Assembly (NCBI GenBank): GCA_902363665.1
Contig: CABJAW010000002.1
Span: forward strand, 124,001 to 188,000
DNA length: 64,000 nucleotides
DNA from: Lachnospiraceae bacterium
Lineage (GTDB): Bacteria; Bacillota; Clostridia; Lachnospirales; Lachnospiraceae
Direction of reading: 5' to 3'
Position numbers and translations under genes: made by a program. Numbering within the stretch: position 1 is the first letter of the stretch; each line of letters opens with the position of its first letter. The notes beneath the pieces are model-generated. The model was not told where the DNA came from and searched no databases. It saw nothing but the letters and a program-made list of their open reading frames with translations. Positions 1 through 64,000 of the stretch are shown piece after piece.

Positions 1-2911
1 CCGTTGATGCTGATGCATCCTTTTCTTTTACAAGGATTTTCAGATTTTTCAGCTGCGTGGCCGTCATATAATGTGGTCCGCCATCTGTATTGTCTGAGTT
101 CTTCCACGGATCTCTTGACATTTCATCAAGGTAATAGGAACCAGCCTTGATTCCGTCCGACGGTGCTGTTATCTTTACCTGCCACCGGTAAATGTGCTCA
201 TTCGCCGTCGTCTCATCCGTTTCTGTGTCATCCTTATCCGGTTCCATATAGTTCTTGGTGAGAGTGCCGCTATTCTTCGTAATATCCTGACGAATTTCTC
301 CCGTTTCAAATTTGGAGCCTCCTCCAGTGCCATCGCCATCCTTGGAGAATTCTGCCTTATTCGTATAGGAACTGTAAAACTCATTCGTAGTCTTCGTTTT
401 GTAGGTAATTACGAATTTATTCGTAATATCACTTACATTTGCACGGTTAAAGGTGTACGGCAGTGTAATTTCGTAGTCAGCCACTTTTTCCGATCCGTTG
501 TATTCCACCATCGTCGCGGCTTTGCTGCCTTCCACGATAACTCCGTTCTTTTTCAGGATATCGTCCAGTCTATAGCCATCAATATCACCGCCGAAATCAT
601 TGACTGTGATTGTCCAGACAATTTCTCCTGTCTTTTCATCATACTGTCCGCTCTTCGAAATCCAGGTATGGCTGAAGGAAAGATTTGTCTGATCCCAGCC
701 GTTGTCCTTGTCATTCCCTGCATTGATCGTATTCTGAATGTTATAGCCACCGTTTAATTTATCAATTCCTTCATATTTTAGCTTGTAATTCAGTTCATAG
801 CTTTCTCCCGGTCCAAGTGCCGGCAACGTTTTGCCGTCTTTCAGTTTAATGATCGTCTTATTGTCATTCGACCACTTTGATGTATCAAAATAGTCAGAGA
901 TGGTCAGCTCTTCTTCTGTTCCGTTGGCTGCCTTTTTGATCAGTTTCATATCCATCGGCGCTTCGGCTGTTGTAACTCCCAAAGTCAGTTCCTGTGAATC
1001 ATTAAGCCTTGTGATTTCTCCACTCGTGCCATTTCTGGAGCTGAGTGTGATCTTATAGTCGGCGGTTCTTGTATCATTGTCGTACTTTACGTCCTTCGCC
1101 GCTGTCAGATCCGTTTTCTTTTCTGTCTCTGAACCACTCTCCGTTTCCTTCTCCTTGATTTTGATCGTGGCCGTCATATCGTTAGCTTCCGAAAACGTAT
1201 ATTTATAGTCACCAGACTCTCCGTTGCTGTGAAGCTGTGCCCAAAAGCTGATATTTCCGATTACGTTTGTTGCATTTGCAAAAAATTCATTGTCCAGCGT
1301 AATCGTAATCTTTCCATCCGTCGTGATATTGTAGACACCGACCGCTTTTCCTTTATTGTCATACACAACGCCTTCGTACTGTTCGTTCGGGTTGATTCCC
1401 TCCGGAATTTGATAAGTAAGAACGTTTGTGCCCTGATTTTCAAGGACAGCTGCGTAAATTCGATAATCGATGGATACTTTTACGTTCTCTCCATTTTCAA
1501 TCTCTGTCTTATTGAATTTTGCACCTGTAATATAATTCGTCAGGTCAACCGGCTGCGATACTGCTCTTGCAGCTCTGCGCATCCGCTTTCCGGTCCGAAC
1601 AGAAATGCCTTCTGTATATACCAGGCAAACTGCAGAATGCTCATCTGCATCTACATCCGGGATCTCAAAGCTGCTTTCTTCTTCCGTTACTGTTTCCGTC
1701 TCAGATTCTGTTTCTATTTCAGATGCTGTTTCAGTTTCTGTTTCCGTTTCTGTCTCAGATTCTGTTTCAGTCTCTGTTTCGGTTTCGGTCTCTGTTTCCG
1801 TTTCTGTCTCAGATTCTGTTTCAGTCTCTGTTGCTGTTTCAGTTTCAGTTTCTGTTTCTGTTTCCAATTCACTGTCTGTCTCTGTTACTTCCTCAGATGC
1901 TGCCTCGATTATGCTCTCTGATTCTGTTACTGACTCCGTGGCTGTCTCGACCGTTGTTTCCGGCTCTGTCCTGGACTCTGTCACGGCTTCTGTTGCCGTT
2001 TCCGTCCACGTTTCTGTCATGCTTTCCAGCTCTGTTGCTGCTTCTGTTGCCGTTTCCGTCCACGCTTCTGTCATGCTTTCCGGCTCTGTTGTTGCTTCTG
2101 TTGCCGCTTCCGTCCACGCTTCTGTCGTGCTTTCCGGCTCTGCAACAGCTGTTTCCGGCTCTGTCACTCGTTCAGGCACAGTTTCTGACGGAAGTGTTGC
2201 CTCTGCACGCTTCCATGTAATATCCGTATGCGCAGTCTCTGTCCAGACCGTTGTGGTCTCTGCTTTCCACTTTGCTGTAATACGGCTCATTTCTGTCATC
2301 TGCGGTGCATTCAGCTTTAATAAGAAGGAACAAACTCCGTCTTTTTGCTGTTCACACCCAAACAACCGCTGTGATGTGTCAGAAACGTCTGTAAACTGCT
2401 GTAAAACAACTCTTTCCCCGTCTGAAGTCTCTCCCTGCCATTTTCCTTCTGCAGTAATCGCTCCTGCTGACAGACATGACTGATAAACGTCCTCCGGCAG
2501 TGCCAATGCAAGCTGAATCGGCGTATTGGCTGTATCCTTCACCGTCCAGCTGACCTTCAGCTGACAGACACTGTCATCTGATGAAACAACTGATAATTCA
2601 GCCTCCGCCTTTGCATTGTTTTGAAGAAGTGACCTCAGTTCTTCTTCGTTCGGGCCAAGCCCGGACGGTTCTGTCACTTCTTCCATTCCCTCTATGGCTA
2701 TTCCTGCATCCGTCTGACGGGATGCCGCTGCCTGCGTCTGCAATACAGGCACATCTGTCTCCTCATCCAGCAGAATTTCTTCCTCTATTCCGGACTGTCC
2801 AGCCTGTGCTGTTATGCCAACATCAAAAGTTCCGAGCGGCATCATATTTACCAGCAATACGACTGCCAGAATCAGAGAAAGACCTTTCTTTACAGGTCTT
2901 AACTTTTTCAC
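1..2911 (-). CDS. Giant secreted surface adhesin, N-terminal part (runs off left edge)
   Basis: The frame is open from a GTG at 2911 to the window edge (970 codons), so the C-terminus is not seen. Residues 1-37 form a signal peptide: a basic MKKLRPVKKG start, a hydrophobic LILAVVLLV core and an ITAQA cleavage region. A unique domain follows to about residue 220. Next comes a Thr/Glu-rich linker with degenerate TEAWTEAATEA repeats and then long (TE)n/SETE strings (DNA about 1680-2190). The rest is beta-rich adhesin-type sequence (KFNKTEIENGENVKVSIDY; SKSGQYDEKTGEIVWTITVN) like the backbone domains of large Gram-positive isopeptide adhesins. The later part resembles the N-terminal region of the second giant protein (38088-51926). 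The GTG is chosen because the signal peptide begins there; an ATG at 2940 is out of frame. The role is probably adhesion or matrix binding at the cell wall. The ligand is unknown. Confidence 0.85.
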   Translation of the reverse strand, partial: MKKLRPVKKGLSLILAVVLLVNMMPLGTFDVGITAQAGQSGIEEEILLDEETDVPVLQTQAAASRQTDAGIAIEGMEEVTEPSGLGPNEEELRSLLQNNAKAEAELSVVSSDDSVCQLKVSWTVKDTANTPIQLALALPEDVYQSCLSAGAITAEGKWQGETSDGERVVLQQFTDVSDTSQRLFGCEQQKDGVCSFLLKLNAPQMTEMSRITAKWKAETTTVWTETAHTDITWKRAEATLPSETVPERVTEPETAVAEPESTTEAWTEAATEATTEPESMTEAWTETATEAATELESMTETWTETATEAVTESRTEPETTVETATESVTESESIIEAASEEVTETDSELETETETETETATETETESETETETETETETETETESETETETETETASEIETESETETVTEEESSFEIPDVDADEHSAVCLVYTEGISVRTGKRMRRAARAVSQPVDLTNYITGAKFNKTEIENGENVKVSIDYRIYAAVLENQGTNVLTYQIPEGINPNEQYEGVVYDNKGKAVGVYNITTDGKITITLDNEFFANATNVIGNISFWAQLHSNGESGDYKYTFSEANDMTATIKIKEKETESGSETEKKTDLTAAKDVKYDNDTRTADYKITLSSRNGTSGEITRLNDSQELTLGVTTAEAPMDMKLIKKAANGTEEELTISDYFDTSKWSNDNKTIIKLKDGKTLPALGPGESYELNYKLKYEGIDKLNGGYNIQNTINAGNDKDNGWDQTNLSFSHTWISKSGQYDEKTGEIVWTITVNDFGGDIDGYRLDDILKKNGVIVEGSKAATMVEYNGSEKVADYEITLPYTFNRANVSDITNKFVITYKTKTTNEFYSSYTNKAEFSKDGDGTGGGSKFETGEIRQDITKNSGTLTKNYMEPDKDDTETDETTANEHIYRWQVKITAPSDGIKAGSYYLDEMSRDPWKNSDNTDGGPHYMTATQLKNLKILVKEKDASAST

Positions 2912-2940
2912 GTTCCCACTCTCTTTCCGAGGATGCTCAT
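2908..2940 (-). other. 10-codon leader ORF overlapping the adhesin start
   Basis: An ATG at 2940 with a strong ribosome site (AGAGGGGCAG) opens a 10-codon frame, MSILGKRVGT. Its TGA overlaps the GTG start of the adhesin (GTGA). It may be a translational-coupling leader. Alternatively it is the true original start of the adhesin, separated from it by a one-base indel. The sequence alone does not decide. Confidence 0.4.
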
Positions 2941-2968
2941 CTGCCCCTCTTTCTTTCCTTTTACAGTC

Positions 2969-2997
2969 ATTACAGAGTTTTTTTGATGTTATTTCAA
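2969..2997 (-). promoter_or_regulatory. Sigma-A type promoter for the first giant adhesin
   Basis: TTGAAA at 2997-2992, a 17-bp spacer and TGTAAT at 2974-2969 lie about 60 bp ahead of the GTG start, within the 213-bp gap after uvrC. Confidence 0.6.
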
Positions 2998-3124
2998 GTC
3001 ATTTTGCGTATTTGTTTCACACTTTTTATGGGAAAACAGCTATTTTTCTTCCGTAAATACGTTATAAAAGTTTTTTTGTATATTTATGCATTCGTCAGTC
3101 TCTGAAACGGACTATTTTCTACTC

Positions 3125-5101
3125 CTACTCCTCCACTTCTACCGTCCGTTTTCCCTTCCCGTCCTGCGCGTGAAAGAAATCGTAAACCTGCTGTGCGCTT
3201 CTGGCGTTCATGGATTCTGCGCCGGCGAGCTGCTCCAGGGAGGCATCGCGGATCGCCTCCAGAGATTTAAAGGTGCGCATCAGTGCCTTGCGGCGCATCG
3301 GGCCGATGCCTTCGATATCATCCAGGATCGAGTGTACCTGGCCTTTGCTGCGCAGGCTGCGGTGGTACTCGATCGCAAAGCGGTGCGCCTCGTCCTGAAT
3401 GCGCGTGATCAGCTTGAAGCCTTCGGAGTGCGTGTCGATCGGGACTTCCACGTTGTTGTAGTAGAGGCCGCGTGTGCGGTGGAAATCATCCTTTACCATA
3501 CCGCAGACCGGAATGTCGATGCCGAGCTTCTCCAGCACCCCAAGCGCGATGTTGACCTGGCCGCGGCCGCCGTCCATCAGGATCAGATCCGGGAAACGGC
3601 TGAAGCTGCCCATCTCGTAGCCCGTTTTTTTCGCATCGAGCTCTTTTCGTTCCTCCAGTCCGTGTGTGAAACGGCGTGTCAGCACCTCTTCCATGCTGGC
3701 GTAATCGTTCGGCCCCTGGACGGATTTGATCTTAAATTTCCGGTAATCACTTCGCTTTGGCTTTCCTTTTTCGTAGACAATCATCGATCCGACGGACTCA
3801 AAGCCGCTGATATTGGAGATATCATACGCTTCCATGCGCACGGTGCGCTCGATCCCGATCAGTTTTTCGATCTCGTGCACGGCGCCGATCGTCCGGCCTT
3901 CTTCGCGCCTGATGCGGTCGCGGTCCTGACGCAGCACGATCTCCGCATTTTCCCGCGCCATCTCGACGAGTTTTTCTTTTGTGCCTTTTTTCGGTACGCG
4001 GATCGTGACTTTCTGTCCGCGTTTCTGTGTCAGCCACGTCTCGACGAGCTCATGATCCTCGATCTCTGTCTCGATCATCAGCTCACGCGGCACGAACGGT
4101 GTGCCCGCATAATACTGCTTGATGAAGCTGTTCAGGATGATGGCCTTCGTATCCTGCGGTGCAACGCGCAGATAAAAATGCTCCCGGCCGATCATTTTGC
4201 CGCCGCGGATAAAGAAGACCTGTACGACTGCATCTGCCGCAGATACGGTATCGTCCGCATCCTCAAGCGCCAGTGCCAGCACGTCCTTATCCTCGCCGTC
4301 TCCGCTCGTGATCTTCTGGCGCTGTGAGACCTGTCTGATGCTGCGCATCAGGTCGCGGTACTCGATCGCTTTTTCAAATTCCATGTCTTCCGATGCCTGA
4401 TTCATCTTTTCTTCCAGTTCCCGGAGCACTGAGCCGTGGTTTCCATTCAGAAAATCGACCGCATCGGCCACACTTTTCCGGTATTCTTCTTTTGTGAAGA
4501 TTCCCTGACAGGGCGCATTGCACTGCCCGATCTGGTAATACAGACACGGCCGCTCTTTTCCGATGTCGCGCGGCAGATTTTTGCTGCAGCTGCGGATCTT
4601 ATACAGCTTCTTTACGAGATCGATCGTATCTTTTACCGCCGTGGCACTTGTGTACGGACCGAAATAGCGTGATTTATCTTTTTTCATCGTCCGTGAAAAC
4701 AGCACCCTCGGATATTCCTCACCGAGCGTCACCTTGATAAACGGGTATGTCTTGTCATCTTTGAGCATCGTATTGTATTTTGGGCGGTGCTCCTTGATCA
4801 GGTTGCACTCCAGCACGAGTGCCTCCAGTTCGGAATCGGTGACGATATACTCAAATCTCCGGATGCGCTCCACCATCTGCAAAATCTTCGCGCTCTTGCC
4901 GCGGCTGCTCTGAAAGTACTGGCGCACGCGGTTTTTCAGGCTGATCGCCTTTCCGACGTAGATGATGTCATCATGCGCGTCATGCATAATGTAAACACCG
5001 GGGCGGCCCGGCAGCTTTTTCAGTTCTTCTTCTATATTAAAAGCAGGATAGCCGGACGGTGTCTCGCCCGGCTGGTTCTCATGCGTCTCTTCTTTTTTCA
5101 T
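3125..5101 (-). CDS. uvrC: Excinuclease ABC subunit C
   Basis: UvrC makes the dual incisions in nucleotide excision repair after UvrAB loads on the lesion. The protein has 658 residues, normal for the family. An N-terminal GIY-YIG nuclease is recognisable ([28 protein letters not shown]). A cysteine cluster follows ([17 protein letters not shown]), then a UVR/UvrB-binding motif around [12 protein letters not shown]. The RNase H-like second nuclease includes [16 protein letters not shown] and [14 protein letters not shown]-terminal helix-hairpin-helix sequence is present ([15 protein letters not shown]). The ATG at 5101 is preferred over an in-frame TTG at 5110 because AGAAAGGGA lies about 10 bases upstream of it. 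The stop is TAG. It stands alone, with a 360-bp gap before greA. Confidence 0.97.
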
Positions 5102-5469
5102 GAACTGCAAATCCCTTTCTGCAGATAAATGCTCTGCTGACTGCTCTGACTTTATGCGGTTTTTCTTTGATGGTCAGGATCTTTTTATATTTACTTCAGA
5201 TATCTTTCATATTTTGAACACTAAATGGACACAACTTGCCGTTATACTTTCAGTATCAAATAAATGAAGTCAACCAGTACACGGCGCGTCTGTATTGGTA
5301 CTGGCTTCGCCAAAAAATTATCTTAACCTTCGTACATAACCATAACAATGACAGTTATCTTATATTCGGTTAAGTTTTCATACATTTTTCTCTTCTTGAA
5401 GGGTATCGCTTGCGGTACCCTTCCTCCTTTTTATTCCCGTAAAAATCTTTACCTCTCTGATCTCTTTTT
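5102..5469. other. Gene-free interval between greA and uvrC
   Basis: No credible ORF is present. A short hairpin (CCAGTAC ... GTACTGG) lies near 5265-5300, a small palindrome ATACTTTCAGTAT near 5246, and a strong hairpin at 5398-5423 is listed separately. A uvrC promoter should lie here, but I see only weak candidates. Confidence 0.5.
5398..5423. terminator. Strong hairpin, possibly a terminator
   Basis: A GAAGGGTA/TACCCTTC stem has its T-rich tail (CTCCTTTTTATT) on the plus strand. greA would be expected to terminate here on the minus strand, but the minus-strand tail is AAGAAGAG, so its direction is uncertain. Confidence 0.4.
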
Positions 5470-5973
5470 TCAGAACTTCCTAATCTCGTCCTCATCCTCG
5501 CTTGCAGCTGCGCTGATCGAGCGGATCTCCACATGGTAGCCAAACTGTTCGTTTACCTTGATGTAAACGCGGTCGCCGACCTTATGGCCCAACAGTGCTT
5601 TGCCAAGCGGTGACTCGATGCTGATCAATCCGTTCATGGAGTTGCCGCGGACGCTCGTGACTATTTTGTATGTCTCAAGCTCATCGTCATCCTCACAGTA
5701 GACTTCCACGGTCTTGTCAAGGCCTACCTCATCGTCTGCGGAACGGTCTGAAATCACGCTGGCTGTCTTCAGCATGCGCTCCAGATAACGGATCCGGCTC
5801 TCGTTCGCATTTTTGTCCTTCTTGGCCGCATAATACTCGAAATTCTCACTCAAATCTCCGTGCGAACGCGCTTCCTTGACTGCTTCGATCGCATCCTTTC
5901 GCACAACCAGCTTCCGGTATTCGATCTCTTCTTCAATTTTCTTTACGTCGCCCTCTGTCAACTGTTCCCGCAT
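5470..5973 (-). CDS. greA: Transcription elongation factor GreA
   Basis: GreA inserts its coiled coil into the RNA polymerase secondary channel and stimulates cleavage of backtracked RNA. The 167-residue length is normal. The N-terminal antiparallel coiled coil carries the hallmark GDLSENFEYYAAK tip. The C-terminal FKBP-like domain ends with SPLGKALLGHKVGDRVY. The start follows AGTAAGGAAGGTAATAAAAC. The acidic tail (ASEDEDEIRKF) is somewhat longer than in many GreA proteins. A 142-bp inverted-repeat element separates it from the upstream galT. Confidence 0.96.
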   Translation of the reverse strand: MREQLTEGDVKKIEEEIEYRKLVVRKDAIEAVKEARSHGDLSENFEYYAAKKDKNANESRIRYLERMLKTASVISDRSADDEVGLDKTVEVYCEDDDELETYKIVTSVRGNSMNGLISIESPLGKALLGHKVGDRVYIKVNEQFGYHVEIRSISAAASEDEDEIRKF

Positions 5974-6003
5974 GTTTTATTACCTTCCTTACTCATTTTT
6001 ATA

Positions 6004-6028
6004 CGGGGCAGAAAATCCTTCTGCCCCG
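6004..6028. terminator. Hairpin between galT and greA
   Basis: A CGGGGCAGAA / TTCTGCCCCG perfect 10-bp stem sits just ahead of the greA ribosome site. Neither strand has a good U-tract, so it may be a leader hairpin rather than a terminator. Confidence 0.35.
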
Positions 6029-6056
6029 ATGCTTCTTTCTGACTATAGCAAAATTT

Positions 6057-6198
6057 GTAACTGTTCAGAGCCAACCTCCAAAATGCTGCGCATTTCGTCG
6101 GTGTGGCGTATCCGCCAAATAAAATTTCAAAAACAGGCTTAAAAATGCAAGCATTTTCCGCCTGTTTTATGAAATTTTGCCTGGCTCTGAACAGTTAC
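6057..6198. mobile_element. MITE copy A (142 bp, 17-bp terminal inverted repeats)
   Basis: The ends are GTAACTGTTCAGAGCCA and its exact reverse complement. Flanking octamers CAAAATTT and CAAATTTT form an imperfect 8-bp target duplication. Inside are three hairpins: AAATGC-GCATTT, GGCG-CGCC, and a long arm pair around AAACAGGC ... GCCTGTTT. No transposase is encoded. The GTAA end and 8-bp duplication match the IS66 family pattern. Confidence 0.8.
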
Positions 6199-6205
6199 CA
6201 AATTT

Positions 6206-7729
6206 TTAAACGGATGCCACAAACCGCTCAAATGCCGCTCTTCCTTCCGGTGTGCGCTTGTAAACGCCGGCATGCTCCAGTACCTTCATAAATACGATGC
6301 CGACCTCATCCTCGATGATCTTATCAATATTTTCTGATGTAAAGCTGTCGTATTTCTGCTTCAGCTCGTCTACCCAGTCTGCGTGTTTGTCCAGCTCTTC
6401 GTCGCCGCGGATATCGCGTCCCTCTACCATTGCGGTCTTCAGGTGCTCCAGCTCATCCTTCAGTCTTGCCGGAAGCACTGCCAGACCCATGACCTCGATC
6501 AGTCCGATATTTTCTTTTTTGATATGATGCAGCTCTGCATGCGGATGGTATACGCCAAGCGGATGCTCCTCTGTCGTGATGTTGTTGCGCAGTACAAGAT
6601 CCAGCTCGTATTTGCCGCCGCGTTTTCTTGCGATCGGTGTGATCGTGTTGTGCGGCTCGCTGTCTGTCTCTGCAAAGATAAAGGCTGCCTCATCTGTATA
6701 GCCTCTCCACGCCTTCAGGATGTGGTCTGCCAGGTCCACAAGGCGCTTCGGATCCTCATGGCTGATGCGGATCACGGACATCGGCCATTTTACAATGCCT
6801 GCCTGCACATCCTCATAGCCTGCAAATGTGATTTCTTTTTCGACCGGAGCCTTTGCCATGGCAAATTCGTAGTGTCCGCCCTGGAAATGATCGTGGCTCA
6901 GGATCGAACCGCCGACGATCGGCAGGTCTGCGTTTGATCCCACAAAGTAATGCGGGAACTGGGAAACAAAGTCAAGCAGCTTTGCGAAGGTCGCGCGCTC
7001 GATCTTCATCGGTACATGCTTTGAATTGAACACGATGCAGTGCTCATTATAATATACGTACGGAGAATACTGGAAAAACCACTGGCTGTCGTTGATCGTC
7101 ACAGGAATGATGCGGTGGTTGCCGCGTGCCGGGTGATTCAGTCTTCCTGCGTAGCCCTCATTCTCGCAGCAAAGCAGGCATTTCGGATAGGAGGTCTGCT
7201 TTGCAAGCTTTGCAGCTGCGATTGCCTTCGGATCCTTCTCCGGCTTGGAAAGGTTGATCGTGATATCCAGATCACCGTATTCGGTCGGCGCGATCCATTT
7301 GCGGTCCTTCGCGATGCGGTAGCGGCGGATGTAATCGGTATCCTGGCTCATTTTGTAGTAGAAATCGGTTGCCTTTTTCGGGCTTTCCTCATAAAGTGCC
7401 TGGAATTTCCGGATGATATTGGACGGACGGTCTACGAGAAGCGCCATCACCTTCGTATCAAACAGGTCGCGGTAGCCAACGGTATTTTCTTCCAGAATGC
7501 CGTTTTCGTAAGCGTAGTCACAGATTTCTCCAAGAATACACTCCAGCTCCCCGACTACCTCGCTGCTGCCCGGCACATAGTCAGCCATTGCCTGCTCTGC
7601 ATCCGCATCAAGGGAATCTATTTTCAAAAGCTCCAGCACCTTGTTTGCTGCATAGCGGGTATCCTCTTTTTCGATCAGGCCGGTCTCCAGACCGTACTGG
7701 ATCAGTTTTGTAATGCTGTTCTGAATCAT
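6206..7729 (-). CDS. galT: Galactose-1-phosphate uridylyltransferase, class 2
   Basis: This enzyme exchanges galactose-1-phosphate with UDP-glucose in the Leloir pathway. The 507-residue length and the sequence type (NHPARGNHRIIPVTI, FFQYSPYVYYNEHCIVF, GGSILSHDHFQGG) are those of the Firmicutes class 2 enzyme, not the shorter E. coli type. A YHPHAELHHIKKEN stretch supplies a His-Pro-His like that of the nucleotidyl-transfer site. The ribosome site GGGAGGATGGACAG gives a firm start. Together with lacZ and the epimerase at 14.4-18.4 kb it completes a lactose/galactose route, although galK and galE are not in the window. Confidence 0.96.
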   Translation of the reverse strand: MIQNSITKLIQYGLETGLIEKEDTRYAANKVLELLKIDSLDADAEQAMADYVPGSSEVVGELECILGEICDYAYENGILEENTVGYRDLFDTKVMALLVDRPSNIIRKFQALYEESPKKATDFYYKMSQDTDYIRRYRIAKDRKWIAPTEYGDLDITINLSKPEKDPKAIAAAKLAKQTSYPKCLLCCENEGYAGRLNHPARGNHRIIPVTINDSQWFFQYSPYVYYNEHCIVFNSKHVPMKIERATFAKLLDFVSQFPHYFVGSNADLPIVGGSILSHDHFQGGHYEFAMAKAPVEKEITFAGYEDVQAGIVKWPMSVIRISHEDPKRLVDLADHILKAWRGYTDEAAFIFAETDSEPHNTITPIARKRGGKYELDLVLRNNITTEEHPLGVYHPHAELHHIKKENIGLIEVMGLAVLPARLKDELEHLKTAMVEGRDIRGDEELDKHADWVDELKQKYDSFTSENIDKIIEDEVGIVFMKVLEHAGVYKRTPEGRAAFERFVASV

Positions 7730-7803
7730 CTGTCCATCCTCCCATATATTGTTTCTCTGCTTTCATCCACAGTCTCCATAACGCTGTGTGAAACCGTTAC
7801 CTT

Positions 7804-7831
7804 ATCATAACATACCTCCCTGTTTTTGCAA
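7804..7831 (-). promoter_or_regulatory. Probable galT promoter
   Basis: TTGCAA at 7831-7826, a 16-bp spacer and TATGAT at 7809-7804 lie about 75 bp upstream of the galT ATG. Confidence 0.5.
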
Positions 7832-8096
7832 GCAACAGTTCAGTGCAGCAGCAAAATGTGAAGACAAGAGTTACTGTAAACAACGGGTCTGTGGCCTGCG
7901 CACTGAACGTGCGGCAGCAAAATGTGAAGGCAGGTCACAGCAAATTTATCGTAGACTTTTCTGTTTTTTTCTGCTATTCTGATAAATAACCATTCTGGAA
8001 CTGCAGAACAGGGAGCAACGCTCCTTCTGATCGGCTGCGATGAAATTACTCAGACATACCAGATGCGTATATCTGACTGACAAAGGGGGATTACAG
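7832..8096. repeat. Gene-free interval with short direct and inverted repeats
   Basis: A 20-bp unit (GCAGCAGCAAAATGTGAAG and GCGGCAGCAAAATGTGAAG) occurs twice, near 7844 and 7912. AACAGTTCAGTGC near 7833 faces GCACTGAAC near 7900. GGGTCTGTGGCCTG near 7886 matches the terminator arm at 34.6 kb. It looks like a decayed repeat element. No ORF is supported. Confidence 0.4.
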
Positions 8097-8588
8097 ATGA
8101 GCGATGTGAAGCTGTACCGTAAACGGATCATCCCACAGGAATGCATTCTTCTTGAGGATGATGAAATTCTTTATCTCGATCAGGAAGTGATCATTACTAA
8201 ATGGAATACGATTCATCCGAAAAAAACGCTCCACCATGGCTATTCCTGTTATTTTATGGAGCGCGGTTTTAAGGTCAGCAAATTTTATGATCATGATAAT
8301 AAGCTGATCAGCTGGTACTGCGATATCATCTCCCACACCTTTGACAAAGCGACTAATACGTATGTCTTCACCGACCTGCTCGCTGATGTCATTCTTTATC
8401 CGGATGGCTTTGTGCGTGTCGTCGATCTCGATGAGCTGGCGGATGCGCTGCGTGACGGTCTCATTACTTCCGAGCAGATGCAGATGGCGCTGCGGCGGCT
8501 GGACAAGCTGCTTTCACTGATTTATAAGGGAGGATTTCCGCGGCTGCAGAAATATATTGAGGATTACGAATACAATCAGAATGATTGA
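8097..8588 (+). CDS. DUF402 family protein
   Basis: The protein has 163 residues. The sequence (KWNTIHPKKTLHHGYSCYFM, FYDHDNKLISWYCDIISH, TDLLADVILYPDGFVRVVDLDEL, then a helical tail with ALRRLDKLL) is that of the DUF402 fold. Members of that fold include nucleoside tri/diphosphate phosphatases with metal-binding Asp residues; the YCDI, DLLADV and DLDEL acidic positions fit. The exact substrate is not known. The start is ATG 8097, 7 bases after GGGGG. A longer frame from 8040 lacks a ribosome site. It is 30 bp ahead of the cyclophilin gene and probably co-transcribed. Confidence 0.85.
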   Translation: MSDVKLYRKRIIPQECILLEDDEILYLDQEVIITKWNTIHPKKTLHHGYSCYFMERGFKVSKFYDHDNKLISWYCDIISHTFDKATNTYVFTDLLADVILYPDGFVRVVDLDELADALRDGLITSEQMQMALRRLDKLLSLIYKGGFPRLQKYIEDYEYNQND

Positions 8589-8618
8589 AATGATTGATAA
8601 GAAAGAGAGGACTTTAAA

Positions 8619-9140
8619 ATGGCACAGAATCCTGTTGTTACCATTACAATGGAAAATGGAGATGTTATGAAGGCAGAGCTTTATCCGGAGATCGCTCCGA
8701 ACTCTGTCAACAACTTTATCAGCCTTGTTAAAAAGGGCTTCTATGACGGACTGATCTTCCACAGAGTCATCCGCGGATTTATGATCCAGGGCGGCTGCCC
8801 GGACGGAACCGGCATGGGCGGCCCGGGATACACGATCCGCGGTGAGTTTGCACATAACGGCTTCAAAAATGACCTGAAGCATACGCCGGGCGTACTTTCC
8901 ATGGCACGCGCAATGCATCCGGACTCTGCCGGCTCTCAGTTCTTCATTATGCATGCAGCCTCCCCGCATCTTGACGGTGAGTACGCTGCATTCGGAAAGG
9001 TGATCGAAGGACTTGATATCGTCAATAAGATCGCTGAGACTCCGACCGACTACCGCGACCGCCCGATGCAGGATCAGAAGATCAAATCGATGACAGTCGA
9101 TACATTCGGAGTGGATTATCCGGAGCCGGAGAGAGCGTAA
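8619..9140 (+). CDS. Cyclophilin-type peptidyl-prolyl isomerase
   Basis: A 173-residue cytoplasmic cyclophilin without a signal peptide. Family landmarks are FHRVIRGFMIQGG (with the active-site Arg and Phe), GSQFFIMHA and HLDGEYAAFGKVIEGLD. It catalyses cis-trans isomerisation of Xaa-Pro bonds. The start has AGAGAGG 8 bases upstream. It is the last normal chromosomal gene before the mobile-element remnant. Confidence 0.95.
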   Translation: MAQNPVVTITMENGDVMKAELYPEIAPNSVNNFISLVKKGFYDGLIFHRVIRGFMIQGGCPDGTGMGGPGYTIRGEFAHNGFKNDLKHTPGVLSMARAMHPDSAGSQFFIMHAASPHLDGEYAAFGKVIEGLDIVNKIAETPTDYRDRPMQDQKIKSMTVDTFGVDYPEPERA

Positions 9141-9155
9141 AGCTTAAACCCATTA

Positions 9156-9181
9156 GAAAAAGACCGCTGCATAGCGGCGGT
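9156..9181 (-). terminator. Intrinsic terminator after the recombinase remnant
   Basis: On the minus strand an ACCGC...GCGGT hairpin (loop includes CGCTATGCA) is followed by TCTTTTTC. It probably marks the end of the mobile-element transcript and lies 16-41 bp from the cyclophilin stop. Confidence 0.5.
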
Positions 9182-9224
9182 GACTTAGGAAAACATTGAA
9201 GCAAGGAACGGTATAGCTGAACGG

Positions 9225-9945
9225 CTATGCCGTTCTTTGCTCTTTTTTACTTGTGTTGCGGGCATTTTCAATTGCCCGTGTGAAGTCAAATGCACCGATG
9301 AAGTTATAGACGATGGTGATCTCCCGCGTTCTGGATTTCTTATTAACATGGGAAACTTCGATTCTATCAATGAAAGCGCGGAGAACAGCCGCGTCAAGCT
9401 CCTGCAAATCCGTGTACTTCTTCACGGCAGCAATAAACTCCTTGACATTGGTTTTCTGCCGCCCCTACTGCTTCAGTCTTTGCGTAAAACTTCTGCCATT
9501 GATTTCAGGTTGCTTTGTTCCAGCTCGTAGTCGTGGGACATTTTGATAGAATGGGTTGTGCAGAGACCCTTACCCTTACGATAGGTAGAGCAGATGAAAT
9601 ATTTCTGGTTCTCTGCAAAGTTGGTAGCGCGGCATTGATACATTTTGCCGCCGCATTCCGCGCAATACAGAAGCCCGGAGAACATCCCCATTTCACCCAT
9701 CGTTGACTGCGATAAAGTGAACGCCGAACTCCGGGAAAACAACATCGGTATACATTCCCACTTGGAGATAATCACGTCCGAAGCGGCTCATGTCTTTTAC
9801 AATGACACGCTTGATCCGTCCTGCCTTGATGTCTGCAAGCATACGCTAGAAGCCCGGACGGTTGAAGTTTGTGCCGGAATAACCGTCGTCCTCGTCATAA
9901 CGGCGGAACGCCGCCTGTCTGATCTGGCGTTGCTGATAAAGCATA
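9225..9945 (-). pseudogene. Large serine recombinase, broken and internally deleted
   Basis: Three pieces of a conjugative-element resolvase are readable in order on the minus strand. The first is a catalytic-domain fragment (DEDDGYSGTNFNRPGF, then a TAG where Gln is expected, then RMLADIKAGRIKRVIVKDMSRFGRDYLQVGMY). After a deletion there is a zinc-ribbon region (GLLYCAECGGKMYQC ... STYRKGKGLCTTHSIK). The third is the C-terminal DUF4368-type segment (KYTDLQELDAAVLRAFIDRI ... YNFIGAFDFTRAIENA) in another frame. The N-terminal catalytic Ser region and most of the middle are missing. Such enzymes excise and integrate ICEs; this one cannot be active. It abuts an oppositely oriented relaxase tail at 9951. 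Confidence 0.85.
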
Positions 9946-9950
9946 CTGTC

Positions 9951-10268
9951 GCCTACAAGGAACTAAAGCCGCTGTATAGCGAATACAAAAAGTCCCGTAA
10001 CAAGGAAAAGTATCTGCGTGGACATGAGCGTGAAATCATTCTCTTTGAAGCGTCGGCGCGAGCACTGAAAGCAGCGGGCGTCGGTGATAAGCTCCCCGAC
10101 CTCGCCAAGCTGCGTGAGGAATATTCCAGACTGTCCGAAGAAAAGGACCGGCTGTACGCTGAGTACGGAAGCCTGAAAAAACATATGCGAGAATACGATG
10201 CCGTCAAGCAGAACATCGACAGCATCCTGCCCCCCAATCGTGGGCAGGAACAGGACAAAGCCTTATAG
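9951..10268 (+). pseudogene. C-terminal remnant of a relaxase/mobilisation protein
   Basis: In-frame sequence of 105 codons starting at AYKELKPLYSEYKK and ending at a TAG reads as the helical C-terminus typical of ICE relaxases (EIILFEASARALK, KLREEYSRLSEEKDRLYAEY, KKHMREYDAVKQNIDSIL). The nicking domain and any start codon are absent. The open frame continues upstream into antisense recombinase sequence only by chance. It shows that a conjugative element once lay here and was deleted between the recombinase and relaxase genes. Confidence 0.65.
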
Positions 10269-10281
10269 CTTTTCTGACATT

Positions 10282-10312
10282 CGCACATTAGTTTCAAGGA
10301 ATTTAATGTGTG
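10282..10312 (+). promoter_or_regulatory. AbiEi operator 1 (31-bp inverted repeat)
   Basis: CGCACATTA, 13 bp, TAATGTGTG. It matches the second repeat at 10336-10366 and lies 54 bp upstream of it (centre to centre), about five helical turns. This suits cooperative binding by the AbiEi antitoxin. Confidence 0.65.
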
Positions 10313-10327
10313 TTCGTTGATTTGCTG

Positions 10328-10366
10328 TTGACAGACGCACATTATTTTTCTATAATATAATGTGTG
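10328..10366 (+). promoter_or_regulatory. abiE promoter with embedded operator 2
   Basis: A consensus promoter, TTGACA at 10328-10333, 17 bp, TATAAT at 10351-10356. The inverted repeat CGCACATTAT...ATAATGTGTG (10336-10366) covers the spacer and the -10 box, so protein bound here would block polymerase. This fits negative autoregulation. Confidence 0.8.
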
Positions 10367-10389
10367 ATTGTCAAAGCGAGGTGAGCAAT

Positions 10390-10983
10390 ATGAACGCCAA
10401 GGAGCGAATCGAAAAACTACTGGAAGCATCGGAGAACGGCACGATCACCGCAGCGCAGGTGACGGAAGCCGGACTGCACCGCAGCGTTTTACAGGAATTC
10501 GTCAAGAGCGGCAAGATGTACCGCTTTGGGCGCGGTCTGTATGTGCGTAGCAACGCATGGGAGGACGATTTCTACCTCTTGCAGCGCAAGTATGGGCGCG
10601 GGATCTATTCGCACGATACCGCTCTGTATTTGCTGGGCTATTCAGACCGTACCCCGGCGAAATATACGATGACCTTTCCAAAGGGCTACAATGCCCCATC
10701 CTTGAAGCAGGAAAATTTAATTGTCAAGCGCGTTGTGCCGGAGAACTACGAGTTTGGCAGAATTGAAATTGAATCCCCCTCCGGCAATCCGATTCGTGTT
10801 TACGATTTGGAACGGACGCTGTGCGACATCCTGCGCGGCAGCGGCAGCGATGTTCAGATCGTCGGAGAAGCTATGAAACGCTATGCAGCGTCCAAGGACA
10901 AGAACATTCACAAACTGATGCAGTACGCAGACCAACTTCGCGTAAAGCCCAAGGTACTGCGCTACATGGAGGTTTTGCTATGA
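10390..10983 (+). CDS. abiEi: AbiEi antitoxin/repressor
   Basis: Antitoxin of the type IV AbiE toxin-antitoxin and phage abortive-infection system, 197 residues. Residues 1-60 form the winged-helix domain (KERIEKLLEASENGTITAAQVTEAGLHR...VLQEFVKSGKMYRFGRGLYV). The rest is the C-terminal antitoxin domain (IYSHDTALYLLGYSDRTPAKYTMTFPKG; YDLERTLCDILR). The start at 10390 follows AGGTGAGCAAT. Its TGA overlaps the toxin ATG (ATGA), so the two are translationally coupled. In studied AbiE systems the antitoxin represses its own promoter through paired inverted repeats. Two such repeats are present here. Confidence 0.93.
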   Translation: MNAKERIEKLLEASENGTITAAQVTEAGLHRSVLQEFVKSGKMYRFGRGLYVRSNAWEDDFYLLQRKYGRGIYSHDTALYLLGYSDRTPAKYTMTFPKGYNAPSLKQENLIVKRVVPENYEFGRIEIESPSGNPIRVYDLERTLCDILRGSGSDVQIVGEAMKRYAASKDKNIHKLMQYADQLRVKPKVLRYMEVLL

Positions 10984-11825
10984 TTACAAAAAATCCAATG
11001 CAACTGAAAGCCTTTATCAAAAACAAAGCGGCGGAGAAGCATATTTCGGCACAGCTCATCATGCAGAACTATATGTTGGAACGACTGCTGGAACGAATTT
11101 CACTCTCGCCCTATAAGAACAATTTCATTCTCAAAGGCGGATTTCTGATTTCCGCCATTGTGGGACTGGACACGCGGGCGACAATGGATCTGGACACGAC
11201 GATCAAGGGCTTCACCCTGACGCATGAAGCAATCCGCAAAATCTTTACAGAGATTTGCGCTGTCCAGATTGCCGACGACGTGCAGTTTGAGGTCGTCGGT
11301 ATCTCTGACATTCGGGAAACCGATGATTACCCCGGCATCCGGGTCGCGCTGAAAGCGAACTATCCGCCAATCAGCGTACCGCTGACGGTGGATGTCACCA
11401 CGGGCGACATGATAACGCCCCGCGAGGTGGAATACACATTCTCGCTCTTGTTCGATGACCGCACGATCAGTATTCTTGCCTACAACCTTGAAACGGTGCT
11501 GGCAGAAAAGCTGGAAACAGTTCTGTCCCGCAACATTGCAAATACCCGTCCAAGAGATTATTACGACATACATATTCTGTACGCGCTGCGCGGCGTGGAG
11601 TGCGACAAAGCGACGCTGCGTCGGGCGCTGGAACGGACGACGCAGAAACGCGGCAGCGGCACGATCCTGACAGACTATTCAGAGATTATGAAAGAGATCC
11701 GCGAAAGCGATACGCTCCGCAAGCTGTGGGAGAAATACAGCCGCGAATATGAGTACGCAAAGGACATTTCCTTTGATGATACCTGTAATACCATTCAGAC
11801 AATTATGGACGCAATCACGGTGTAA
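10980..11825 (+). CDS. abiEii: AbiEii nucleotidyltransferase toxin
   Basis: Toxin of the AbiE system, a DUF1814-type nucleotidyltransferase of 281 residues. The NTase core is intact: GGFLISAIVGLDTRATMDLDTTIKG contains the Gly-Gly...Asp-x-Asp metal site, and the later NLETVLAEKLETVLSR and RPRDYYDIHIL segments match the conserved Lys/Asp motifs. Known homologues use GTP and arrest growth reversibly. The system looks functional even though the element carrying it has decayed, which is common for addictive or anti-phage cargo. Confidence 0.93.
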   Translation: MITKNPMQLKAFIKNKAAEKHISAQLIMQNYMLERLLERISLSPYKNNFILKGGFLISAIVGLDTRATMDLDTTIKGFTLTHEAIRKIFTEICAVQIADDVQFEVVGISDIRETDDYPGIRVALKANYPPISVPLTVDVTTGDMITPREVEYTFSLLFDDRTISILAYNLETVLAEKLETVLSRNIANTRPRDYYDIHILYALRGVECDKATLRRALERTTQKRGSGTILTDYSEIMKEIRESDTLRKLWEKYSREYEYAKDISFDDTCNTIQTIMDAITV

Positions 11826-11843
11826 ACGAAAGGAGGCTTCTTT

Positions 11844-12236
11844 ATGGGTTGGCTGGCAGCGCAGGGCGCAATCATGGCGATTGGGCTTTTCATTGGGCTT
11901 GTCTGCTCGGTGATCGGACTATTCTTCGGGCATATCATTCTCTTTGACAGCATTGCTCTCGGCATTGCCGCCGGAGTGTGCTGCAATCAATTCACCGCAA
12001 TTCATCCGGCGCTTTGTCTTGTGATCGGCATTGCAACATTCCTGCTGTTGTTGTGGCTGCAAAATACCAGGATCGGCTTCTGGCTCGTCGGCGGGCTGCT
12101 CACGCTGATCTATGCAGCGGTGTTCGGGCTGCTGGCCTACTTCATTTCAGAACATGATCCCATTTGGGGCTGGGTGATCTTCGGGCTGGTGTTCCTCGTG
12201 GTCGGTGCGCTGCACCTACGCGCACGGGATAACTGA
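11844..12236 (+). CDS. Small integral membrane protein, third gene of the abiE operon
   Basis: A 130-residue protein with about four hydrophobic helices (AIMAIGLFIGLVCSVIGLFF; IALGIAAGVCC; LVIGIATFLLLLWL; VIFGLVFLVVGALHL). A perfect AAAGGAGG lies 7 bases before the ATG, and it starts 18 bp after the toxin stop, so it is probably co-transcribed. I do not recognise the family. It could be an accessory part of the phage-defence cargo or unrelated element cargo. Confidence 0.7.
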   Translation: MGWLAAQGAIMAIGLFIGLVCSVIGLFFGHIILFDSIALGIAAGVCCNQFTAIHPALCLVIGIATFLLLLWLQNTRIGFWLVGGLLTLIYAAVFGLLAYFISEHDPIWGWVIFGLVFLVVGALHLRARDN

Positions 12237-12332
12237 AAACGAGTACAAGGTCACGGCTTAGAGTGCCTGTATGCCTTGCCGGGCGCGGCTTTACAGCACC
12301 GAAAACACAAGGGGCGTATGTTTCCTTGTCTG

Positions 12333-12485
12333 TTATGAAAAATGAGTATAACATTTTTCTATATATCCAAGAACATCAGCTTCTTTAAACAAGTGGATAA
12401 TCTGTTCAACAGGTAAATGCCACTCTTCTGAAGCAAGCCGGATTAATCTTGTTTGCATGAAGGTAATCTCTGTTTTCTCACTCAT
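12333..12485 (-). CDS. Tiny DUF3791-like protein, probably truncated
   Basis: ATG at 12485 with AAGGAGG upstream opens a 50-residue frame. It starts MSEKTEITFM, continues with LPVEQIIHLFKEADVLGYI and ends CYTHFS. DUF3791 proteins share the helix and LGYI..CY pattern but normally continue about 15-20 residues further, so the C-terminus seems lost. The role is unknown; relatives often sit beside toxin-antitoxin-like genes. Confidence 0.5.
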   Translation of the reverse strand: MSEKTEITFMQTRLIRLASEEWHLPVEQIIHLFKEADVLGYIEKCYTHFS

Positions 12486-12550
12486 AATGAATCCTCCTTA
12501 ATTTCTTGGTCAATAAGTCGAGTAGACTAAGACCTCTCAATCTTAGCCCC

Positions 12551-12733
12551 TCACAGATCCGTATACGGACACTCCGCATACACGCAGAATTGATACTTCC
12601 AGTGCGGACGGTAAAAGTGACAGGTATTGCAATCCTCACAGTCGGCACAGCCGCCGTTTTCGTGTCGGTCAAAGCCGAGGTTGCCTTGCATGAGCATTTC
12701 AAATGCTCGGCTGCTGCCGTCCGTAAAATACAT
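12551..12733 (-). CDS. Small cysteine-rich protein of mobile-element type
   Basis: A 60-residue protein, MYFTDGSSRAFEMLMQGN..., with a cluster of cysteines in its second half (CADCEDCNTC, then FCVYAECPY) that suggests a zinc-binding knuckle. AAAGGAGG lies about 9 bases upstream of ATG 12733. Function unknown. Its place in the remnant suggests element cargo. Confidence 0.6.
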   Translation of the reverse strand: MYFTDGSSRAFEMLMQGNLGFDRHENGGCADCEDCNTCHFYRPHWKYQFCVYAECPYTDL

Positions 12734-12764
12734 TGTGGCTACGCCTCCTTTCAGATTTAGGCAT

Positions 12765-12799
12765 AAAAAAACGCCGTAGACTTTTCTCAAAATCTACGG
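12765..12799 (-). terminator. Intrinsic terminator
   Basis: CCGTAGA ... TCTACGG stem (with complementary TTTTGAGAAAA inside) followed by CG and a run of seven T on the minus strand. It lies 170 bp after the dnaJ stop and before the Cys-rich ORF, insulating the element remnant from dnaJ transcription. Confidence 0.75.
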
Positions 12800-12970
12800 A
12801 GTGGGCGTATGCGAAAAAGGATGCTGCCTTACGGTAACATCCCTTTTGTCGCTTGGTTATTCAATTTTTGAACTAACCTGTTTGCCCGCTGCGCTTAAAA
12901 GCGTTGATTTTACTGGGTTCCTGCTTGTTCGCCTATGTCAACGCTCTTATCTGCAGCGGTCTTTTTCTGT
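12800..12970. other. Gap between the terminator and dnaJ
   Basis: A plus-strand hairpin GGATG...CATCC followed by CTTTTG lies near 12820-12850 and may be a weak terminator. No ORF is supported. The right edge of the element remnant is probably here, but no clear attachment repeat is visible. Confidence 0.35.
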
Positions 12971-14224
12971 TTATGCCGCATACCCCCGGCCGCCACGATA
13001 TTCTTTTGCGGCGCCGTCCGGGATGCCGGCTGCGCGCTGGAACTCGCGGAGCTTCTGCTTTGCCTCCTCACTAAGACCGGTCGGTACCTGAATCTGTACG
13101 GTAACGTACTGGTCACCGTGTACCTTCGGATCCTTCATCGACACGATGCCTTTTCCTTTCAGACGGATCTTCGTACCGGACTGTGTGCCCTCACGGATCT
13201 TGCAGACGACGTTTCCGTACAGTGTTTCGACGGTCGCTTCTCCGCCGAATACCGCTGTCGTATACGGAATATTCACGGTCGTGTACACGTCGGAACCTTT
13301 CCGCTCGTAGCCCGGGCGGCTGCCGACTGTTACTTCCAGAAGCAGGTCGCCTGCCTGGCCGCCCCCGATCCCCGGCTGTCCTTTGCCACGCAGACGGACG
13401 CTCTTTCCGGTATCAATGCCCGCCGGAATGTGAACCTGCAGCGTCTTGTTTTCGCCGTGGCCGTCTGTCAGTGTAATCCGCTTGTCGCAGCCGAAGGCCG
13501 CCTCATCGAATGTGATCGATACGTTTGCATGGAGGTCTTCTCCTTTGCTCTGATAGCCATTGCCCGCATCAAAGCCATCTCCGAAACCACTTCCGTTTCC
13601 AAAGCCGCTTCCGTAACCAAAACCGCTGCCGTTTCCAAATCCACTGCCATTGCGTCCGTTCCCACGTCGGCCAAAGCCACTGTAACTGCCGCCGTTTCCG
13701 CCAAAGCCGGAAAATCCACCGCTAAATCCGCCCTGTGACCTTCCGCCGGTATTTCCATTGCTGCTGTAACTGTAGTACGTGCCGCCGTCTGAAGTCCTGC
13801 CCTGACGGAAGCCTCCTGCTCCGCCGCCGAACATATTTTTCAGGATATCGTCCATATCATCGCCGCTGAAATGGTATTCCTGATAGCTTCCGTTTGAGCC
13901 GTTCGCGCCGCCTCCAAAACCGCCAAAGCCGCCGAAACCACCCTGGAACGGGCCTTCGTAAGCGCCGCCCTGTGCGCCTGCTCCCGGTGCGCTTCCGTCA
14001 AATGCCGCATGGCCGAACTGATCATACAGTTTTCTCTTCTCTTTGTCACTGAGAACATTGTACGCCTCCGTGACCTCCTTGAATTTCTGCTCTGCCTTCG
14101 GATCTCCGCCATTCGTATCCGGATGGTATTTCTTTGCGAGTTTACGGTATGCTTTTTTTATTGTATTGTCATCTGCGCTGCGGGATACCCCGAGCACTTC
14201 ATAATAATCTCTTTTTTCTGCCAT
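12971..14224 (-). CDS. dnaJ: DnaJ/CbpA-type Hsp40 co-chaperone lacking the zinc finger
   Basis: A 417-residue J-protein. Residues 3-70 form a complete J domain with the HPD motif ([10 protein letters not shown]), which triggers ATP hydrolysis by DnaK. A very long Gly/Phe/Ser/Asn-rich region follows (about residues 75-230) with repeated [11 protein letters not shown] units. The two C-terminal substrate-binding beta domains come next ([23 protein letters not shown]..., [10 protein letters not shown]..., [24 protein letters not shown]). The four CxxCxGxG zinc motifs of class A DnaJ are missing, so this is class B. ATG 14224 is chosen after GGAAGGTGACAAGT; a GTG at 14233 is less likely. It is monocistronic with its own promoter, and no CIRCE element is seen. 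Confidence 0.93.
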
Positions 14225-14290
14225 ACTTGTCACCTTCCATATCCGAACCAGACAACATCATTGCTGTCAGTAAAAGAATCTTCTTCAGAA

Positions 14291-14318
14291 AACTCCCCGA
14301 AAATACATCCGGGGAGTT
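14291..14318 (-). terminator. Hairpin with U-tract in the dnaJ leader
   Basis: AACTCCCCG / CGGGGAGTT stem followed by TTTTC on the minus strand (and TTTCTTTT on the plus strand). It lies downstream of the dnaJ promoter (14346-14374) and upstream of the dnaJ start, so on the minus strand it would act as an attenuator or leader hairpin. Confidence 0.6.
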
Positions 14319-14345
14319 TCTTTTGCCGCTCTTTGTTCTATTTGT

Positions 14346-14374
14346 AATATAACAGATAAGTGACTTGCTGTCAA
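14346..14374 (-). promoter_or_regulatory. dnaJ promoter
   Basis: TTGACA at 14374-14369, 17-bp spacer, TATATT at 14351-14346, close to consensus. Start of transcription is expected near 14339, giving a leader of about 115 nt. Confidence 0.8.
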
Positions 14375-14428
14375 GTAAATTACTGACAAATCTTTTCGTC
14401 TTCAGAAGGTATCTTTCGTCAATTCCTC

Positions 14429-15307
14429 TTATCCGATAATCTCTACCGCCCACTCATTCCGATACGTTTTGCCGCCGTCCAGCGCGATCAGATCTGCCTG
14501 CTGCCCGAAATCCTCAATGATTCCTTTTCTCGACGGCAGGGAGCTCCACGGCTCGATGCAGACGTACGGCGCTTCGATCTTCGGCATATGCCAGAATCCG
14601 ATCACGTTGTAATCCGGGAAGGATACACGCACAGCGCGTTTTCCCTTTTCTGAATGCAGGGTCACCGTATGATCTGTGTGCTTCAGGACGATCGCATCGT
14701 CATCAAACAGGTCGTGATGCAGCGGAATCTTTGTGCCATCCACAAGCGGATATTCCGCATCGCTTCCATTTAAGAAGCAGTCCGCAGTAAATCCGACGCG
14801 GTACGGATGCGCACTGTGGGAAAACTCCAGACAGTAATCCTCAAATGAAAGCCCGTCCTCAAGCGGCACGTTGAAGCCCGGATGACCGCCAATGCCAAAG
14901 TGCATTCTAGTGCTTCCGATATTTTCCACCTCGTTCGTCACATGCATTACGTTTCCCTTAAGCGCATAGGTAATCCGGTAGGTAAAAGAAAACGGATACT
15001 GCGCCAGCGTTTCTTCATTGCTGTCGTAACGAAGCGTGATGCTCTCTTTCGTCTGCTTCTCCGGTATCAGCTCAACCGCATTGATAAATCCATGGATCTT
15101 CATTGTATATTCATTTCCGTCGTACGTGTATTTCTGTTCGGTCAGACGTGCCACATACGGGAAAATATTCGGAGCCTGCCCATTCCAGACATCCGGGTTG
15201 CCCTGCCACAGATACTCGGTGCCATCCGCGCTCTGGATGGAGTAAAGCTCTGCGCCGAGCGAATTGACGGTTACCTTTAAATGATCATTCTGAATCGTAT
15301 AAAACAT
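14429..15307 (-). CDS. Aldose 1-epimerase family protein (LacX-like)
   Basis: A 292-residue galactose-mutarotase-fold enzyme. Family landmarks include the N-terminal NSLGAELYSIQ, IFPYVARL, KIHGF, and FGIGGHPGFNVPL with the catalytic-type His; the C-terminal YVCIEPWSSLPSRKG is typical of the LacX branch. It interconverts alpha and beta anomers of hexoses such as galactose released by beta-galactosidase. It lies 36 bp downstream of lacZ and is clearly in the same operon. The start has GGGGG eight bases upstream. Confidence 0.92.
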   Translation of the reverse strand: MFYTIQNDHLKVTVNSLGAELYSIQSADGTEYLWQGNPDVWNGQAPNIFPYVARLTEQKYTYDGNEYTMKIHGFINAVELIPEKQTKESITLRYDSNEETLAQYPFSFTYRITYALKGNVMHVTNEVENIGSTRMHFGIGGHPGFNVPLEDGLSFEDYCLEFSHSAHPYRVGFTADCFLNGSDAEYPLVDGTKIPLHHDLFDDDAIVLKHTDHTVTLHSEKGKRAVRVSFPDYNVIGFWHMPKIEAPYVCIEPWSSLPSRKGIIEDFGQQADLIALDGGKTYRNEWAVEIIG

Positions 15308-15343
15308 GTAAAAAACCCCCTTTTTTCCGCTGTTCTGAACGGT

Positions 15344-18300
15344 TTATTTCATAAGATAGAACGCATATTTAATATCCTGATCTGCCGGGATCCGGTACGG
15401 CGGCTCCACATCGCTGCCCCAGCTGTCGATTCCGCCGACACCGCGCATACGGCCGAGGATGCTCACTACGGTGCGGCCGGTATCCGGCAGTTCATCGCGG
15501 TGCGTTGCGTTTTCCAGCTCCTCCGGTGTGTATGGGAGCACGGAAAGGTGGAACGGCTCGCCATCCATAACGATGCGCAGGTCACCGATCTGTGCCTGGC
15601 AGGTATCTGCATGGTTGCCGCATTCCTGCGGAACGAGGTAATGTGCTGCTTCTGGTGTGCCGGTATGTACGCCGAATGTTCCGCCTTTTTTGCGGTCCGG
15701 ATACGTCTCGCCGGAAAGTCCTTCCCACGTGTATGACTCTGCCTTTCCGGGCATCAGCAGGCGAAGTCCGAACTCCGGAAGCTCCGGCAGACCCTTCGCA
15801 CCATGGTAAACGACTTCCGTATGGATCCTGCCCGCACGGTCTACCGTATATGTGATCTCTGTTTTTGCGCCCGGGGCAGACGGGAACTCATACGTATACG
15901 TCAGGGAAACCTTTTCCAGATCTGCTGCCGCCGGATCGCGGTGTGCCGCATCCTGAATATCATACTTCCGTGCTGTACATTTTTCCGCCGCACAGCCCTC
16001 ATCCGCTCCTGCCGCTTCCTTTTTCGTATCTCCGATATTTGCAAAGCTCTTCGCATACTCGGTCACCTCACAGCCCGTGCAGAGGCTAAACACATCTGCC
16101 GCCATCCAGACGGAGCTCTTTGCCCTGAAGGAATTGCCCTTGTCATTTTCCGTGGATGCCCGCCACAGCGCCGGCTTCGGCGCACGGTACAGATATTCAG
16201 TTCCGTTGTAAACGATCGATACCGGACCGCCCTCTGTCACGGAGAAAATAATCTCAAAGCCATCGCCGCGCACGCCATAATTCGCATCGCCGTGCACTGC
16301 ACTCAGACCCTTTTCAGCGGATGCATTTTTCACATCGAGCGCCGCCATCTCTTCTGCCAGACGCTTCTGCGCCGCCTCGCGTTTCTCCTGCTGCTCTGCC
16401 TCAAATGCTTCACGCTGTGCCTTCGGTGCATACCAGTGGCGTACATCCTGCATGGCCGGTTTTTCTGTGCGGTCTGCGAATACGATGCCGTTGCCGCTGA
16501 ATGCATAATCCGTCACACGGTCCAGGAAATCTCCGCCGTAGCCGAGCACATCCTCGCCGCGGTGATTTTTGTGATAAATTGCCTGATCAGCATAGTCCCA
16601 GATAAAGCCTCCCTGGTAGCCCGGGAATTCATCCAGCAGCCGGATATAACTCTCCATACCACCGATCGAATTTCCCATATCATGCATGTACTCACAGAGC
16701 AGATATGGCTTTTTGCCGTCCGTCTCAAAATATTCACGCACCATATCCGGTGTCGCGTACATACGGCTCTCCACATCGCTGATCTGGTCGTACTCACGGT
16801 TCCATGAAACGCCCTCATAGTGCACGACTCTTGACGGATCTTTTTTGTGATAATACTGGCTCATCGCAAGAATTCCGGTACCTGCATACGATTCATTTCC
16901 ACAGGACCACCACAGAATCGCCGGATGGTTTTTATCCCGCTCTACCATCGATGCTGCGCGGTCTACCACACAGGCCTCCCAGTCTGGACGATTGCCCGGC
17001 ACGTTTCCTTCCGGGTCGACGACCGCAAGCTTCGCCCACGAACCGTGACTCTCCAGATTTGCCTCGTCCATCATGCAGATGCCGTTTTCATCGCAGAGCT
17101 GATACCACAGGCTCTGATCCGGATAATGGCAGGTACGGACCGCATTGATGTTGTTGCGTGTGAAGATATCGATATCCTCTTCCATATTTTCCCGCGTCAC
17201 GGCACGGCCACGGCGTGCATTCCACTCATGGCGGTTGACACCGTTGATGATGAGACGCTCCCCATTTAACAGCATCACACGGTCTTTGATCTCAAAGCGG
17301 CGGAAACCGATGCGGTACGGAATCGTCTCAAGCAGTCTGCCGTCCGCACTCTGCACCCGGATCCAGAGCTGATACAGCTGCGGTGCACCCGGCTGCCATT
17401 TTCTGACCTGTGCGATCTGCGTTCCATCCATCTTCCAGAGCTGTACACTTCCGCTCTCCCCGTTTGCAAGTGCCGGCTTCTTCTCTTCACTTCCCGCAAA
17501 GCAACCCGATGTCCCGCCTGCATAGTGCAGCGCCCCGCTGCAGATTTCTTTTCCGGCAAATCCGGCTGCATAATTACGGTCCTGCGGTGCAAGCCCGCGC
17601 TTCCACTGCGCCGGGTCTGTCTCCTGCAGACTCCAGAAAATCCGCAGATCCTCCGGTGCTTTTTCTGAAGAAAGGCGCAGCTCCACATCCAGTGTGCCCG
17701 TCTCATTGTCTTCTTTTAATCCGGCCTTTGCCCACAGATCTTCCACATGCGCTTCCGGTTTTGCATACAGAAATACCTCACGGAATAATCCGGAGAAACG
17801 GAAAAAATCCTGATCCTCGATCCACGCCGCACTGCTGCGCTTGTAGACCTCCACGCAAAGCCGGTTGTTCTTTTCCCGGATTGCAGAAGTCAGATCAAAG
17901 TCCGACGGTGTAAACGTATCCTCTGCGTATCCGATAAAAACGCCGTTCAGCCAGACGTAAATTGCCTGCTCCGCACCCTGAAATGAAATCGCAACGCGCT
18001 TTCCGACAAGAGCCTGCTCCAGATCAAATTCCCGCACGTAGCTTCCGACCGGATCGTGATTCCAGTCAATCTGGCCCGGTTTCAAAAAGGCATGTCCGTC
18101 CCACGGATACATCGTATTGATATACTGGATCCGGTCATAGCCCTGCGTCTCCATATGGCCCGGCACTTCGATCGTGCCAAAGCCCTCCAGGCTGGCTGTC
18201 TCCTCATAAAAATCAGCCGGCCTCTGCCCTGGGCATTTGCTCCAGGCAAATTTCCAGGTACCGTTCAAAGACTGACGTAAGGTCTCTCTTCCCTCCAGCG

Positions 18301-18400
18301 CATCCTGCTCCGTCTCATAAAAATGATGATCGGAATGCGCGTCCAGCCGGTTCACGCGAAATACTTCCGGGTTTTCCAGCCATGATAATTCTGCTCGCAT
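15344..18400 (-). CDS. lacZ: Beta-galactosidase, GH2
   Basis: A 1,018-residue intracellular LacZ-type enzyme that hydrolyses lactose or other beta-galactosides. The order is a GH2 sugar-binding domain (ETLRQSLNGTWKF, EVPGHMETQGYD), Ig-like domain, TIM barrel and beta-galactosidase small chain. The acid/base Glu is in WWSCGNESYAG and the nucleophile Glu in LLCEYMHDMGNS. The usual NRHEWNARRGRAV motif is present. Two low-complexity inserts (around residues 290-320 and 770-800) make it unusual but not broken. ATG 18400 follows AAAAAAGGAGGAAGTTAC. It is first gene of a two-gene operon with the epimerase. No adjacent regulator or permease is visible. Confidence 0.96.
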   Translation of the reverse strand: MRAELSWLENPEVFRVNRLDAHSDHHFYETEQDALEGRETLRQSLNGTWKFAWSKCPGQRPADFYEETASLEGFGTIEVPGHMETQGYDRIQYINTMYPWDGHAFLKPGQIDWNHDPVGSYVREFDLEQALVGKRVAISFQGAEQAIYVWLNGVFIGYAEDTFTPSDFDLTSAIREKNNRLCVEVYKRSSAAWIEDQDFFRFSGLFREVFLYAKPEAHVEDLWAKAGLKEDNETGTLDVELRLSSEKAPEDLRIFWSLQETDPAQWKRGLAPQDRNYAAGFAGKEICSGALHYAGGTSGCFAGSEEKKPALANGESGSVQLWKMDGTQIAQVRKWQPGAPQLYQLWIRVQSADGRLLETIPYRIGFRRFEIKDRVMLLNGERLIINGVNRHEWNARRGRAVTRENMEEDIDIFTRNNINAVRTCHYPDQSLWYQLCDENGICMMDEANLESHGSWAKLAVVDPEGNVPGNRPDWEACVVDRAASMVERDKNHPAILWWSCGNESYAGTGILAMSQYYHKKDPSRVVHYEGVSWNREYDQISDVESRMYATPDMVREYFETDGKKPYLLCEYMHDMGNSIGGMESYIRLLDEFPGYQGGFIWDYADQAIYHKNHRGEDVLGYGGDFLDRVTDYAFSGNGIVFADRTEKPAMQDVRHWYAPKAQREAFEAEQQEKREAAQKRLAEEMAALDVKNASAEKGLSAVHGDANYGVRGDGFEIIFSVTEGGPVSIVYNGTEYLYRAPKPALWRASTENDKGNSFRAKSSVWMAADVFSLCTGCEVTEYAKSFANIGDTKKEAAGADEGCAAEKCTARKYDIQDAAHRDPAAADLEKVSLTYTYEFPSAPGAKTEITYTVDRAGRIHTEVVYHGAKGLPELPEFGLRLLMPGKAESYTWEGLSGETYPDRKKGGTFGVHTGTPEAAHYLVPQECGNHADTCQAQIGDLRIVMDGEPFHLSVLPYTPEELENATHRDELPDTGRTVVSILGRMRGVGGIDSWGSDVEPPYRIPADQDIKYAFYLMK

Positions 18401-18493
18401 GTAACTTCCTCCTTTTTTCAGGCACACAGATTCCTTCTGCTTTTATCTGCCCCTTTTTCTTCTATAACTGCATGATCCGCATTTTCTTTAATG

Positions 18494-18635
18494 GTAACTG
18501 TTCAGAGCCAGGCAAAATTTCATAAAACAGGCGGAAAATGCTTGCATTTTTAAGCCTGTTTTTGAAATTTTATTTGGCGGATACGCCACACCGACGAAAT
18601 GCGTAGCATTTTGGAGGTTGGCTCTGAACAGTTAC
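18494..18635. mobile_element. MITE copy B (142 bp)
   Basis: Same element as at 6057-6198 in the opposite orientation, nearly identical, with perfect GTAACTG.../...CAGTTAC ends. It is flanked on both sides by the direct repeat CTTTAATG, an exact 8-bp target duplication. It sits in the 315-bp gap between lacZ and the HAD gene. Confidence 0.88.
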
Positions 18636-18715
18636 CTTTAATGTAAGAGCGGACAGTTACAATTCTCTGTCATACTTCCTCATAATCATTCCCTGCGATA
18701 CAGGCAAGTCCCTGT

Positions 18716-19576
18716 TTACAGCCCCAGCATTTCCTGTATCTTCCGTGCAACCCCATCCTCTATGTTGCTGCCGGTCACCGCAAACGCCGCCGCTTTGCAG
18801 TGCTCTGCCGCATTTTCCATCGCAATCCCATACCGCACGGCGCGAAGCATCGGGATATCATTTTCCGCGTCGCCGAAGGCCATCGCCTCTTCCGTGGAGA
18901 GCTTCAGCGCCCTCAGCAGCCACAGCAGCGTCTGGCCTTTATCACTTTGCCTGTGGCTCACCTCGATCAGATGTGGCACGGATGACGTAAGTGTAATCTC
19001 CGGGCACTGTTCACAGAGCCTCCGGGCAAGCTGCTCACGCAGCGCCGGGTCTGCACAGATAAAATTAACGCCATCTGTCTGAGCACGGTGCTCACGCAAA
19101 AAACTCCGGACATCTGCCAGACCCCGCCTTGTTTCTTTGATATACTGAATTCCATATTCCGTCGCCCCGAACTGCGCCGGATCCTCAATATAGCGCTCCT
19201 CTGTATAAGGTATGCCTTTCACCAGCACTTCGGTCGCGATCTCCTGCGGGAGCGGAAGCTGCAGGATTTTTTCAACTGTTTCCTCGTTCAGCAGCCGTTC
19301 ATAGATCCTCCGGCCCAGGGAGACAGAATAGACCGCCGCACCATTTGAGGCAATAACGTATTCCACGCCCGGAAGCTCCCGCACGGCCTGCGGCACTGCA
19401 TCAAACGGACGGCCCGTACACGGTACAAAACGGATGCCGCGGCTGACTGCCTTTGCTAAAATCTCACGTGTAAATGAGGTCACCTGCTTATCCGGCGTCA
19501 GGAGTGTGCCGTCCAAATCACTTGCAATTACTCTCACGACCTGATTTTGTCTCATATCCTCTTCTCGTCTTCTCAT
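18716..19576 (-). CDS. Cof-type HAD hydrolase
   Basis: A 286-residue sugar-phosphate or nucleotide phosphatase of the Cof/YidA subfamily. HAD motif I is ASDLDGTLLTPD with the nucleophile Asp, motif II is in FVPCTGRPF, motif III includes SDKGQTLLWLL, and motif IV is AFGDAENDIPML. A C2-type cap lies between. The substrate cannot be told from sequence. ATG 19576 has only a weak ribosome site. An in-frame ATG at 19555 has GAGG too close, so the first 7 residues are uncertain. Confidence 0.92.
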   Translation of the reverse strand: MRRREEDMRQNQVVRVIASDLDGTLLTPDKQVTSFTREILAKAVSRGIRFVPCTGRPFDAVPQAVRELPGVEYVIASNGAAVYSVSLGRRIYERLLNEETVEKILQLPLPQEIATEVLVKGIPYTEERYIEDPAQFGATEYGIQYIKETRRGLADVRSFLREHRAQTDGVNFICADPALREQLARRLCEQCPEITLTSSVPHLIEVSHRQSDKGQTLLWLLRALKLSTEEAMAFGDAENDIPMLRAVRYGIAMENAAEHCKAAAFAVTGSNIEDGVARKIQEMLGL

Positions 19577-19646
19577 CTTGTTTCATCCACAGTTTCTGAC
19601 GTATTGGTCATCCTGCCGTTATCCTGACACTCACGCTGTCTGGCTC

Positions 19647-20480
19647 TCAGGAAAATGTCCGGTCAAACCTCTTATTCAGTCCTCTGCCCGTCCGAATCGA
19701 CTCATCGAGGCTTCGAATCATCTCTGCCGCAAGCGGAACCGCCGCATCAAACCGTGCTTTCAGCCCTTCGTTTGTCACCTTACACGCCGGATTGTCCTCT
19801 CGCTGATTCATCAGTCCCTTTGCGTATTTGTAATTGTCCCCGGACAGCTTCATGATCCGGTTGATCGCATTCTGTTTCCACGGCTGCGGCGCTGTCAAAA
19901 GACGTTTGATCCATTTCATGCTGAAAAGTGACTGCCGGATGATGCCAAGCGGAATATATTCCTTTCTCCCTCCGCTTTGAAACCGCTGCGGTTTGACCGG
20001 ATAAAACGGCTGGATCGCCCTGGCAGTCGCAAGATCGGTCGGTACAAGCGTCGCTACCGGAAAGCCAATCGGATCTTTTCCGTCTTCTTTCAGCAGAAGC
20101 TTTTCAAATTCCTCCTCGATCTCCAGATGCTGCACACCGGTTTCTTTAATCATCTCCTCCACGTACGGATGGCACTCACTGTCCAGAATAAAGTGGCACA
20201 CAAAACCGCATAAATACGCGTATTCCCTGCTCATCCGCCCCTTCTGCCTGATCACGCCAAGTGCATTTGCAAAAAACGGCGCGGCCGATACATTGTGCAG
20301 GTGCTCTCCGAACCGCACAACCGGGTTGTCCGTGTGCGCCCCGAAAAAGAAAAAAATATCCGGTCCCTGCAGGCCGATCTGAAACGATGCATCATATTTC
20401 CTGATTACCTCTGCCACTTCCCCGTCAAGCTGCGCCGCGACGGCGCGTCCAAAGCATTCATGTGCATAAACTGCCGGCAT
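19647..20480 (-). CDS. Zinc-dependent phospholipase C-like protein
   Basis: A 277-residue protein of the zinc-dependent PLC/S1-P1 nuclease-like helical family. It starts MPAVYAHECFGR and has GLQGPDIFFFFGAH, RFGEHLHN and CGFVCHFILDSECHPYVE. These conserved His/Asp positions resemble a tri-zinc site. No signal peptide is seen, so it is probably cytoplasmic, unlike clostridial alpha toxin. The substrate is unknown. The start follows GAGGAGATTGAA. Confidence 0.82.
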   Translation of the reverse strand: MPAVYAHECFGRAVAAQLDGEVAEVIRKYDASFQIGLQGPDIFFFFGAHTDNPVVRFGEHLHNVSAAPFFANALGVIRQKGRMSREYAYLCGFVCHFILDSECHPYVEEMIKETGVQHLEIEEEFEKLLLKEDGKDPIGFPVATLVPTDLATARAIQPFYPVKPQRFQSGGRKEYIPLGIIRQSLFSMKWIKRLLTAPQPWKQNAINRIMKLSGDNYKYAKGLMNQREDNPACKVTNEGLKARFDAAVPLAAEMIRSLDESIRTGRGLNKRFDRTFS

Positions 20481-20548
20481 TTCAATCTCCTCTCGTCAAT
20501 GTGACGGATTTTTCTCCGTCCAACTCCATCTTATATTCTTATATTATC

Positions 20549-20600
20549 GTAACTGTTCAGAGCCAACCTCCAAAATGCTACGCATTTCGTCGGTGTGGCG
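20549..20600. mobile_element. MITE copy C, truncated to one half
   Basis: Begins GTAACTGTTCAGAGCCAACC and follows the other copies through CGGTGTGGCG, then breaks off. The second terminal repeat is missing. It lies in the gap upstream of the PLC-like gene. Confidence 0.75.
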
Positions 20601-20677
20601 ATCTGTTTCTGAGCATGCTTATCTCTTCTGCGCAAATCGCTCACTTCCGCATGTCTTGCTTCACCATCTGATGGCTC

Positions 20678-21535
20678 TCATTCCTGTGTCTCTAACAGCG
20701 CCGCATAGATTTCCCGCTTCGACACGCCGCGATCCTTTGCAGCCTGCTTCATCGCATCCTTTCGGTCCATTCCCTGGTTCATATACTGCTCCACGTGCTC
20801 TGAAACACTCATTTCTTCCCAGACGCGCTGCTGTACTGCCGCCAGCTCGGCCCGGCTTTTTCCCTCCATCACAATCACGCATTCGCCCTTCGGATCGTTT
20901 GCAGTATACCATTTTACCGCTTCCGAAAGTGTCGTCTGAAATGCAACCTCATGCTTTTTCGTCAGTTCGCGGCAGACTGTGATGCGTCTGTCGCCAAGCG
21001 TCTCCAGCAGTTCTGTCAGCGTCCGCACAAGCCGGTGCGGCGCCTCGTAAATGATCGTCGTGCGTGTCTCCGTCTGAAGCTCTTCCAGGATCTCCCGCCG
21101 CTCTTTTTTATCCGGCGGAAGAAATGCTTCAAAACAGAAACGCCGCGTAGGAAGGCCGGAAAGCGTCAGTGCTGTCACACAGGCGCAGGCGCCCGGAAGC
21201 GATGTCACTGTGATCCCGGCCTCATAGCACAATCGTACAAGATCCTCACCCGGATCCGAGATGCCAGGCGTACCTGCATCCGTGATCAGCGCCACATTTG
21301 TTCCTTCCTGCATTTTCCGTATCAGTTCATACGCTTTTTCGATTTTATTGTATTCGTGATAGCTCGTCATCGGCGTGTGAATGTCAAAATGATTCAGCAG
21401 GCGGATGCTGTTGCGCGTATCCTCCGCCGCAATCAGGTCTGCCTCCTTCAAAACGCGCAGCACACGCATCGTGATGTCCTCCAGATTTCCGATCGGTGTC
21501 GCGCACAGATATAACTGTCCCTGTTTTTCACTCAT
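20678..21535 (-). CDS. rsmI: 16S rRNA (cytidine-1402-2'-O)-methyltransferase RsmI
   Basis: A 285-residue SAM-dependent methyltransferase that 2'-O-methylates C1402 in the 16S rRNA decoding centre. Landmarks are LYLCATPIGNLEDITMR, LIAAEDTRNS, NVALITDAGTPGISDPG and SLPGACACVTALTLSGLPT. The C-terminal helical domain ends with RKDAMKQAAKDRGVSKREIYAAL. The start is ATG 21535 after AAAGGAAA. A longer open frame to 21694 merely reads through the 85-bp repeats. It is last gene of the holB-ricT-methyltransferase operon, as in Bacillus (yabC). Confidence 0.96.
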   Translation of the reverse strand: MSEKQGQLYLCATPIGNLEDITMRVLRVLKEADLIAAEDTRNSIRLLNHFDIHTPMTSYHEYNKIEKAYELIRKMQEGTNVALITDAGTPGISDPGEDLVRLCYEAGITVTSLPGACACVTALTLSGLPTRRFCFEAFLPPDKKERREILEELQTETRTTIIYEAPHRLVRTLTELLETLGDRRITVCRELTKKHEVAFQTTLSEAVKWYTANDPKGECVIVMEGKSRAELAAVQQRVWEEMSVSEHVEQYMNQGMDRKDAMKQAAKDRGVSKREIYAALLETQE

Positions 21536-21561
21536 ATTTTTGTTTCCTTTTATACCATTTT

Positions 21562-21806
21562 CCGTAAAATTTTTATTACCGGACGCAAGCCCATAAGGGA
21601 TTCTCCCACCTGCGGTGGGTCCCTCCTTATGAGATTTTTCGCTGTACCGTAAAATTTTTATTACCGGACGCAAGCCCATAAGGGATTCTCCCACCTGCGG
21701 TGGGTCCCTCCTTATGAGATTTTTCGCTGTACCGTAAATTTTTTATTACCGGACGCAAGACCATAAGGGATCCTCCCACTGTCGCGGGTCCCTCCTTATG
21801 AGATTT
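21562..21806 (-). repeat. Three tandem 85-bp hairpin repeats
   Basis: Units start at 21562, 21647 and 21732. The first two are identical and the third has several changes. Each contains a long palindrome, CATAAGGGA...CCCACC-TGC-GGTGGG...TCCTTATG, and the string CCGGACGCAAG. The array begins at the stop codon of the methyltransferase gene and ends about 27 bp before the rsmI start. On the minus strand each unit carries AAGGAGGG and an ATG-like frame, which creates false N-terminal extensions of rsmI. Confidence 0.9.
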
Positions 21807-22551
21807 AGTACCCATAAATATCCGTAATCTCATTTGTGTACACACCCGGCCGCTCATAGACGATCAGCGGTTTTTCCACCGTCATACGCGGTCTGCCGCC
21901 GCGCACTGCCTCGATCAGCACCATGTTCGGCTCACGGTCGACGTACGGATATACAAGCCGCATCCGCTTGGGTTCCAGGTGATACGCGGACAACACAGTG
22001 ATCAGCTCCGCCAGGCGGAACGGCCGATGCACAAGATAAAAACGGCCGCCTGGCCGCAGAAGTTTTGCCGCCGCGCGTACCACATCTTCAAATGTACAGA
22101 GGATCTCATGGCGTGCCGCCGCCTTTTCGATATCCGGGTTTACCAGCCCATGCTGCCCGATCATATACGGCGGATTCGATGTGACGACATCAAAAGAAGC
22201 CGGAGCAAACATCTCTCCGGCTTCCTTTATATCTCCGCGGACGATATCCAGGCGCTGTGAGAGATCATTTAATTCCGCACTGCGGCGCGCCATGTCAGCG
22301 CTCGTTTCTGATATTTCCAGTCCTGTAAAATGCTTTCCCTTCGTCTTCGCCGCCAGCAGGATCGGAATAATTCCGGTCCCGGTGCCAAGATCCAGGGCAC
22401 ATTCATCTTCCTTTACATTTGCAAAACCGGAGAGCAGCACCGCGTCCATCCCGAAACAGAACAGCTTTTCGTTCTGAATAATCCGATAACCGTTGCGGTG
22501 AAGCTCATCGATCCGCTCGCCTTCTTTTAACAGTAAAGCATGCTCAGTCAT
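21805..22551 (-). CDS. tRNA1(Val) (adenine-37-N6)-methyltransferase-like protein (YabB family)
   Basis: A 248-residue class I SAM methyltransferase. The SAM site is ALDLGTGTGIIPILLA. The catalytic N6-adenine motif NPPY is in DVVTSNPPYM. The N-terminal region has GYRIIQNEKLFCFGMDAVLL. Relatives methylate N6 of A37 in tRNA(Val) or related sites. Its ATG overlaps the last codons of ricT (22544-22551), so the two are translationally coupled. The order ricT, this gene, rsmI matches yaaT-yabB-yabC of Bacillus. Confidence 0.92.
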   Translation of the reverse strand: MTEHALLLKEGERIDELHRNGYRIIQNEKLFCFGMDAVLLSGFANVKEDECALDLGTGTGIIPILLAAKTKGKHFTGLEISETSADMARRSAELNDLSQRLDIVRGDIKEAGEMFAPASFDVVTSNPPYMIGQHGLVNPDIEKAAARHEILCTFEDVVRAAAKLLRPGGRFYLVHRPFRLAELITVLSAYHLEPKRMRLVYPYVDREPNMVLIEAVRGGRPRMTVEKPLIVYERPGVYTNEITDIYGY

Positions 22552-23479
22552 CCAGTTTTGATTTCCCTTCTTTTTTTTCAAACGCCTCCAGCTGCTTCAA
22601 TTCCTGCTCAGCTGCGCCTTTTTCCGGGCGATCTCCTTTGCCGCCTTTTTCCCTGCGGCGTCTCGGACGGAATTTCAATTCGTTTACCTCGTACTCCCGC
22701 AGCTCTTTTTCATCGCCCACATCGACGAGCACGCGTACCTTCTGGCGCAGGACGTTGACTGACTGGACTTCACCCTTCAGGTCCCCCTCTGCGGTCACGG
22801 TCACGGTATCCCCAATGTTCGGCAGCTTGCTGTTGAGGTACTCGTACGTGTCCTCTTCATTTTTGAGGCAGCACATCAGACGGCCGCAGACACCGGAAAT
22901 CTTCGTCGGATTTAAGGAAAGGTTCTGCTCCTTCGCCATCTTGATGGACACAGGTGCAAACTCCGAGAGGAAGGAATTGCAGCACAGCACACGGCCGCAG
23001 ATGCCGATTCCGCCGAGAATCTTCGTCTCATCGCGCACACCGATCTGCCGCAGTTCAATCCGCATCTTAAACACTGCCGCCAGATCTTTTACGAGTTCAC
23101 GGAAATCGATCCTTCCGTCCGCCGTAAAATAGAACAGCACTTTGTTGTTGTCAAAGGTATATTCTGCGTCGATCAGTTTCATATCGAGCCCGTGCCTGCG
23201 GATCTTTTCACTGCAGATGCGCATCGCCTCTTTTTCTCTTGCACGGTTTTTCTGAGCACGCGCATCGTCCTCCTGCGTTGCTACACGGATGACCGCCTTT
23301 AATGGCTGTATGACCTTATCATCCGGTACTTCCCGGATTCCGCCGATCACGGTGCCGTACTCCACGCCGCGCGCCGTCTCCACGATCACGTGGTCGCCCG
23401 CACCGATCTTATATCCCTTCGGGTCAAAGTAATAGACTTTTCCCGCATTTCTGAATCTTACTCCTACAATTTTAATCAT
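22544..23479 (-). CDS. ricT: RicT/YaaT, PSP1 domain regulator of RNA processing
   Basis: A 311-residue PSP1 protein. In Bacillus RicT joins RicA and RicF in the iron-sulfur-bound Y-complex that steers RNase Y and affects competence, sporulation and biofilm. Cys-rich signatures are present: GGIGICGRVLCCNSFL and SGVCGRLMCCLKNEE. Core sequence YFDPKGYKIGAGDHVIVETARGVEYG is typical. The C-terminal tail is highly charged. It lies 24 bp after holB in the operon; YabA, which lies between in Bacillus, is absent here. Confidence 0.95.
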   Translation of the reverse strand: MIKIVGVRFRNAGKVYYFDPKGYKIGAGDHVIVETARGVEYGTVIGGIREVPDDKVIQPLKAVIRVATQEDDARAQKNRAREKEAMRICSEKIRRHGLDMKLIDAEYTFDNNKVLFYFTADGRIDFRELVKDLAAVFKMRIELRQIGVRDETKILGGIGICGRVLCCNSFLSEFAPVSIKMAKEQNLSLNPTKISGVCGRLMCCLKNEEDTYEYLNSKLPNIGDTVTVTAEGDLKGEVQSVNVLRQKVRVLVDVGDEKELREYEVNELKFRPRRRREKGGKGDRPEKGAAEQELKQLEAFEKKEGKSKLDD

Positions 23480-23503
23480 TGAATTTCTTTCTCCTTCTTC
23501 CGA

Positions 23504-24502
23504 TCAGCCATGGATATTTTCTTTTATCACAAGAAACAGAAGCTCCATCGTCAGATCGAAATTTACATTTGCCGCCAGGCGGGTCTTTGCCGTCTCAATG
23601 GCCTGCATGACTTCTTCCACGCCCTCATAGGAACACAGCTTTACCGTCTCCCGGATCGTGCGCAGTTCATCCTGAAAAATGATGCCGTTTACGTCTTTTG
23701 TCGCTTTGAAGTATACCATATCCCGATACCACAGCGCCAGAATATCCAGATAATCCTGGATCGAAATTTTGTAATCCTGTACTTCTTTTACGTATTCAAT
23801 AATGTCGCTGATGCTCATTGTGCCCGCTTTGCGGATCAGCTTCATCGCAGATGCCTTGATCGCATTAAAATCCTCGGAAGTCGCCAGGCGCTCTGCCTTT
23901 CCGATGTTGCCCTGTGCAAACGCCGCACAGATATCCGCCTGGTAATCCGGAATCTCCACGTGCTCCATCAGATATTTTTTCACCTGCTCATCCGGCACCG
24001 GTTTTAACTGTATGAGCACACATCTGGAGCGGATCGTGTCCAGAAATCCCTGTTCATTGTCTGTGAGCAGAATGATGACCGCGTATTCCGGCGGCTCTTC
24101 GATCGTCTTTAAGATCGCATTCTGCGCCTGTACCGTCATTTTTTCCGCATCCGGCATAATATAAATCTTGTACTTTCCATTGTAAGGGCGGATCTGCACA
24201 TCACCGACCAGCTGATCGCGCACGTCGTCCACGCCGATACTGTTCGGCTTTTCGTGAGTGATATGAATGATATCCGGATGGTTTCCGCTCGCTGCCTGAT
24301 GGCAGGAATGGCAGGTACCACACGGTTTCTCTCCCTCTCCCGTGCACTGCAGGGCCATTGCAAACGCATTGGCAAGTGTCAGCTTTCCAGTGCCTTTTTC
24401 GCCGCTGAAAATATAAGCATGGCTGACCTTTCCTGTGCTGATTGCCTTTTCCAGATGCTCAATTTCCCGTTTGTGTCCAATAATGTCTTTGAATCCCGGC
24501 AT
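23504..24502 (-). CDS. holB: DNA polymerase III delta-prime subunit
   Basis: A 332-residue clamp-loader subunit of the AAA+ family. Walker A-like GEKGTGK is present, and a four-Cys zinc module (CTGEGEKPCGTCHSC) typical of delta-prime/gamma. The C-terminal helical domain carries LRTIRETVKLCSYEGVEEVM. It loads the beta sliding clamp together with DnaX and HolA. The ricT gene follows 24 bp downstream. The upstream gap of 294 bp separates it from the guanylate-kinase-like gene. Confidence 0.93.
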   Translation of the reverse strand: MPGFKDIIGHKREIEHLEKAISTGKVSHAYIFSGEKGTGKLTLANAFAMALQCTGEGEKPCGTCHSCHQAASGNHPDIIHITHEKPNSIGVDDVRDQLVGDVQIRPYNGKYKIYIMPDAEKMTVQAQNAILKTIEEPPEYAVIILLTDNEQGFLDTIRSRCVLIQLKPVPDEQVKKYLMEHVEIPDYQADICAAFAQGNIGKAERLATSEDFNAIKASAMKLIRKAGTMSISDIIEYVKEVQDYKISIQDYLDILALWYRDMVYFKATKDVNGIIFQDELRTIRETVKLCSYEGVEEVMQAIETAKTRLAANVNFDLTMELLFLVIKENIHG

Positions 24503-24599
24503 ATTTTCTCCCCCTGTACTTCTTTGTTTCCGTCCTCACTGCGTAGTTTCTCTGCAAAATTCAGCAGTTTCCGTCTGTTCTGATCCACTCGGATTTCCT

Positions 24600-24640
24600 G
24601 TAAAACGGATAGCTGCAGTCCACTTTCACGACCTGCGTTC
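24600..24640. repeat. Dispersed 40-bp repeat, copy 1
   Basis: GTAAAACGGATAGCTGCAGT...ACCTGCGTTC, about three quarters identical to 28291-28330. It lies in the holB upstream gap. Confidence 0.4.
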
Positions 24641-24723
24641 AACATCTCATCTCAGTATACCACAGATACAATGTGATGGGAAGCGAGAGTTCACGGGAAT
24701 TCTGCGGAGCAGTCTTTGCAATT

Positions 24724-24815
24724 GTTACTGCTCAGAACCAGGAAAAATTTTACCGGACAGCCGTAAAACAGCTGCATTTGCAAAGCAGAAACCGTACTAT
24801 AACAGTTCCCGGATA
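24724..24815. mobile_element. Possible degenerate MITE relic
   Basis: GTTACTGCTCAGAACCA at 24724 is three mismatches from the MITE end, and TATAACAGTT near 24808 could be the other end. The inner sequence includes the TGCATTTGCA palindrome but otherwise differs. It overlaps the end of the guanylate-kinase-like gene. Confidence 0.35.
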
Positions 24816-25387
24816 TACGCAGCAACTGCCTCCATGCACTCCTCCCGCGGGCCGTCATTGGAGAAACGGCGGGAAATGCCTGCCTGCACAATTTTTTCCT
24901 CCGCGAAATCCTCCTCATCCGCAAGATAACGCCGGCAGACCTCGCTGAAATTCGGATGTTCCTGTTTTTTCTCCCGTTTGATCGAGCGCTCCAGGCGTTC
25001 CGCATCTGCCACCTCTATGTAGATCGGAAGCACATGTTCCCCGCCATAATAAGCGCGCACTTTCTGATACGACTCCAGTGTCCCAAGTGCAAGACAGCTC
25101 TGCTTTTCAAAGTCAATGTCATCCCCGTCTGCTGTAAAATAGTACCAGATACCATGCACTGTATTGTAAGATCTCAGTTCAATCACACGCCCTTCCGACT
25201 GCATCTGCCGAAGCCCCTCCACATCTGTGAAGTGATACTGTACACCGTCCATCTCGTTTGCCCGGATCGGCCGGGTCGTGTACATGATCAAAGGCCGAAG
25301 TCCAAGTCCTCTGTGCTCCAGAAGCTCCTCATAGATCGTGTCCTTTCCGGTCGCACTCTTCCCCATGATATAAAATATTTTTCCCAT
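24797..25387 (-). CDS. Guanylate kinase-like P-loop protein
   Basis: A 196-residue protein with the guanylate-kinase fold: P-loop IMGKSATGKDTIYEEL, then MYTTRPIRANEMDGVQYHF (GMP-binding Arg and Tyr positions), VIELRSYNTVHG, and an Arg-rich lid. It is shorter in key GMP motifs than housekeeping Gmk, so the nucleotide substrate is uncertain. It occupies the place taken by tmk in the Bacillus yaaO-tmk-holB block. ATG 25387 follows AAAAGGG; a frame from 25429 adds 14 unlikely residues. Its ATG lies 31 bp after the decarboxylase stop. Confidence 0.8.
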   Translation of the reverse strand: MGKIFYIMGKSATGKDTIYEELLEHRGLGLRPLIMYTTRPIRANEMDGVQYHFTDVEGLRQMQSEGRVIELRSYNTVHGIWYYFTADGDDIDFEKQSCLALGTLESYQKVRAYYGGEHVLPIYIEVADAERLERSIKREKKQEHPNFSEVCRRYLADEEDFAEEKIVQAGISRRFSNDGPREECMEAVAAYIRELL

Positions 25388-25418
25388 TTTGTGAATTCCC
25401 TTTTCAAAATATTCGTTC

Positions 25419-26921
25419 TTACGATTCAATCACCTGAATCTTCTCCCCGGTATAATCAGCCATTCCCTGAAGCTGCAGTCCAAGTTCCCTGCACCTTGCA
25501 AGCTGCTCCGGAAGCCGTCTGGGAATGCGTTCCCCCGGCGCAAGAAATGGAATGCCGGGCGGATAGAGGTAAACAAATTCTCCGGAAACAAGGCCGCCGC
25601 TTTCCTCAAGACGGACCGCACACTTTCCGGCATCCTCCGCCTGCGCGATGCTCAGTACTTCTTCGCCGCCATTCGCCATGAGCACTGCGAGATCCGGGGG
25701 TGTGTTTTCCGACATTCTTTCCTCTTTCAGAAATCGGTTCTTCTGGTCCAACCTACTGTTTTTGTGGTTCTGCGTCAGCTCTGCATCAATTTCAGGCAGC
25801 GCCCTGCCAAGCCGGGCCAGCCCTTCTTTGGTGTCCCCGATCGTCGTGATCGCCGTCACATACTGCGGCGCATCCATCTCCATCTCCAGATGGTACCTGA
25901 TACGCAGCAGGTCCGACAGCTGTGCCCCTGTCATTCCACTCCCTTCCGTAGAAATCACGATCTTGGAGCGATCGTAATCAAAAGCCTGCAGACCGTCCTC
26001 GTTTCCATCCACAAGGTGCAGCTTTTTCAGATCAAAAAGTGACGTACGCAGGCGTTCCAGACGCTGCACAAATCCTTCAAACAGCTCCGTTCCCTGCTGT
26101 TCCAGAAGTCCGATGCACCGGTCGATCCCGGCCATAAACACGTAGCTCGGGCTGCTGCTCTGATAAATACTGAGATATCTCCGCAGACGCGTGCGGCAGA
26201 CGCGCGGCCCCTGCACGTGAAGCAGCGCCGTCTGCGTCAGCGCAGGAAGTGTCTTATGCACGCTGTTGATGACGAGATCTGCGCCGCATGCCAGCGCACG
26301 CTGCGGGAAATACGGATGCATGCCAAAATGTGCGCCGTGTGCCTCATCAACGATCAAAATCCCGCCCTTTTCATGCACGATCTCCGCGATCGCTTTCACG
26401 TCGGATACGACTCCGTCGTACGTCGGTGACGTGATCAATACGGTGTGGATCTCCGGATGCGCTTCCAGTGCGCTGCGCACCTGCCCCGGCTGGATCGCTC
26501 CGAGAATCCCTCTCGTCATATCCGCCGGCGGATAGAGATATCTGGCATGCAGATCGTTTAAGAGCAGCGCATGGTAAGCCGCTTTATGGCAGCCTCGTGC
26601 CATCAGAATCGTCTCCCCGCGTTTTGTACACGCCGAAACCGCGGAAAGAATTCCGCACGTGCTGCCGTTTACCAGATAAAAGGTCTCCTCCGCACCGTAC
26701 AGCTGTGCGGCTCTTCTTTGCGCCTCCAGAAGTACCGTTTCCGCGTGATGCAGGTTGTCAAACCCGTCGATCTCCGTGATATCGATCGCATATGGGTCAC
26801 CGAGCAGATGGAAATTCCGTTTATGCCCCGGCATGTGAAACGGGTAAAAATCAGAAGCGCCATAGGCCGATAGCTGCTCATAAAGGTCAGGAGATTTTTG
26901 CTTCCTTTCGTTCTCTGTCAT
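25419..26921 (-). CDS. Orn/Lys/Arg decarboxylase family protein (YaaO/SpeA-like)
   Basis: A 500-residue PLP enzyme of the fold-I basic amino-acid decarboxylase group. Substrate/PLP landmarks are FHMPGHKRN, TEIDGFDNLHHAETVL, NGSTCGIL, LIVDEAHGAHFG and the PLP lysine in INSVHKTLPALTQTA. The short C-terminal domain ends PPGIPFLAPGERI. The length (shorter than biodegradative LdcI) fits the Gram-positive arginine/lysine branch of polyamine synthesis. The start is ATG 26921 after AAAAGGAAAAAGAAT. It probably shares transcription with the threonine aldolase 72 bp upstream and the kinase-like gene downstream. Confidence 0.93.
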   Translation of the reverse strand: MTENERKQKSPDLYEQLSAYGASDFYPFHMPGHKRNFHLLGDPYAIDITEIDGFDNLHHAETVLLEAQRRAAQLYGAEETFYLVNGSTCGILSAVSACTKRGETILMARGCHKAAYHALLLNDLHARYLYPPADMTRGILGAIQPGQVRSALEAHPEIHTVLITSPTYDGVVSDVKAIAEIVHEKGGILIVDEAHGAHFGMHPYFPQRALACGADLVINSVHKTLPALTQTALLHVQGPRVCRTRLRRYLSIYQSSSPSYVFMAGIDRCIGLLEQQGTELFEGFVQRLERLRTSLFDLKKLHLVDGNEDGLQAFDYDRSKIVISTEGSGMTGAQLSDLLRIRYHLEMEMDAPQYVTAITTIGDTKEGLARLGRALPEIDAELTQNHKNSRLDQKNRFLKEERMSENTPPDLAVLMANGGEEVLSIAQAEDAGKCAVRLEESGGLVSGEFVYLYPPGIPFLAPGERIPRRLPEQLARCRELGLQLQGMADYTGEKIQVIES

Positions 26922-26993
26922 ATTCTTTTTCCTTTTATCACTGCGGTGACAGCCAAAGTGGATATTCACCATCTGCCACACTGCCTGTTTTGG

Positions 26994-28121
26994 TCAAAGC
27001 ACGGCAATCAGCCGTTCCACCGCTTCCTCCGTCGTCGCCCAGCTCGTGCAGAAGCGCACCGCACTGTGTGTCTCGTCCACCTTTTCCCAGAAGCTAAATG
27101 AAAACTGCCCGGACAGCCGGTCGATCTCCGTATCCGGCAGTACCGGGAACTGCTGGTTCGTCGGCGAATCTACCAGCATCCGGTATCCTTTGGCCTCAAA
27201 CGCGCTGCGCAGCTTCTGTGCCAGCTGATCCGCTTTTTTGCAGACGCAAAAATACAGGTCGTCCGTAAAAAGTGTATCAAACTGCAGGCCGAGCAGTCTG
27301 CCCTTCGCAAGCATTCCGCCGCGCTGCTTGATCAGATACCGGAAATCTTTTTTCAGCCTTTCCTCCAGAATCACAACTGCCTCCCCAAACAGGGCACCGC
27401 ATTTTGTTCCCCCGATGTAAAACACCTCACACAAATCCGCAAGCTCGGAGAGTGTCAGGTCACACTCCTGCGACATCAGCCCGTATCCGAGCCGTGCACC
27501 GTCAATGAAGAGCGGCATGTCATATTTTTTGCACACACGGTGGATTTCCCGTAGTTCTTCCTTTGTATACAAGGTACCGTACTCCGTCGGATAAGAAATG
27601 TACACCATGCCCGGCTGCACCATGTGCTCAAAAGAAGCATCCGCATAATGGAGACGGCAGAGTTCCTCGACCTGCGCCGCATTTAAGCGGCCATCTTTCC
27701 CAGGTACCGTCAGCACTTTATGGCCGGCTGCCTCGATCGCACCGGTCTCATGCACGTTGATATGTCCGGTGGAAGCAGCTACCACGCCCTGATGCGGACG
27801 CAGCGCCGCACAGATCACCGTCAGATTCGTCTGCGTCCCGCCGACCAGAAAATGCACCGCCGCATCCTCTTGGCCGCAAAGTGCACGGATTTTTTCCCTG
27901 GCACTCTCACAGTAAACATCCTCACTGTAGCCCGGTGTCTGCACCAGGTTCGTTTCCATCAGGCGCTGCATAATCTCCGGAACCGCACCCTCCAGATAAT
28001 CGCACTCAAAGCGAAGCTTTTCCTGCTGCTTTTCTGCGTCGCAAATTTCTTTTTTCTGATCTTCTTCGGTCAGATTTCCTTTTCTTTCTTCCACTGTATT
28101 TTTTTCCATCATTTTTTTCAT
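26994..28121 (-). CDS. ltaE: Low-specificity L-threonine aldolase
   Basis: A 375-residue PLP-dependent beta-eliminating lyase that cleaves threonine or allo-threonine to glycine and acetaldehyde. Landmarks are FLVGGTQTNLTVICAAL, GHINVHETGAIEAAGHKV, LFIDGARLGYGL and the PLP lysine in FYIGGTKCGALFGEA. The catalytic core begins at LRFECDYLEGAVPEIM; ahead of it is a 30-50 residue highly charged leader of uncertain use. ATG 28121 is chosen because it follows AGGG by 7 bases and the promoter at 28184-28212 would leave almost no leader for an alternative ATG at 28166. Confidence 0.9.
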   Translation of the reverse strand: MKKMMEKNTVEERKGNLTEEDQKKEICDAEKQQEKLRFECDYLEGAVPEIMQRLMETNLVQTPGYSEDVYCESAREKIRALCGQEDAAVHFLVGGTQTNLTVICAALRPHQGVVAASTGHINVHETGAIEAAGHKVLTVPGKDGRLNAAQVEELCRLHYADASFEHMVQPGMVYISYPTEYGTLYTKEELREIHRVCKKYDMPLFIDGARLGYGLMSQECDLTLSELADLCEVFYIGGTKCGALFGEAVVILEERLKKDFRYLIKQRGGMLAKGRLLGLQFDTLFTDDLYFCVCKKADQLAQKLRSAFEAKGYRMLVDSPTNQQFPVLPDTEIDRLSGQFSFSFWEKVDETHSAVRFCTSWATTEEAVERLIAVL

Positions 28122-28183
28122 CTTTTTTCCCTGCTCCTTTTTTCTGCAAAAATCGGCGGCTTCCATTTGGCTCACTGCTCCTG

Positions 28184-28212
28184 ATTATAACGAATTTCTC
28201 CCTGCCGCGCAA
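28184..28212 (-). promoter_or_regulatory. ltaE operon promoter
   Basis: TTGCGC at 28212-28207, 17-bp spacer, TATAAT at 28189-28184. It is divergent from proC. Confidence 0.7.
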
Positions 28213-28290
28213 CTATAACCCCGCTTCACTCTGAAAATCTCCCGCTGCTTTGTGCTCCGCGCATCCAAAGTGTATGAATGCTTACCTGCA

Positions 28291-28330
28291 GTAAAACAGA
28301 CAGCTGCATTCCGCTTCGCGGCCTGCGTTC
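28291..28330. repeat. Dispersed 40-bp repeat, copy 2
   Basis: GTAAAACAGACAGCTGCATT...GCCTGCGTTC, related to 24600-24640, in the ltaE/proC intergenic region. Confidence 0.4.
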
Positions 28331-28362
28331 CAAAAGTAACAGTTGCATTCCCCTCCAAAATC

Positions 28363-28381
28363 TGTTAGAACAAATCTAACA
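28363..28381. promoter_or_regulatory. Inverted repeat upstream of proC
   Basis: TGTTAGA-N5-TCTAACA, a perfect 7+7 palindrome about 85 bp ahead of proC. It could be an operator in the ltaE/proC divergent region. No cognate regulator is evident. Confidence 0.35.
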
Positions 28382-28467
28382 AACTGGGGATTCGCAATCC
28401 GCCTGCGCGATCGGCGTTCAGGCATCACTGCAGATCACGAAATACCAGACAGAAAGGGGCAATTTCT

Positions 28468-29259
28468 ATGAAACTTGGATTTATCGGATGTGGAAACATG
28501 GCAAAGGCGATCATCGGAGGGATTCTCCGGCACGGGATCGCATCTCCAAACGAAGTGACCGCTTCTGCTCCGCATGCAGAAACGCGCGAAAAAGCCGCAA
28601 AGGAATTCGGTATCAATACAACGCCCTCCAACTGCGAGGCCGCTAAAGCAGACATCGTTTTTCTGGCCGTCAAACCGCAGTTTTACGAGCCTGTAATCCG
28701 GGAAATCCGCGATGTGATCACTCCGACGCAGCTGATTGTCTCGATCGCCCCGGGCAAATCCATTCAGACGATCACCGACTGGTTCAGCAAACCGGTCAAG
28801 CTGATCCGCACCATGCCAAATACCCCGGCGATGGTCGGCGAGGGTGTCACCGCTCTCTGCCCCGCCGATACTGTCACACAGGACGAGCTGAATCAGGTCA
28901 TCCGCCTTTTTGAGGCCTGCGGCACTGCAGAGGTCATGCCGGAACGGCTGATCGACGGCGTCGTAGCAGTCAGCGGAAGCTCACCGGCCTATATTTTTAT
29001 GATCATCGAGGCAATGGCGGACGGCGCGGTCCGTGACGGTATCCCACGCGCTCAGGCTTACCGGCTCGCTGCTCAGTCCGTGCTCGGCAGTGCCAAAATG
29101 GTGCTTGAGACCGGCAGACATCCGGGAGAGCTCAAGGATATGGTATGCTCACCGGCCGGAACGACAATCGAGGCAGTGGCCGCCATGGAGCGGTGCGGAC
29201 TGCGCAGTGCAATCCTGGAAGGTATGGAAGCATGCTCGCGCAAGACACGGGGAATGTAA
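28468..29259 (+). CDS. proC: Pyrroline-5-carboxylate reductase
   Basis: A 263-residue enzyme that makes proline from pyrroline-5-carboxylate with NAD(P)H. The Rossmann start is KLGFIGCGNMAKAIIGGIL. The family signatures RTMPNTPAMVGEGVTAL and GLRSAILEGMEACSRKTRGM are seen, and SGSSPAYIFMIIEAMADGAV lines the active site. The start follows AAAGGGGCAATTTCT. It is a single plus-strand gene, convergent with pdaA, with a MITE between the two stop codons. Confidence 0.95.
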   Translation: MKLGFIGCGNMAKAIIGGILRHGIASPNEVTASAPHAETREKAAKEFGINTTPSNCEAAKADIVFLAVKPQFYEPVIREIRDVITPTQLIVSIAPGKSIQTITDWFSKPVKLIRTMPNTPAMVGEGVTALCPADTVTQDELNQVIRLFEACGTAEVMPERLIDGVVAVSGSSPAYIFMIIEAMADGAVRDGIPRAQAYRLAAQSVLGSAKMVLETGRHPGELKDMVCSPAGTTIEAVAAMERCGLRSAILEGMEACSRKTRGM

Positions 29260-29266
29260 ACTTTTT

Positions 29267-29411
29267 GTTACTGTTCAGAGCCAAGCAGATTTTCATGCAA
29301 AAGTGTGAATCATGCTTGCATGAATGAACACTTTTACATGGAAATCTATTTGGCGGATACGCCACACCGACGAAATGCGTAGCATTTTGGAGGTTGGCTC
29401 TGAACAGTTAC
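29267..29411. mobile_element. MITE copy D (145 bp) with a divergent hairpin arm
   Basis: The ends are GTTACTGTTCAGAGCCAA and TTGGCTCTGAACAGTTAC, flanked on both sides by AACTTTTT (exact 8-bp duplication). The half containing GGCGGATACGCC and AAATGCGTAGCATTTT matches the other copies. The other arm has a different sequence that is still self-complementary (AGATTTTCATG / CATGGAAATCT, with AAAAGTGT / ACACTTTT inside). It begins 8 bp after the proC stop. Confidence 0.85.
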
Positions 29412-29427
29412 AACTTTTTTATCCTCT

Positions 29428-30375
29428 TCATACAAATGACGCTGCCAGCTCCTCCAGCTTTCCGAACGAATATCCCATCTCTTCCCACTTTGTGAGCAGT
29501 TCGTCGAGGATGGCTGCGTTTGTCGGGGAGGTGTTGTGCAGCAGCACAAGTGCCCCCGGATGAATGCGGCCAAGCAGCTTCTCAAACGCCTCTTCCTTCG
29601 TGGGCTGGTTATCTGCATACCAGTCTACATAAGCCAGGCTCCAGAAAAACGTTTTGTAGCCCAGCTCCTGCGCCATCTTCAGGTTCGCCTCGCTGTATTT
29701 TCCCTGCGGCGGCCGATAATATTTTGAGATTTCCTGTCCGGTCGCCTCACGAAACAGCGATTCCAGTCCGCCGATCTCTTTTTGAAAGGAAGTAAGATCC
29801 GCCATCTGTGACATATCCGGGTGGTGCTCCGTATGGTTGCCCACCGTGTGATGCTCTGCGAGCATCTGCTGTACCAGTTCCGGATTGTCCTTCACAAAAT
29901 TTCCCACCACAAAAAAAGTGGCCGGCGTCTGATGCTTCTTCAGGGCTTCCAGGATTGCCGGTGTATTTCCGTTCTCATATCCACAGTCAAATGTCAGATA
30001 AATACGTTTTTCTTCCGTGTTTTCTGCATAGTATGCATTGTATTTTGCAAGCTCCTCAAATGTTGCGTTCGCAACCGGAGGTTTTCCCTCTTCCTGAAAA
30101 CTCAGACCCCAGTTTCCTTCTGCGGCGTCCCGGAACACCGTGCTGCCGGATACCGCTGCTGCCTCTGCCTCTTTATTTCCCACATTCTCAGACGCATCCG
30201 CATTGTTTCCGCCTTTCATTTCTGTCCTGCCGCTTATCCCACTCTGTCTCTCCTCTGTCCCCTGGTACTTCATCACGCACGCTGCCGCGATATTGCCCGC
30301 AAAAAAAGCAGCCAGAAACACAAGGAATATGGCCGCTCTTTTTTCTGTCACATATTTTGTTATTTTTTCTTCCAT
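29428..30375 (-). CDS. pdaA: PdaA-type polysaccharide deacetylase (muramic delta-lactam synthesis)
   Basis: A 315-residue membrane-anchored NodB-family deacetylase. One TM helix (IFLVFLAAFFAGNIAAACV) follows a short cytoplasmic tail, then a linker, then the catalytic domain: motif 1 IYLTFDCGYENGNT, motif 2 HTVGNHTEHHPDM, motif 3 KYYRPPQGKYSE and the late FFWSLAYVDWY and GALVLLHNTSPTNAAIL. This pattern is PdaA, which de-N-acetylates muramic acid for spore cortex delta-lactam. ATG 30375 has GGAG 8 bases upstream. It is 45 bp after the SMR-type genes and could be co-transcribed. E. coli ArnD, in the arn lipid pathway, belongs to the same superfamily, so a role with the neighbouring cluster cannot be excluded. 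Confidence 0.88.
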   Translation of the reverse strand: MEEKITKYVTEKRAAIFLVFLAAFFAGNIAAACVMKYQGTEERQSGISGRTEMKGGNNADASENVGNKEAEAAAVSGSTVFRDAAEGNWGLSFQEEGKPPVANATFEELAKYNAYYAENTEEKRIYLTFDCGYENGNTPAILEALKKHQTPATFFVVGNFVKDNPELVQQMLAEHHTVGNHTEHHPDMSQMADLTSFQKEIGGLESLFREATGQEISKYYRPPQGKYSEANLKMAQELGYKTFFWSLAYVDWYADNQPTKEEAFEKLLGRIHPGALVLLHNTSPTNAAILDELLTKWEEMGYSFGKLEELAASFV

Positions 30376-30420
30376 CGCATACACTCCGGGAGTTTCTTAC
30401 CTCTACTGTATGCACATGCT

Positions 30421-30756
30421 TTACAGCGTATACACAAAAATTCCGGTAATGATAATCAGATTGCCGATCAGCTGCCCTTTCGTGAAATGTTCTTTCAGGA
30501 TCAGCCATGAAAGCACCATGACAAACACATAGCTGAAGGTATCGATCACTGCGCCGTATTTCATGTCCACCACGGTGAACGCGTAGGTATTGAGCAGCAG
30601 CGTAGAGAATGAGATACCGTATGCGACGATCACACGCCAGTTCAGATATTCATAGATTACACTTTTATACGTTTTTCCTGCACTCTGCTTGAGAAGTACC
30701 TGTGAGATGGCTGAGAAAAAGGTTCCCAGAAACATCAGTAATAAATATGGAAGCAT
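30421..30756 (-). CDS. Small multidrug-resistance/EamA-like membrane protein (ArnE-sized)
   Basis: A 111-residue protein with four hydrophobic helices (LLLMFLGTFFSAISQVLLKQ; VIVAYGISFSTLLLNTYAFT; VIDTFSYVFVMVLSWLIL; LIGNLIIITGIFVYTL). SQVLLKQSAGK near the first helix and the SYVFVMVLSWLILKE motif are typical of the DMT/SMR fold. It directly follows a second such protein (15 bp gap). Paired small DMT proteins act as heterodimers, for example ArnE/ArnF, which flip undecaprenyl-phosphate-sugar. Location beside a GtrB/ArnC-like transferase suggests that job here. Confidence 0.82.
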   Translation of the reverse strand: MLPYLLLMFLGTFFSAISQVLLKQSAGKTYKSVIYEYLNWRVIVAYGISFSTLLLNTYAFTVVDMKYGAVIDTFSYVFVMVLSWLILKEHFTKGQLIGNLIIITGIFVYTL

Positions 30757-30770
30757 TCCTTTCCCTCCTG

Positions 30771-31184
30771 TCAGTTCTGTTTTTCACCCGTCGAAGCCAC
30801 ATCTGTCTTCTGCCCGGAGCCGGTCTCCTTTTTCTCTGCACTTAAGGAGACGACGATCACACCGAGCAGCACGATCAGCACACCGATGACATTGCGCACC
30901 GACAGCTTCTCTCCGAAAATTGACACCGCCCACACCTGACTCCAGAGCAGGTAAACGCTGCGGTTCGCATATCCAATATTCAGATCAAATTTTTTGATGA
31001 TTTTCTGCCAGCAGATTGCGTAGATGAAGCAGTCAAAAAACATCAGAAATGCAAATACGTACAGCAGCGGGTTTTTCAGCCCGCCGCTCTTCAGCTGAAT
31101 CGATGCCGATTTCGAAAAGACACTTGTAAACGAAAACAGTATGACTGCCAAGTGCAAAAAGACATAATCTTTTATCTTTTCCAT
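30771..31184 (-). CDS. EamA/SMR-like membrane protein (ArnF-like partner)
   Basis: A 137-residue protein with four helices (LAVILFSFTSVFSKSASI; LLYVFAFLMFFDCFIYAICW; SVYLLWSQVWAVSIFGE; VIGVLIVLLGVIVVSL) and a hydrophilic C-terminal tail of about 25 residues. It has the N-terminal FTSVFSKSAS helix typical of EamA halves. Its start overlaps the end of the ATP-grasp gene by 13 bp and the 111-residue partner follows after 15 bp. The pair sizes (111 and 137) resemble ArnE/ArnF (111 and 128). A lipid-linked sugar flippase role is inferred from context. Confidence 0.82.
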   Translation of the reverse strand: MEKIKDYVFLHLAVILFSFTSVFSKSASIQLKSGGLKNPLLYVFAFLMFFDCFIYAICWQKIIKKFDLNIGYANRSVYLLWSQVWAVSIFGEKLSVRNVIGVLIVLLGVIVVSLSAEKKETGSGQKTDVASTGEKQN

Positions 31185-32392
31185 AATTCCTCCAGGGACG
31201 TTCCGTCCACTTTGATGCAGTGATAAACCCGGCTGATTGTCTGGTCAAGCTGCTCTACGCAGTCCGCTTCCATCACAACCTGTCCAATCCGCGTCGTGCC
31301 GTTCTGCATTGCCTCCACCGCATGGCCAACCGGAAAATCCAGCTTAATCGCAATGCCCTTTTCCCGCATCCTTTCCAGTTTTCTTTCATTGATCTCTGTG
31401 ATCATGCCGTCCACCGGGCTCATCAGCAGCTTCGCCATGCACGGCACGCCTTCCTTTTCCGGTGTAAAACCAACCGGCTGTCCCAGCGCATTCTGCAGGA
31501 TTTTTTCGTAAAAATCGAAGCCATAATACATCGAGATCAGCTCCGGAATGCAGGTTGCCCCTGTCCGTCCGCCCATCTCGATGATCCACGCTTTCCCCTT
31601 CTCATTGTCCACGAATACATCTGCATTCACGGAGCAGTTGTCAAGGCCGAGCGCTTTTACTGCAAGGCGCATCTGTTTTTCAATCTCTTTTTGCAGCCGT
31701 TCACTTCCAAGGTACGGGAAGCCATGCCCGGCCGGGATCGTGATCTTGTCCGTGTGATAGACAAACTTTTCATGCGGCGCCAGAAATACAAGTTTGCCAC
31801 CCTGTACCATACCGTCCACGCCGATCTCTGTCCCCTCCAGCTTTTCCTCTACAAGCACATATTCTTTTCTGGAGCGGTCGAGCGCATTGTGATAAGCCTC
31901 CCTGAGCCCGGATGGCTCATTTACAATCGTGATACCGCGGCTTCCGGAACTGTCTACCCGCTTTACTACAACCGGAAATCCGATTTCTTCTGCTGCCCGG
32001 CATACTTCCTCATAGCTGTATGCCTTCCGGAACTTTGCCGCAGCCACGCCTTCGCGCGCAAACGCTTCCTTCATCTGTGCCTTATCCGTTGCACGTACAG
32101 CCGCTTCCTCAGATACACCTGCCAGTCCCATTTCCTGGCACACATACCCGATCGTTGCCACTGCCACATCCGTTCCGGTCGTACAGATCCCGTCGATCTG
32201 CTCTTCCTGGCAGACCTTCAGAATTCCCACTTTGTCCACCGTATTAATTTCATAAACCTTATCTGCAAGTGCAAATCCGGGATAACCCCCCGGAATACTT
32301 GCGACAATGGTATACAGCCCCATTTTTCTGGCTGTCAGAATAAGCGGAACCTGATATACACTGGCTCCGAGAATCATGATCTTCCGCTGCAC
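31172..32392 (-). CDS. ATP-grasp ligase
   Basis: A 406-residue protein of the carbamoyl-phosphate-synthase/biotin-carboxylase-like ATP-grasp group. The N-terminal Rossmann domain begins KIMILGASVYQVPLI. The substrate/ATP lid region is FPVVVKRVDSSGSRGITIV, and the metal-binding end is CSVNADVFVDNEKGKAWIIEMGGRTGATC. The C-terminal domain is about 110 residues (GVPCMAKLLMSPVDGMITE...). ATP-grasp enzymes join a carboxylate to an amine or thiol through an acyl-phosphate. Substrates here are unknown. The start is GTG 32392 with GAGGAG 8 bases upstream; a nearby ATG is out of frame. Next to a GtrB-like transferase and SMR pair it may build or decorate the transported lipid-linked sugar. Confidence 0.88.
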   Translation of the reverse strand: MQRKIMILGASVYQVPLILTARKMGLYTIVASIPGGYPGFALADKVYEINTVDKVGILKVCQEEQIDGICTTGTDVAVATIGYVCQEMGLAGVSEEAAVRATDKAQMKEAFAREGVAAAKFRKAYSYEEVCRAAEEIGFPVVVKRVDSSGSRGITIVNEPSGLREAYHNALDRSRKEYVLVEEKLEGTEIGVDGMVQGGKLVFLAPHEKFVYHTDKITIPAGHGFPYLGSERLQKEIEKQMRLAVKALGLDNCSVNADVFVDNEKGKAWIIEMGGRTGATCIPELISMYYGFDFYEKILQNALGQPVGFTPEKEGVPCMAKLLMSPVDGMITEINERKLERMREKGIAIKLDFPVGHAVEAMQNGTTRIGQVVMEADCVEQLDQTISRVYHCIKVDGTSLEELWKR

Positions 32393-32450
32393 GGCATCTT
32401 CTCCTCTTTTTCTGTCACTTTTTCTGCCCTGTTGCTTCTGTGGAACTCCC

Positions 32451-33437
32451 TCACACTTTTGGCTCCGGTGCTTCTGTGGTCTCCCTCACAAGTGCTTTCA
32501 GCCGCTCCTGCGCATTTCCCGCATTTACCGTATCGCGCACAATGAACTGCGGCGTATTATTCAGGATCAAAATAATCTTGCCAAGGTATTCTCCGATCAC
32601 GCCAAGCACCATCAGCACAAGTCCGAAAAAGACAACCACCACGCACAGCGTCGAAGACCAGCCAACCGGAATATCCGGATTCAGAATCTTGTTGATGATA
32701 ATCAGAATTGCCATCACTGCGCCCGCAAGCCCGGAAAAAATTCCAAGGCCGAAGGAAATCCGAAGCGGGATTACTGAAAAATTCCAGTAACGCAGCCACA
32801 GATTGATCAGCTTCTTTAACGTATAACCAGAAGTACCGACCTCTCGTTTGAAATGCTCTACCGGCACATTTCCGATGTTGTGCGTTACGCGGTAAAAAAT
32901 ACCGTCTATGTAGGGATTGAAGCTGTCGTATTTCACAACCTCCTCCTGCACCGCCTTCGTAATCATCCAGAAATTACTGGAAACAATCTCTTTCGGCCGG
33001 TTCAGCATGATTCGTGAGGTCACTTCATTTAATTTACTGGTCAGATTTTTCTTCCAGGAGTTCTTTTTCTGCGGATAGACACCATAAACGAGGTCATAGC
33101 CCTCCTCCATCTTGTGGATCAGCCTGAAAATCTGTGACGGATGTGTCTGCATGTCATCATCCATTCCCAGCACGCAGTCTCCCTTTGCGTAATGAAGCGC
33201 TGCCATCAGCGCATTGTGCTGACCAAAATTGCGCATCAGATTTACACCGCACACGTTGCTGTATTCTTTTCCGAGTTTTTCGATTTCCGGCCAGGTGCCG
33301 TCCGTCGACCCGTCATTGACCAGAACAAACTCGCACGTGTAGCCTTTGTTTTTTTCAAATTCTGCCATTACGAGCTCTACGACCTTGCGGATCGTTTTTT
33401 CCGAATAATAGCAGGGGATTACAACTGATATCAGCAT
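32451..33437 (-). CDS. GtrB/ArnC-like polyprenyl-phosphate glycosyltransferase, GT2
   Basis: A 328-residue enzyme that transfers a sugar from a nucleotide donor to undecaprenyl phosphate on the inner leaflet. The GT-A domain starts SVVIPCYYSEKTI and has FVLVNDGSTDGTW, LMRNFGQHNALMAAL and the metal DxD in LGMDDDMQTHPSQ. The family RYWNFSVIPLRISF motif precedes two C-terminal TM helices (FSGLAGAVMAILIIINKIL; LCVVVVFFGLVLMVLGVIGEYL). The donor sugar is unknown. It is the second gene of a five-gene operon with the PLP enzyme upstream and the ATP-grasp and SMR genes downstream. No membrane GT-C glycosyltransferase to use the product is in the window. Confidence 0.92.
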   Translation of the reverse strand: MLISVVIPCYYSEKTIRKVVELVMAEFEKNKGYTCEFVLVNDGSTDGTWPEIEKLGKEYSNVCGVNLMRNFGQHNALMAALHYAKGDCVLGMDDDMQTHPSQIFRLIHKMEEGYDLVYGVYPQKKNSWKKNLTSKLNEVTSRIMLNRPKEIVSSNFWMITKAVQEEVVKYDSFNPYIDGIFYRVTHNIGNVPVEHFKREVGTSGYTLKKLINLWLRYWNFSVIPLRISFGLGIFSGLAGAVMAILIIINKILNPDIPVGWSSTLCVVVVFFGLVLMVLGVIGEYLGKIILILNNTPQFIVRDTVNAGNAQERLKALVRETTEAPEPKV

Positions 33438-33526
33438 TGGTTTTCTCTTTTCTTATCTTTTCTTATCTTTATTTGTAAATCTGCACCTTGCTTCCTGGGG
33501 CTTTTGCTGCCTCGCTCCCCGGACGT

Positions 33527-34504
33527 TCAGAACACAGGCTGCTTTGAACTATGAGTCACGTAGTCGAAGAACAGAGGGGTGCCGCCGGTGTGGAGAAACA
33601 GGATTCTGCTGTCCCGGACAGCGGCATCACGCACATATTCTGTCATTCCCCAGAATGCTTTTGCTGTATAGATCGGATCAAGCGGGATTCCGTTGGTCAG
33701 ATACTGCTCACGGATACACGCTTCCACGCGTGCATCATACTTTCCATAGCCATCCTGGCGATATGCGTCAAGCAGATGGATTTCCGCGGAAAGATCCTCC
33801 GGCATCCGCTCCCGCACCCCGGGATGCTCCGCAAAATACGCACGTATTCCTTCCTCGATCACCTGATACGCACGTGTTGTCTCACGCGAGGAGATCATCA
33901 CGCCTATGATCTTTTTCCCGTCTCCTGCCAGAAGATGCCCGCAGGTCAGCCCTGTCTGCGTCGCCCCCGTCCCGCATGGGCAGAAAATATAGTCAAATGT
34001 GAGGCCGGACTCCTGCTCCTGGCGAAGAATCTCTCCGTAAGCCTCTGCATACGCCCTCGCCGCGGCTCCTTCGTTTCCTTTCCCGTACCTGTCACCGTAA
34101 ATATAGTACGGAACTCCTCCGGATTCCTGAATTTCCTTCATCACCCGCTCTACCGTCTGTGCAATTTCATTCTTCGCACAGTTTACGATTTTTGTCCCCG
34201 TCCATTCGATCAGATGTGTGTTATTCGTCGGAGCACTGTCCTCTCCGTCTTCATGGGAACAGATCATGATACATTTTGTCCCGCGGCTGAAACAGAGATC
34301 CGAAAGCACACGGCACAGATTTGAGTGACGGCTTCCATAAATAATCATCGTATCGCCGCCCTTTGCCTTCATATCCTGATAAAAGGCTTCTGCAATACGC
34401 ACCTTATTGCCGCCGATCGAAAACGGAAGCAGGTCATCCCGTTTGATATAAAATTCATTTCCGGCAGGATCATCCATTGCCAGACGCTGAATAATGGTAT
34501 CCAT
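33527..34504 (-). CDS. PLP-dependent enzyme of the ACC deaminase/D-cysteine desulfhydrase family
   Basis: A 325-residue fold-II PLP enzyme. The N-terminal FYIKRDDLLPFSIGGNKVR carries the PLP lysine typical of this family. YGSRHSNLCRVLSDLCF contains the second conserved segment, and FCPCGTGATQTGLTCG is the phosphate-binding Gly loop. The C-terminal LDPIYTAKAFWGM and LFLHTGGTPLFFDY also match. Members deaminate ACC or release sulfide from D-Cys, while many remain unassigned. It is the first gene of the glycosyltransferase/ATP-grasp/SMR operon (promoter at 34556-34584), so a biosynthetic role that supplies an amino acid for that pathway is plausible but not proven. Confidence 0.88.
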   Translation of the reverse strand: MDTIIQRLAMDDPAGNEFYIKRDDLLPFSIGGNKVRIAEAFYQDMKAKGGDTMIIYGSRHSNLCRVLSDLCFSRGTKCIMICSHEDGEDSAPTNNTHLIEWTGTKIVNCAKNEIAQTVERVMKEIQESGGVPYYIYGDRYGKGNEGAAARAYAEAYGEILRQEQESGLTFDYIFCPCGTGATQTGLTCGHLLAGDGKKIIGVMISSRETTRAYQVIEEGIRAYFAEHPGVRERMPEDLSAEIHLLDAYRQDGYGKYDARVEACIREQYLTNGIPLDPIYTAKAFWGMTEYVRDAAVRDSRILFLHTGGTPLFFDYVTHSSKQPVF

Positions 34505-34555
34505 ATTTCATTTCCTCATTTTCTCGTTTTTACAGCACTTGATGTTTTCTTTACG

Positions 34556-34584
34556 ATTATAATGCATTTTGACAGCAAGCGCAA
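34556..34584 (-). promoter_or_regulatory. Promoter of the PLP-GT2-ATP-grasp-SMR operon
   Basis: TTGCGC at 34584-34579, 17-bp spacer, TATAAT at 34561-34556, about 52 bp before the PLP gene. The -35/-10 pair is the same as at the ltaE promoter. Confidence 0.7.
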
Positions 34585-34591
34585 GGAATAC

Positions 34592-34644
34592 AAAAAAACA
34601 GGCCACAGACCCGCCTGCACTGCTTCGCAGCTCCTGTCTGTGGC
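34592..34644 (-). terminator. Intrinsic terminator after the GH18 gene
   Basis: CCACAGAC...GTCTGTGG stem with an inner GCTGCGAAGCAG hairpin, followed by CCTG and seven T on the minus strand. It separates the GH18 gene from the next operon. The string GCTCCTGTCTGTGGCTGATG (34630-34649) recurs exactly at 56622-56641. Confidence 0.8.
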
Positions 34645-34653
34645 TGATGTTAA

Positions 34654-36348
34654 CTATATATTTTTGCTGATGACATCCCATACCCAGCTCTGTTCACGGC
34701 CAAGCACCCACTCGGCAATGCCGGAAAGCTCATACTTGCTGACCAGAGCTGCACGCGCTGCTATGGAATTCTCATCCTCAAGCCATACCTGGCAGAACTT
34801 TCCATCCGAGTCGGTCCACTCCGCATACTGCTGCCCGGTTGACTCGTCGTAAGTCGCGGTCACGCCTTTTTCGGTAAGGAGCGCTTCGATATTGTCCATG
34901 CTGTACGCCTCGCTCGTCACATTTGCCGTGCCGTCCGCAAGCGTCTCCGTGTACCACAGTCTCGTGTAGAACGGGATCGCACTGATGAGTTTGTCTTTCG
35001 ATACCTCGGTCAGCATATTCTGGATACCGGTCTCCTCGAAATCCATCGATGCCACGCTTCCGACGATATCAGAACCGGCATAATGCTCATCATATCCCAT
35101 CATAATCACATAGTCGCAGACATTGCCAAGCTCTTCGCGGTTGTAATACTTTGAGAAATCCATCGGAACCGGCACATCCACAGAGAGGATAATTCCATTT
35201 TTCCGACACAGGATCGACAGCTCCCGGATAAACTGCACGTAATCGCATCCGGCTTCCTGCGCAATCCCCTCAAAATCGATATTGATGCCGTCAAAGCCGA
35301 TCTCTTTCGCCTGCCCGATCAGATAGTTCTGTACCTTCTGTCGTGCCGCGCGCGATGCAAGCAGCGTCGTCGAATCGACATCCGCACTGAAATTGCTGAT
35401 CAGTGCCCAGACCTGCATATTTTTCTTATGCGCCGCCTTTACATAATCCGCATCCGCAAATGAAGTGATCTCTCCCTCGCTGTCCGCCAGGAAATACCAG
35501 GTCGGCGAGATTACATTGACTCCTGTAACATCCGCCGTATCCTCTGCAAACTGACTGTTCATCTCCTGGTAATCGATCTGATGCCATACAAGATTGACTT
35601 TTTCATCGAGATGGATGCTCGTGTACTCCGGTCCTGCGTACACTGTCTCCCGTGTCGTCTGTGTCACATCTGCCAGCTGTTTATTTTTCACATAACCGAT
35701 ATAACCGTCTGCTGTCAGAACCTTTGACCAGGAATCCATCTGCTCCAGTACAGTCACTTCACTGTCCTCCGTCACATCCGTCACGATCGGGCTCTTAATG
35801 CCTCCCTGATAACGTACGACCGTATCTTTTTTGATCCGCGCGGTCGTCACCTCTTCGCTTCCGTAGGTAATCACCACACGTTTCGGCGTCTCATATACCT
35901 GACAGTTCAGATCCGAATACTGCTGCAGAAATGTCATCGACAGATACATCCCGGCAGATGTCGTATGCAGAATATCATATCCCGCGTCAAAGCTCTCTCC
36001 GTCTATCGCGTAAGCGGAGGTATTCGGCGCAATCTCAAAAACCTGCGTCGGTGTCGTAAAAAGCAGGAGTCCGACTGACGCATCCCAGTAAAATCTTGAA
36101 TTCAGCTCATTCTGAACCAGCGTGTAATCGATGTAAACATTTCCATCATAAATCTGCGCGTGCTCCTGCGCAATGTGATCTTCCACTACAATGGCCGCCT
36201 CCGTCTCGCCAAGCTGTCCAAAATACTCTTCGGAACTCATACGCTGCGAGGACGGCATATATTTTCTGATACATACAAACAGAATCGCCAGCATACCGAT
36301 CAGTGCGATCACACCGGCTAAAATCTGGAATTTTTTCTTTACATTCAT
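34654..36348 (-). CDS. Membrane-anchored SH3/GH18 hydrolase (spore-germination YaaH/YdhD-like)
   Basis: A 564-residue protein. Residues 8-30 are a signal-anchor helix (ILAGVIALIGMLAILFVCI). Residues 60-170 resemble a copper-amine-oxidase-like N-terminal domain. About residues 170-230 form a bacterial SH3 fold (DTVVRYQGG...VLEQMDSWSKVLTADGYIGYVKNKQL). The rest is a GH18 barrel with the catalytic DGINIDFEG motif and DYVIMMGYDEH. This GH18 branch cleaves peptidoglycan amino sugars and is common in spore cortex lysis. The closing region (LSGIAEWVLGREQSWVWDVI) is typical. It is a single gene with a terminator 10 bp after its stop. Confidence 0.92.
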   Translation of the reverse strand: MNVKKKFQILAGVIALIGMLAILFVCIRKYMPSSQRMSSEEYFGQLGETEAAIVVEDHIAQEHAQIYDGNVYIDYTLVQNELNSRFYWDASVGLLLFTTPTQVFEIAPNTSAYAIDGESFDAGYDILHTTSAGMYLSMTFLQQYSDLNCQVYETPKRVVITYGSEEVTTARIKKDTVVRYQGGIKSPIVTDVTEDSEVTVLEQMDSWSKVLTADGYIGYVKNKQLADVTQTTRETVYAGPEYTSIHLDEKVNLVWHQIDYQEMNSQFAEDTADVTGVNVISPTWYFLADSEGEITSFADADYVKAAHKKNMQVWALISNFSADVDSTTLLASRAARQKVQNYLIGQAKEIGFDGINIDFEGIAQEAGCDYVQFIRELSILCRKNGIILSVDVPVPMDFSKYYNREELGNVCDYVIMMGYDEHYAGSDIVGSVASMDFEETGIQNMLTEVSKDKLISAIPFYTRLWYTETLADGTANVTSEAYSMDNIEALLTEKGVTATYDESTGQQYAEWTDSDGKFCQVWLEDENSIAARAALVSKYELSGIAEWVLGREQSWVWDVISKNI

Positions 36349-36779
36349 TTGCTGTACCTCCCCTTTCCCGGAATTTTCTGGATACTGCTCCCCTTTGTCC
36401 CGGTCATTATAACAGTTCTTCCAGAGCCCGTCAGCAAAATCAAAGGATCTTTATAAAAAAATAAGAATCACATGTGTCTGGGGAACCGTTGTTTCTGGCT
36501 GTGCTTCCTTTCTTTTTATTTTTTTATCGGCTTCGTATTCTGCTTTCTGGCCACAGCGTTCTGGCCTTATTTTCAGTCCACGTGAGGGAGGTATCGGCAC
36601 CCCCGTCTGCCACTGTGTGTATCACTGCTCCGGTCTACTGCCCTCCGGCATGCTCCGTCAACTAAAAAGGTGCTTTTGTGATATGATTTTCCACTTTTTC
36701 CGTCTCCTTTGCACTGCCCCTGTTTCTGCTGCCGTTCGCTTTGTCAAATTTTACTTGCCTGTGAACGGTAACATTTCAC
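36349..36779. other. Gene-free interval
   Basis: A TATAAT lies at about 36406-36411 on the minus strand, upstream of the GH18 gene, but without a good -35. Otherwise I see nothing convincing. The short plus-strand ORF at 36474-36665 has no ribosome site or protein-like composition. Confidence 0.4.
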
Positions 36780-36808
36780 TTGCGTAAAAAATAGAAATTG
36801 TTTATAAT
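36780..36808 (+). promoter_or_regulatory. Promoter of a candidate small RNA
   Basis: TTGCGT at 36780-36785, 17-bp spacer, TATAAT at 36803-36808. No ORF begins within 240 bp downstream. Confidence 0.65.
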
Positions 36809-36814
36809 GCGTAA

Positions 36815-36960
36815 AAGAAGTCATGAAAGGATATATACGGGAAAGTACAGCATATTGACGACAAACACAGCTGCCTCCTTTCTGAATTAATTTATACGGC
36901 GTGTATATCCTTTCTGATGCTTATTATAAATAATATGTGTCTATTTCGCAAGCATTTTTT
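36815..36960 (+). ncRNA. Candidate structured RNA upstream of mecA
   Basis: From the expected start about 7 bases after the -10, a 14-bp stem forms between GAAAGGATATATAC (36825-36838) and GTGTATATCCTTTC (36901-36914), with one G-U pair. A second CCTTTCTGA in the loop offers an alternative partner for GAAAGG. ATGCTT (36917-36922) pairs with AAGCAT (36950-36955), followed by six T, a possible terminator before the separate mecA promoter. I cannot match it to a known RNA family. It could be a small RNA or an attenuated leader. Confidence 0.42.
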
Positions 36961-37010
36961 CATATTTTTGCAGACTTTCCAGTGATTTAATTCCCGGAAA
37001 CTATTTTTTC

Positions 37011-37040
37011 TTTACATGATCCTGCGAATGCACGTATACT
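37011..37040 (+). promoter_or_regulatory. mecA promoter
   Basis: TTTACA at 37011-37016, 18-bp spacer, TATACT at 37035-37040, 21 bp ahead of the mecA start. That makes a very short leader, so it is less certain. Confidence 0.5.
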
Positions 37041-37060
37041 ATAAAAGAGGATGTGATAAA

Positions 37061-37855
37061 ATGAAAATAGAAAAAATCAATGACCGGCAGATCCGCTGTA
37101 CGCTCACACGCGAAGATCTTGCAAGCCGCGAACTCAAGCTGAGCGAACTTGCTTACGGCTCCGATAAAGCAAAGGCACTTTTTCAGGATATGATGCAGCT
37201 TGCCGCACGTGATTTTGGCTTTGAGGCGGACAATATCCCACTCATGATAGAAGCGATCCCGGTGTCCATGGACACCATCGTCCTGATCATCACAAAAGTC
37301 GAGGATCCGGATGAGCTTGATACCCGGTTTGCAAAATTTACACCGGAGGACAGCGAACCGGACGACGACTTTTCACTCTCTTCCCTTCGGGATAAAATTG
37401 AGGGGGCAGATGATGTGCTCGGACTGATCCGCAAGATCACAGAAGCGAAAAAACAGGCCGCCGCAAAAGCTGCCGCAAAAAAGACTTCCGAAACTGCTGC
37501 TTCCGATTCGGAGCAGGAAGATCCACAGAACGCTGCGGAGACAGAAGAGGAACTTCGGAATCTCACACGTTTTTACCTGTTCCACTCTCTGGATGATGCC
37601 ATCACGGCTGCCGGCGTGCTCGGCTCCGCTTATGACGGTCCGAATACCCTTTACAAAAATCCGGAAAACGGGCAGTATTACCTGATCCTGAAAAAAGCAG
37701 AAAGCTCCGCTGAGCAGTTCAACAAGGTCTGCAACGTGCTTTCTGAATACGCGCTTTCCTACAAATTTGCACCTGGCATGGAAGCCCACTTCACAGAGCA
37801 TATGGAAGTTATCCTTCCAAAGCAGGCGCTGCAGAATCTGGCGCAGCTGCAGTAA
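37061..37855 (+). CDS. mecA: Adaptor protein MecA
   Basis: A 264-residue ClpC/ClpP adaptor. The N-terminal substrate-recognition domain begins MKIEKINDRQIRCTLTREDL and continues to KAKALFQDMMQLAARDFGF. An acidic and Lys/Ala-rich linker follows (KQAAAKAAAKKTSETA...). The C-terminal ClpC-binding domain has LTRFYLFHSLDDAITAAGVL, YYLILKKAESSAEQFNKVCNVLSEY and an HFTEHMEVILP end. In Bacillus MecA delivers ComK and other substrates for degradation. ATG 37061 follows AGAGGATGTGATAAA; upstream ATGs extend the frame without support. Confidence 0.93.
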   Translation: MKIEKINDRQIRCTLTREDLASRELKLSELAYGSDKAKALFQDMMQLAARDFGFEADNIPLMIEAIPVSMDTIVLIITKVEDPDELDTRFAKFTPEDSEPDDDFSLSSLRDKIEGADDVLGLIRKITEAKKQAAAKAAAKKTSETAASDSEQEDPQNAAETEEELRNLTRFYLFHSLDDAITAAGVLGSAYDGPNTLYKNPENGQYYLILKKAESSAEQFNKVCNVLSEYALSYKFAPGMEAHFTEHMEVILPKQALQNLAQLQ

Positions 37856-37917
37856 AAATCAAAGCGGATATTCGCGATCTGCTTCGCAGTCTGACCCGAT
37901 TCAATATTTTTGAGAAG

Positions 37918-37955
37918 AAAAGCCCTCCGCTTTCTGGGGAAAAGCGGAGGGCTTT
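37918..37955 (+). terminator. Terminator after mecA (bidirectional)
   Basis: AAAGCCCTCCGCTTT / AAAGCGGAGGGCTTT, a near-perfect 15-bp stem with T-rich tails on both strands (TTTGTGTTT and TTTTCTTCTC). It lies between convergent mecA and the giant adhesin. Confidence 0.9.
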
Positions 37956-37978
37956 GTGTTTACTTCCCAAATCCAGAG

Positions 37979-38005
37979 AAAAAGCCTCTGCCATCTGGCT
38001 TTTTT
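37979..38005 (-). terminator. Terminator of the giant adhesin
   Basis: AAAAAAGCC / GGCTTTTT stem with a 10-base loop and T-rich tail on the minus strand, about 80 bp after the adhesin stop codon. Confidence 0.65.
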
Positions 38006-38087
38006 CCAAATGACAAAGGCTTTTTTCAGTTAGCTGTTTTCAGTTCTTCCGCATCCGATTTCAGTTCTCACCTATCTTGGTTGACAC

Positions 38088-41000
38088 TTACTCTCTTCCG
38101 CTTTTTCTGCGTTTCTGTTCTGATACAACCAGCAGTGCGAATGCCGCAAATGCGATTGCCATCAATCCTGCATAACCTCCGATCGGTGTGTCGTCTCCGG
38201 TCTTTACGCCCTTCGTCGGCTTCGTGGTCGGCTGTGTCTCGGATTCTGTTTCCGGAACCTCCTTATTGGTGATCACGACAACTGCTTTCGAACGTTCTGC
38301 CGTCAGGTCAACCTTCGTCTGATCAACAGAAACCTCATACTTGAAGCCTGCTGCACCGGCAATCGGATTGCCCTCTTCATCGACCTCCGTCACGTACAGT
38401 GTGACTGTCGAATCCTTCTTGGCAATGTCAACTTTCGTCATTGCGGATGCCTCTGCGTTTCCATTCAGGTCAAGCTCCAGAACATTATACTCTACCTTGT
38501 CTGACAATGTTGTATATTCCGGATCGTCAAAGATTCCTGCATAGAAGACTCCATTGGAATTCTTCGGCTTGCCGTCTGCTCCGAGAAGTTTCTTCGTGAC
38601 AGTCAGCTCACCATGCTGGTAAGGATTGTGCGGAAGCTCCACATTCGTAATGATGACCGATGCTTCCCTGCCTGCCGCTATCTCAACCTCTTCTTTGTCT
38701 ACGCTGACTCCGTACTTGAAGCCTGCCATTTCCTTCACAGGATTGCCGTCCACATCTACTTCAGTTACATAAAGTGTTGTCACAGAATCCGCAGAATCCA
38801 CTTTTACTTTCGTCTGGGCAGTTACCTCTGATGCTCCATTCAGTGCAAGCGTCAGGATATTCTCCTCTACCTTGTCAGAAAGCTGCGTAAAGTCTGCATC
38901 ATCAAAGATTCCTGCATAGAAGGTTTCATCGGAATCTTTTGCCCTGCCGTCTTCCGTCACGAGTTTCTTTGTGACAGTCAGCCTGCCTTCATAAGACTTC
39001 TCTTTGTTTGTAATTGTGACCTCGGCTTTTGTATGCTTCGGATCAATATTTACTTCTGTCTTATCAGCAGATACCTCATATGCAAAGCCAGGCGCACCCT
39101 TTACCGGGTTGCCGTCCTCGTCGACCTCAGTCACATAGAGCGTTGTCACAGAATCCAGTGATTCGATCTGTACATTTGTCGACATTGATGTCTCGGAGCC
39201 GCCTGACATATCCAGTTCAAGCAGATTGTACTCTACCCGCTCAGACAGCGTTGTGTACTCCGGATCATCAAAGATTCCAGCATAGAAGACTTCGTCGGAA
39301 TCTTTTGCCTCTCCGTCTGCACCAAGCAGCTTCTTTGTAACCGTCAGCGTTCCTTTTGCGTAGAAATTGTGCGGCCAGCTCTGAAGCTGATTGTCGAGGT
39401 ATACGACTTTATTCTCGCCTTCTTCCACCGTAACCACCTGTCCGTTCGTTCCGGTAAATACAGGCGTATATACCGTACCGTCTTCCAGTACGCCGGAATA
39501 CATTACATTTCCGTCCGCATCACATTCTCCTGCGTAGTAGGTTCTGCCTGCCTCCAGATTGTCAAATGTTACCTTTCCGGACATTGCGTTTACGATCTTG
39601 ATCTCTTTGAGCTCAGTTGCCGGCTTCGTGCATTCCTTGTCATAGAAGAGACGTACGTAGAAGCTCAGATTCTCTGCAAACAGCTCAAGTCCGTTGTAAG
39701 TTATCTTCTTCTCGATCGTGGTGCTTGTGTTCTCCGACGGTTTCAGCTTATCTTCTACGATGATCACACCGTTTACTACCGATGCAGTCGCAGTCACTGT
39801 GCCGTCCTTTGCAACGGTAAATGTGACATCCGCTGTTACCTCGTAGCCTTCCGGAGCTTTTGACTCATGCAGCGTGTATTCCACGTCTGTCTCAATACCC
39901 TTAATCACATGATTCGTTCCGCTCTCGGAATCCCACTCATCCACGATGTTGCCTGCGCCGTCCAGTACCTGGAAATGTGCTCCGGTCAGCTCTTCGCCTG
40001 TGCCGATGTCCACCTTCGATACTGCTGCGCTTCTTGTGTTAGTTACGTCATAGCCATCCACTTCACTGATGTATCCGTCTACCGGATCCTCGGTGATCGT
40101 GTAGGTGATCTCCTGTCCGACTTCGCCTTCTTTGTACTTCGGAAGATCTGTAAAGCTCCATTTCCAGTCGTCATCTGCGGTTACGGTCTTCGCCAGATCA
40201 GTCAGCTCCTCACCGTCTGCATAAATGCGGATCGTGATGCTCTCCGGTCTTGCGCTCTCGTTGCCGCTATCGGCCCAGGTCTTGGCGCCTTCGATATTTA
40301 CAGTCTCAGGCGTGTGTGTATTCGTCAGGGTCGTGATAATGCTTACTGTCTCAGTCGGCAGAACCTCTTCCCCTTCCATCGGCGGTGCCAGAAGCTCTTC
40401 CGTCTTCGTATCGGTCAGCTCATAGCCCTCCGGAAGTCCGTCCTCCTGCTCAGCCCAGGTATAAATATTCTCCACACCAGCGGTATACTTCGGAAGATCT
40501 TTTACTCCGTCAGACCAGCTGTTTTCTTCATTCAGCGTTACCGTTGCAATCACTTCGCCGTTCTTCTTCAGATCGACTTTGAGTTCTGCCGGACGGATGC
40601 CATCCTGGTTGTCTGCGTCGTCCCACTCTTTCCGAACGGATACGTTCACCAGTTCCGGAACGTGCGTGTTCGTCAGGGTCGTAAAGGTTCCGTCTGTCTT
40701 ATTTAAAGTCAGCTCATAGCCTTCCGGTACTTCCGCCTCTTTCCAGGTGTACTTATTCAAAGTGCCATTTGTGTACTCATCCAGATCCTTGATGATCGCG
40801 CTCCATTCATTGTCTGCACTGAGCGTTACCTTCTGATCCGTCTCTTCTCCGTTCTTCACAAGAATTGCTGTGATCGTCTCTGGACGCTTGCCATCCTGGT
40901 TCTTTGCGTCATCCCAGATCTTCAGAATGCTTGCACTTACCTTGCCCGGTGTGTGTTTATTCGTCAGTGTGGTAATGGCTGCTTCCAGTGTGTCTTCGGT

Positions 41001-44000
41001 TGCTTCTGTTACTTCTTTCTTCGTATCAGTCAGGCTATAGCCCTCCGGCAGATTTTTCTCTGCCCAGGTGTATACGTTCTCTACGCCGCCGGTGTACTTA
41101 TCAAGATTCTCCACAGTGTCGGTCCAGCCGTTCTCCTCATTCAGAGTGACCGTTCCTGCCACTTCCGTGCCGTTTCTCATCAGGTCTACCGTCAGCTCAG
41201 TCGGACGTTTGCCGTCCTGATTGTCTTTGTCATCCCATACCTTCTTCACAACTGCGTTAATCTTCTGCGGTGTGTGGGTGTTTGTCAGGGTGGTGATAAA
41301 TCCAGTGACGCCTTTTCCAGGTGAAAGGATATCATAAGTTACTTCGTTGGTCAGCTCATAACCGTCCGGAATGTTATCTTCCTTCTCGGTCCAGAAGTAC
41401 TCATACATCTGACCATCACTATACTTCGGAAGATCCGATACACTTGCCTTCCAGTCATTTGCTGCGGTCAGTTCTACGGTCTTGACTTCCTCTGCCGGAT
41501 TGGTACCAACATCATCCAACGAGATCGGAACCGCCTGCTCTCTGATTCTGCGCATCAGTGTGACAAACAGCTTCTCCGGCCGCTTACCGTCCTGATCGTC
41601 ATTGTCATCCCAGGTCTTTTCAACCGATGCCTCAATGGTGTCCGGCGTGTGTGTATTGGTCAGTGTCGTAATACCCATTTCATCAGGATCTGAGACTGTA
41701 ACCGTATAGCCATCCGGCAGCTCCTCAGACCAGGTGTATACATTTGGTTCAGCAACTGCGGTATTCTTAGGCAGATTCGTGATCATCGCCGTCCAGCCGT
41801 TTTCTTCATTCAGGATTACGTACTGACCGGTCAGTTCACCGTTCTTCAAAAGATCTACTCTCAACTCCGATGGACGGATGCCATCCTGGTTCTCTGCGTC
41901 ATTCCAGATCTTGCGAACTCCTACAGATACCGTATCCGGCACGCGTGTGTTCGTCAGGGTCGTAACCTCGCCCACCGTCACATCACCGGTCAACTCATAG
42001 CCTTCCGGAAGTCCGTCCTCCTGCTCAGCCCAGGTGTAAATATTCTCCACACCGGCGGTATACTTCGGCAAATCCTCAACTGTTGTTTCCCATCCATTTG
42101 CCGTATCCAATGTTACGGTCTGAATAACCTGGTCATTCTTTTTCAGATCGACTTTGATCTCGGTCGGGCGGACGCCATCCTGATTGTCGGAATCGTTCCA
42201 TGTCTTCCTGATGGTCGCATTGACTACCTCCGGCGTATGCGTATTCGTCAGAGTCGTCAGTCTGCCTTCCTTCTTCGTATTCGTCAGAGTATAACCATCC
42301 GGCACTTCTGCCTCTTTCCAGGTGTACTCATTCAAAGTACCATTCGTGTACTCATCCAGTCCTGTAATTGCTGCTGTCCAGTGATTTACCTCACTTAATG
42401 TAACGCTCTGAGTGGTCGGCTCATTATTTTTCACAAGAGTTACAGTAATCTCACTCGGACGGATGCCGTCCTGATTCTCACCGTCATTCCATACCTTCAG
42501 AACACTTGCCTCTACCTTTCCAGGTGTGTAGCTGTTCGTCAGTGTGGTAATGGCTGCTTCCAGTGTGTTTTCGGTTGCTTCTGTTACTTCTTTCTTCGTA
42601 TCAGTCAGGCTGTAGCCCTCCGGCAGATTTTTCTCCACCCAGGTGTATCCGTTCTCTACGCCGCCGGTGTACTTGTCAAGATTCTCCACGGTGTCGGTCC
42701 AGTTGTTCTCCTCATTCAGAGTGACCGTTCCTGCCACTTCCGTGCCGTTTCTCATCAGCTCTACCGTCAGCTCAGATGCACGCTTGCCATCCTGATTCTC
42801 ATTGTCATCCCATACCTTCTTCACAATCGCATTGATCTTCTGCGGCTTGTGCGAATTGGTCAGCCTGGTGATAAATCCAGTGACGCCTTCTCCAGGTGAA
42901 AGGATATTATAAGTTACTTCGTTGGTCAGCTTATAACCGTTCGGAATGTTGTCTTCCTTCTCGGTCCAGAAATACTCATACATCTGACCATCCTTATACT
43001 TCGGAAGATTCGATACACTCGCCTTCCAGTTATGTGCTGCTGTCAGTTCTACGGTCTTGACTTCCTCTGCCGGATTGGTATCCGCATCATCCGCATCATC
43101 CAACGAGATCGGAACCGCCTGCTCTCTGATTCTGCGCATCAATGTAACAAGCAGCTTCTCCGGACGCTTGCCGTCCTGATTGTCATTGTCATCCCAGATC
43201 TTTTCAACAGATGCCCCGATGGTGGCCGGTGTGTGCGTATTTGTCAGTGTCGTAGTACCCACTTCATCAGGGTCTGAAACTGTAACCGTATAGCCATTCG
43301 GCAGCTCCTCAGACCAGGTGTACTCATTTAAGGTTCCATCTGTGTACTCATCCAGATTGTCGAGCGTTGCGCTCCATCTGTTTTCTTCGCTTAAGATTAC
43401 AAACTGATCGGTTGCCTGACCATTTTTCAGCAGGTTCACACGCAGAGTCTCCGGACGGATGCCGTCCTGATTATTCGTGTCGTCCCATACCTTCTTTACC
43501 GATGCGCTTACCTTGCCCGGCGCGTAGGTATTGGTCAGGGTTGTAATCGTACCGATTACCACATCATCGCTGTTTTTCTCGTCTGTGACAGCTGCGCTCT
43601 CCAGACTATAGCCCTCCGGCATGGTTCCCTCAACCCAGCTGTAACGGATCGGAGTGCCGTTCTCATTTTTCGCAAGGTTTTCCACCTCAGCAGTCCAGTT
43701 GTTGGCAGCGTCTAAGGTCACGGTCTGCACCACAACGGTCTCATTCTTCATCAGAGTAACTGTGAGATCCTGCGGACGCTTGCCATCCTGATTGTCTGCA
43801 TCGTCCCATACCTTGACAACCGTTGCATTTACCGTCTCCGGTGTATGCGTGTTCGTCAGGATTGTCTTGCTTGTGTCTTCACTGTCATATCCTGTCGTCA
43901 GAGTATAGCCCTCCGGCACATTCTCTTCCTCCCAGGTATAGGTGTACGGTTTGCCATTTACATTCTTTGCAAGACCGGATTTCGTTGCAGCCCAGTGATT

Positions 44001-47000
44001 TATTTCATTTAAGACTGCCTCGTCTACCTTATGCTTCGCAACGCCGTCTGCCTCTGCATACAGAGTTACGGTGATGCTCTCCGGACGGATGCCATCCCGG
44101 TTTCCATCATCGTTCCATACCTTCTGTACGGATACGCTTGTTTCTTCCGGTGTGTACGCATTGACCAGAAGCGTCATGTTATCCCCTGTCTCACTCGGAA
44201 GCGGCTGATAGCCGTTCAGGCCTTCCTGACTTTCCTCCCAGAAATACTGGATTTCTGTACCGTTTTCATACTTTGGAAGATCATCTACGGTCTTCTTCCA
44301 GCTGCCATCCTCACCGGCTGTCAGCGTGTAAGTGTCAACCGTGCCTACGAGACCATTGACGCTCTTTTTCAGAATAACGGTGATGCTCTCCGGACGCTTT
44401 CTATCCTGATTGTCGTTATCCCTCCATCTCTTCTCAACTGTAGCGCTGGCCTTTTCCGGTGTATGCGTATTCGTCAGCGTCGTGACAAAAGATTTCTCGC
44501 CGTTTTGCTGAGCTGCTTCCACCGTATATCCTGGCAGCTGCGTCTCCTCTGTCCAGTAGTACGTATAAGCTACACCATTTTTGAACTTCAGAAGATCTGT
44601 TTTCGTATACTTCCAGTTGTTTGCTTCATTTAAGGTTGTCTCCAGGATCTCTTCTGCTGCCGCCTCGCCTGCCTTACCATACAGCTTCACGGTAATGCCG
44701 GTCGGGCGCTTGCCATCCTGGTTGTTGTTATCGTTCCATACCTTCTCAACACTTGCTTCCACTTTTTCCGGAATGTGGGTGTTCGTCAGGATTGTCTTGC
44801 TTGTGTCTTCACTGTCATATCCAGTCGTCAGAGTGTAGCCCTCCGGCACATTCTCTTCCTCCCAGGTATAAGTGTACGGTTTGCCATTTACATTCTTTGC
44901 AAGACCGGATTTCGTTGCAGTCCAGAGATTTGTTTCATCTAAGACTGCCTCGTCTACCTTATGCTTTGCAACGCCGTCTGCCTCTGCATACAGAGTTACG
45001 GTGATGCTCTCCGGACGGATGCCATCCCGGTTTCCATCATCGTTCCATACCTTCTGTACGGATACGCTTGTTTCTTCCGGTGTGTACGCATTGACCAGAA
45101 GCGTCCTGTTATTCGCTGTCTCACTCGAACGCGGCTGATAACCGTTCAGGCCTTCCTGACTTTCCTCCCAGAAATACTGGATTTCTGTACCGTTTTCATA
45201 TTTTGGAAGATCATCTACGGTCTTTTTCCAGCTGCCATCCTCACCGGCTGTCAGCGTGTAAGTGTCAACCGTGCCTACGAGACCATTGACGCTCTTTTTC
45301 AGAATAACGGTGATGCTCTCCGGACGCTTGCCATCCTGGTTGTCGTTATCCCTCCATCTCTTCTCAACTGTAGCGCTGGTCTTTTCCGGGGTGTGCTCAT
45401 TCGTCAGTGTGGTGATATACGCGTTATCGCTGTTCATTGTTGAGCCATTTTTCAGCATATAGCCAGTTATGCTTCCCTCTGTCCAGAAATATTCATTTTC
45501 CACACCGGTTGTATATTTCGCAAGTCCGGTTTCTTCTGCACTCCAGTTGTTTGCCTGGTTCAGTGTCACCGTCTTCACTTCTACAGCCGCACCTGCACTC
45601 GGGATATCAGTCTCCAGCTGCTTTGCCCTGCGCCACAGTGTAACGGTCAGTTCAAGCGGGCGAATGCCATCCTGATTGTTGTTATCGTCCCATACTTTGT
45701 AAACCGTCGCATTTACCGTCTCCGGTATATGCGTGTTCGTCAGTGTGGTCGTGCTTTCCTGGGTTGAGCTGCTTAAGGTATAACCCTCCGGCACAGAGAC
45801 TTCCTCCCAGGTATAGATGTTCTTCACTCCGTCTGTATACTCCTCCAGATCGGATACCGTGTAGCTCCAGTGGTTCTCACTGTTCAGAGTCACGGTCTTG
45901 TAAACTTCACCGTTCTTCTTCAGTACAACCTCCAGACTCGTCGGACGGATTCCATCCTGATTATCGGCATCGTTCCACTCTTTCTCTACGGATGCACTTA
46001 CCTTGCCCGGCGCATATTTGTTTGTCAGCGTCGTAACAGTGCCATTCACATCCCTGGATTCAAGGCTGTAGCCCTTCGGAAGACTGCTTTCCTCCCAGAT
46101 GTACTCATTTGCAACACCATTCGTGTATACGTCCAGCTCTGTCTCAGTCGCTGTCCAGCCGTTGTCCTCGTTTAATTCATGACTGCCAACTATTGTCTCG
46201 GTCTGTCCGTTCTTCTTTTTCAGAACAACCGTGATTGTCTCCGGGCGTTTGCCATCATTATTATTTGCATCATCCCATACCTTCTTCACAGTTGCCGGTG
46301 TCTTTTCCGGTGTATGCGTATTCGTCAGCGTAGTAACAAATGAATTTCCGCTGTTTTCCTGCGCTGCTTCCACCGTATAATCCGGCAGCTGTGTCTCCTC
46401 TGTCCAGTAGTACGTATAAGCTACGCCGTCTTTGAACTTCGGAAGATTGGTTTTCGTAAACGTCCAGTTGTTTGCTTCATTTAAGGTTGTCTTCAGGATC
46501 TCTTCTTCTGCCGCCTCGCCTGCCTTGCCATACAGCTTCACAATAATGTCAGTCGGGCGCTTGCCATCCTGGTTGTTGTTATCGTCCCATACCTTTCTAA
46601 CACTTGCTTCCACTTTTTCCGGAACATGTGTGTTCGTCAGGGTTGTAATCTCGCCTTCCGTCACAATACTTTTGAAATAATAGCCTTTCTCTTCCAGTCC
46701 AGCTGTGTGCTCAGACCAGTTGTAAAGGTTCAGCTTGCCATTTGTGTACTTCGGAAGATTCTCAATCTCCATCTGCCAGCCGTTTCCTTCATTCAACGTT
46801 ATAGTCTGAACGAGCTCATTCGGAGCATTCCAGCTGTTTCCGACCTTCTTTTTCAGGTCAACCTTAAGCTCAGTCGGGCGCTTGCCATCCTGGTTGTTCT
46901 CGTCATCCCATACCTTTCTGATGACTACCCGAACTACCTCCGGGGTATAGGTGTTGGTTACGTTGTAGCCGCTTACACTTGTTGTATAATTTGTTACTGC

Positions 47001-50000
47001 ATCCTCAGAAATCGTATAAACAATCTCTCTTCCGTTCGCATACTTCGGCAGATTTGTGAATGTCCACTTCCAGTTATCTGCTGCCGTAACAGTCTGTACC
47101 TTATCGGTCAGCGCTGTGCCATCCGCATACAGACGGATCGTGATGCTGCTCGGACGCTTGCCATCCTGGTTGTTCGCATCGTCCCAGTGCTTGCCTCCGC
47201 TGATATTGATTGTCGCAGGGATATGCATGTTGGTTACGTTGTAACCATCCACAACAGTCATGTAATTCTCTACCGCATCCTCGGTAATTGTATACTCAAT
47301 CTCGGTTCCTGCATCTTTGTACTTCGGCAGATCTGTGAATTTCCAGCTCCAGTTGTTCGCTGCTGTTACGGTCTGAACCTTATCAGTCAGCTCTGTGCCA
47401 TCCGCATACAGACGGATCGTGATGCTGCTTGGACGCTTGCCATCCTGGTTGTTCGCATCGTCCCATGTCTTGCTTCCTTCGATGTTGATTGTCTCCGGTG
47501 TGTGCGTGTTTGAGATCGTCCAGGCATTATCCGTATTAGAATAGCCGACCTCATAAGTCACATTCTCATTATTTACCAGATAAGTGATCTTTGCTCTGTC
47601 ATCAACCGGTGTCATACTGCCATCTTCATTCCTCTGCAGCTCTCTGACGGTATAAGCGATGAGTTCGCCGTTTTCTTTGTCCGGCAGTTTTTCCCATTTA
47701 TAGCTCCAGTTGTTGCCTGCATTCAGCTCGACCGGATCACTCTGCGGATGTCCGTTCGCATACAGCTGTACCATGACGCTCTCCGGACGCTTGCCATCCT
47801 GGTTGTCTGCATCGTTCCAGGTCTTTACGACGCTGATGTCAATATCCTTGCCTTCTTCATCATAAATGTCAAAAGTATATCCATTTCCGTGTGCACCATC
47901 CGCTGTAATACTTCCTACTGTAAATGTAAGCGGATCAGCCTTTTTATATCCTTCCGGTGCCTGAATCTCTTTCAGCACATACGTATGCCCTTTGGTCAGC
48001 TCCCAACCATCTGCCTGATACGCACCTGCCATCATAAATTCGCCATTAGCATCCGTCGTAAACGTCACGTCACCGCCTGTTTTATTATTCTTAACAGCAG
48101 TTTCGCTTCCATCTGTCAGTTCAAACAGCTGGAATATTGCTCCTTGCAGCCGTTTCTGTTTGTCGTGTGCGTCGCGCTTGATAACCTTATACTGGAAATG
48201 TTCTGCTGAACCTTCTCCATCTGTTGTAATCTGTGCAGTCTTATCTCCTGTTGATGCAGTGTAATTTCCTGTAACTGTTACATTATTTTTATAAGTAACA
48301 GTTCCTGTTCCTATGATCTGTGCCTGATAGGTGATCGTTGCTTTACATTCGTCAGGTATTGTCACTGTCAGACCTTTTTTATCTGTATCAAAATCCCAAC
48401 TGGAAGTACCTTCCGGCTCCAGTGTAATCTGTACAGAGTCTGTTACAAGCTCCATCGCATCTGAAAATGTATCTGTTACTGTAAGATCATTTCCTCCATT
48501 CAACTGTAACTTGTCCGGGTTAACTACTACTGTAAATGTTGAAGTATAATGATTAAGCTTATTTGGAGAACCAGTTTCAGTCTTTGTAAGTGGATTTACC
48601 TTATAATCCACACTGACTTCACCTGTACTCTTACCTTCCCATTCTGCAGTATTTCCAATCTTTGTGGTATGATCTGGATTCTTTGCTGCTTCCTGCTGAA
48701 TTTTTTTCAGAGCCTCTGCATCTTTTACTTTCAAATAGTATCTGATGCTATACCAGCTATAATATGCACCACCACTTTTCGTCGCTACGTTTTTGATTGA
48801 GAATGTTGCTCCTGTCTCAGTCGGTGTTACCGTAAGCGTTCCACCGTTGCTGGAACCATTTGCTCCGTTATCAGCAATCCAAGATTCGTCACCTGCTCCA
48901 AACTGTGCATTATTATAAGAATTACTATCTGTAGTTACAATTTCAAACAAGTCAGGATCAAAGATATCATGGATTTCCAGTGTATCTGTATCCACACCTC
49001 TGAGATAAATCTTGAATTTATATGCCGGCATACCACCAATCGTAGCATTTCCATTCTCCACTGACTTGCTAATCTCATGCTCTTTAAGAATATAGCTGTC
49101 ACTTGCGTTTTTACTTGTGCCATCTCCTGTTGCCGTTACTGTATTAGTGTGATTTTCTCCATCTGGCCAGGTTGAATCCGGTATTGTCGTATAGGTCATT
49201 GTCAATACCCGTTCTGTACCTGTTGTTGCTGGGAATAATCCTGCAAGTTTCTCCGGTTTGAAAACCACCTGAATAGATCCGGAAGATTTATTGTGGCCTT
49301 CCGTTACTGGTGCTGTGTATTTGATATCATAGTTATCTGCAGCGATTGTCTGACCATTCATGGCAATCTGCAAACTTCCTTCTTTATAGGAATCTGCATG
49401 ATATCCACCTGTCCAGGTAAACGGAAGTGCATCTGTTATAGTAAATGATTCATTAAATCCACAATTTGGAATCGTTACATCTACAGTCCAGTTCACTCCA
49501 TCTTTTGACGGTGCTGCATGTGTCTTTGTTACACCAAACTGATTCTGCCCTTCTACTCCAACACTTCCATCTGTTCCTTTACCGTCAAACTCTGCATGGT
49601 TTGTAACAGAAGTATTCTCTGTTGTTTTTGAAATATCAGACGTTGTTGTATAAGAAATCTCATATTTATATGGTGTTCCATCCTTTTGCGGGAGTTCATA
49701 ACTCCAGGTGGTATCACTATGACTCTTCAGCTGATCCCACGGAATTGGCTCACTGCTGACCAGTGTCCCATCCGCCTTGTATTTCTTCACAGTAATACCT
49801 GCGCCGGAATACTTTGTTGGAACCTTTTTATTTTCCTGGATCTTGTCTGTTACAAGACTACCGCCTACATCCGTCTTTGCATCTGCATTAACAGTGATTG
49901 TCCAGTTAGAAGTCTGCCATCCGTTTGTTATCTCACCTTTCGTACCACTTTTGGTAATTCCGGTGTCATATGCCATGGTATGATCAAAGTTATGATCCTT

Positions 50001-50831
50001 GCTGACCTCGTCCGTGTTATCACCTTTTGCGGTCACGGTATTTTTTGTCTCATCTGCTGTAAACTTATCGCCGCTCAATTTGCTGTAATCAACACTTGCT
50101 GAATAGCTGAACGTAACCTCTTCTCCATCACTCATCGACGGAATTGTATACTCAAATCCATTTCCCTTTGCTGTCGCATTCGGGTCAACGGTAAGCGCAC
50201 CCTTCTGATTCGAGGTTGCCGTCACATTCTTATCGTAAGTGAGCAGCGTACCGGTGATCACATCGGTCACCTTTACGTTTGTGCTTGTACCGGTAGACTT
50301 TACCTTTACGGTATAATTCATCTTGCCGCTTGTCTTGTCGTAAGATCCGGACTTCTCCACAGAAACAGCTGCGGTATTATCAAACTTCACTGTTTTTTCC
50401 ACGCTGTCGCCGAATTTGATCTTATCACCGGAAGCGTTCGCATCTACCTTCGCCCTCAAAGAAAGCCAAAACTCAGCGTTTGACGCAGCTTTCAGAGCTT
50501 CATAAGCCGCTCCGCCGTCTTTGTTGAAGCTTACCTTGATCGTATTGCCTTCGATCGTGTAAGTGTTGCCACTGAGCGTGTACTGCGTTTCACCTGCAGT
50601 AATATTCATATCAAATGTGCCGCCTGCTCCGGCCGGTGTCAGCTGAGCCGGGAATGTATAGGTAAGTACTCCTTCTTTTTCAAACAGTCCCTTATCAATA
50701 CTTTCTGCGAATTCCATTTTGAATGAATACTCAGAGTTCGGATGCAGCACCAGAGCTCCGTCTGCATCGTATAAATTGTTATCAAATACTACATTTGTGA
50801 CAAATTGATTCAGGTTCGAGGAGGTCGCCGC
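38088..50831 (-). CDS. Giant Cna-B repeat cell-wall adhesin, part downstream of an in-frame TAG
   Basis: 4,247 codons, uninterrupted, in the same frame as the 364-codon secretion segment at 50832-51926. Together they would form a protein of about 4,612 residues. The order is: adhesin-type isopeptide/beta domains (to about 47.9 kb); one SpaA-like domain ending VLKEIQAPEGYKK; 25 Cna-B modules (KVWDDxxNQDGKRP ... TLTNTHTPE); another SpaA-like domain (LHESKAPEGYEV); three LTVTKKL...FYAGIFDD modules; a PTTKP linker; and a wall-sorting tail. That tail is GVKTGDD, one TM helix (LMAIAFAAFALLVV) and a basic KRRKSGRE. Alone this part has no signal peptide. It could restart at GTG 50750 but would not be exported. 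It probably forms a long surface stalk. Confidence 0.88.
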   Translation of the reverse strand, partial: AATSSNLNQFVTNVVFDNNLYDADGALVLHPNSEYSFKMEFAESIDKGLFEKEGVLTYTFPAQLTPAGAGGTFDMNITAGETQYTLSGNTYTIEGNTIKVSFNKDGGAAYEALKAASNAEFWLSLRAKVDANASGDKIKFGDSVEKTVKFDNTAAVSVEKSGSYDKTSGKMNYTVKVKSTGTSTNVKVTDVITGTLLTYDKNVTATSNQKGALTVDPNATAKGNGFEYTIPSMSDGEEVTFSYSASVDYSKLSGDKFTADETKNTVTAKGDNTDEVSKDHNFDHTMAYDTGITKSGTKGEITNGWQTSNWTITVNADAKTDVGGSLVTDKIQENKKVPTKYSGAGITVKKYKADGTLVSSEPIPWDQLKSHSDTTWSYELPQKDGTPYKYEISYTTTSDISKTTENTSVTNHAEFDGKGTDGSVGVEGQNQFGVTKTHAAPSKDGVNWTVDVTIPNCGFNESFTITDALPFTWTGGYHADSYKEGSLQIAMNGQTIAADNYDIKYTAPVTEGHNKSSGSIQVVFKPEKLAGLFPATTGTERVLTMTYTTIPDSTWPDGENHTNTVTATGDGTSKNASDSYILKEHEISKSVENGNATIGGMPAYKFKIYLRGVDTDTLEIHDIFDPDLFEIVTTDSNSYNNAQFGAGDESWIADNGANGSSNGGTLTVTPTETGATFSIKNVATKSGGAYYSWYSIRYYLKVKDAEALKKIQQEAAKNPDHTTKIGNTAEWEGKSTGEVSVDYKVNPLTKTETGSPNKLNHYTSTFTVVVNPDKLQLNGGNDLTVTDTFSDAMELVTDSVQITLEPEGTSSWDFDTDKKGLTVTIPDECKATITYQAQIIGTGTVTYKNNVTVTGNYTASTGDKTAQITTDGEGSAEHFQYKVIKRDAHDKQKRLQGAIFQLFELTDGSETAVKNNKTGGDVTFTTDANGEFMMAGAYQADGWELTKGHTYVLKEIQAPEGYKKADPLTFTVGSITADGAHGNGYTFDIYDEEGKDIDISVVKTWNDADNQDGKRPESVMVQLYANGHPQSDPVELNAGNNWSYKWEKLPDKENGELIAYTVRELQRNEDGSMTPVDDRAKITYLVNNENVTYEVGYSNTDNAWTISNTHTPETINIEGSKTWDDANNQDGKRPSSITIRLYADGTELTDKVQTVTAANNWSWKFTDLPKYKDAGTEIEYTITEDAVENYMTVVDGYNVTNMHIPATINISGGKHWDDANNQDGKRPSSITIRLYADGTALTDKVQTVTAADNWKWTFTNLPKYANGREIVYTISEDAVTNYTTSVSGYNVTNTYTPEVVRVVIRKVWDDENNQDGKRPTELKVDLKKKVGNSWNAPNELVQTITLNEGNGWQMEIENLPKYTNGKLNLYNWSEHTAGLEEKGYYFKSIVTEGEITTLTNTHVPEKVEASVRKVWDDNNNQDGKRPTDIIVKLYGKAGEAAEEEILKTTLNEANNWTFTKTNLPKFKDGVAYTYYWTEETQLPDYTVEAAQENSGNSFVTTLTNTHTPEKTPATVKKVWDDANNNDGKRPETITVVLKKKNGQTETIVGSHELNEDNGWTATETELDVYTNGVANEYIWEESSLPKGYSLESRDVNGTVTTLTNKYAPGKVSASVEKEWNDADNQDGIRPTSLEVVLKKNGEVYKTVTLNSENHWSYTVSDLEEYTDGVKNIYTWEEVSVPEGYTLSSSTQESTTTLTNTHIPETVNATVYKVWDDNNNQDGIRPLELTVTLWRRAKQLETDIPSAGAAVEVKTVTLNQANNWSAEETGLAKYTTGVENEYFWTEGSITGYMLKNGSTMNSDNAYITTLTNEHTPEKTSATVEKRWRDNDNQDGKRPESITVILKKSVNGLVGTVDTYTLTAGEDGSWKKTVDDLPKYENGTEIQYFWEESQEGLNGYQPRSSETANNRTLLVNAYTPEETSVSVQKVWNDDGNRDGIRPESITVTLYAEADGVAKHKVDEAVLDETNLWTATKSGLAKNVNGKPYTYTWEEENVPEGYTLTTGYDSEDTSKTILTNTHIPEKVEASVEKVWNDNNNQDGKRPTGITVKLYGKAGEAAAEEILETTLNEANNWKYTKTDLLKFKNGVAYTYYWTEETQLPGYTVEAAQQNGEKSFVTTLTNTHTPEKASATVEKRWRDNDNQDRKRPESITVILKKSVNGLVGTVDTYTLTAGEDGSWKKTVDDLPKYENGTEIQYFWEESQEGLNGYQPLPSETGDNMTLLVNAYTPEETSVSVQKVWNDDGNRDGIRPESITVTLYAEADGVAKHKVDEAVLNEINHWAATKSGLAKNVNGKPYTYTWEEENVPEGYTLTTGYDSEDTSKTILTNTHTPETVNATVVKVWDDADNQDGKRPQDLTVTLMKNETVVVQTVTLDAANNWTAEVENLAKNENGTPIRYSWVEGTMPEGYSLESAAVTDEKNSDDVVIGTITTLTNTYAPGKVSASVKKVWDDTNNQDGIRPETLRVNLLKNGQATDQFVILSEENRWSATLDNLDEYTDGTLNEYTWSEELPNGYTVTVSDPDEVGTTTLTNTHTPATIGASVEKIWDDNDNQDGKRPEKLLVTLMRRIREQAVPISLDDADDADTNPAEEVKTVELTAAHNWKASVSNLPKYKDGQMYEYFWTEKEDNIPNGYKLTNEVTYNILSPGEGVTGFITRLTNSHKPQKINAIVKKVWDDNENQDGKRASELTVELMRNGTEVAGTVTLNEENNWTDTVENLDKYTGGVENGYTWVEKNLPEGYSLTDTKKEVTEATENTLEAAITTLTNSYTPGKVEASVLKVWNDGENQDGIRPSEITVTLVKNNEPTTQSVTLSEVNHWTAAITGLDEYTNGTLNEYTWKEAEVPDGYTLTNTKKEGRLTTLTNTHTPEVVNATIRKTWNDSDNQDGVRPTEIKVDLKKNDQVIQTVTLDTANGWETTVEDLPKYTAGVENIYTWAEQEDGLPEGYELTGDVTVGEVTTLTNTRVPDTVSVGVRKIWNDAENQDGIRPSELRVDLLKNGELTGQYVILNEENGWTAMITNLPKNTAVAEPNVYTWSEELPDGYTVTVSDPDEMGITTLTNTHTPDTIEASVEKTWDDNDDQDGKRPEKLFVTLMRRIREQAVPISLDDVGTNPAEEVKTVELTAANDWKASVSDLPKYSDGQMYEYFWTEKEDNIPDGYELTNEVTYDILSPGKGVTGFITTLTNTHTPQKINAVVKKVWDDKDNQDGKRPTELTVDLMRNGTEVAGTVTLNEENGWTDTVENLDKYTGGVENVYTWAEKNLPEGYSLTDTKKEVTEATEDTLEAAITTLTNKHTPGKVSASILKIWDDAKNQDGKRPETITAILVKNGEETDQKVTLSADNEWSAIIKDLDEYTNGTLNKYTWKEAEVPEGYELTLNKTDGTFTTLTNTHVPELVNVSVRKEWDDADNQDGIRPAELKVDLKKNGEVIATVTLNEENSWSDGVKDLPKYTAGVENIYTWAEQEDGLPEGYELTDTKTEELLAPPMEGEEVLPTETVSIITTLTNTHTPETVNIEGAKTWADSGNESARPESITIRIYADGEELTDLAKTVTADDDWKWSFTDLPKYKEGEVGQEITYTITEDPVDGYISEVDGYDVTNTRSAAVSKVDIGTGEELTGAHFQVLDGAGNIVDEWDSESGTNHVIKGIETDVEYTLHESKAPEGYEVTADVTFTVAKDGTVTATASVVNGVIIVEDKLKPSENTSTTIEKKITYNGLELFAENLSFYVRLFYDKECTKPATELKEIKIVNAMSGKVTFDNLEAGRTYYAGECDADGNVMYSGVLEDGTVYTPVFTGTNGQVVTVEEGENKVVYLDNQLQSWPHNFYAKGTLTVTKKLLGADGEAKDSDEVFYAGIFDDPEYTTLSERVEYNLLELDMSGGSETSMSTNVQIESLDSVTTLYVTEVDEDGNPVKGAPGFAYEVSADKTEVNIDPKHTKAEVTITNKEKSYEGRLTVTKKLVTEDGRAKDSDETFYAGIFDDADFTQLSDKVEENILTLALNGASEVTAQTKVKVDSADSVTTLYVTEVDVDGNPVKEMAGFKYGVSVDKEEVEIAAGREASVIITNVELPHNPYQHGELTVTKKLLGADGKPKNSNGVFYAGIFDDPEYTTLSDKVEYNVLELDLNGNAEASAMTKVDIAKKDSTVTLYVTEVDEEGNPIAGAAGFKYEVSVDQTKVDLTAERSKAVVVITNKEVPETESETQPTTKPTKGVKTGDDTPIGGYAGLMAIAFAAFALLVVSEQKRRKSGRE
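38270..39350 (-). repeat. Three LTVTKKL/FYAGIFDD modules of the giant adhesin
   Basis: Three consecutive modules of about 110 residues, each with LTVTKKL, FYAGIFDD, SVTTLYVTEVD or STVTLYVTEVD, and a closing ITN strand. They lie just inside the wall-sorting signal. Confidence 0.75.
40100..47880 (-). repeat. 25 tandem Cna B-type modules
   Basis: The opening motif (K-x-W-[DN/RD/AD]-D-x-x-N-x-D-G-x-R-P) occurs 25 times at a spacing of about 85-115 residues, each ending with a TLTN or VTN strand and a T[PA]E/PGK linker. Modules 15-19 and 20-24 are copies of each other (41940-43525 and 40310-41940), and modules 9-10 and 12-13 are nearly identical at an offset of 930 bp. Confidence 0.9.
43850..45390 (-). 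repeat. 930-bp-offset duplication inside the adhesin
   Basis: 43850-44460 and 44780-45390 agree base for base over long runs at a constant offset of 930 bp. Both encode an RWRDNDNQD module next to a VWNDDGNRDGIRP module. Few differences suggest a recent duplication or gene conversion. Confidence 0.85.
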
Positions 50832-51926
50832 CTACGCTGTTACCTGCGATACGGTGAACGGTGCAAAAACACTGAAGCTGTCAGTAGTAAAACCCACGGA
50901 GCTTACCGCTCCCTGTGCGTTTGTATTGACAGAACCATTCAGATCTTCTACTGAACCATTGTCTTTGATATGTGCGATACCCTTGTCGATCAGATCTCCC
51001 TCTGCCTCGCCAAGTACCGGCTTTACAAACTGAATCGTTACCTTTACTGTGCCATTCTCCGGCTCGATCCGGTTTCCTTTTGATACAAAATAAATATCAT
51101 ACGGTGCGCACTCAAGCTCTACGTCATCGCCGAGTCCGTATGCCGCTTTTACCTTTGCAACTGCTGCATTGTATGCTGCGCTGCCCGGTGCCAGATAATC
51201 TGCCTTCAGGACTGCATCCTGCGGGAGCTTTGCTGACTCGGATGCGTCTGCAGTGATCCGTACGCGTCCGTCTTCATATGTAAAGTGTGTCTTCGGAGCC
51301 TCTGTCTCCGTTTCACTTTCCGTTTCACTTTCCGTCTCCGTCTCGGTCTCTTTGATCTCCGTCTCTGTTTCCGGAGCCTCGGTAGCCGGTGCTTCTGTCT
51401 CAGGCGCTTCCGTCACCGGGGCTTCTGTCTCAGGCGCTTCCGTGACTGGTGCCTCTGTCTCAGGCGCTTCTGTAACCGGTGCTTCCGTCTGCGGGGCTTC
51501 TGTCACCGGCGCCTCTGTCTGCGGAGCCTCTGTGACCGGTGCCTCGGTCTGCGGCGCTTCCGTCACCGGTGCCTCCGTCTGCGGGGCTTCTGTCACCGGC
51601 GCTTCCGTTGCCGGAGCCGGAGTCTCCTGTGTCTCCTGCACTTCCGGCTTCGGTGCTTCCGTTGCCGGGGCCGGGGTTTCTTTCGTCTCCTGCACTTCCG
51701 GCTTCGGTGCTTCTGTCACCGGAGCTTGCGTCTCGGGTGCCTTTTGCTCCTGCACCTCTGTCTTTGCTGCCTTTGTCTCAGGTGCTTCCGCAGTCTGTGT
51801 GACCGCCGCAGCTGTTTCCGTTTCCACGTGATCCTCTGCGACTGCCGGAAGAACAAAGGTCTGCTGCATGATCATGGAGATCACCAGCAAGATTGAAAAT
51901 AATCTCTGTTTTCTGGTCCGTTTCAT
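50832..51926 (-). CDS. Giant adhesin secretion segment, ended by TAG
   Basis: A 364-residue N-terminal part. The signal peptide is MKRTRKQRLFSILLVISMIM...AVAE. A linker of repeated TEAPQTEAPV/TEAPETEAPV units and SETETE strings follows, then a globular domain (THFTYEDGRVRITADASESAKL ... IEPENGTVKVTIQFVKPV ... GFTTDSFSVFAPFTVSQVTA). It stops at TAG 50834-50832, but the frame resumes directly with AATSSNLNQFVTNVVFD and runs for 4,247 more codons. ATG 51926 follows AAAGGAGGAAACAGG. As it stands the product would be secreted but not anchored. The TAG may be a point mutation, a sequencing error or a readthrough site. Confidence 0.85.
   Translation of the reverse strand: MKRTRKQRLFSILLVISMIMQQTFVLPAVAEDHVETETAAAVTQTAEAPETKAAKTEVQEQKAPETQAPVTEAPKPEVQETKETPAPATEAPKPEVQETQETPAPATEAPVTEAPQTEAPVTEAPQTEAPVTEAPQTEAPVTEAPQTEAPVTEAPETEAPVTEAPETEAPVTEAPETEAPATEAPETETEIKETETETESETESETETEAPKTHFTYEDGRVRITADASESAKLPQDAVLKADYLAPGSAAYNAAVAKVKAAYGLGDDVELECAPYDIYFVSKGNRIEPENGTVKVTIQFVKPVLGEAEGDLIDKGIAHIKDNGSVEDLNGSVNTNAQGAVSSVGFTTDSFSVFAPFTVSQVTA
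51370..51620 (-). repeat. TEAPVTEAPQ/E repeat tract
   Basis: About nine tandem 30-bp units encode APVTEAPQTE or APVTEAPETE, a Pro/Thr/Glu-rich stalk with codon-level identity between units. It is a likely site of copy-number change. Confidence 0.85.
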
Positions 51927-51967
51927 CCTGTTTCCTCCTTTTCTGCTATGAAAGCTTTTTGCTGCCC

Positions 51968-52036
51968 TCATATGTGCAGCGTTCAGCAAAGCTCCTGACG
52001 TCTTTGGGGCTTTGCTGAACCCTGCACTCATTTATG
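51968..52036 (-). promoter_or_regulatory. Long hairpin in the 5' leader of the giant adhesin
   Basis: GTGCAG-C-GTTCAGCAAAGC pairs with GCTTTGCTGAAC-C-CTGCAC (51974-52027), about 18 bp with one mismatch. It extends through CTCATA/TATGAG. It lies between the promoter and the ribosome site. No U-tract follows, so it is not a simple terminator. Confidence 0.65.
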
Positions 52037-52069
52037 AGCGCACTTTACTTAAAGCTTCTCGTTTTCCAT

Positions 52070-52098
52070 ATTATACCATTACTGACTTTTTGTTTCAA
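52070..52098 (-). promoter_or_regulatory. Giant adhesin promoter
   Basis: TTGAAA at 52098-52093, 17-bp spacer, TATAAT at 52075-52070. It gives a leader of about 137 nt containing the hairpin at 51968-52036. Confidence 0.75.
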
Positions 52099-52220
52099 TA
52101 AGTTCTTCTATTTCGCTCTGATTTTTAGCAAAATGACTACGCACCCCCTCAAAAGCTCCCATTTCAAATAGGAATTTTCATTTTTTTTTGTGCTTTTTTA
52201 CTTAATGTTTCGAAAAACGC

Positions 52221-52291
52221 GAAAAAATCACGGCGAAATGAAACCCTGCCCGGCCACATTGTGCCAGCATGTCTTTCATCTCTCCGTGATT
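52221..52291 (-). terminator. Terminator after the MBOAT/SGNH pair
   Basis: AATCACGG...ATGAAA pairs with TTTCAT...CCGTGATT, followed by TTTTCG on the minus strand. The loop is long (about 30 nt). It separates the O-acyltransferase genes from the giant adhesin. Confidence 0.6.
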
Positions 52292-52333
52292 CTTATTTTA
52301 TGCTGCAATCTTTTCTTTTAGAACAAATATATA

Positions 52334-53464
52334 TTATGAGATATAGCTCTCATCTTCTTTTGTCTGAAGCTGAACGGTGCCGGTTTCCTCATACTCTTTT
52401 TTCAGCTTTTGGTAGGACTCCCGGCGATTCTGGATGTATTCGTCGATATTGTCCTTTGTCAGCAGGATACCGAAATTTTCCCGGCTGCCTTTTCCGTACA
52501 TCGTATCGACCATCGCATCCGCGACAACGTTTTTGTAATGGCCTTCGTTGATGAAATTGTAGGGGTTCAGGTTTTCCGGGGTGAAACCGCTGAAATCCCA
52601 GATATCGGTGACATCGACCAGATGTCTTAGATAGGTGTAGTAATCCTCGCTTTCAAATTTAAATATTTCCGCAAGGAAGGTCGGACCAATCACCACTTTC
52701 AGTGTCACGCCTTTTTCGTCGCACAGCGCCTTCAGCTCCTGAAATGCCTCCACATTTGCTTCCATCGCCGGCTCTTCCACTCCTTTTTCAAAAAGAAGCT
52801 CCAGGTTCTGCTTATAGCGCGGCATTACATATTTTTTGATATACTTCTGTTCATCTTTTTCGATCAGCTGGTACGGATAGCTGTAATTGCGTTCTCCGGT
52901 AATCAGGCTGTCCATGCCATTTTCCTTTGTAGCCTTGTCCTCCATCGCATACTCGACACTCGTCTCGATGTTGCGGCACAGATAGTTCAGGTTTTCCAGC
53001 AGGACGTCCCCTGCATTGCCGTTTACAAATGCCGGGACCTCATAAATCTCATTTACCTGCGAACGGTCAAACATCTGCACCTCGATGCTGCTTAAATGCA
53101 GGGTGATCTCATCGATCCCCACCGTATCGATCAGCCAGGAAGCGTACGTCAGATAGTCAGAAAAACAGCCATATGCCACATAAAAATTATAATAGTTTTT
53201 GCCGGTATACTCCGACAGGCGCTCCGTACTCAGCACGCCCGCTTTCGAACCGCCGAGCACGACCGCATTGTAATCATCCGCGTATTTCCTGAGGTATTTG
53301 CACTTCGCCGCACGCGTGTAGCCGTTCGCATCGACGGTCTCATCACCGTGCTCGACCGCAAAATAACCCGTATCGTCAATCTGATAATTCACCGCCATAA
53401 ATGCCGCCGTTCCCACAAAGACGATCGCGAAAAACAGCAGCAACCATTGTTTACTTTTTTTCAT
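52334..53464 (-). CDS. SGNH/DltD-like partner of an MBOAT acyltransferase
   Basis: A 376-residue protein with one N-terminal signal-anchor helix (WLLLFFAIVFVGTAAFMAV) and an extracellular domain. AVVLGGSKAGVLS carries the Ser in the position of the SGNH/GDSL nucleophile, and the later FINEGHYKNVVADAMV supplies a His typical of MBOAT-associated hydrolases. These proteins pass an acyl group onto a wall or extracellular polymer after the MBOAT exports it. The MBOAT gene is 10 bp upstream. The acceptor is unknown; exopolysaccharide or teichoic-acid-like polymers are the usual ones. Confidence 0.82.
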   Translation of the reverse strand: MKKSKQWLLLFFAIVFVGTAAFMAVNYQIDDTGYFAVEHGDETVDANGYTRAAKCKYLRKYADDYNAVVLGGSKAGVLSTERLSEYTGKNYYNFYVAYGCFSDYLTYASWLIDTVGIDEITLHLSSIEVQMFDRSQVNEIYEVPAFVNGNAGDVLLENLNYLCRNIETSVEYAMEDKATKENGMDSLITGERNYSYPYQLIEKDEQKYIKKYVMPRYKQNLELLFEKGVEEPAMEANVEAFQELKALCDEKGVTLKVVIGPTFLAEIFKFESEDYYTYLRHLVDVTDIWDFSGFTPENLNPYNFINEGHYKNVVADAMVDTMYGKGSRENFGILLTKDNIDEYIQNRRESYQKLKKEYEETGTVQLQTKEDESYIS

Positions 53465-53474
53465 TTGATCCTCC

Positions 53475-54902
53475 TTAGAACTGGAAATACAGGAACTGTA
53501 CGACCTGGTTCATCTGCATGATACATGCCACAAGCAGAACTGCCGCAAAAACGCAGCGTTTTACGTCCGGTTTGAAGGTCTCCTGCATGTGCTTTGAGCT
53601 CGGCAGGAACCAGCAGATAAACAATCCGATGGCAAGCAGAATGCTGCACGTGCCGTTTGCCTTCACAAAGCCCCAGCACTGACGCAGGATTTCATACACA
53701 CTGCTGCCGAGCGAATTGAAATTAAACATGCCACGGTAGACATTCCAGGCATCTGTAAATGTATTTGAGACGAACAGCACACGCGCACCGACCACGCCGG
53801 CTGCAGTCAGAAGATACGCGATCGGAGCCGGAAATTTCTTTCCTTTTCGCTTCATCCAGCTCGCGGTGCAGACGAAAAATCCATTTACCAGGCCCCAGAC
53901 CACAAAGGTCCAGCCTGCTCCGTGCCAGAATCCGGACACGAAAAACGTCACCATTGTCGCTATGTAGTAATTCCGCCACTTGCAGTTTTTCTTATAGACA
54001 GAGCGGAAAATGTAATTACTCAGGAATCTGGACAGCGTCATGTGCCACCGTCTCCAGTAATCCTGGAAATTCCGTGCCTTGTACGGGGAATCAAAGTTGT
54101 GCGGAATCACAATGTTGAACATCATGCCAAGTCCGATTGCCATGTCCGCGTAGCCGGAAAGGTCAAAGTAATACGAAACCGTGTACTCAATCGAGTGATA
54201 CCACGAACTGATCATCGGCAGGTTGTCATTAATGTTTCCAAAAAACGCCTGTGCATCTGTCGTCAGCGGATCTGCCAGCAAAATCTTTTTTGCACATCCG
54301 ATTGAGAAAAGAAACAGTCCTGCCGCCACGTGCTCCGGATTCAGCTTCAAATTTTTTTCATCCTCAAACTGCGGCACGATCTCCGCGTGATGGATGATCG
54401 GTCCGACGATCAGCTGCGGGAAAAACGTGATAAACAGCAGATAGTTGATGATGTCGTACTCTTTCGTCTCGCCGCGGTATGCATCCACAAGGAATGCGAT
54501 CAGCTGGAAGGTGAAAAATGAAATACCGATCGGCAGCACGATGTGCTTCAGTGCATAATCGCTCCCGGTCAAAAGATTGAAGTTCTCAATGAAGAAATCG
54601 GTGTACTTATAATAACCGAGCAGTCCGACATTCGCCAGAATGCCGATCAGCAGCAGAAATTTTCTCTGCGCCCTCTGCTCTCCGTCCATCTTTGTCAGGC
54701 AGGTGCCGACCGCATAGTTGCCGACGACACTGCCGAGGAAAAACGGGAAGAAATCAGGGCTGCCCTGTGCATAAAAGTAAAAGGACGCAAGGACGAGCCA
54801 TATCTTCGCAATTGAATAATACCGGAAGCGGTTCAGCAGAAAGTAACCGCAAAAGGTCACCGGCAAAAATAAAAATAGAAATTTGTAAGTTGAAAATATC
54901 AT
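53475..54902 (-). CDS. MBOAT O-acyltransferase (DltB/AlgI family)
   Basis: A 475-residue polytopic membrane protein that moves acyl (usually acetyl) groups across the membrane. It starts MIFSTYKFLFLFLPVTF and has the AlgI-type LPIGISFFTFQ and FDLSGYADMAIGLG. The core is RRWHMTLSRFLSNYIF, with the catalytic His in FFVSGFWHGAGWTFVVWG. About eleven helices are visible. It is paired with the SGNH gene downstream and lies 33 bp after the carboxyltransferase gene. AGGAGAGGAAT precedes the ATG. Confidence 0.93.
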   Translation of the reverse strand: MIFSTYKFLFLFLPVTFCGYFLLNRFRYYSIAKIWLVLASFYFYAQGSPDFFPFFLGSVVGNYAVGTCLTKMDGEQRAQRKFLLLIGILANVGLLGYYKYTDFFIENFNLLTGSDYALKHIVLPIGISFFTFQLIAFLVDAYRGETKEYDIINYLLFITFFPQLIVGPIIHHAEIVPQFEDEKNLKLNPEHVAAGLFLFSIGCAKKILLADPLTTDAQAFFGNINDNLPMISSWYHSIEYTVSYYFDLSGYADMAIGLGMMFNIVIPHNFDSPYKARNFQDYWRRWHMTLSRFLSNYIFRSVYKKNCKWRNYYIATMVTFFVSGFWHGAGWTFVVWGLVNGFFVCTASWMKRKGKKFPAPIAYLLTAAGVVGARVLFVSNTFTDAWNVYRGMFNFNSLGSSVYEILRQCWGFVKANGTCSILLAIGLFICWFLPSSKHMQETFKPDVKRCVFAAVLLVACIMQMNQVVQFLYFQF

Positions 54903-54935
54903 ATTCCTCTCCTGCTTCTATACCAGAACTTAAAA

Positions 54936-56525
54936 TCACAGCGGCATGTTTCCATGCCTGCGCACGCTCACTTCGTCGACCTGCTTTGTGCGCAGCAGAC
55001 GGAACGTCTCACGCAGCCGCGGCACCGTCTCCTCCGGCAGAATGATCTCGTCCACATATCCCTTTTCCGCCGCCAGAAACGGGTTGGAAAACTGTTCTTC
55101 GTACGCTTTTTTGCAGGCTTCATATTCCGCCTGCGGATCCTCTGCCTCCTCGATCCGATGCCGGTCGATGATCCGCACTGCCCCGTCGGCTCCCATGACC
55201 GCAATCTCGGCGATCGGCCATGCATAAACCGCGTCGGCACTCATCATTTTGCAGTTCATCGCGATAAATGCTCCTCCATACGCCTTTCGCATGATCAGCG
55301 TCACTTTTGGTACCACTGCCTCCGAGTACGCATACAGGATCTTCGCGCCGTGGCGGATGATCCCGTTTTGTTCCTGCTGCGGTCCCGGGAAAAATGCCGG
55401 CACATCGACCAGCGTCAGAAGCGGTATCCCAAAACAGTCGCAGAACCGGATAAACCGCGCCATCTTGTCCGCTGCATTGCAGTCAATCGCACCGCCAAGG
55501 CTGATCGGGTTGTTCGCCACGATACCGATTACGTTTCCGTCAAAAACGCCAAAACCGACGACCGCATTTTGTGCAAAATCGCGGTGGATTTCATAGAAAC
55601 TTTCGTTCAGCAAAATGTTGTGGATCACTGCGTGCACATCGTACGCGTGCCTGGAATTATCCGGCACGAGATCCTCAAAACGCTTCGACGCGTGCGGCTT
55701 TAACTGCTCCATAAGATGTGCCAGCCCGGATGCCGGGCTGTGTGCAGCCTGCAGTTCCCGAACTGCTTCTTTGCTGCAGTTGTCCGGCAGATACGTGAGC
55801 AGCTTTTTGATGCTGTCAAGACAGCCCTTTTCGTCCTCGCACACCACATGCGCTACGCCGCTCTTTTCTCCGTGTACCTGCGTGCCGCCAAGTTCATCCA
55901 GTGTCGTTTTGATCCCAAGCACTGATTCGACCACAGCCGGGCCGGTCAGGCACATCTTGCTTAAATCTTTTACCATAAAGACAAAATCGCACAGCGCCGG
56001 GGAATAGCTCGCGCCGCCCGAACATGGTCCGAGGATCGCCGCGATCTGCGGGATCACGCCGGAAGCGCGCACATGGCGCTGAAACATGCCGCCATAACCG
56101 CTTAAGGAGAGGATTCCCTCCTCTATTCTCGCTCCGCCGCTGTCGCCGAGCAGGATGATCGGAACACGCATGTCATAAGCCAGGTCCTGGATCTCACAGA
56201 TCTTTTTTGCATGAATCTCACCCAAAGTGCCACCGATGACGGTGAAATCTTCTGACGCCACGCAGACGCGCCTGCCATGGATCGTCCCCCATCCGCAGAT
56301 CACGCCATCCCCCAAAAAGGTCTCCTTCATCAACGATGCACTGTCCTCACTCGTACGGAAAAAGCTGTCCGTCTCATGAAAAGAATCCGGATCCAGCAGA
56401 TAGTGGATCCGTTCCAGCGCTGTCATTTTTCCTTTTGCATGCTGTTTATCGATCCGCTCCTGACCGCCGCCGAGGTGATGGCGCTTACGGAGGGAGAGGG
56501 TTTTGGTGATTTGGGTGTTCCACAT
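54936..56525 (-). CDS. Acyl-CoA carboxylase carboxyltransferase subunit (PccB/MmdA-like)
   Basis: A 529-residue carboxyltransferase with both crotonase-like halves. Landmarks include GKMTALERIHYLLDPDSF, VASEDFTVIGGTLGE, the oxyanion-type LGDSGGARIEEG and GPCSGGASYSPALCDFV in the first half, and PISLGGAIDCNAADKMARFI and MRKAYGGAFIAMNCK in the second. It transfers the carboxyl group between biotin and an acyl-CoA (propionyl- or methylmalonyl-CoA), either biosynthetically or in a decarboxylase. No biotin carrier, carboxylase or membrane pump gene is adjacent. The start follows AAAAGGAGTATCTT. Confidence 0.9.
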   Translation of the reverse strand: MWNTQITKTLSLRKRHHLGGGQERIDKQHAKGKMTALERIHYLLDPDSFHETDSFFRTSEDSASLMKETFLGDGVICGWGTIHGRRVCVASEDFTVIGGTLGEIHAKKICEIQDLAYDMRVPIILLGDSGGARIEEGILSLSGYGGMFQRHVRASGVIPQIAAILGPCSGGASYSPALCDFVFMVKDLSKMCLTGPAVVESVLGIKTTLDELGGTQVHGEKSGVAHVVCEDEKGCLDSIKKLLTYLPDNCSKEAVRELQAAHSPASGLAHLMEQLKPHASKRFEDLVPDNSRHAYDVHAVIHNILLNESFYEIHRDFAQNAVVGFGVFDGNVIGIVANNPISLGGAIDCNAADKMARFIRFCDCFGIPLLTLVDVPAFFPGPQQEQNGIIRHGAKILYAYSEAVVPKVTLIMRKAYGGAFIAMNCKMMSADAVYAWPIAEIAVMGADGAVRIIDRHRIEEAEDPQAEYEACKKAYEEQFSNPFLAAEKGYVDEIILPEETVPRLRETFRLLRTKQVDEVSVRRHGNMPL

Positions 56526-56557
56526 AAGATACTCCTTTTGCTGCTACGTTATGGTAC

Positions 56558-56722
56558 GTTCAGAACAGGCCGCAGACACGCTTGCTTCGCAAGCTATCCG
56601 CCTGCAAGCAGGCTCCTGTCTGTGGCTGATGGGCGTTCCGCCCATCCCAAAATACGCACTATGTACCTCGCGCAAATAAATTTGCCTCGGCACATAATCC
56701 GTATTTTGCTGCTGTTCTGAAC
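56558..56722. repeat. 165-bp palindromic intergenic element
   Basis: Ends GTTCAGAACAG and CTGTTCTGAAC are exact inverted repeats. Nested inside are GCCGCAGACA/TGTCTGTGGC, GCTTGCTTCGCAAGC, GGGCGTTCCGCCC and AAAATACG/CGTATTTT hairpins. It contains a 20-mer shared with 34630-34649. No 8-bp target duplication is seen, so it is a different family from the GTAA MITE. It fills the gap between cls and the carboxyltransferase gene. Confidence 0.7.
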
Positions 56723-56729
56723 TGGTTTG

Positions 56730-58391
56730 TCACATGAGTGGCGCTACGAGGCGCATGAACTGGCCTGCGATGCGCCTCGTGATCTTGTCGTGGCGGACAT
56801 CGAAGTCTGTGATCAGCTGGCATTTTGGCAGCGTCGCATGGAAATCATCCTCGACCGCGTTGATCTCGGCCACTCCGTGCAGATACAGCGCACACTCAAA
56901 GTGCAGGTACAGGCTGCGGAAATCGAGGTTGATCGCACCGACTACCGCGCGCACATCATCACTGACAAACACTTTGGAATGGACGAAGCCCGGTGTGTAC
57001 TCATAGATCTTCACGCCTGCTTTCATCAGCCTTTTATAATAAGAATGCGCCAGCGCAAACGCATATTTTTTGTCCGGGATGTGCGGCAGGACAAGTTTGA
57101 CATCTACACCGCGCCTGGCCGCGTATTTTAAAGCCTGGATCAGCTCCTGATCCGGCACAAGATACGGTGTCATGATGTGCACGTAGCGCGTAGCGCTGTT
57201 GAGAATCTCAAGGTATACCCGCTGTGCCGTCCGATCCTGTGCAAACGGTGATTCCGCATACGGAAGCACATAGCCGTTCGAGCAGTCAAATCCGGCTGTC
57301 CGATACGCCAGCGCATTTTCTTTTCCCGTCGCCAAAGCGGCCTGTGTCTCCGTGTCTTCCGGTGCCGCCGGTACCGGTCTTAAGTAAACGGCCATATTTT
57401 CCAGCTTTTCCGACACCGCCCACATTTTCAAAAACATCACAGTGAAGCTCTTTACCGCCTCGCCCTGTACCATGACTGCGGCATCTTTCCAGTGTCCGAA
57501 CCGCTCCCTGCGGTTGATGTACTCATCTGCGAGGTTCACGCCGCCTGTAAAAGCAACCCGTCCGTCGATCACCACGATCTTGCGGTGGTCACGGTTGTTG
57601 TAATGTGTGGAAAAGATCGGATAAACCGGTGAAAATACCTTACACCGGATTCCCATTCCCTTCAGTTCATTGGGATATTCGTGCGGCAGATTGAACATTT
57701 CATCGGTGCCGTCGTACATCACGCGCACCTCCACACCCTCCTGCACTTTCTGTTTGAGGATGTCCAGCACACTGTCCCACATATAGCCCTCTGATATAAT
57801 AAAATATTCCAGGAAAATAAATTTCCGCGCCTGTTTCAGCTGATAAATCAGCTCGTCAAATTTTGTCTCGCCGCTTGGGAAATAGCGGACACCTTCGTTG
57901 TGATAAATAGGAAACCCGTTTTTCCGCATATAGTTCGCCAGCTGCGCGGTCCTCGGGTCAACCTCTCCGATCTCCCGCAGGATCCCGGGATCTGGCTTCA
58001 ATATGCCCGCGCACTCCTGCTCAATCTCATCGAGTCTGCCGCTTAGAAGCTTCGTGCCCGGCTGCAGCTCTATATATAGGTACAAAAGCCCGCCAAACGC
58101 CGGGAACAAAAGGACCAGCGATGCCCAGGCAAGCTGAAAAGAGGGGTTTTCTGTCCGGTTCAGGATAATCAGAAGAATGATCAGCCCGAACACCATATAT
58201 CCACCGACAAACACATAAATGTATTCAGAAAGCGCACGCAGTCCAAGGATCAAAACGAAAAGCTGCAGCAGAAAGCAGAGCAATATAATACTGGTCCGGC
58301 CAAAAACCACCTGCTTGACGCCCCGTTTTCCCTTGTCGATCGATTCTTTTCGGATTTCTTTGATATCTACATCCTGAAAATGTTTTTTCAT
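56730..58391 (-). CDS. cls: Cardiolipin synthase (PLD family)
   Basis: A 553-residue membrane phospholipase-D-type enzyme that condenses phosphatidylglycerols to cardiolipin. Two N-terminal TM helices are present (SIILLCFLLQLFVLILGL; YMVFGLIILLIIL), with a third hydrophobic stretch at LAWASLVLLFPAFGGLLYLYI. Two HKD sites follow: HRKIVVIDGRVAFTGGVN and HSKVFVSDDVRAVVGAINLD. ATG 58391 follows AGGAGGGTAGCT; a longer frame to 58460 is not needed. It lies 65 bp downstream of hflX and may share its transcript. Confidence 0.95.
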   Translation of the reverse strand: MKKHFQDVDIKEIRKESIDKGKRGVKQVVFGRTSIILLCFLLQLFVLILGLRALSEYIYVFVGGYMVFGLIILLIILNRTENPSFQLAWASLVLLFPAFGGLLYLYIELQPGTKLLSGRLDEIEQECAGILKPDPGILREIGEVDPRTAQLANYMRKNGFPIYHNEGVRYFPSGETKFDELIYQLKQARKFIFLEYFIISEGYMWDSVLDILKQKVQEGVEVRVMYDGTDEMFNLPHEYPNELKGMGIRCKVFSPVYPIFSTHYNNRDHRKIVVIDGRVAFTGGVNLADEYINRRERFGHWKDAAVMVQGEAVKSFTVMFLKMWAVSEKLENMAVYLRPVPAAPEDTETQAALATGKENALAYRTAGFDCSNGYVLPYAESPFAQDRTAQRVYLEILNSATRYVHIMTPYLVPDQELIQALKYAARRGVDVKLVLPHIPDKKYAFALAHSYYKRLMKAGVKIYEYTPGFVHSKVFVSDDVRAVVGAINLDFRSLYLHFECALYLHGVAEINAVEDDFHATLPKCQLITDFDVRHDKITRRIAGQFMRLVAPLM

Positions 58392-58456
58392 AGCTACCCT
58401 CCTGACTTCGCTATTATAGCAGAAGCATTTCCGGCAAACAAGGGCGGAAATGGGAT

Positions 58457-59698
58457 TCATACCTTCATATAAATATCTTTTGTCACATATGCCTTGACGA
58501 ATATTCCTTCTGCCTGATACTCTTCAGAAAGCAGTTCTCCTTTTCGGCGGATGATCTGGATCAGGCCGGCCTGATCATAAGAGTAAAGGCGTTCGATATA
58601 AATTTTCTGGCTGCGAAGGATCTGCTCGATGCCTGCTTTAATCTCTTTCATGCCCTGACCCGTACGCGCAGATGCAGCTACGCACAGCTCTGCATGATGG
58701 TCACGGAAGGATTTCGGCTCTGCCAGCAGGTCCTGCTTGTTGAAAACGGTGATAACCGGGCGGTCATCTGCCCCCAGCTGATGCAGCGTCTCGTAGACAA
58801 CCCCCATCTGGATTTCCATCTGCGGGCTCGATGCATCGACCACATGGATCAGGATATCTGCACAGCACACCTCCTCCAGCGTACTCTTGAATGCCTCGAC
58901 CAGATGATGCGGCAGCTTGCGGATAAATCCAACCGTATCGGTCAGCAGCACCTCCTGCTTCCCGGAGAGACGGATGCCGCGCGTTGTCGTATCCAGCGTG
59001 GCAAACAGCTTTGCGTCCTCCAGGACATCCGCGCCGGTCATCTGCTTAAAAATCGCGGATTTGCCAACTGAGGTATAGCCGACGAGCGCCGCAATCTTCT
59101 GCTCTGACTTTTTCCGTCCTGCACGGATCAGCTCTCTGTGGCGGATCACTTCCTCCAGTTCCTGCTTCAGATGGCTGATGCGGGTGCGGATCAGACGGCG
59201 GTCCATCTCCAGCTTTTTCTCTCCAGGACCTCTCGTTCCGATTCCGCCGCCAAGTCTGGACAGGGAATTTCCAAGCCCCGTCAGCCGCGCTGCACGATAT
59301 CGCAGCTGCGCCAGCTCGACCTGCAGCTTTCCTTCACTTGTCACCGCATGGCGTGCAAAAATATCCAGGATCAGAAGCGTCCGGTCACAGACCTTGCAGT
59401 CCAGCTCGCTCTGCAGGTTGTTCAGCTGTGCCGGGCTCAGTTCATCGTCGCAGATAATACCAGTCGCATCCGTTTCCCACAGCATCATCCGCACCTCGTC
59501 CAGTTTTCCTTTTCCGATGTATGTCCCAGGGTGAATTTTTTCACGGTTCTGGATTACTGAGCCGACCACCTGCGCCCCGGCCGTCTGCGCCAGTTCCCCC
59601 AGTTCTTTTACGGATTCTTCTGTGTCATCGCCGTCCGCCTGCTGAACGCCGACGAGGATAACACGCTCCTCTATATCATTTAATTCGATCAAATTCAT
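58457..59698 (-). CDS. hflX: GTPase HflX
   Basis: A 413-residue ribosome-associated GTPase that rescues stalled or heat-damaged 70S ribosomes. The N-terminal domain has EKIHPGTYIGKGKLDEV, CDDELSPAQLNNLQ and DRTLLILDIFARHA. GGIGTRGPGEKKLEMDRRLI is the HflX linker. The G domain has G1 GYTSVGKS, G3 DTVGFI and G4 NKQD. A C-terminal extension follows. For the start, AGGAG sits only one base from ATG 59698, so a TTG two codons later (59692) might be used instead. Confidence 0.95.
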   Translation of the reverse strand: MNLIELNDIEERVILVGVQQADGDDTEESVKELGELAQTAGAQVVGSVIQNREKIHPGTYIGKGKLDEVRMMLWETDATGIICDDELSPAQLNNLQSELDCKVCDRTLLILDIFARHAVTSEGKLQVELAQLRYRAARLTGLGNSLSRLGGGIGTRGPGEKKLEMDRRLIRTRISHLKQELEEVIRHRELIRAGRKKSEQKIAALVGYTSVGKSAIFKQMTGADVLEDAKLFATLDTTTRGIRLSGKQEVLLTDTVGFIRKLPHHLVEAFKSTLEEVCCADILIHVVDASSPQMEIQMGVVYETLHQLGADDRPVITVFNKQDLLAEPKSFRDHHAELCVAASARTGQGMKEIKAGIEQILRSQKIYIERLYSYDQAGLIQIIRRKGELLSEEYQAEGIFVKAYVTKDIYMKV

Positions 59699-59862
59699 TC
59701 TCCTTTTTCTGCACTTGCTTTTCCATAACTTTTACGAGTAATATACTCCACTACATCAAATCAGCAAGTCACAATCCACTTTGCTGTTTGCCTATAACTG
59801 TTTTTTCATTATTATCTACGCAATTCTGCTGTAATCTAAAAGATATCCACACTTCTCACATC

Positions 59863-60915
59863 TCACCGCGTCTTCAGAAACGTCCACTCCTTCTGCCCGG
59901 CCTCATCCGACGGATATTTCTCCACATAAGCCTCCGCCTTCGCCTTCGCCGTCTCAAAATCCAGCTTCCGTTCGTACGCTACGATCTCATTGAAATACAG
60001 CTCCTGCCGGTCGTCCGTGCCGTCCAGCGCCAGGCCTTTTCCGATCTCCTCCAGTGCCGTGTCGTACTCACCGCGTGCCAGCGCACAGAGCGCCATTCCA
60101 TTATACCCCGCTGCACTTTCGCCGAACTCGGACTGCATTGTCTCGTAGACTGCCTCCGCGTGGTCGTAATCCTCCTGCGCCAGATAAACGCGGCCCATCA
60201 GTGTCATTGCAGGTTCATATTTCTGCTCTACCACTTTGATCAGCTCACTCTGCGCCTTATCGTAATCCCCAAGGTAAAAGTAAATCCGCCCCCGGTTATA
60301 GTAATCCTCCTGCTCTGTTCCTTCGATTGCAAGCGCACTCTGCAGATACTCCCCGCCGACCGCCGACAGATTCATCTCCCGGTATGTCTCATAAATGTTC
60401 AGGTACAGATCATAATCATCCGGCATCAGATTCACTGCGCTGTCAAAGTCTGCTTTGGCATCTTCCTGATTCCCCTCATGCAGCTGCGCTGCGCCGCGCA
60501 GATAATATGCATCGGCCACGCCTTTTTCCTGTGCGTCCAGGATCTCCGTGCAGGTATCGATCGTCTTTTCATATTCTGCAAGACGGTACTCGACCGCCGC
60601 CAGGTACAGCTTCAGATCCTGCGTATTCTCCGGCATTTTTTCATCTGCCTCATCAAGCGCGTTCTGAAAGGCTGTCTCGGCCTCCTCATACTGTGCCAGG
60701 CCCATATCCGCCAGACCAAGTCCCCGCCACGCAAGCATCTGCTCCTCGTCTTCCTGTACCGCCTCTTCAAAAAGCTGCTGCGCCTGCGCATAATTGCCAT
60801 CATCAAGCGCCGCAATGCCCTGAGTCGTTTTCGTACCGCTCGCACCGCCCATCGCACATCCGCCAAGCAGCATAGAGGACACGGTGAGCATCATGAGCCA
60901 TTTCCATTTTTTCAT
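59863..60915 (-). CDS. TPR-repeat lipoprotein
   Basis: A 350-residue extracellular lipoprotein. The signal peptide MKKWKWLMMLTVSSM ends in lipobox LLGGC. At least eight tetratricopeptide repeats follow (ALDDGNYAQAQQLFEEAV; GLAQYEEAETAFQNAL; EGNQEDAKADFDSAV; LGDYDKAQSELIKVV; QEDYDHAEAVYETM; RGEYDTALEEIGKGL; and others). It is probably a protein-interaction scaffold at the outer face of the membrane; no partner can be named. The ATG follows AAGAAAGGAATGGAAC. Confidence 0.88.
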   Translation of the reverse strand: MKKWKWLMMLTVSSMLLGGCAMGGASGTKTTQGIAALDDGNYAQAQQLFEEAVQEDEEQMLAWRGLGLADMGLAQYEEAETAFQNALDEADEKMPENTQDLKLYLAAVEYRLAEYEKTIDTCTEILDAQEKGVADAYYLRGAAQLHEGNQEDAKADFDSAVNLMPDDYDLYLNIYETYREMNLSAVGGEYLQSALAIEGTEQEDYYNRGRIYFYLGDYDKAQSELIKVVEQKYEPAMTLMGRVYLAQEDYDHAEAVYETMQSEFGESAAGYNGMALCALARGEYDTALEEIGKGLALDGTDDRQELYFNEIVAYERKLDFETAKAKAEAYVEKYPSDEAGQKEWTFLKTR

Positions 60916-61025
60916 GTTCCATTCCTTTCTTACTTATTCTCAGAACTTCTTTTTCTTTGTTTCTTATCATTCTTGTTTCAATTTTTCTATTTCAAATTTT
61001 CTCCCATCTTCGCAGAAACCAATGA

Positions 61026-61865
61026 TTACTTCTCCGCCCGCACATGCACATCCATCTGCGGAAACGGGATATGAAGCCCCGCCCGGTCAAACTCATTTTT
61101 GATCTGCTCGTTCATCTGCCACAGCGCCGGAAGATACTGCTCGGTCCGCACCCAGCACCGCAGTCCCATCACGACGCTGCTGTCGCCAAGCTCCGAGACA
61201 AACACCTGCGCCTCCTGCTCGCGGATCACGTATTCGCTGCGCTCAATGATCTGCAAAAGCACCTGCTTCGCTTTGCTGATATCGTCCTCGTAGGAGATTC
61301 CTACCGTGATGTCCAGTTTCCTGCGATCTGCGCCGGTCGCATTGACGATCACATTGTTTGCAAGGTTTCCGTTTGGAATGATGACCTTGCGGTTGTCGAT
61401 CGTGTGCAGCGTCGTGTAGAGGATCTCGATCTTCTGCACTGTGCCCTCTTCTCCCTGCGCGAGGATATAATCGCCGACCTCAAATGGCTGGAACAAAAGG
61501 ATCAGAAATCCGCCCGCCAGATTTGAAAGTCCGCCCTGCAGAGCAAGGCCGATTGCCACACCGCCCGAAGCGACGAGTGCTGCCACCGATGATTCCTTCA
61601 CGCCGAACTGCATCGCAAGCCCGAAGATCAGGATCAGATACAAAAAGATCTTAACCATCGAAACGATAAACGTCGCCGCACCGGTCTGCATCTTTGTACG
61701 CAGCAGCATCGAGCGCACCGTCTTTACGACCCATCCGATTACATTCTTTCCTATTATATAGATCACGATACAGACAATGATCTTCACTAAAAAAGCGGCC
61801 ACACCCGGAATGTGACCGCCAAAATAATCCACCGTTTTCTGTAATACAGCTTCCATATCTGCCAT
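61026..61865 (-). CDS. mscS: Small-conductance mechanosensitive channel
   Basis: A 279-residue MscS channel that opens under membrane tension to release solutes in osmotic downshock. TM1 and TM2 are AAFLVKIIVCIVIYIIG and ATFIVSMVKIFLYLILIFGLAMQ. The pore helix is VAALVASGGVAIGLALQGGLSNLAGGFLILLF. The beta domain begins FEVGDYI and has IIPNGNLANNVIVN. ATG 61865 follows AGGAGGCTGCGGCTT; a longer frame to 61886 is less supported. Confidence 0.94.
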   Translation of the reverse strand: MADMEAVLQKTVDYFGGHIPGVAAFLVKIIVCIVIYIIGKNVIGWVVKTVRSMLLRTKMQTGAATFIVSMVKIFLYLILIFGLAMQFGVKESSVAALVASGGVAIGLALQGGLSNLAGGFLILLFQPFEVGDYILAQGEEGTVQKIEILYTTLHTIDNRKVIIPNGNLANNVIVNATGADRRKLDITVGISYEDDISKAKQVLLQIIERSEYVIREQEAQVFVSELGDSSVVMGLRCWVRTEQYLPALWQMNEQIKNEFDRAGLHIPFPQMDVHVRAEK

Positions 61866-62002
61866 AAGCCGCAGCCTCCTGCACATTCAATGGAAACATT
61901 ATAAAAGTTTTGAGAGACTGCGTCAACGTGTTTCACCTTTACAGACGGATGATTTTTATGTAATACTGCAAAATATCCGCATTATTAAGAATTTCTTATC
62001 TT

Positions 62003-62884
62003 TTACAGTTGCGGATAAATCTCCTCAAAGATCGCCTTCGTCAGCACATCTGAATCACGGCACTCTGACACGAGGCTGATGACTGCATTTTTCTCCCTGC
62101 AGATGATCGAGAGCTGGCAGTACTTGCCGTCCGCGCGGAACGTGCCCTCCGGGCCGCCCCAGAACAGGTAACCATAACCATAAGAATCCAGGTTGTTTTC
62201 CACCTGCTTCTTCGTGCTCTCCATGATCCATTCTTCCGGAAGCAGCTGTCTGCCGTTCCAGCAGCCCTTCTGCAGATACAGGAGACCGAGTTTATGCAGT
62301 TCGGACAGAGTCAGGAACAGCCCTCCTGCGCCAAAGCTCAGTCCCATTGGATCACACTCCCAGGTCGGGCGGCGAATGCCAAGCGGCCGGAAGAGACGCG
62401 GCATCAGATAGTCTACAAGGTCACGGCATCCGCTTCTTCGCTGCACAAGAATGCCTGCCAGATACGGGCCGACGTTGTTGTATACAAAGTGCGTGCCCGG
62501 CTCATAGACGAACGGGATCGCCAGAGACATCTTTACCCAGTCCTCTTCTTCGTACTGCGGACGCTGCGCACCCATCAGATTTCCATTTTCCTGTCCGAGG
62601 CACATCGTCAGCAGATCCTTTACGGTCGCTTTCGCCAGATTTTCGCTGACCTCCTCCGGCAGATCGTCCGCAAATGCATCCACCAGCTTTTCATCCAAAG
62701 AAATGAGGCCCTCCTGCACCGCGAATCCTACTGCGCATGAAGTAAAGCTCTTGGATGCCGAATAAACATTACGGCGGCATTCCTCGTCCCAAAGATATTT
62801 TGCCTTCTCCTCTCCATCCTGTGTCACTACCACACCAAGTACGCCGAGCGTACCGGCTTTTTCCTTAAAACCTTCTAAATTCAT
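62003..62884 (-). CDS. Beta-lactamase-fold serine hydrolase
   Basis: A 293-residue class C beta-lactamase/penicillin-binding-like esterase. The SxxK nucleophile is in YSASKSFTSCAVGFA and the YxN-type motif in FVYNNVGPYLAGIL. The conserved PLGI segment and the late GYGYLFWGG are seen. No signal peptide is visible, so it acts in the cytoplasm, perhaps as an esterase or peptidase. It is convergent with nothing and isolated by a terminator from the upstream permease. Confidence 0.85.
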   Translation of the reverse strand: MNLEGFKEKAGTLGVLGVVVTQDGEEKAKYLWDEECRRNVYSASKSFTSCAVGFAVQEGLISLDEKLVDAFADDLPEEVSENLAKATVKDLLTMCLGQENGNLMGAQRPQYEEEDWVKMSLAIPFVYEPGTHFVYNNVGPYLAGILVQRRSGCRDLVDYLMPRLFRPLGIRRPTWECDPMGLSFGAGGLFLTLSELHKLGLLYLQKGCWNGRQLLPEEWIMESTKKQVENNLDSYGYGYLFWGGPEGTFRADGKYCQLSIICREKNAVISLVSECRDSDVLTKAIFEEIYPQL

Positions 62885-62903
62885 ATGGAATCTCCTTTCC
62901 TAT

Positions 62904-62936
62904 ACAAAAAGTCCTCCGCCATACGGCGAAGGACTT
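62904..62936 (-). terminator. Terminator after the sugar permease
   Basis: AAGTCCT-CGCC / GGCG-AGGACTT stem with a 4-base loop, followed by TTTTTG on the minus strand, 28 bp after the malG-like stop codon. Confidence 0.85.
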
Positions 62937-62963
62937 GGCTTACTACAGTAAAACAATATTTTC

Positions 62964-63788
62964 TCACGCCTTCGTTCCCGTAAACGCAATACCCTCAATG
63001 AACTGTTTCTGGAATACTGCAAACATGATAACCAGCGGCAGGATTGCCATAACAGAGCCGGCCATCATCGTCGGATAATCGGTGGAATACTGTCCCTGCA
63101 GGTTTGCAAGTGCTGCAGCCAGCGTCGTCTTGTCGGTCGACGGGTTGACTACGAGCGGCCACATCAGGTCGTTCCATGCCAGACGCACCGTGATGATCGC
63201 CAGTGTGATGAGACCCGGTTTTACAAGCGGGAGCATGATCTTGTAAAAGATCTGGAAGTAATTGCAGCCGTCAAGCTTTGCCGCATCCTCCAGCTCCTTC
63301 GGCAGTGACATGAAGAACTGCCGCATCAGGAATGTTCCATATGCAGAAAACAGATTCGGCAGGAACAGAGCCGGGATCGTGTTCAGAAGACCCATTTTCT
63401 GGATCATCAGATACTGTGGAAGAATGAACAGCGTGGACGGGATCATCAGCACGGAAAGACAGGTCACAAAGATCACATTTCTTCCTGGGAACTTGATACA
63501 ACCGAATGCATAACCCGCCATTGAGCACATGAACAGCTGCGCAGCTACCGTCACGATCGCAGAAATAATCGTATTTTTGTAAGCAGACAGAAACGGAAGC
63601 TTGTCAAATACGTTCTTAAATGTCGTCAGATCCCAGTGACTTGGGAAAATGATCGGCGGCACACGGATTGCCTCGTTCTGTGTTTTAAATGCCGTGAGCA
63701 CCATCCAGGCAAACGGCAGAATCATGATAAAAGACCCCAAAATCAGTATCAGATGTACGAACAGGTGTCTTGAATTTTTTTCTTTCAT
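62964..63788 (-). CDS. Carbohydrate ABC transporter permease, MalG type
   Basis: A 274-residue inner-membrane permease with six helices. The EAA loop, which docks on the ATPase, is ELEDAAKLDGCNYFQIFYKIMLPLVKPG. The N-terminal region has FAWMVLTAFKT and the C-terminal helix AILPLVIMFAVFQKQFIEG, both typical of MalG/LacG. The sugar cannot be told. It is the last gene of the transporter operon, 28 bp after the MalF-like gene, with a terminator downstream. AAGGAGTAGAAA precedes the ATG. Confidence 0.94.
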   Translation of the reverse strand: MKEKNSRHLFVHLILILGSFIMILPFAWMVLTAFKTQNEAIRVPPIIFPSHWDLTTFKNVFDKLPFLSAYKNTIISAIVTVAAQLFMCSMAGYAFGCIKFPGRNVIFVTCLSVLMIPSTLFILPQYLMIQKMGLLNTIPALFLPNLFSAYGTFLMRQFFMSLPKELEDAAKLDGCNYFQIFYKIMLPLVKPGLITLAIITVRLAWNDLMWPLVVNPSTDKTTLAAALANLQGQYSTDYPTMMAGSVMAILPLVIMFAVFQKQFIEGIAFTGTKA

Positions 63789-63816
63789 TTTCTACTCCTT
63801 CCTGTGATGACGCGCA

Positions 63817-64000
63817 TCAGTCGTAATTTACCCATTTCTTCTGTCCGATCATCTGCAGCAGCGTGATAAACATGATGATCACGAACAGCAGCATTGCGAT
63901 CGCGCAGGCATAACCCTTGTTGCCCAGCTCAAACGCGTTGCGGTAGAAGTACATAACGACACTCTGCGTGTTTTCCAGAACAACCGTATTCTTTCCGATC
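63817..64000 (-). CDS. Carbohydrate ABC transporter permease, MalF type (C-terminal 60 residues)
   Basis: Only the last 60 codons are in the window. They read NTQSVVMYFYRNAFELGNKGYACAIAMLLFVIIMFITLLQ..., which is the final periplasmic loop and sixth helix of a MalF/UgpA-type permease. The usual alternating YACAIAMLLFVII pattern supports the call. It is the upstream partner of the MalG-like gene and probably follows a sugar-binding protein beyond the right edge. Confidence 0.85.
   Translation of the reverse strand, partial: IGKNTVVLENTQSVVMYFYRNAFELGNKGYACAIAMLLFVIIMFITLLQMIGQKKWVNYD

What the first reader, a model, noticed from the sequence alone, without database searches (positions are those of the whole stretch)
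30421..34584. Five-gene operon: PLP enzyme, GtrB/ArnC-like transferase, ATP-grasp ligase and a paired SMR flippase
Seen: one promoter (34556-34584), five close or overlapping minus-strand genes, and a terminator just upstream. Known: ArnC-like GT2 enzymes load sugars on undecaprenyl phosphate, and paired small DMT proteins (ArnE/ArnF) flip such lipids. Inferred: the ATP-grasp and fold-II PLP enzymes may make and attach an amino-acid-like group to the lipid-linked sugar, giving a decorated wall sugar in a Gram-positive. I know of no described system with exactly this set, and no membrane GT-C acceptor transferase is present in the window. The NodB-type deacetylase 45 bp downstream (29428-30375) may or may not belong.
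Basis: partly seen in the sequence, partly recalled or inferred. Interest (0 to 1): 0.75.

Follow-up and report, generated by a model that had tools for sequence, protein, structure and literature searches.

The report
Predicted aminoacyl-sugar wall decoration operon
A five-gene operon in what looks like a gut Firmicute (Lachnospiraceae-like) that most likely attaches an amino-acid-like group to an unusual amino sugar, loads the sugar on a membrane lipid and flips it outward to decorate the cell wall: a variant of known wall-glycosylation systems for which no description was found.

Summary
In detail: five minus-strand genes (PLP fold-II enzyme, ArnC/GtrB-type GT2, ATP-grasp ligase, two SMR-type membrane proteins). 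The order recurs in 28 of 79 loci fetched with the ATP-grasp profile; the SMR pair shows opposite charge biases, the antiparallel-heterodimer signature; PLP and ATP-grasp are one fused ORF in two genomes. New here: the probable sugar. In 200 family genomes all 15 ATP-grasp-positive ones carry WecE, the dTDP-Fuc4N transaminase (50 of 185 others do); so do 46 of 48 cassette genomes. One genome of a sister branch (L101) has RmlA, RmlB, WecE, ATP-grasp, GT, SMR pair and the GT-C enzyme YfhO on one strand. Best reading: the ATP-grasp enzyme acylates the amine of Fuc4N with an amino acid (or similar acid) that the PLP enzyme makes or edits; the GT loads it on undecaprenyl phosphate, SMR1/SMR2 flip it, and a GT-C such as YfhO, encoded elsewhere, transfers it to a wall polymer. 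In relatives a DegT-fold or PaaK-like enzyme stands in for the PLP enzyme, and the ATP-grasp tree sorts by that partner. Amino acid, step order and acceptor are unknown; no activity was shown. A new variant of multi-component transmembrane glycosylation.

The parts
33527..34504 (-). PLP-dependent fold-type-II enzyme, D-cysteine desulfhydrase/ACC deaminase superfamily, substrate unknown; K34, N33, S61, N62, Y253, Y279, T280, T306 align with StDCyD K51, N50, S78, N79, Y261, Y287, T288, T315; Gln77/His80 replaced by H60/L63
32451..33437 (-). GT2 polyprenyl-phosphate glycosyltransferase of ArnC/GtrB/PgfS type (two C-terminal TM helices)
31172..32392 (-). ATP-grasp carboxylate-amine ligase; predicted to acylate the 4-amine of a 4-amino-4,6-dideoxyhexose
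30771..31184 (-). SMR1, small membrane protein, positive K/R bias half of the predicted flippase
30421..30756 (-). SMR2, small membrane protein, negative K/R bias half of the predicted flippase
34556..34584 (-). probable promoter TTGCGC-17-TATAAT
   Evidence: read; not called by the scan (-35 only 3/6)
34596..34616 (-). terminator-like hairpin of the upstream GH18 gene, separating the operon from it

Best explanation
A multi-component transmembrane glycosylation operon for an acylated amino sugar. (1) dTDP-Fuc4N (4-amino-4,6-dideoxy-D-galactose) is made by RmlA, RmlB and WecE encoded elsewhere (inferred from co-occurrence and from operons in relatives). (2) The PLP enzyme makes or edits an amino acid or amino-acid-like acid (inferred; product unknown, possibly a D-amino acid). 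(3) The ATP-grasp ligase activates that acid as an acyl phosphate and couples it to the 4-amine of Fuc4N, either on dTDP-Fuc4N or after loading on the lipid (inferred). (4) The GT2 enzyme moves the sugar from dTDP to undecaprenyl phosphate on the inner leaflet (inferred from family). (5) SMR1/SMR2, an antiparallel heterodimer, flips the lipid-linked sugar (inferred from fold, charge bias and family). (6) A GT-C enzyme, probably a YfhO homologue elsewhere in the genome, transfers it to a wall or lipoteichoic-acid-type polymer (inferred; acceptor unknown).
For: Gene order: 28 of 79 loci carry PLP-GT-ATPgrasp-SMR1-SMR2 on one strand (in L048 a D-Ala carboxypeptidase gene intervenes before SMR1). 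Fusion: ATP-grasp and PLP in one ORF in two genomes (L080, 715 aa; L081, 690 aa, cut by the contig start), each with SMR1, SMR2, YfhO and WecE alongside. Sugar: in 200 genomes of G001's family all 15 ATP-grasp-positive ones have WecE, against 50 of 185 others (Fisher 1.4e-8, relatedness not corrected); 46 of 48 cassette genomes have it (45 over cut-off). Controls, read from the lists: RmlD is in 171 of 200 and in all 15, so uninformative; another 4-amino-sugar transaminase family, LegC (TIGR04181), is in 41 of 200 but in 0 of the 15. Linkage: 7 of 10 DegT-type neighbours tested are WecE over cut-off. L101 has YfhO, RmlB, RmlA, SMR1, SMR2, a PaaK-like gene, WecE, GT and ATP-grasp on one strand, the three sugar enzymes over equivalog or subfamily cut-offs. 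YfhO is within 9 kb of the ATP-grasp gene in 22 of 79 loci (11 of the 50 with an SMR pair), plus L052. Flippase: K/R bias positive in 47 of 49 SMR1 (2 neutral), negative in 49 of 49 SMR2, as reviewed for SMR heterodimers (PMC9574504, passages). Ligase: LAL_C2 (L-amino acid ligase domain) over cut-off in the L101 homologue, weak in the window. Coevolution: the ATP-grasp tree needs 3 changes for three partner labels (minimum 2; shuffles 30.9).
Against: L101 and most of the 15 ATP-grasp-positive genomes belong to sister branches: only 4 of the 15 also have the PLP gene, and L101's ATP-grasp lies in the PaaK-type clade. PLP-positive genomes have WecE in 6 of 8 (Fisher 0.015); the two without (G017, G127) have DesI-like transaminases, under that model's cut-off, so the sugar may vary. 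The two WecE models disagree in name on the 4-epimer (NF008687 galactose, TIGR02379 glucose), so Qui4N is not excluded. In window-type loci (L001-L017, L031) no WecE or YfhO lies within the fetched flanks; in five such genomes looked at, WecE sits in a large polysaccharide cluster, so Fuc4N has other uses and the link is by co-occurrence. The window's own genome is not held, so its WecE and YfhO could not be checked. YfhO is common anyway (139 of 200). L016 has PLP, GT and ATP-grasp but no SMR genes beside them. No substrate was shown for any enzyme.
Confidence: 0.55

Rival explanations
1. Same lipid-flipping scheme, but the sugar is not Fuc4N: the GT uses a common UDP-sugar (GlcNAc, Gal or a uronic acid) and the ATP-grasp enzyme amidates a sugar carboxylate or acylates another amine. 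WecE merely co-occurs because these bacteria make rich surface polysaccharides.
For: WecE is not near the window-type loci and in five such genomes sits in its own polysaccharide cluster; the GT scores best, though far under cut-off, to PgfS (170.8 of 500 bits).
Against: WecE in 15 of 15 ATP-grasp-positive genomes while RmlD is near-universal and LegC in 0 of 15; WecE within 2 kb of the ATP-grasp gene in 5 of those 15 and near PLP or fused genes in 7 loci.
Confidence: 0.24
2. The PLP enzyme is a metabolic passenger (D-amino-acid lyase, D-cysteine desulfhydrase-like) transcribed with, but not part of, the decoration pathway.
For: Superfamily membership; catalytic Tyr-Thr (Y279-T280) and T306 as in D-cysteine desulfhydrase. 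Absent in 49 of 79 ATP-grasp loci.
Against: Fused to the ATP-grasp enzyme in two genomes; never together with c14, which takes its place; His instead of Gln77 and Leu instead of His80 in the substrate loop.
Confidence: 0.2
3. The lipid-linked sugar modifies proteins or glycolipids rather than a wall polymer.
For: PgfS (protein glycosylation in streptococci; recalled) is the GT's best-scoring NCBIfam model.
Against: YfhO, near the ATP-grasp gene in 22 of 79 loci (11 of 50 with an SMR pair) plus L052, is a teichoic-acid glycosyltransferase in B. subtilis, S. aureus and Listeria (PMC8035078, passages).
Confidence: 0.2
4. The PdaA-like gene 29428-30384 belongs to the pathway and deacetylates the lipid-linked sugar (as ArnD- or NaxD-type deacetylases do; recalled).
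For: Directly downstream in the 11 closest loci.
Against: Not within 4 kb in the other 17 of 28 complete cassettes; scores as spore delta-lactam de-N-acetylase PdaA (274.3 bits, a little under the cut-off of 298); an amine made by WecE needs no deacetylation.
Confidence: 0.06

Closest known systems
CsbB/GtcA/YfhO-type multi-component transmembrane glycosylation (PMC8035078, passages seen)
   Same: membrane GT-A enzyme loading Und-P, small flippase, GT-C of the YfhO family (the last near the ATP-grasp gene in some relatives or elsewhere in the genome)
   Different: flippase is an SMR pair, not GtrA-type; an ATP-grasp ligase and a PLP enzyme are added; sugar predicted to be an acylated 4-amino sugar
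ArnBCADTEF (L-Ara4N addition to lipid A)
   Same: 4-amino sugar, ArnC-like GT, ArnE/ArnF-like paired SMR flippase
   Different: no ArnA or ArnT among the operon's genes, amide-forming ligase present, Gram-positive host, sugar route dTDP-Fuc4N rather than UDP-Ara4N
Enterobacterial common antigen Fuc4NAc branch (RmlA, RmlB, WecE, WecD; recalled)
   Same: dTDP-Fuc4N made by WecE
   Different: acylation predicted by an ATP-grasp ligase instead of the acetyl-CoA enzyme WecD; single-sugar decoration through Und-P-sugar rather than repeat-unit assembly
ATP-grasp L-amino acid ligases (BacD, LAL family) and 4dim
   Same: ATP-grasp fold; LAL_C2 domain over cut-off in the L101 homologue; 4dim (named phosphoribosylglycinamide synthetase by its depositors) matches residues 3-386 at 7.7e-54
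   Different: BacD matches only in part (phmmer 57-170; profile 54-304); no substrate for 4dim-like enzymes is known from these calls

Membership tests
Multi-component transmembrane glycosylation system (CsbB/GtcA/YfhO kind) | membrane-linked GT-A enzyme that loads a sugar on undecaprenyl phosphate | tested here: inconclusive
   family and two TM helices fit; activity not testable
Multi-component transmembrane glycosylation system (CsbB/GtcA/YfhO kind) | small membrane flippase | tested here: inconclusive
   paired SMR proteins with opposite K/R bias and SMR-like fold, not GtrA-type; flipping itself not testable
Multi-component transmembrane glycosylation system (CsbB/GtcA/YfhO kind) | GT-C acceptor glycosyltransferase in the system | tested here: inconclusive
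   none seen in the window; YfhO near the ATP-grasp gene in some relatives and present in 10 of 10 ATP-grasp-positive genomes tested, but also in 139 of 200 family genomes
Arn system | ArnA, ArnD and ArnT acting with ArnC and ArnE/ArnF | tested here: not met
   none of the five operon genes is ArnA-, ArnD- or ArnT-like and no GT-C was seen in the window; the rest of the genome is not held. The PdaA-like neighbour shares the deacetylase superfamily with ArnD (recalled) but scores as PdaA
SMR lipid transporters (ArnE/ArnF kind) | paired genes with opposite Arg/Lys bias | tested here: met
   criterion from PMC9574504 passages, which also say that lipid SMRs in its genome set were singletons, functional pairs being known in some bacteria
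SMR lipid transporters (ArnE/ArnF kind) | central Glu of TM1 replaced | tested here: met
   Phe in 49 of 49 SMR1, Ser/Thr/Gly in 49 of 49 SMR2 at the place eight before the TM1 Lys; that spacing is recalled from EmrE
D-cysteine desulfhydrase | score over the curated cut-off of a D-cysteine desulfhydrase model | tested here: not met
   TIGR01275 146.2 of 289.4; NF003030 110.3 of 429; NF003032 102.8 of 469; NF003029 101.8 of 610
D-cysteine desulfhydrase | Gln77 and Ser78 specificity pair | tested here: not met
   Ser kept in 25 of 25, Gln in 0 of 25 aligned (H 18, R 6, S 1)
ACC deaminase | Glu295 near the PLP ring nitrogen, with Leu in place of StDCyD Thr315 | tested here: not met
   Thr280 and Thr306 in 25 of 25; residues passages
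ATP-grasp amino acid ligase | ATP-grasp fold and LAL C-terminal domain | tested here: inconclusive
   ATP-grasp_4 over cut-off, LAL_C2 23.0 of 29.4 in the window; 41.9 of 29.4 in L101
ATP-grasp amino acid ligase | ligates an amino acid | not testable with these tools
   needs enzyme assay

The most novel reading that the evidence does not exclude
A widespread, undescribed class of wall decoration in gut Firmicutes (and at least one Actinomycetota, L052): aminoacyl- or peptidyl-Fuc4N, built with interchangeable acyl-supply enzymes (fold-II PLP, DegT-fold PLP, PaaK-like adenylating enzyme), with two tandem ATP-grasp ligases in some loci suggesting a dipeptide, and flipped by a Gram-positive ArnE/ArnF analogue. 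The free alpha-amine would put positive charge on the wall, functionally like D-alanylation or Ara4N.
Probability: 0.35. Interest if true: 0.82.

Novelty: new variant of a known kind. Interest (0 to 1): 0.66.

Why it matters
It would add amide-linked acyl groups, made by an ATP-grasp ligase, to the known ways Gram-positive bacteria decorate wall polymers, and would show an SMR heterodimer doing in Firmicutes what ArnE/ArnF do in enterobacteria. Many of the fetched records are gut isolates or gut metagenome bins by their titles, so such a decoration could shape surface charge, phage adsorption and immune recognition of commensals. It also gives a directly testable substrate for an unassigned ATP-grasp family that has a solved structure (4dim). 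Paper searches for the combination showed no description of it in their listings; they cover open-licence PMC papers only. Iyer et al. 2009 on ATP-grasp amidoligases (seen only as a reference), which may bear on it, was not held and was not read.

Tried and rejected

Selection limits: the 79 loci come from the best 80 of 229 hits to the ATP-grasp profile, so frequencies lean to close homologues; many records are MAGs with short flanks. One search was given 48 of the 79 loci (L001-L052 without L028, L033, L034, L035); this set reaches beyond the family used as background. One search tested 10 DegT-type neighbours; other 'c7' labels (e.g. L070, L077, L079) rest on my own profile. A1 is the window plus 25 of 120 listed homologues, A2 the window plus 24 of 120 listed, A3 10 of 11 c14 proteins (the cut one of L034 left out), A4 the window plus 17 loci. 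In one search the GT filter (300 bp) misses L015, L043 and L051, which have a GT. The 49-row charge-bias sets include the window and some identical pairs (such as L009 and L088); TM borders were set by hand. The tree left out ATP-grasp domains under 330 aa or 250 bits, and 27 of its 99 rows carried no partner label. P0003 looks like a chimera but stayed in A1.
Full report
WHAT IS THERE. The window carries five consecutive minus-strand genes at the stated places. Pfam and NCBIfam name them as a fold-type-II PLP enzyme of the D-cysteine desulfhydrase/ACC deaminase superfamily, a GT2 enzyme nearest to PgfS and ArnC, an ATP-grasp ligase, and two small EamA/SMR-type membrane proteins; the NCBIfam scores shown lie under the models' cut-offs. 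PDB relatives: D-cysteine desulfhydrase (3e-30), ArnC (5e-36) and, for the ATP-grasp enzyme, 4dim, whose role is not told by these calls (8e-54, residues 3-386). A TTGCGC-17-TATAAT promoter (34584-34556) and an upstream terminator-like hairpin frame the operon.

CONSERVATION. With a 26-row ATP-grasp alignment, 79 loci were fetched from species genomes (from the best 80 of 229 hits). GT and ATP-grasp genes are adjacent in 69 of 79 by a 300-bp filter. The complete set PLP-GT-ATPgrasp-SMR1-SMR2 on one strand is in 28 of 79. Two further PLP loci differ: L016 (Fusicatenibacter) has no SMR genes beside it, and L052 (Adlercreutzia, Actinomycetota) has GT, SMR2 and SMR1 divergent from YfhO, PLP and ATP-grasp. 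The window's flanking GH18 and PdaA-like genes are shared only by the closest loci (PdaA within 4 kb in 11 of 28), so they are probably not part.

THE PLP ENZYME IS A MODULE TIED TO THE LIGASE. In two of 200 family genomes the ATP-grasp and PLP proteins are one ORF (L080, 715 aa: ATP-grasp 1-391, PLP 401-710; L081, 690 aa, cut by the contig start and therefore under the ATP-grasp threshold), with SMR1, SMR2, YfhO and WecE genes nearby. Eleven of the 49 loci without the PLP gene have c14; none of 79 has both. c14 gave no Pfam match in the two members scanned but folds as a DegT/ArnB-type sugar aminotransferase. A third group has c5, distantly PaaK-like (66.5 of 646 bits). On a tree of 99 ATP-grasp domains, 72 with a partner label, the labels PLP, c14 and c5 need three changes, one above the minimum, against 30.9 in shuffles. 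Shared descent alone also clusters labels, so this supports but does not prove functional coupling.

NOT A D-CYSTEINE DESULFHYDRASE BY SEQUENCE. Against the studied Salmonella enzyme (PMC3344862, passages; alignment) the window protein keeps the PLP lysine, the catalytic tyrosine and the two threonines that tell it from ACC deaminase, but Gln77 is His and His80 is Leu. In 25 aligned relatives Gln is never present (H 18, R 6, S 1) and Leu is invariant. That paper reports that the Q77H mutant is inactive with D-Cys, and that the homologue PhAHP, with His there, abstracts the alpha proton from both D- and L-serine. A racemase-like or D-amino-acid-making role is therefore possible; it is a guess.

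THE SUGAR. Ten DegT-type aminotransferases near PLP or fused genes were scanned: seven are WecE well over two model cut-offs (one model names the galactose, the other the glucose epimer); three (L082-L084, without the SMR cassette) are DesI- or LegC-like, under cut-off. In 200 genomes of G001's family (record title Lachnospiraceae) WecE is in 65 (64 over cut-off) and in all 15 with the ATP-grasp enzyme (Fisher 1.4e-8). Only 4 of those 15 also have the PLP gene; the 8 PLP-positive genomes have WecE in 6 (Fisher 0.015). In 48 cassette genomes WecE is in 46, missing in G214 and G216. Read from the lists, RmlD is in 171 of 200 and in all 15, LegC in 41 of 200 (17 over cut-off) and in none of the 15; so the link is to WecE and not to dTDP-sugars or amino sugars in general. 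Kinship was not corrected. In the 15 genomes WecE is within 2 kb of an ATP-grasp gene in five (G163, G035, G067, G068, G204). L101 (G035) has, on one strand, YfhO, RmlB, RmlA, SMR1, SMR2, the PaaK-like gene, WecE, GT and ATP-grasp; its ATP-grasp belongs to the PaaK-type sister clade, so it is a related, not identical, system. L070, L077 and L079 have GT, ATP-grasp, c5, SMR1, SMR2, YfhO and a DegT-type gene within 3 kb. Against this: near the window-type loci neither WecE nor YfhO was found, and in five such genomes (L094-L097, L102) and in G008 (L099) WecE lies in a large cluster with several proteins weakly matching the GT profile; YfhO is divergent beside it in G002 and G008; in G003 (L098) WecE sits in a different, smaller cluster.

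THE FLIPPASE. K/R bias is positive in 47 of 49 SMR1 (two neutral) and negative in 49 of 49 SMR2 (means +3.7 and -4.1), as the SMR review gives for adjacent pairs (+4 and -4; PMC9574504, passages). Neither shows a glutamate at the inferred central position, which that review says lipid SMRs often replace. TM borders and the central position were set by hand. The SMR1 model has moderate confidence.

THE ACCEPTOR STEP. No GT-C was seen in the window. YfhO, the GT-C of CsbB/GtcA/YfhO systems (PMC8035078, passages), lies within 9 kb of the ATP-grasp gene in 22 of 79 loci (11 of 50 with an SMR pair), plus L052. It is in 10 of 10 ATP-grasp-positive genomes tested and in 15 of 15 in the family set, but also in 139 of 200 overall (Fisher 0.003).

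MECHANISM AND LIMITS. Together these give the six-step scheme in Best explanation. Shown: gene order, fusions, family and fold assignments, residue substitutions, co-occurrence. Inferred: every enzymatic step, the identity of the sugar in the window's organism, and the acceptor. The acyl group is unknown; that it is an amino acid rests on the LAL_C2 domain (over cut-off in L101, under it in the window) and on the PLP partners.

NOVELTY. It works like a CsbB/GtcA/YfhO system crossed with the Arn flippase, with an added amide-forming module. Paper searches (open-licence PMC only, listings) showed no description of the set. Rated a new variant of a known kind.

Noticed in passing
window 38088-50750 (-): A 4220-aa repetitive surface protein with many KVWDDxxNQDGxRP-type repeats (Cna_B-like by eye; no call).
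   Followed up: no
window 52334-54902 (-): MBOAT O-acyltransferase (PF03062) followed by a 376-aa one-TM protein without a Pfam match; an MBOAT-containing cluster (c10) also recurs near ATP-grasp genes in relatives (L024, L025, L036, L041).
   Followed up: partly
L033:6712-9224, L034:1740-4174, L091:7693-10128: Two ATP-grasp genes in tandem (with c14 downstream in L033 and L034); in L033 and L034 the first one belongs to a distant clade. Might add two residues.
   Followed up: partly
L085:3727-11183 (G001): The window's closest relative holds a second GT-ATPgrasp pair with a YfhO and a LytR-CpsA-Psr gene.
   Followed up: partly
L053-L079, L100, L101: A sister ATP-grasp clade often paired with a distantly PaaK-like enzyme (c5) and, in several loci, doublet YfhO genes: a second branch of the same theme.
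   Followed up: partly
P0232: A 455-aa protein carrying both PLP and GT2 Pfam domains on a 3.4-kb metagenome contig; one member only, may be an assembly artefact.
   Followed up: no
L082:7590-9621, L083:7741-9765, L084:7354-8382: PLP-family members near DegT aminotransferases and, in L082 and L083, next to a shorter ATP-grasp (about 340 aa), in clusters without SMR genes.
   Followed up: partly
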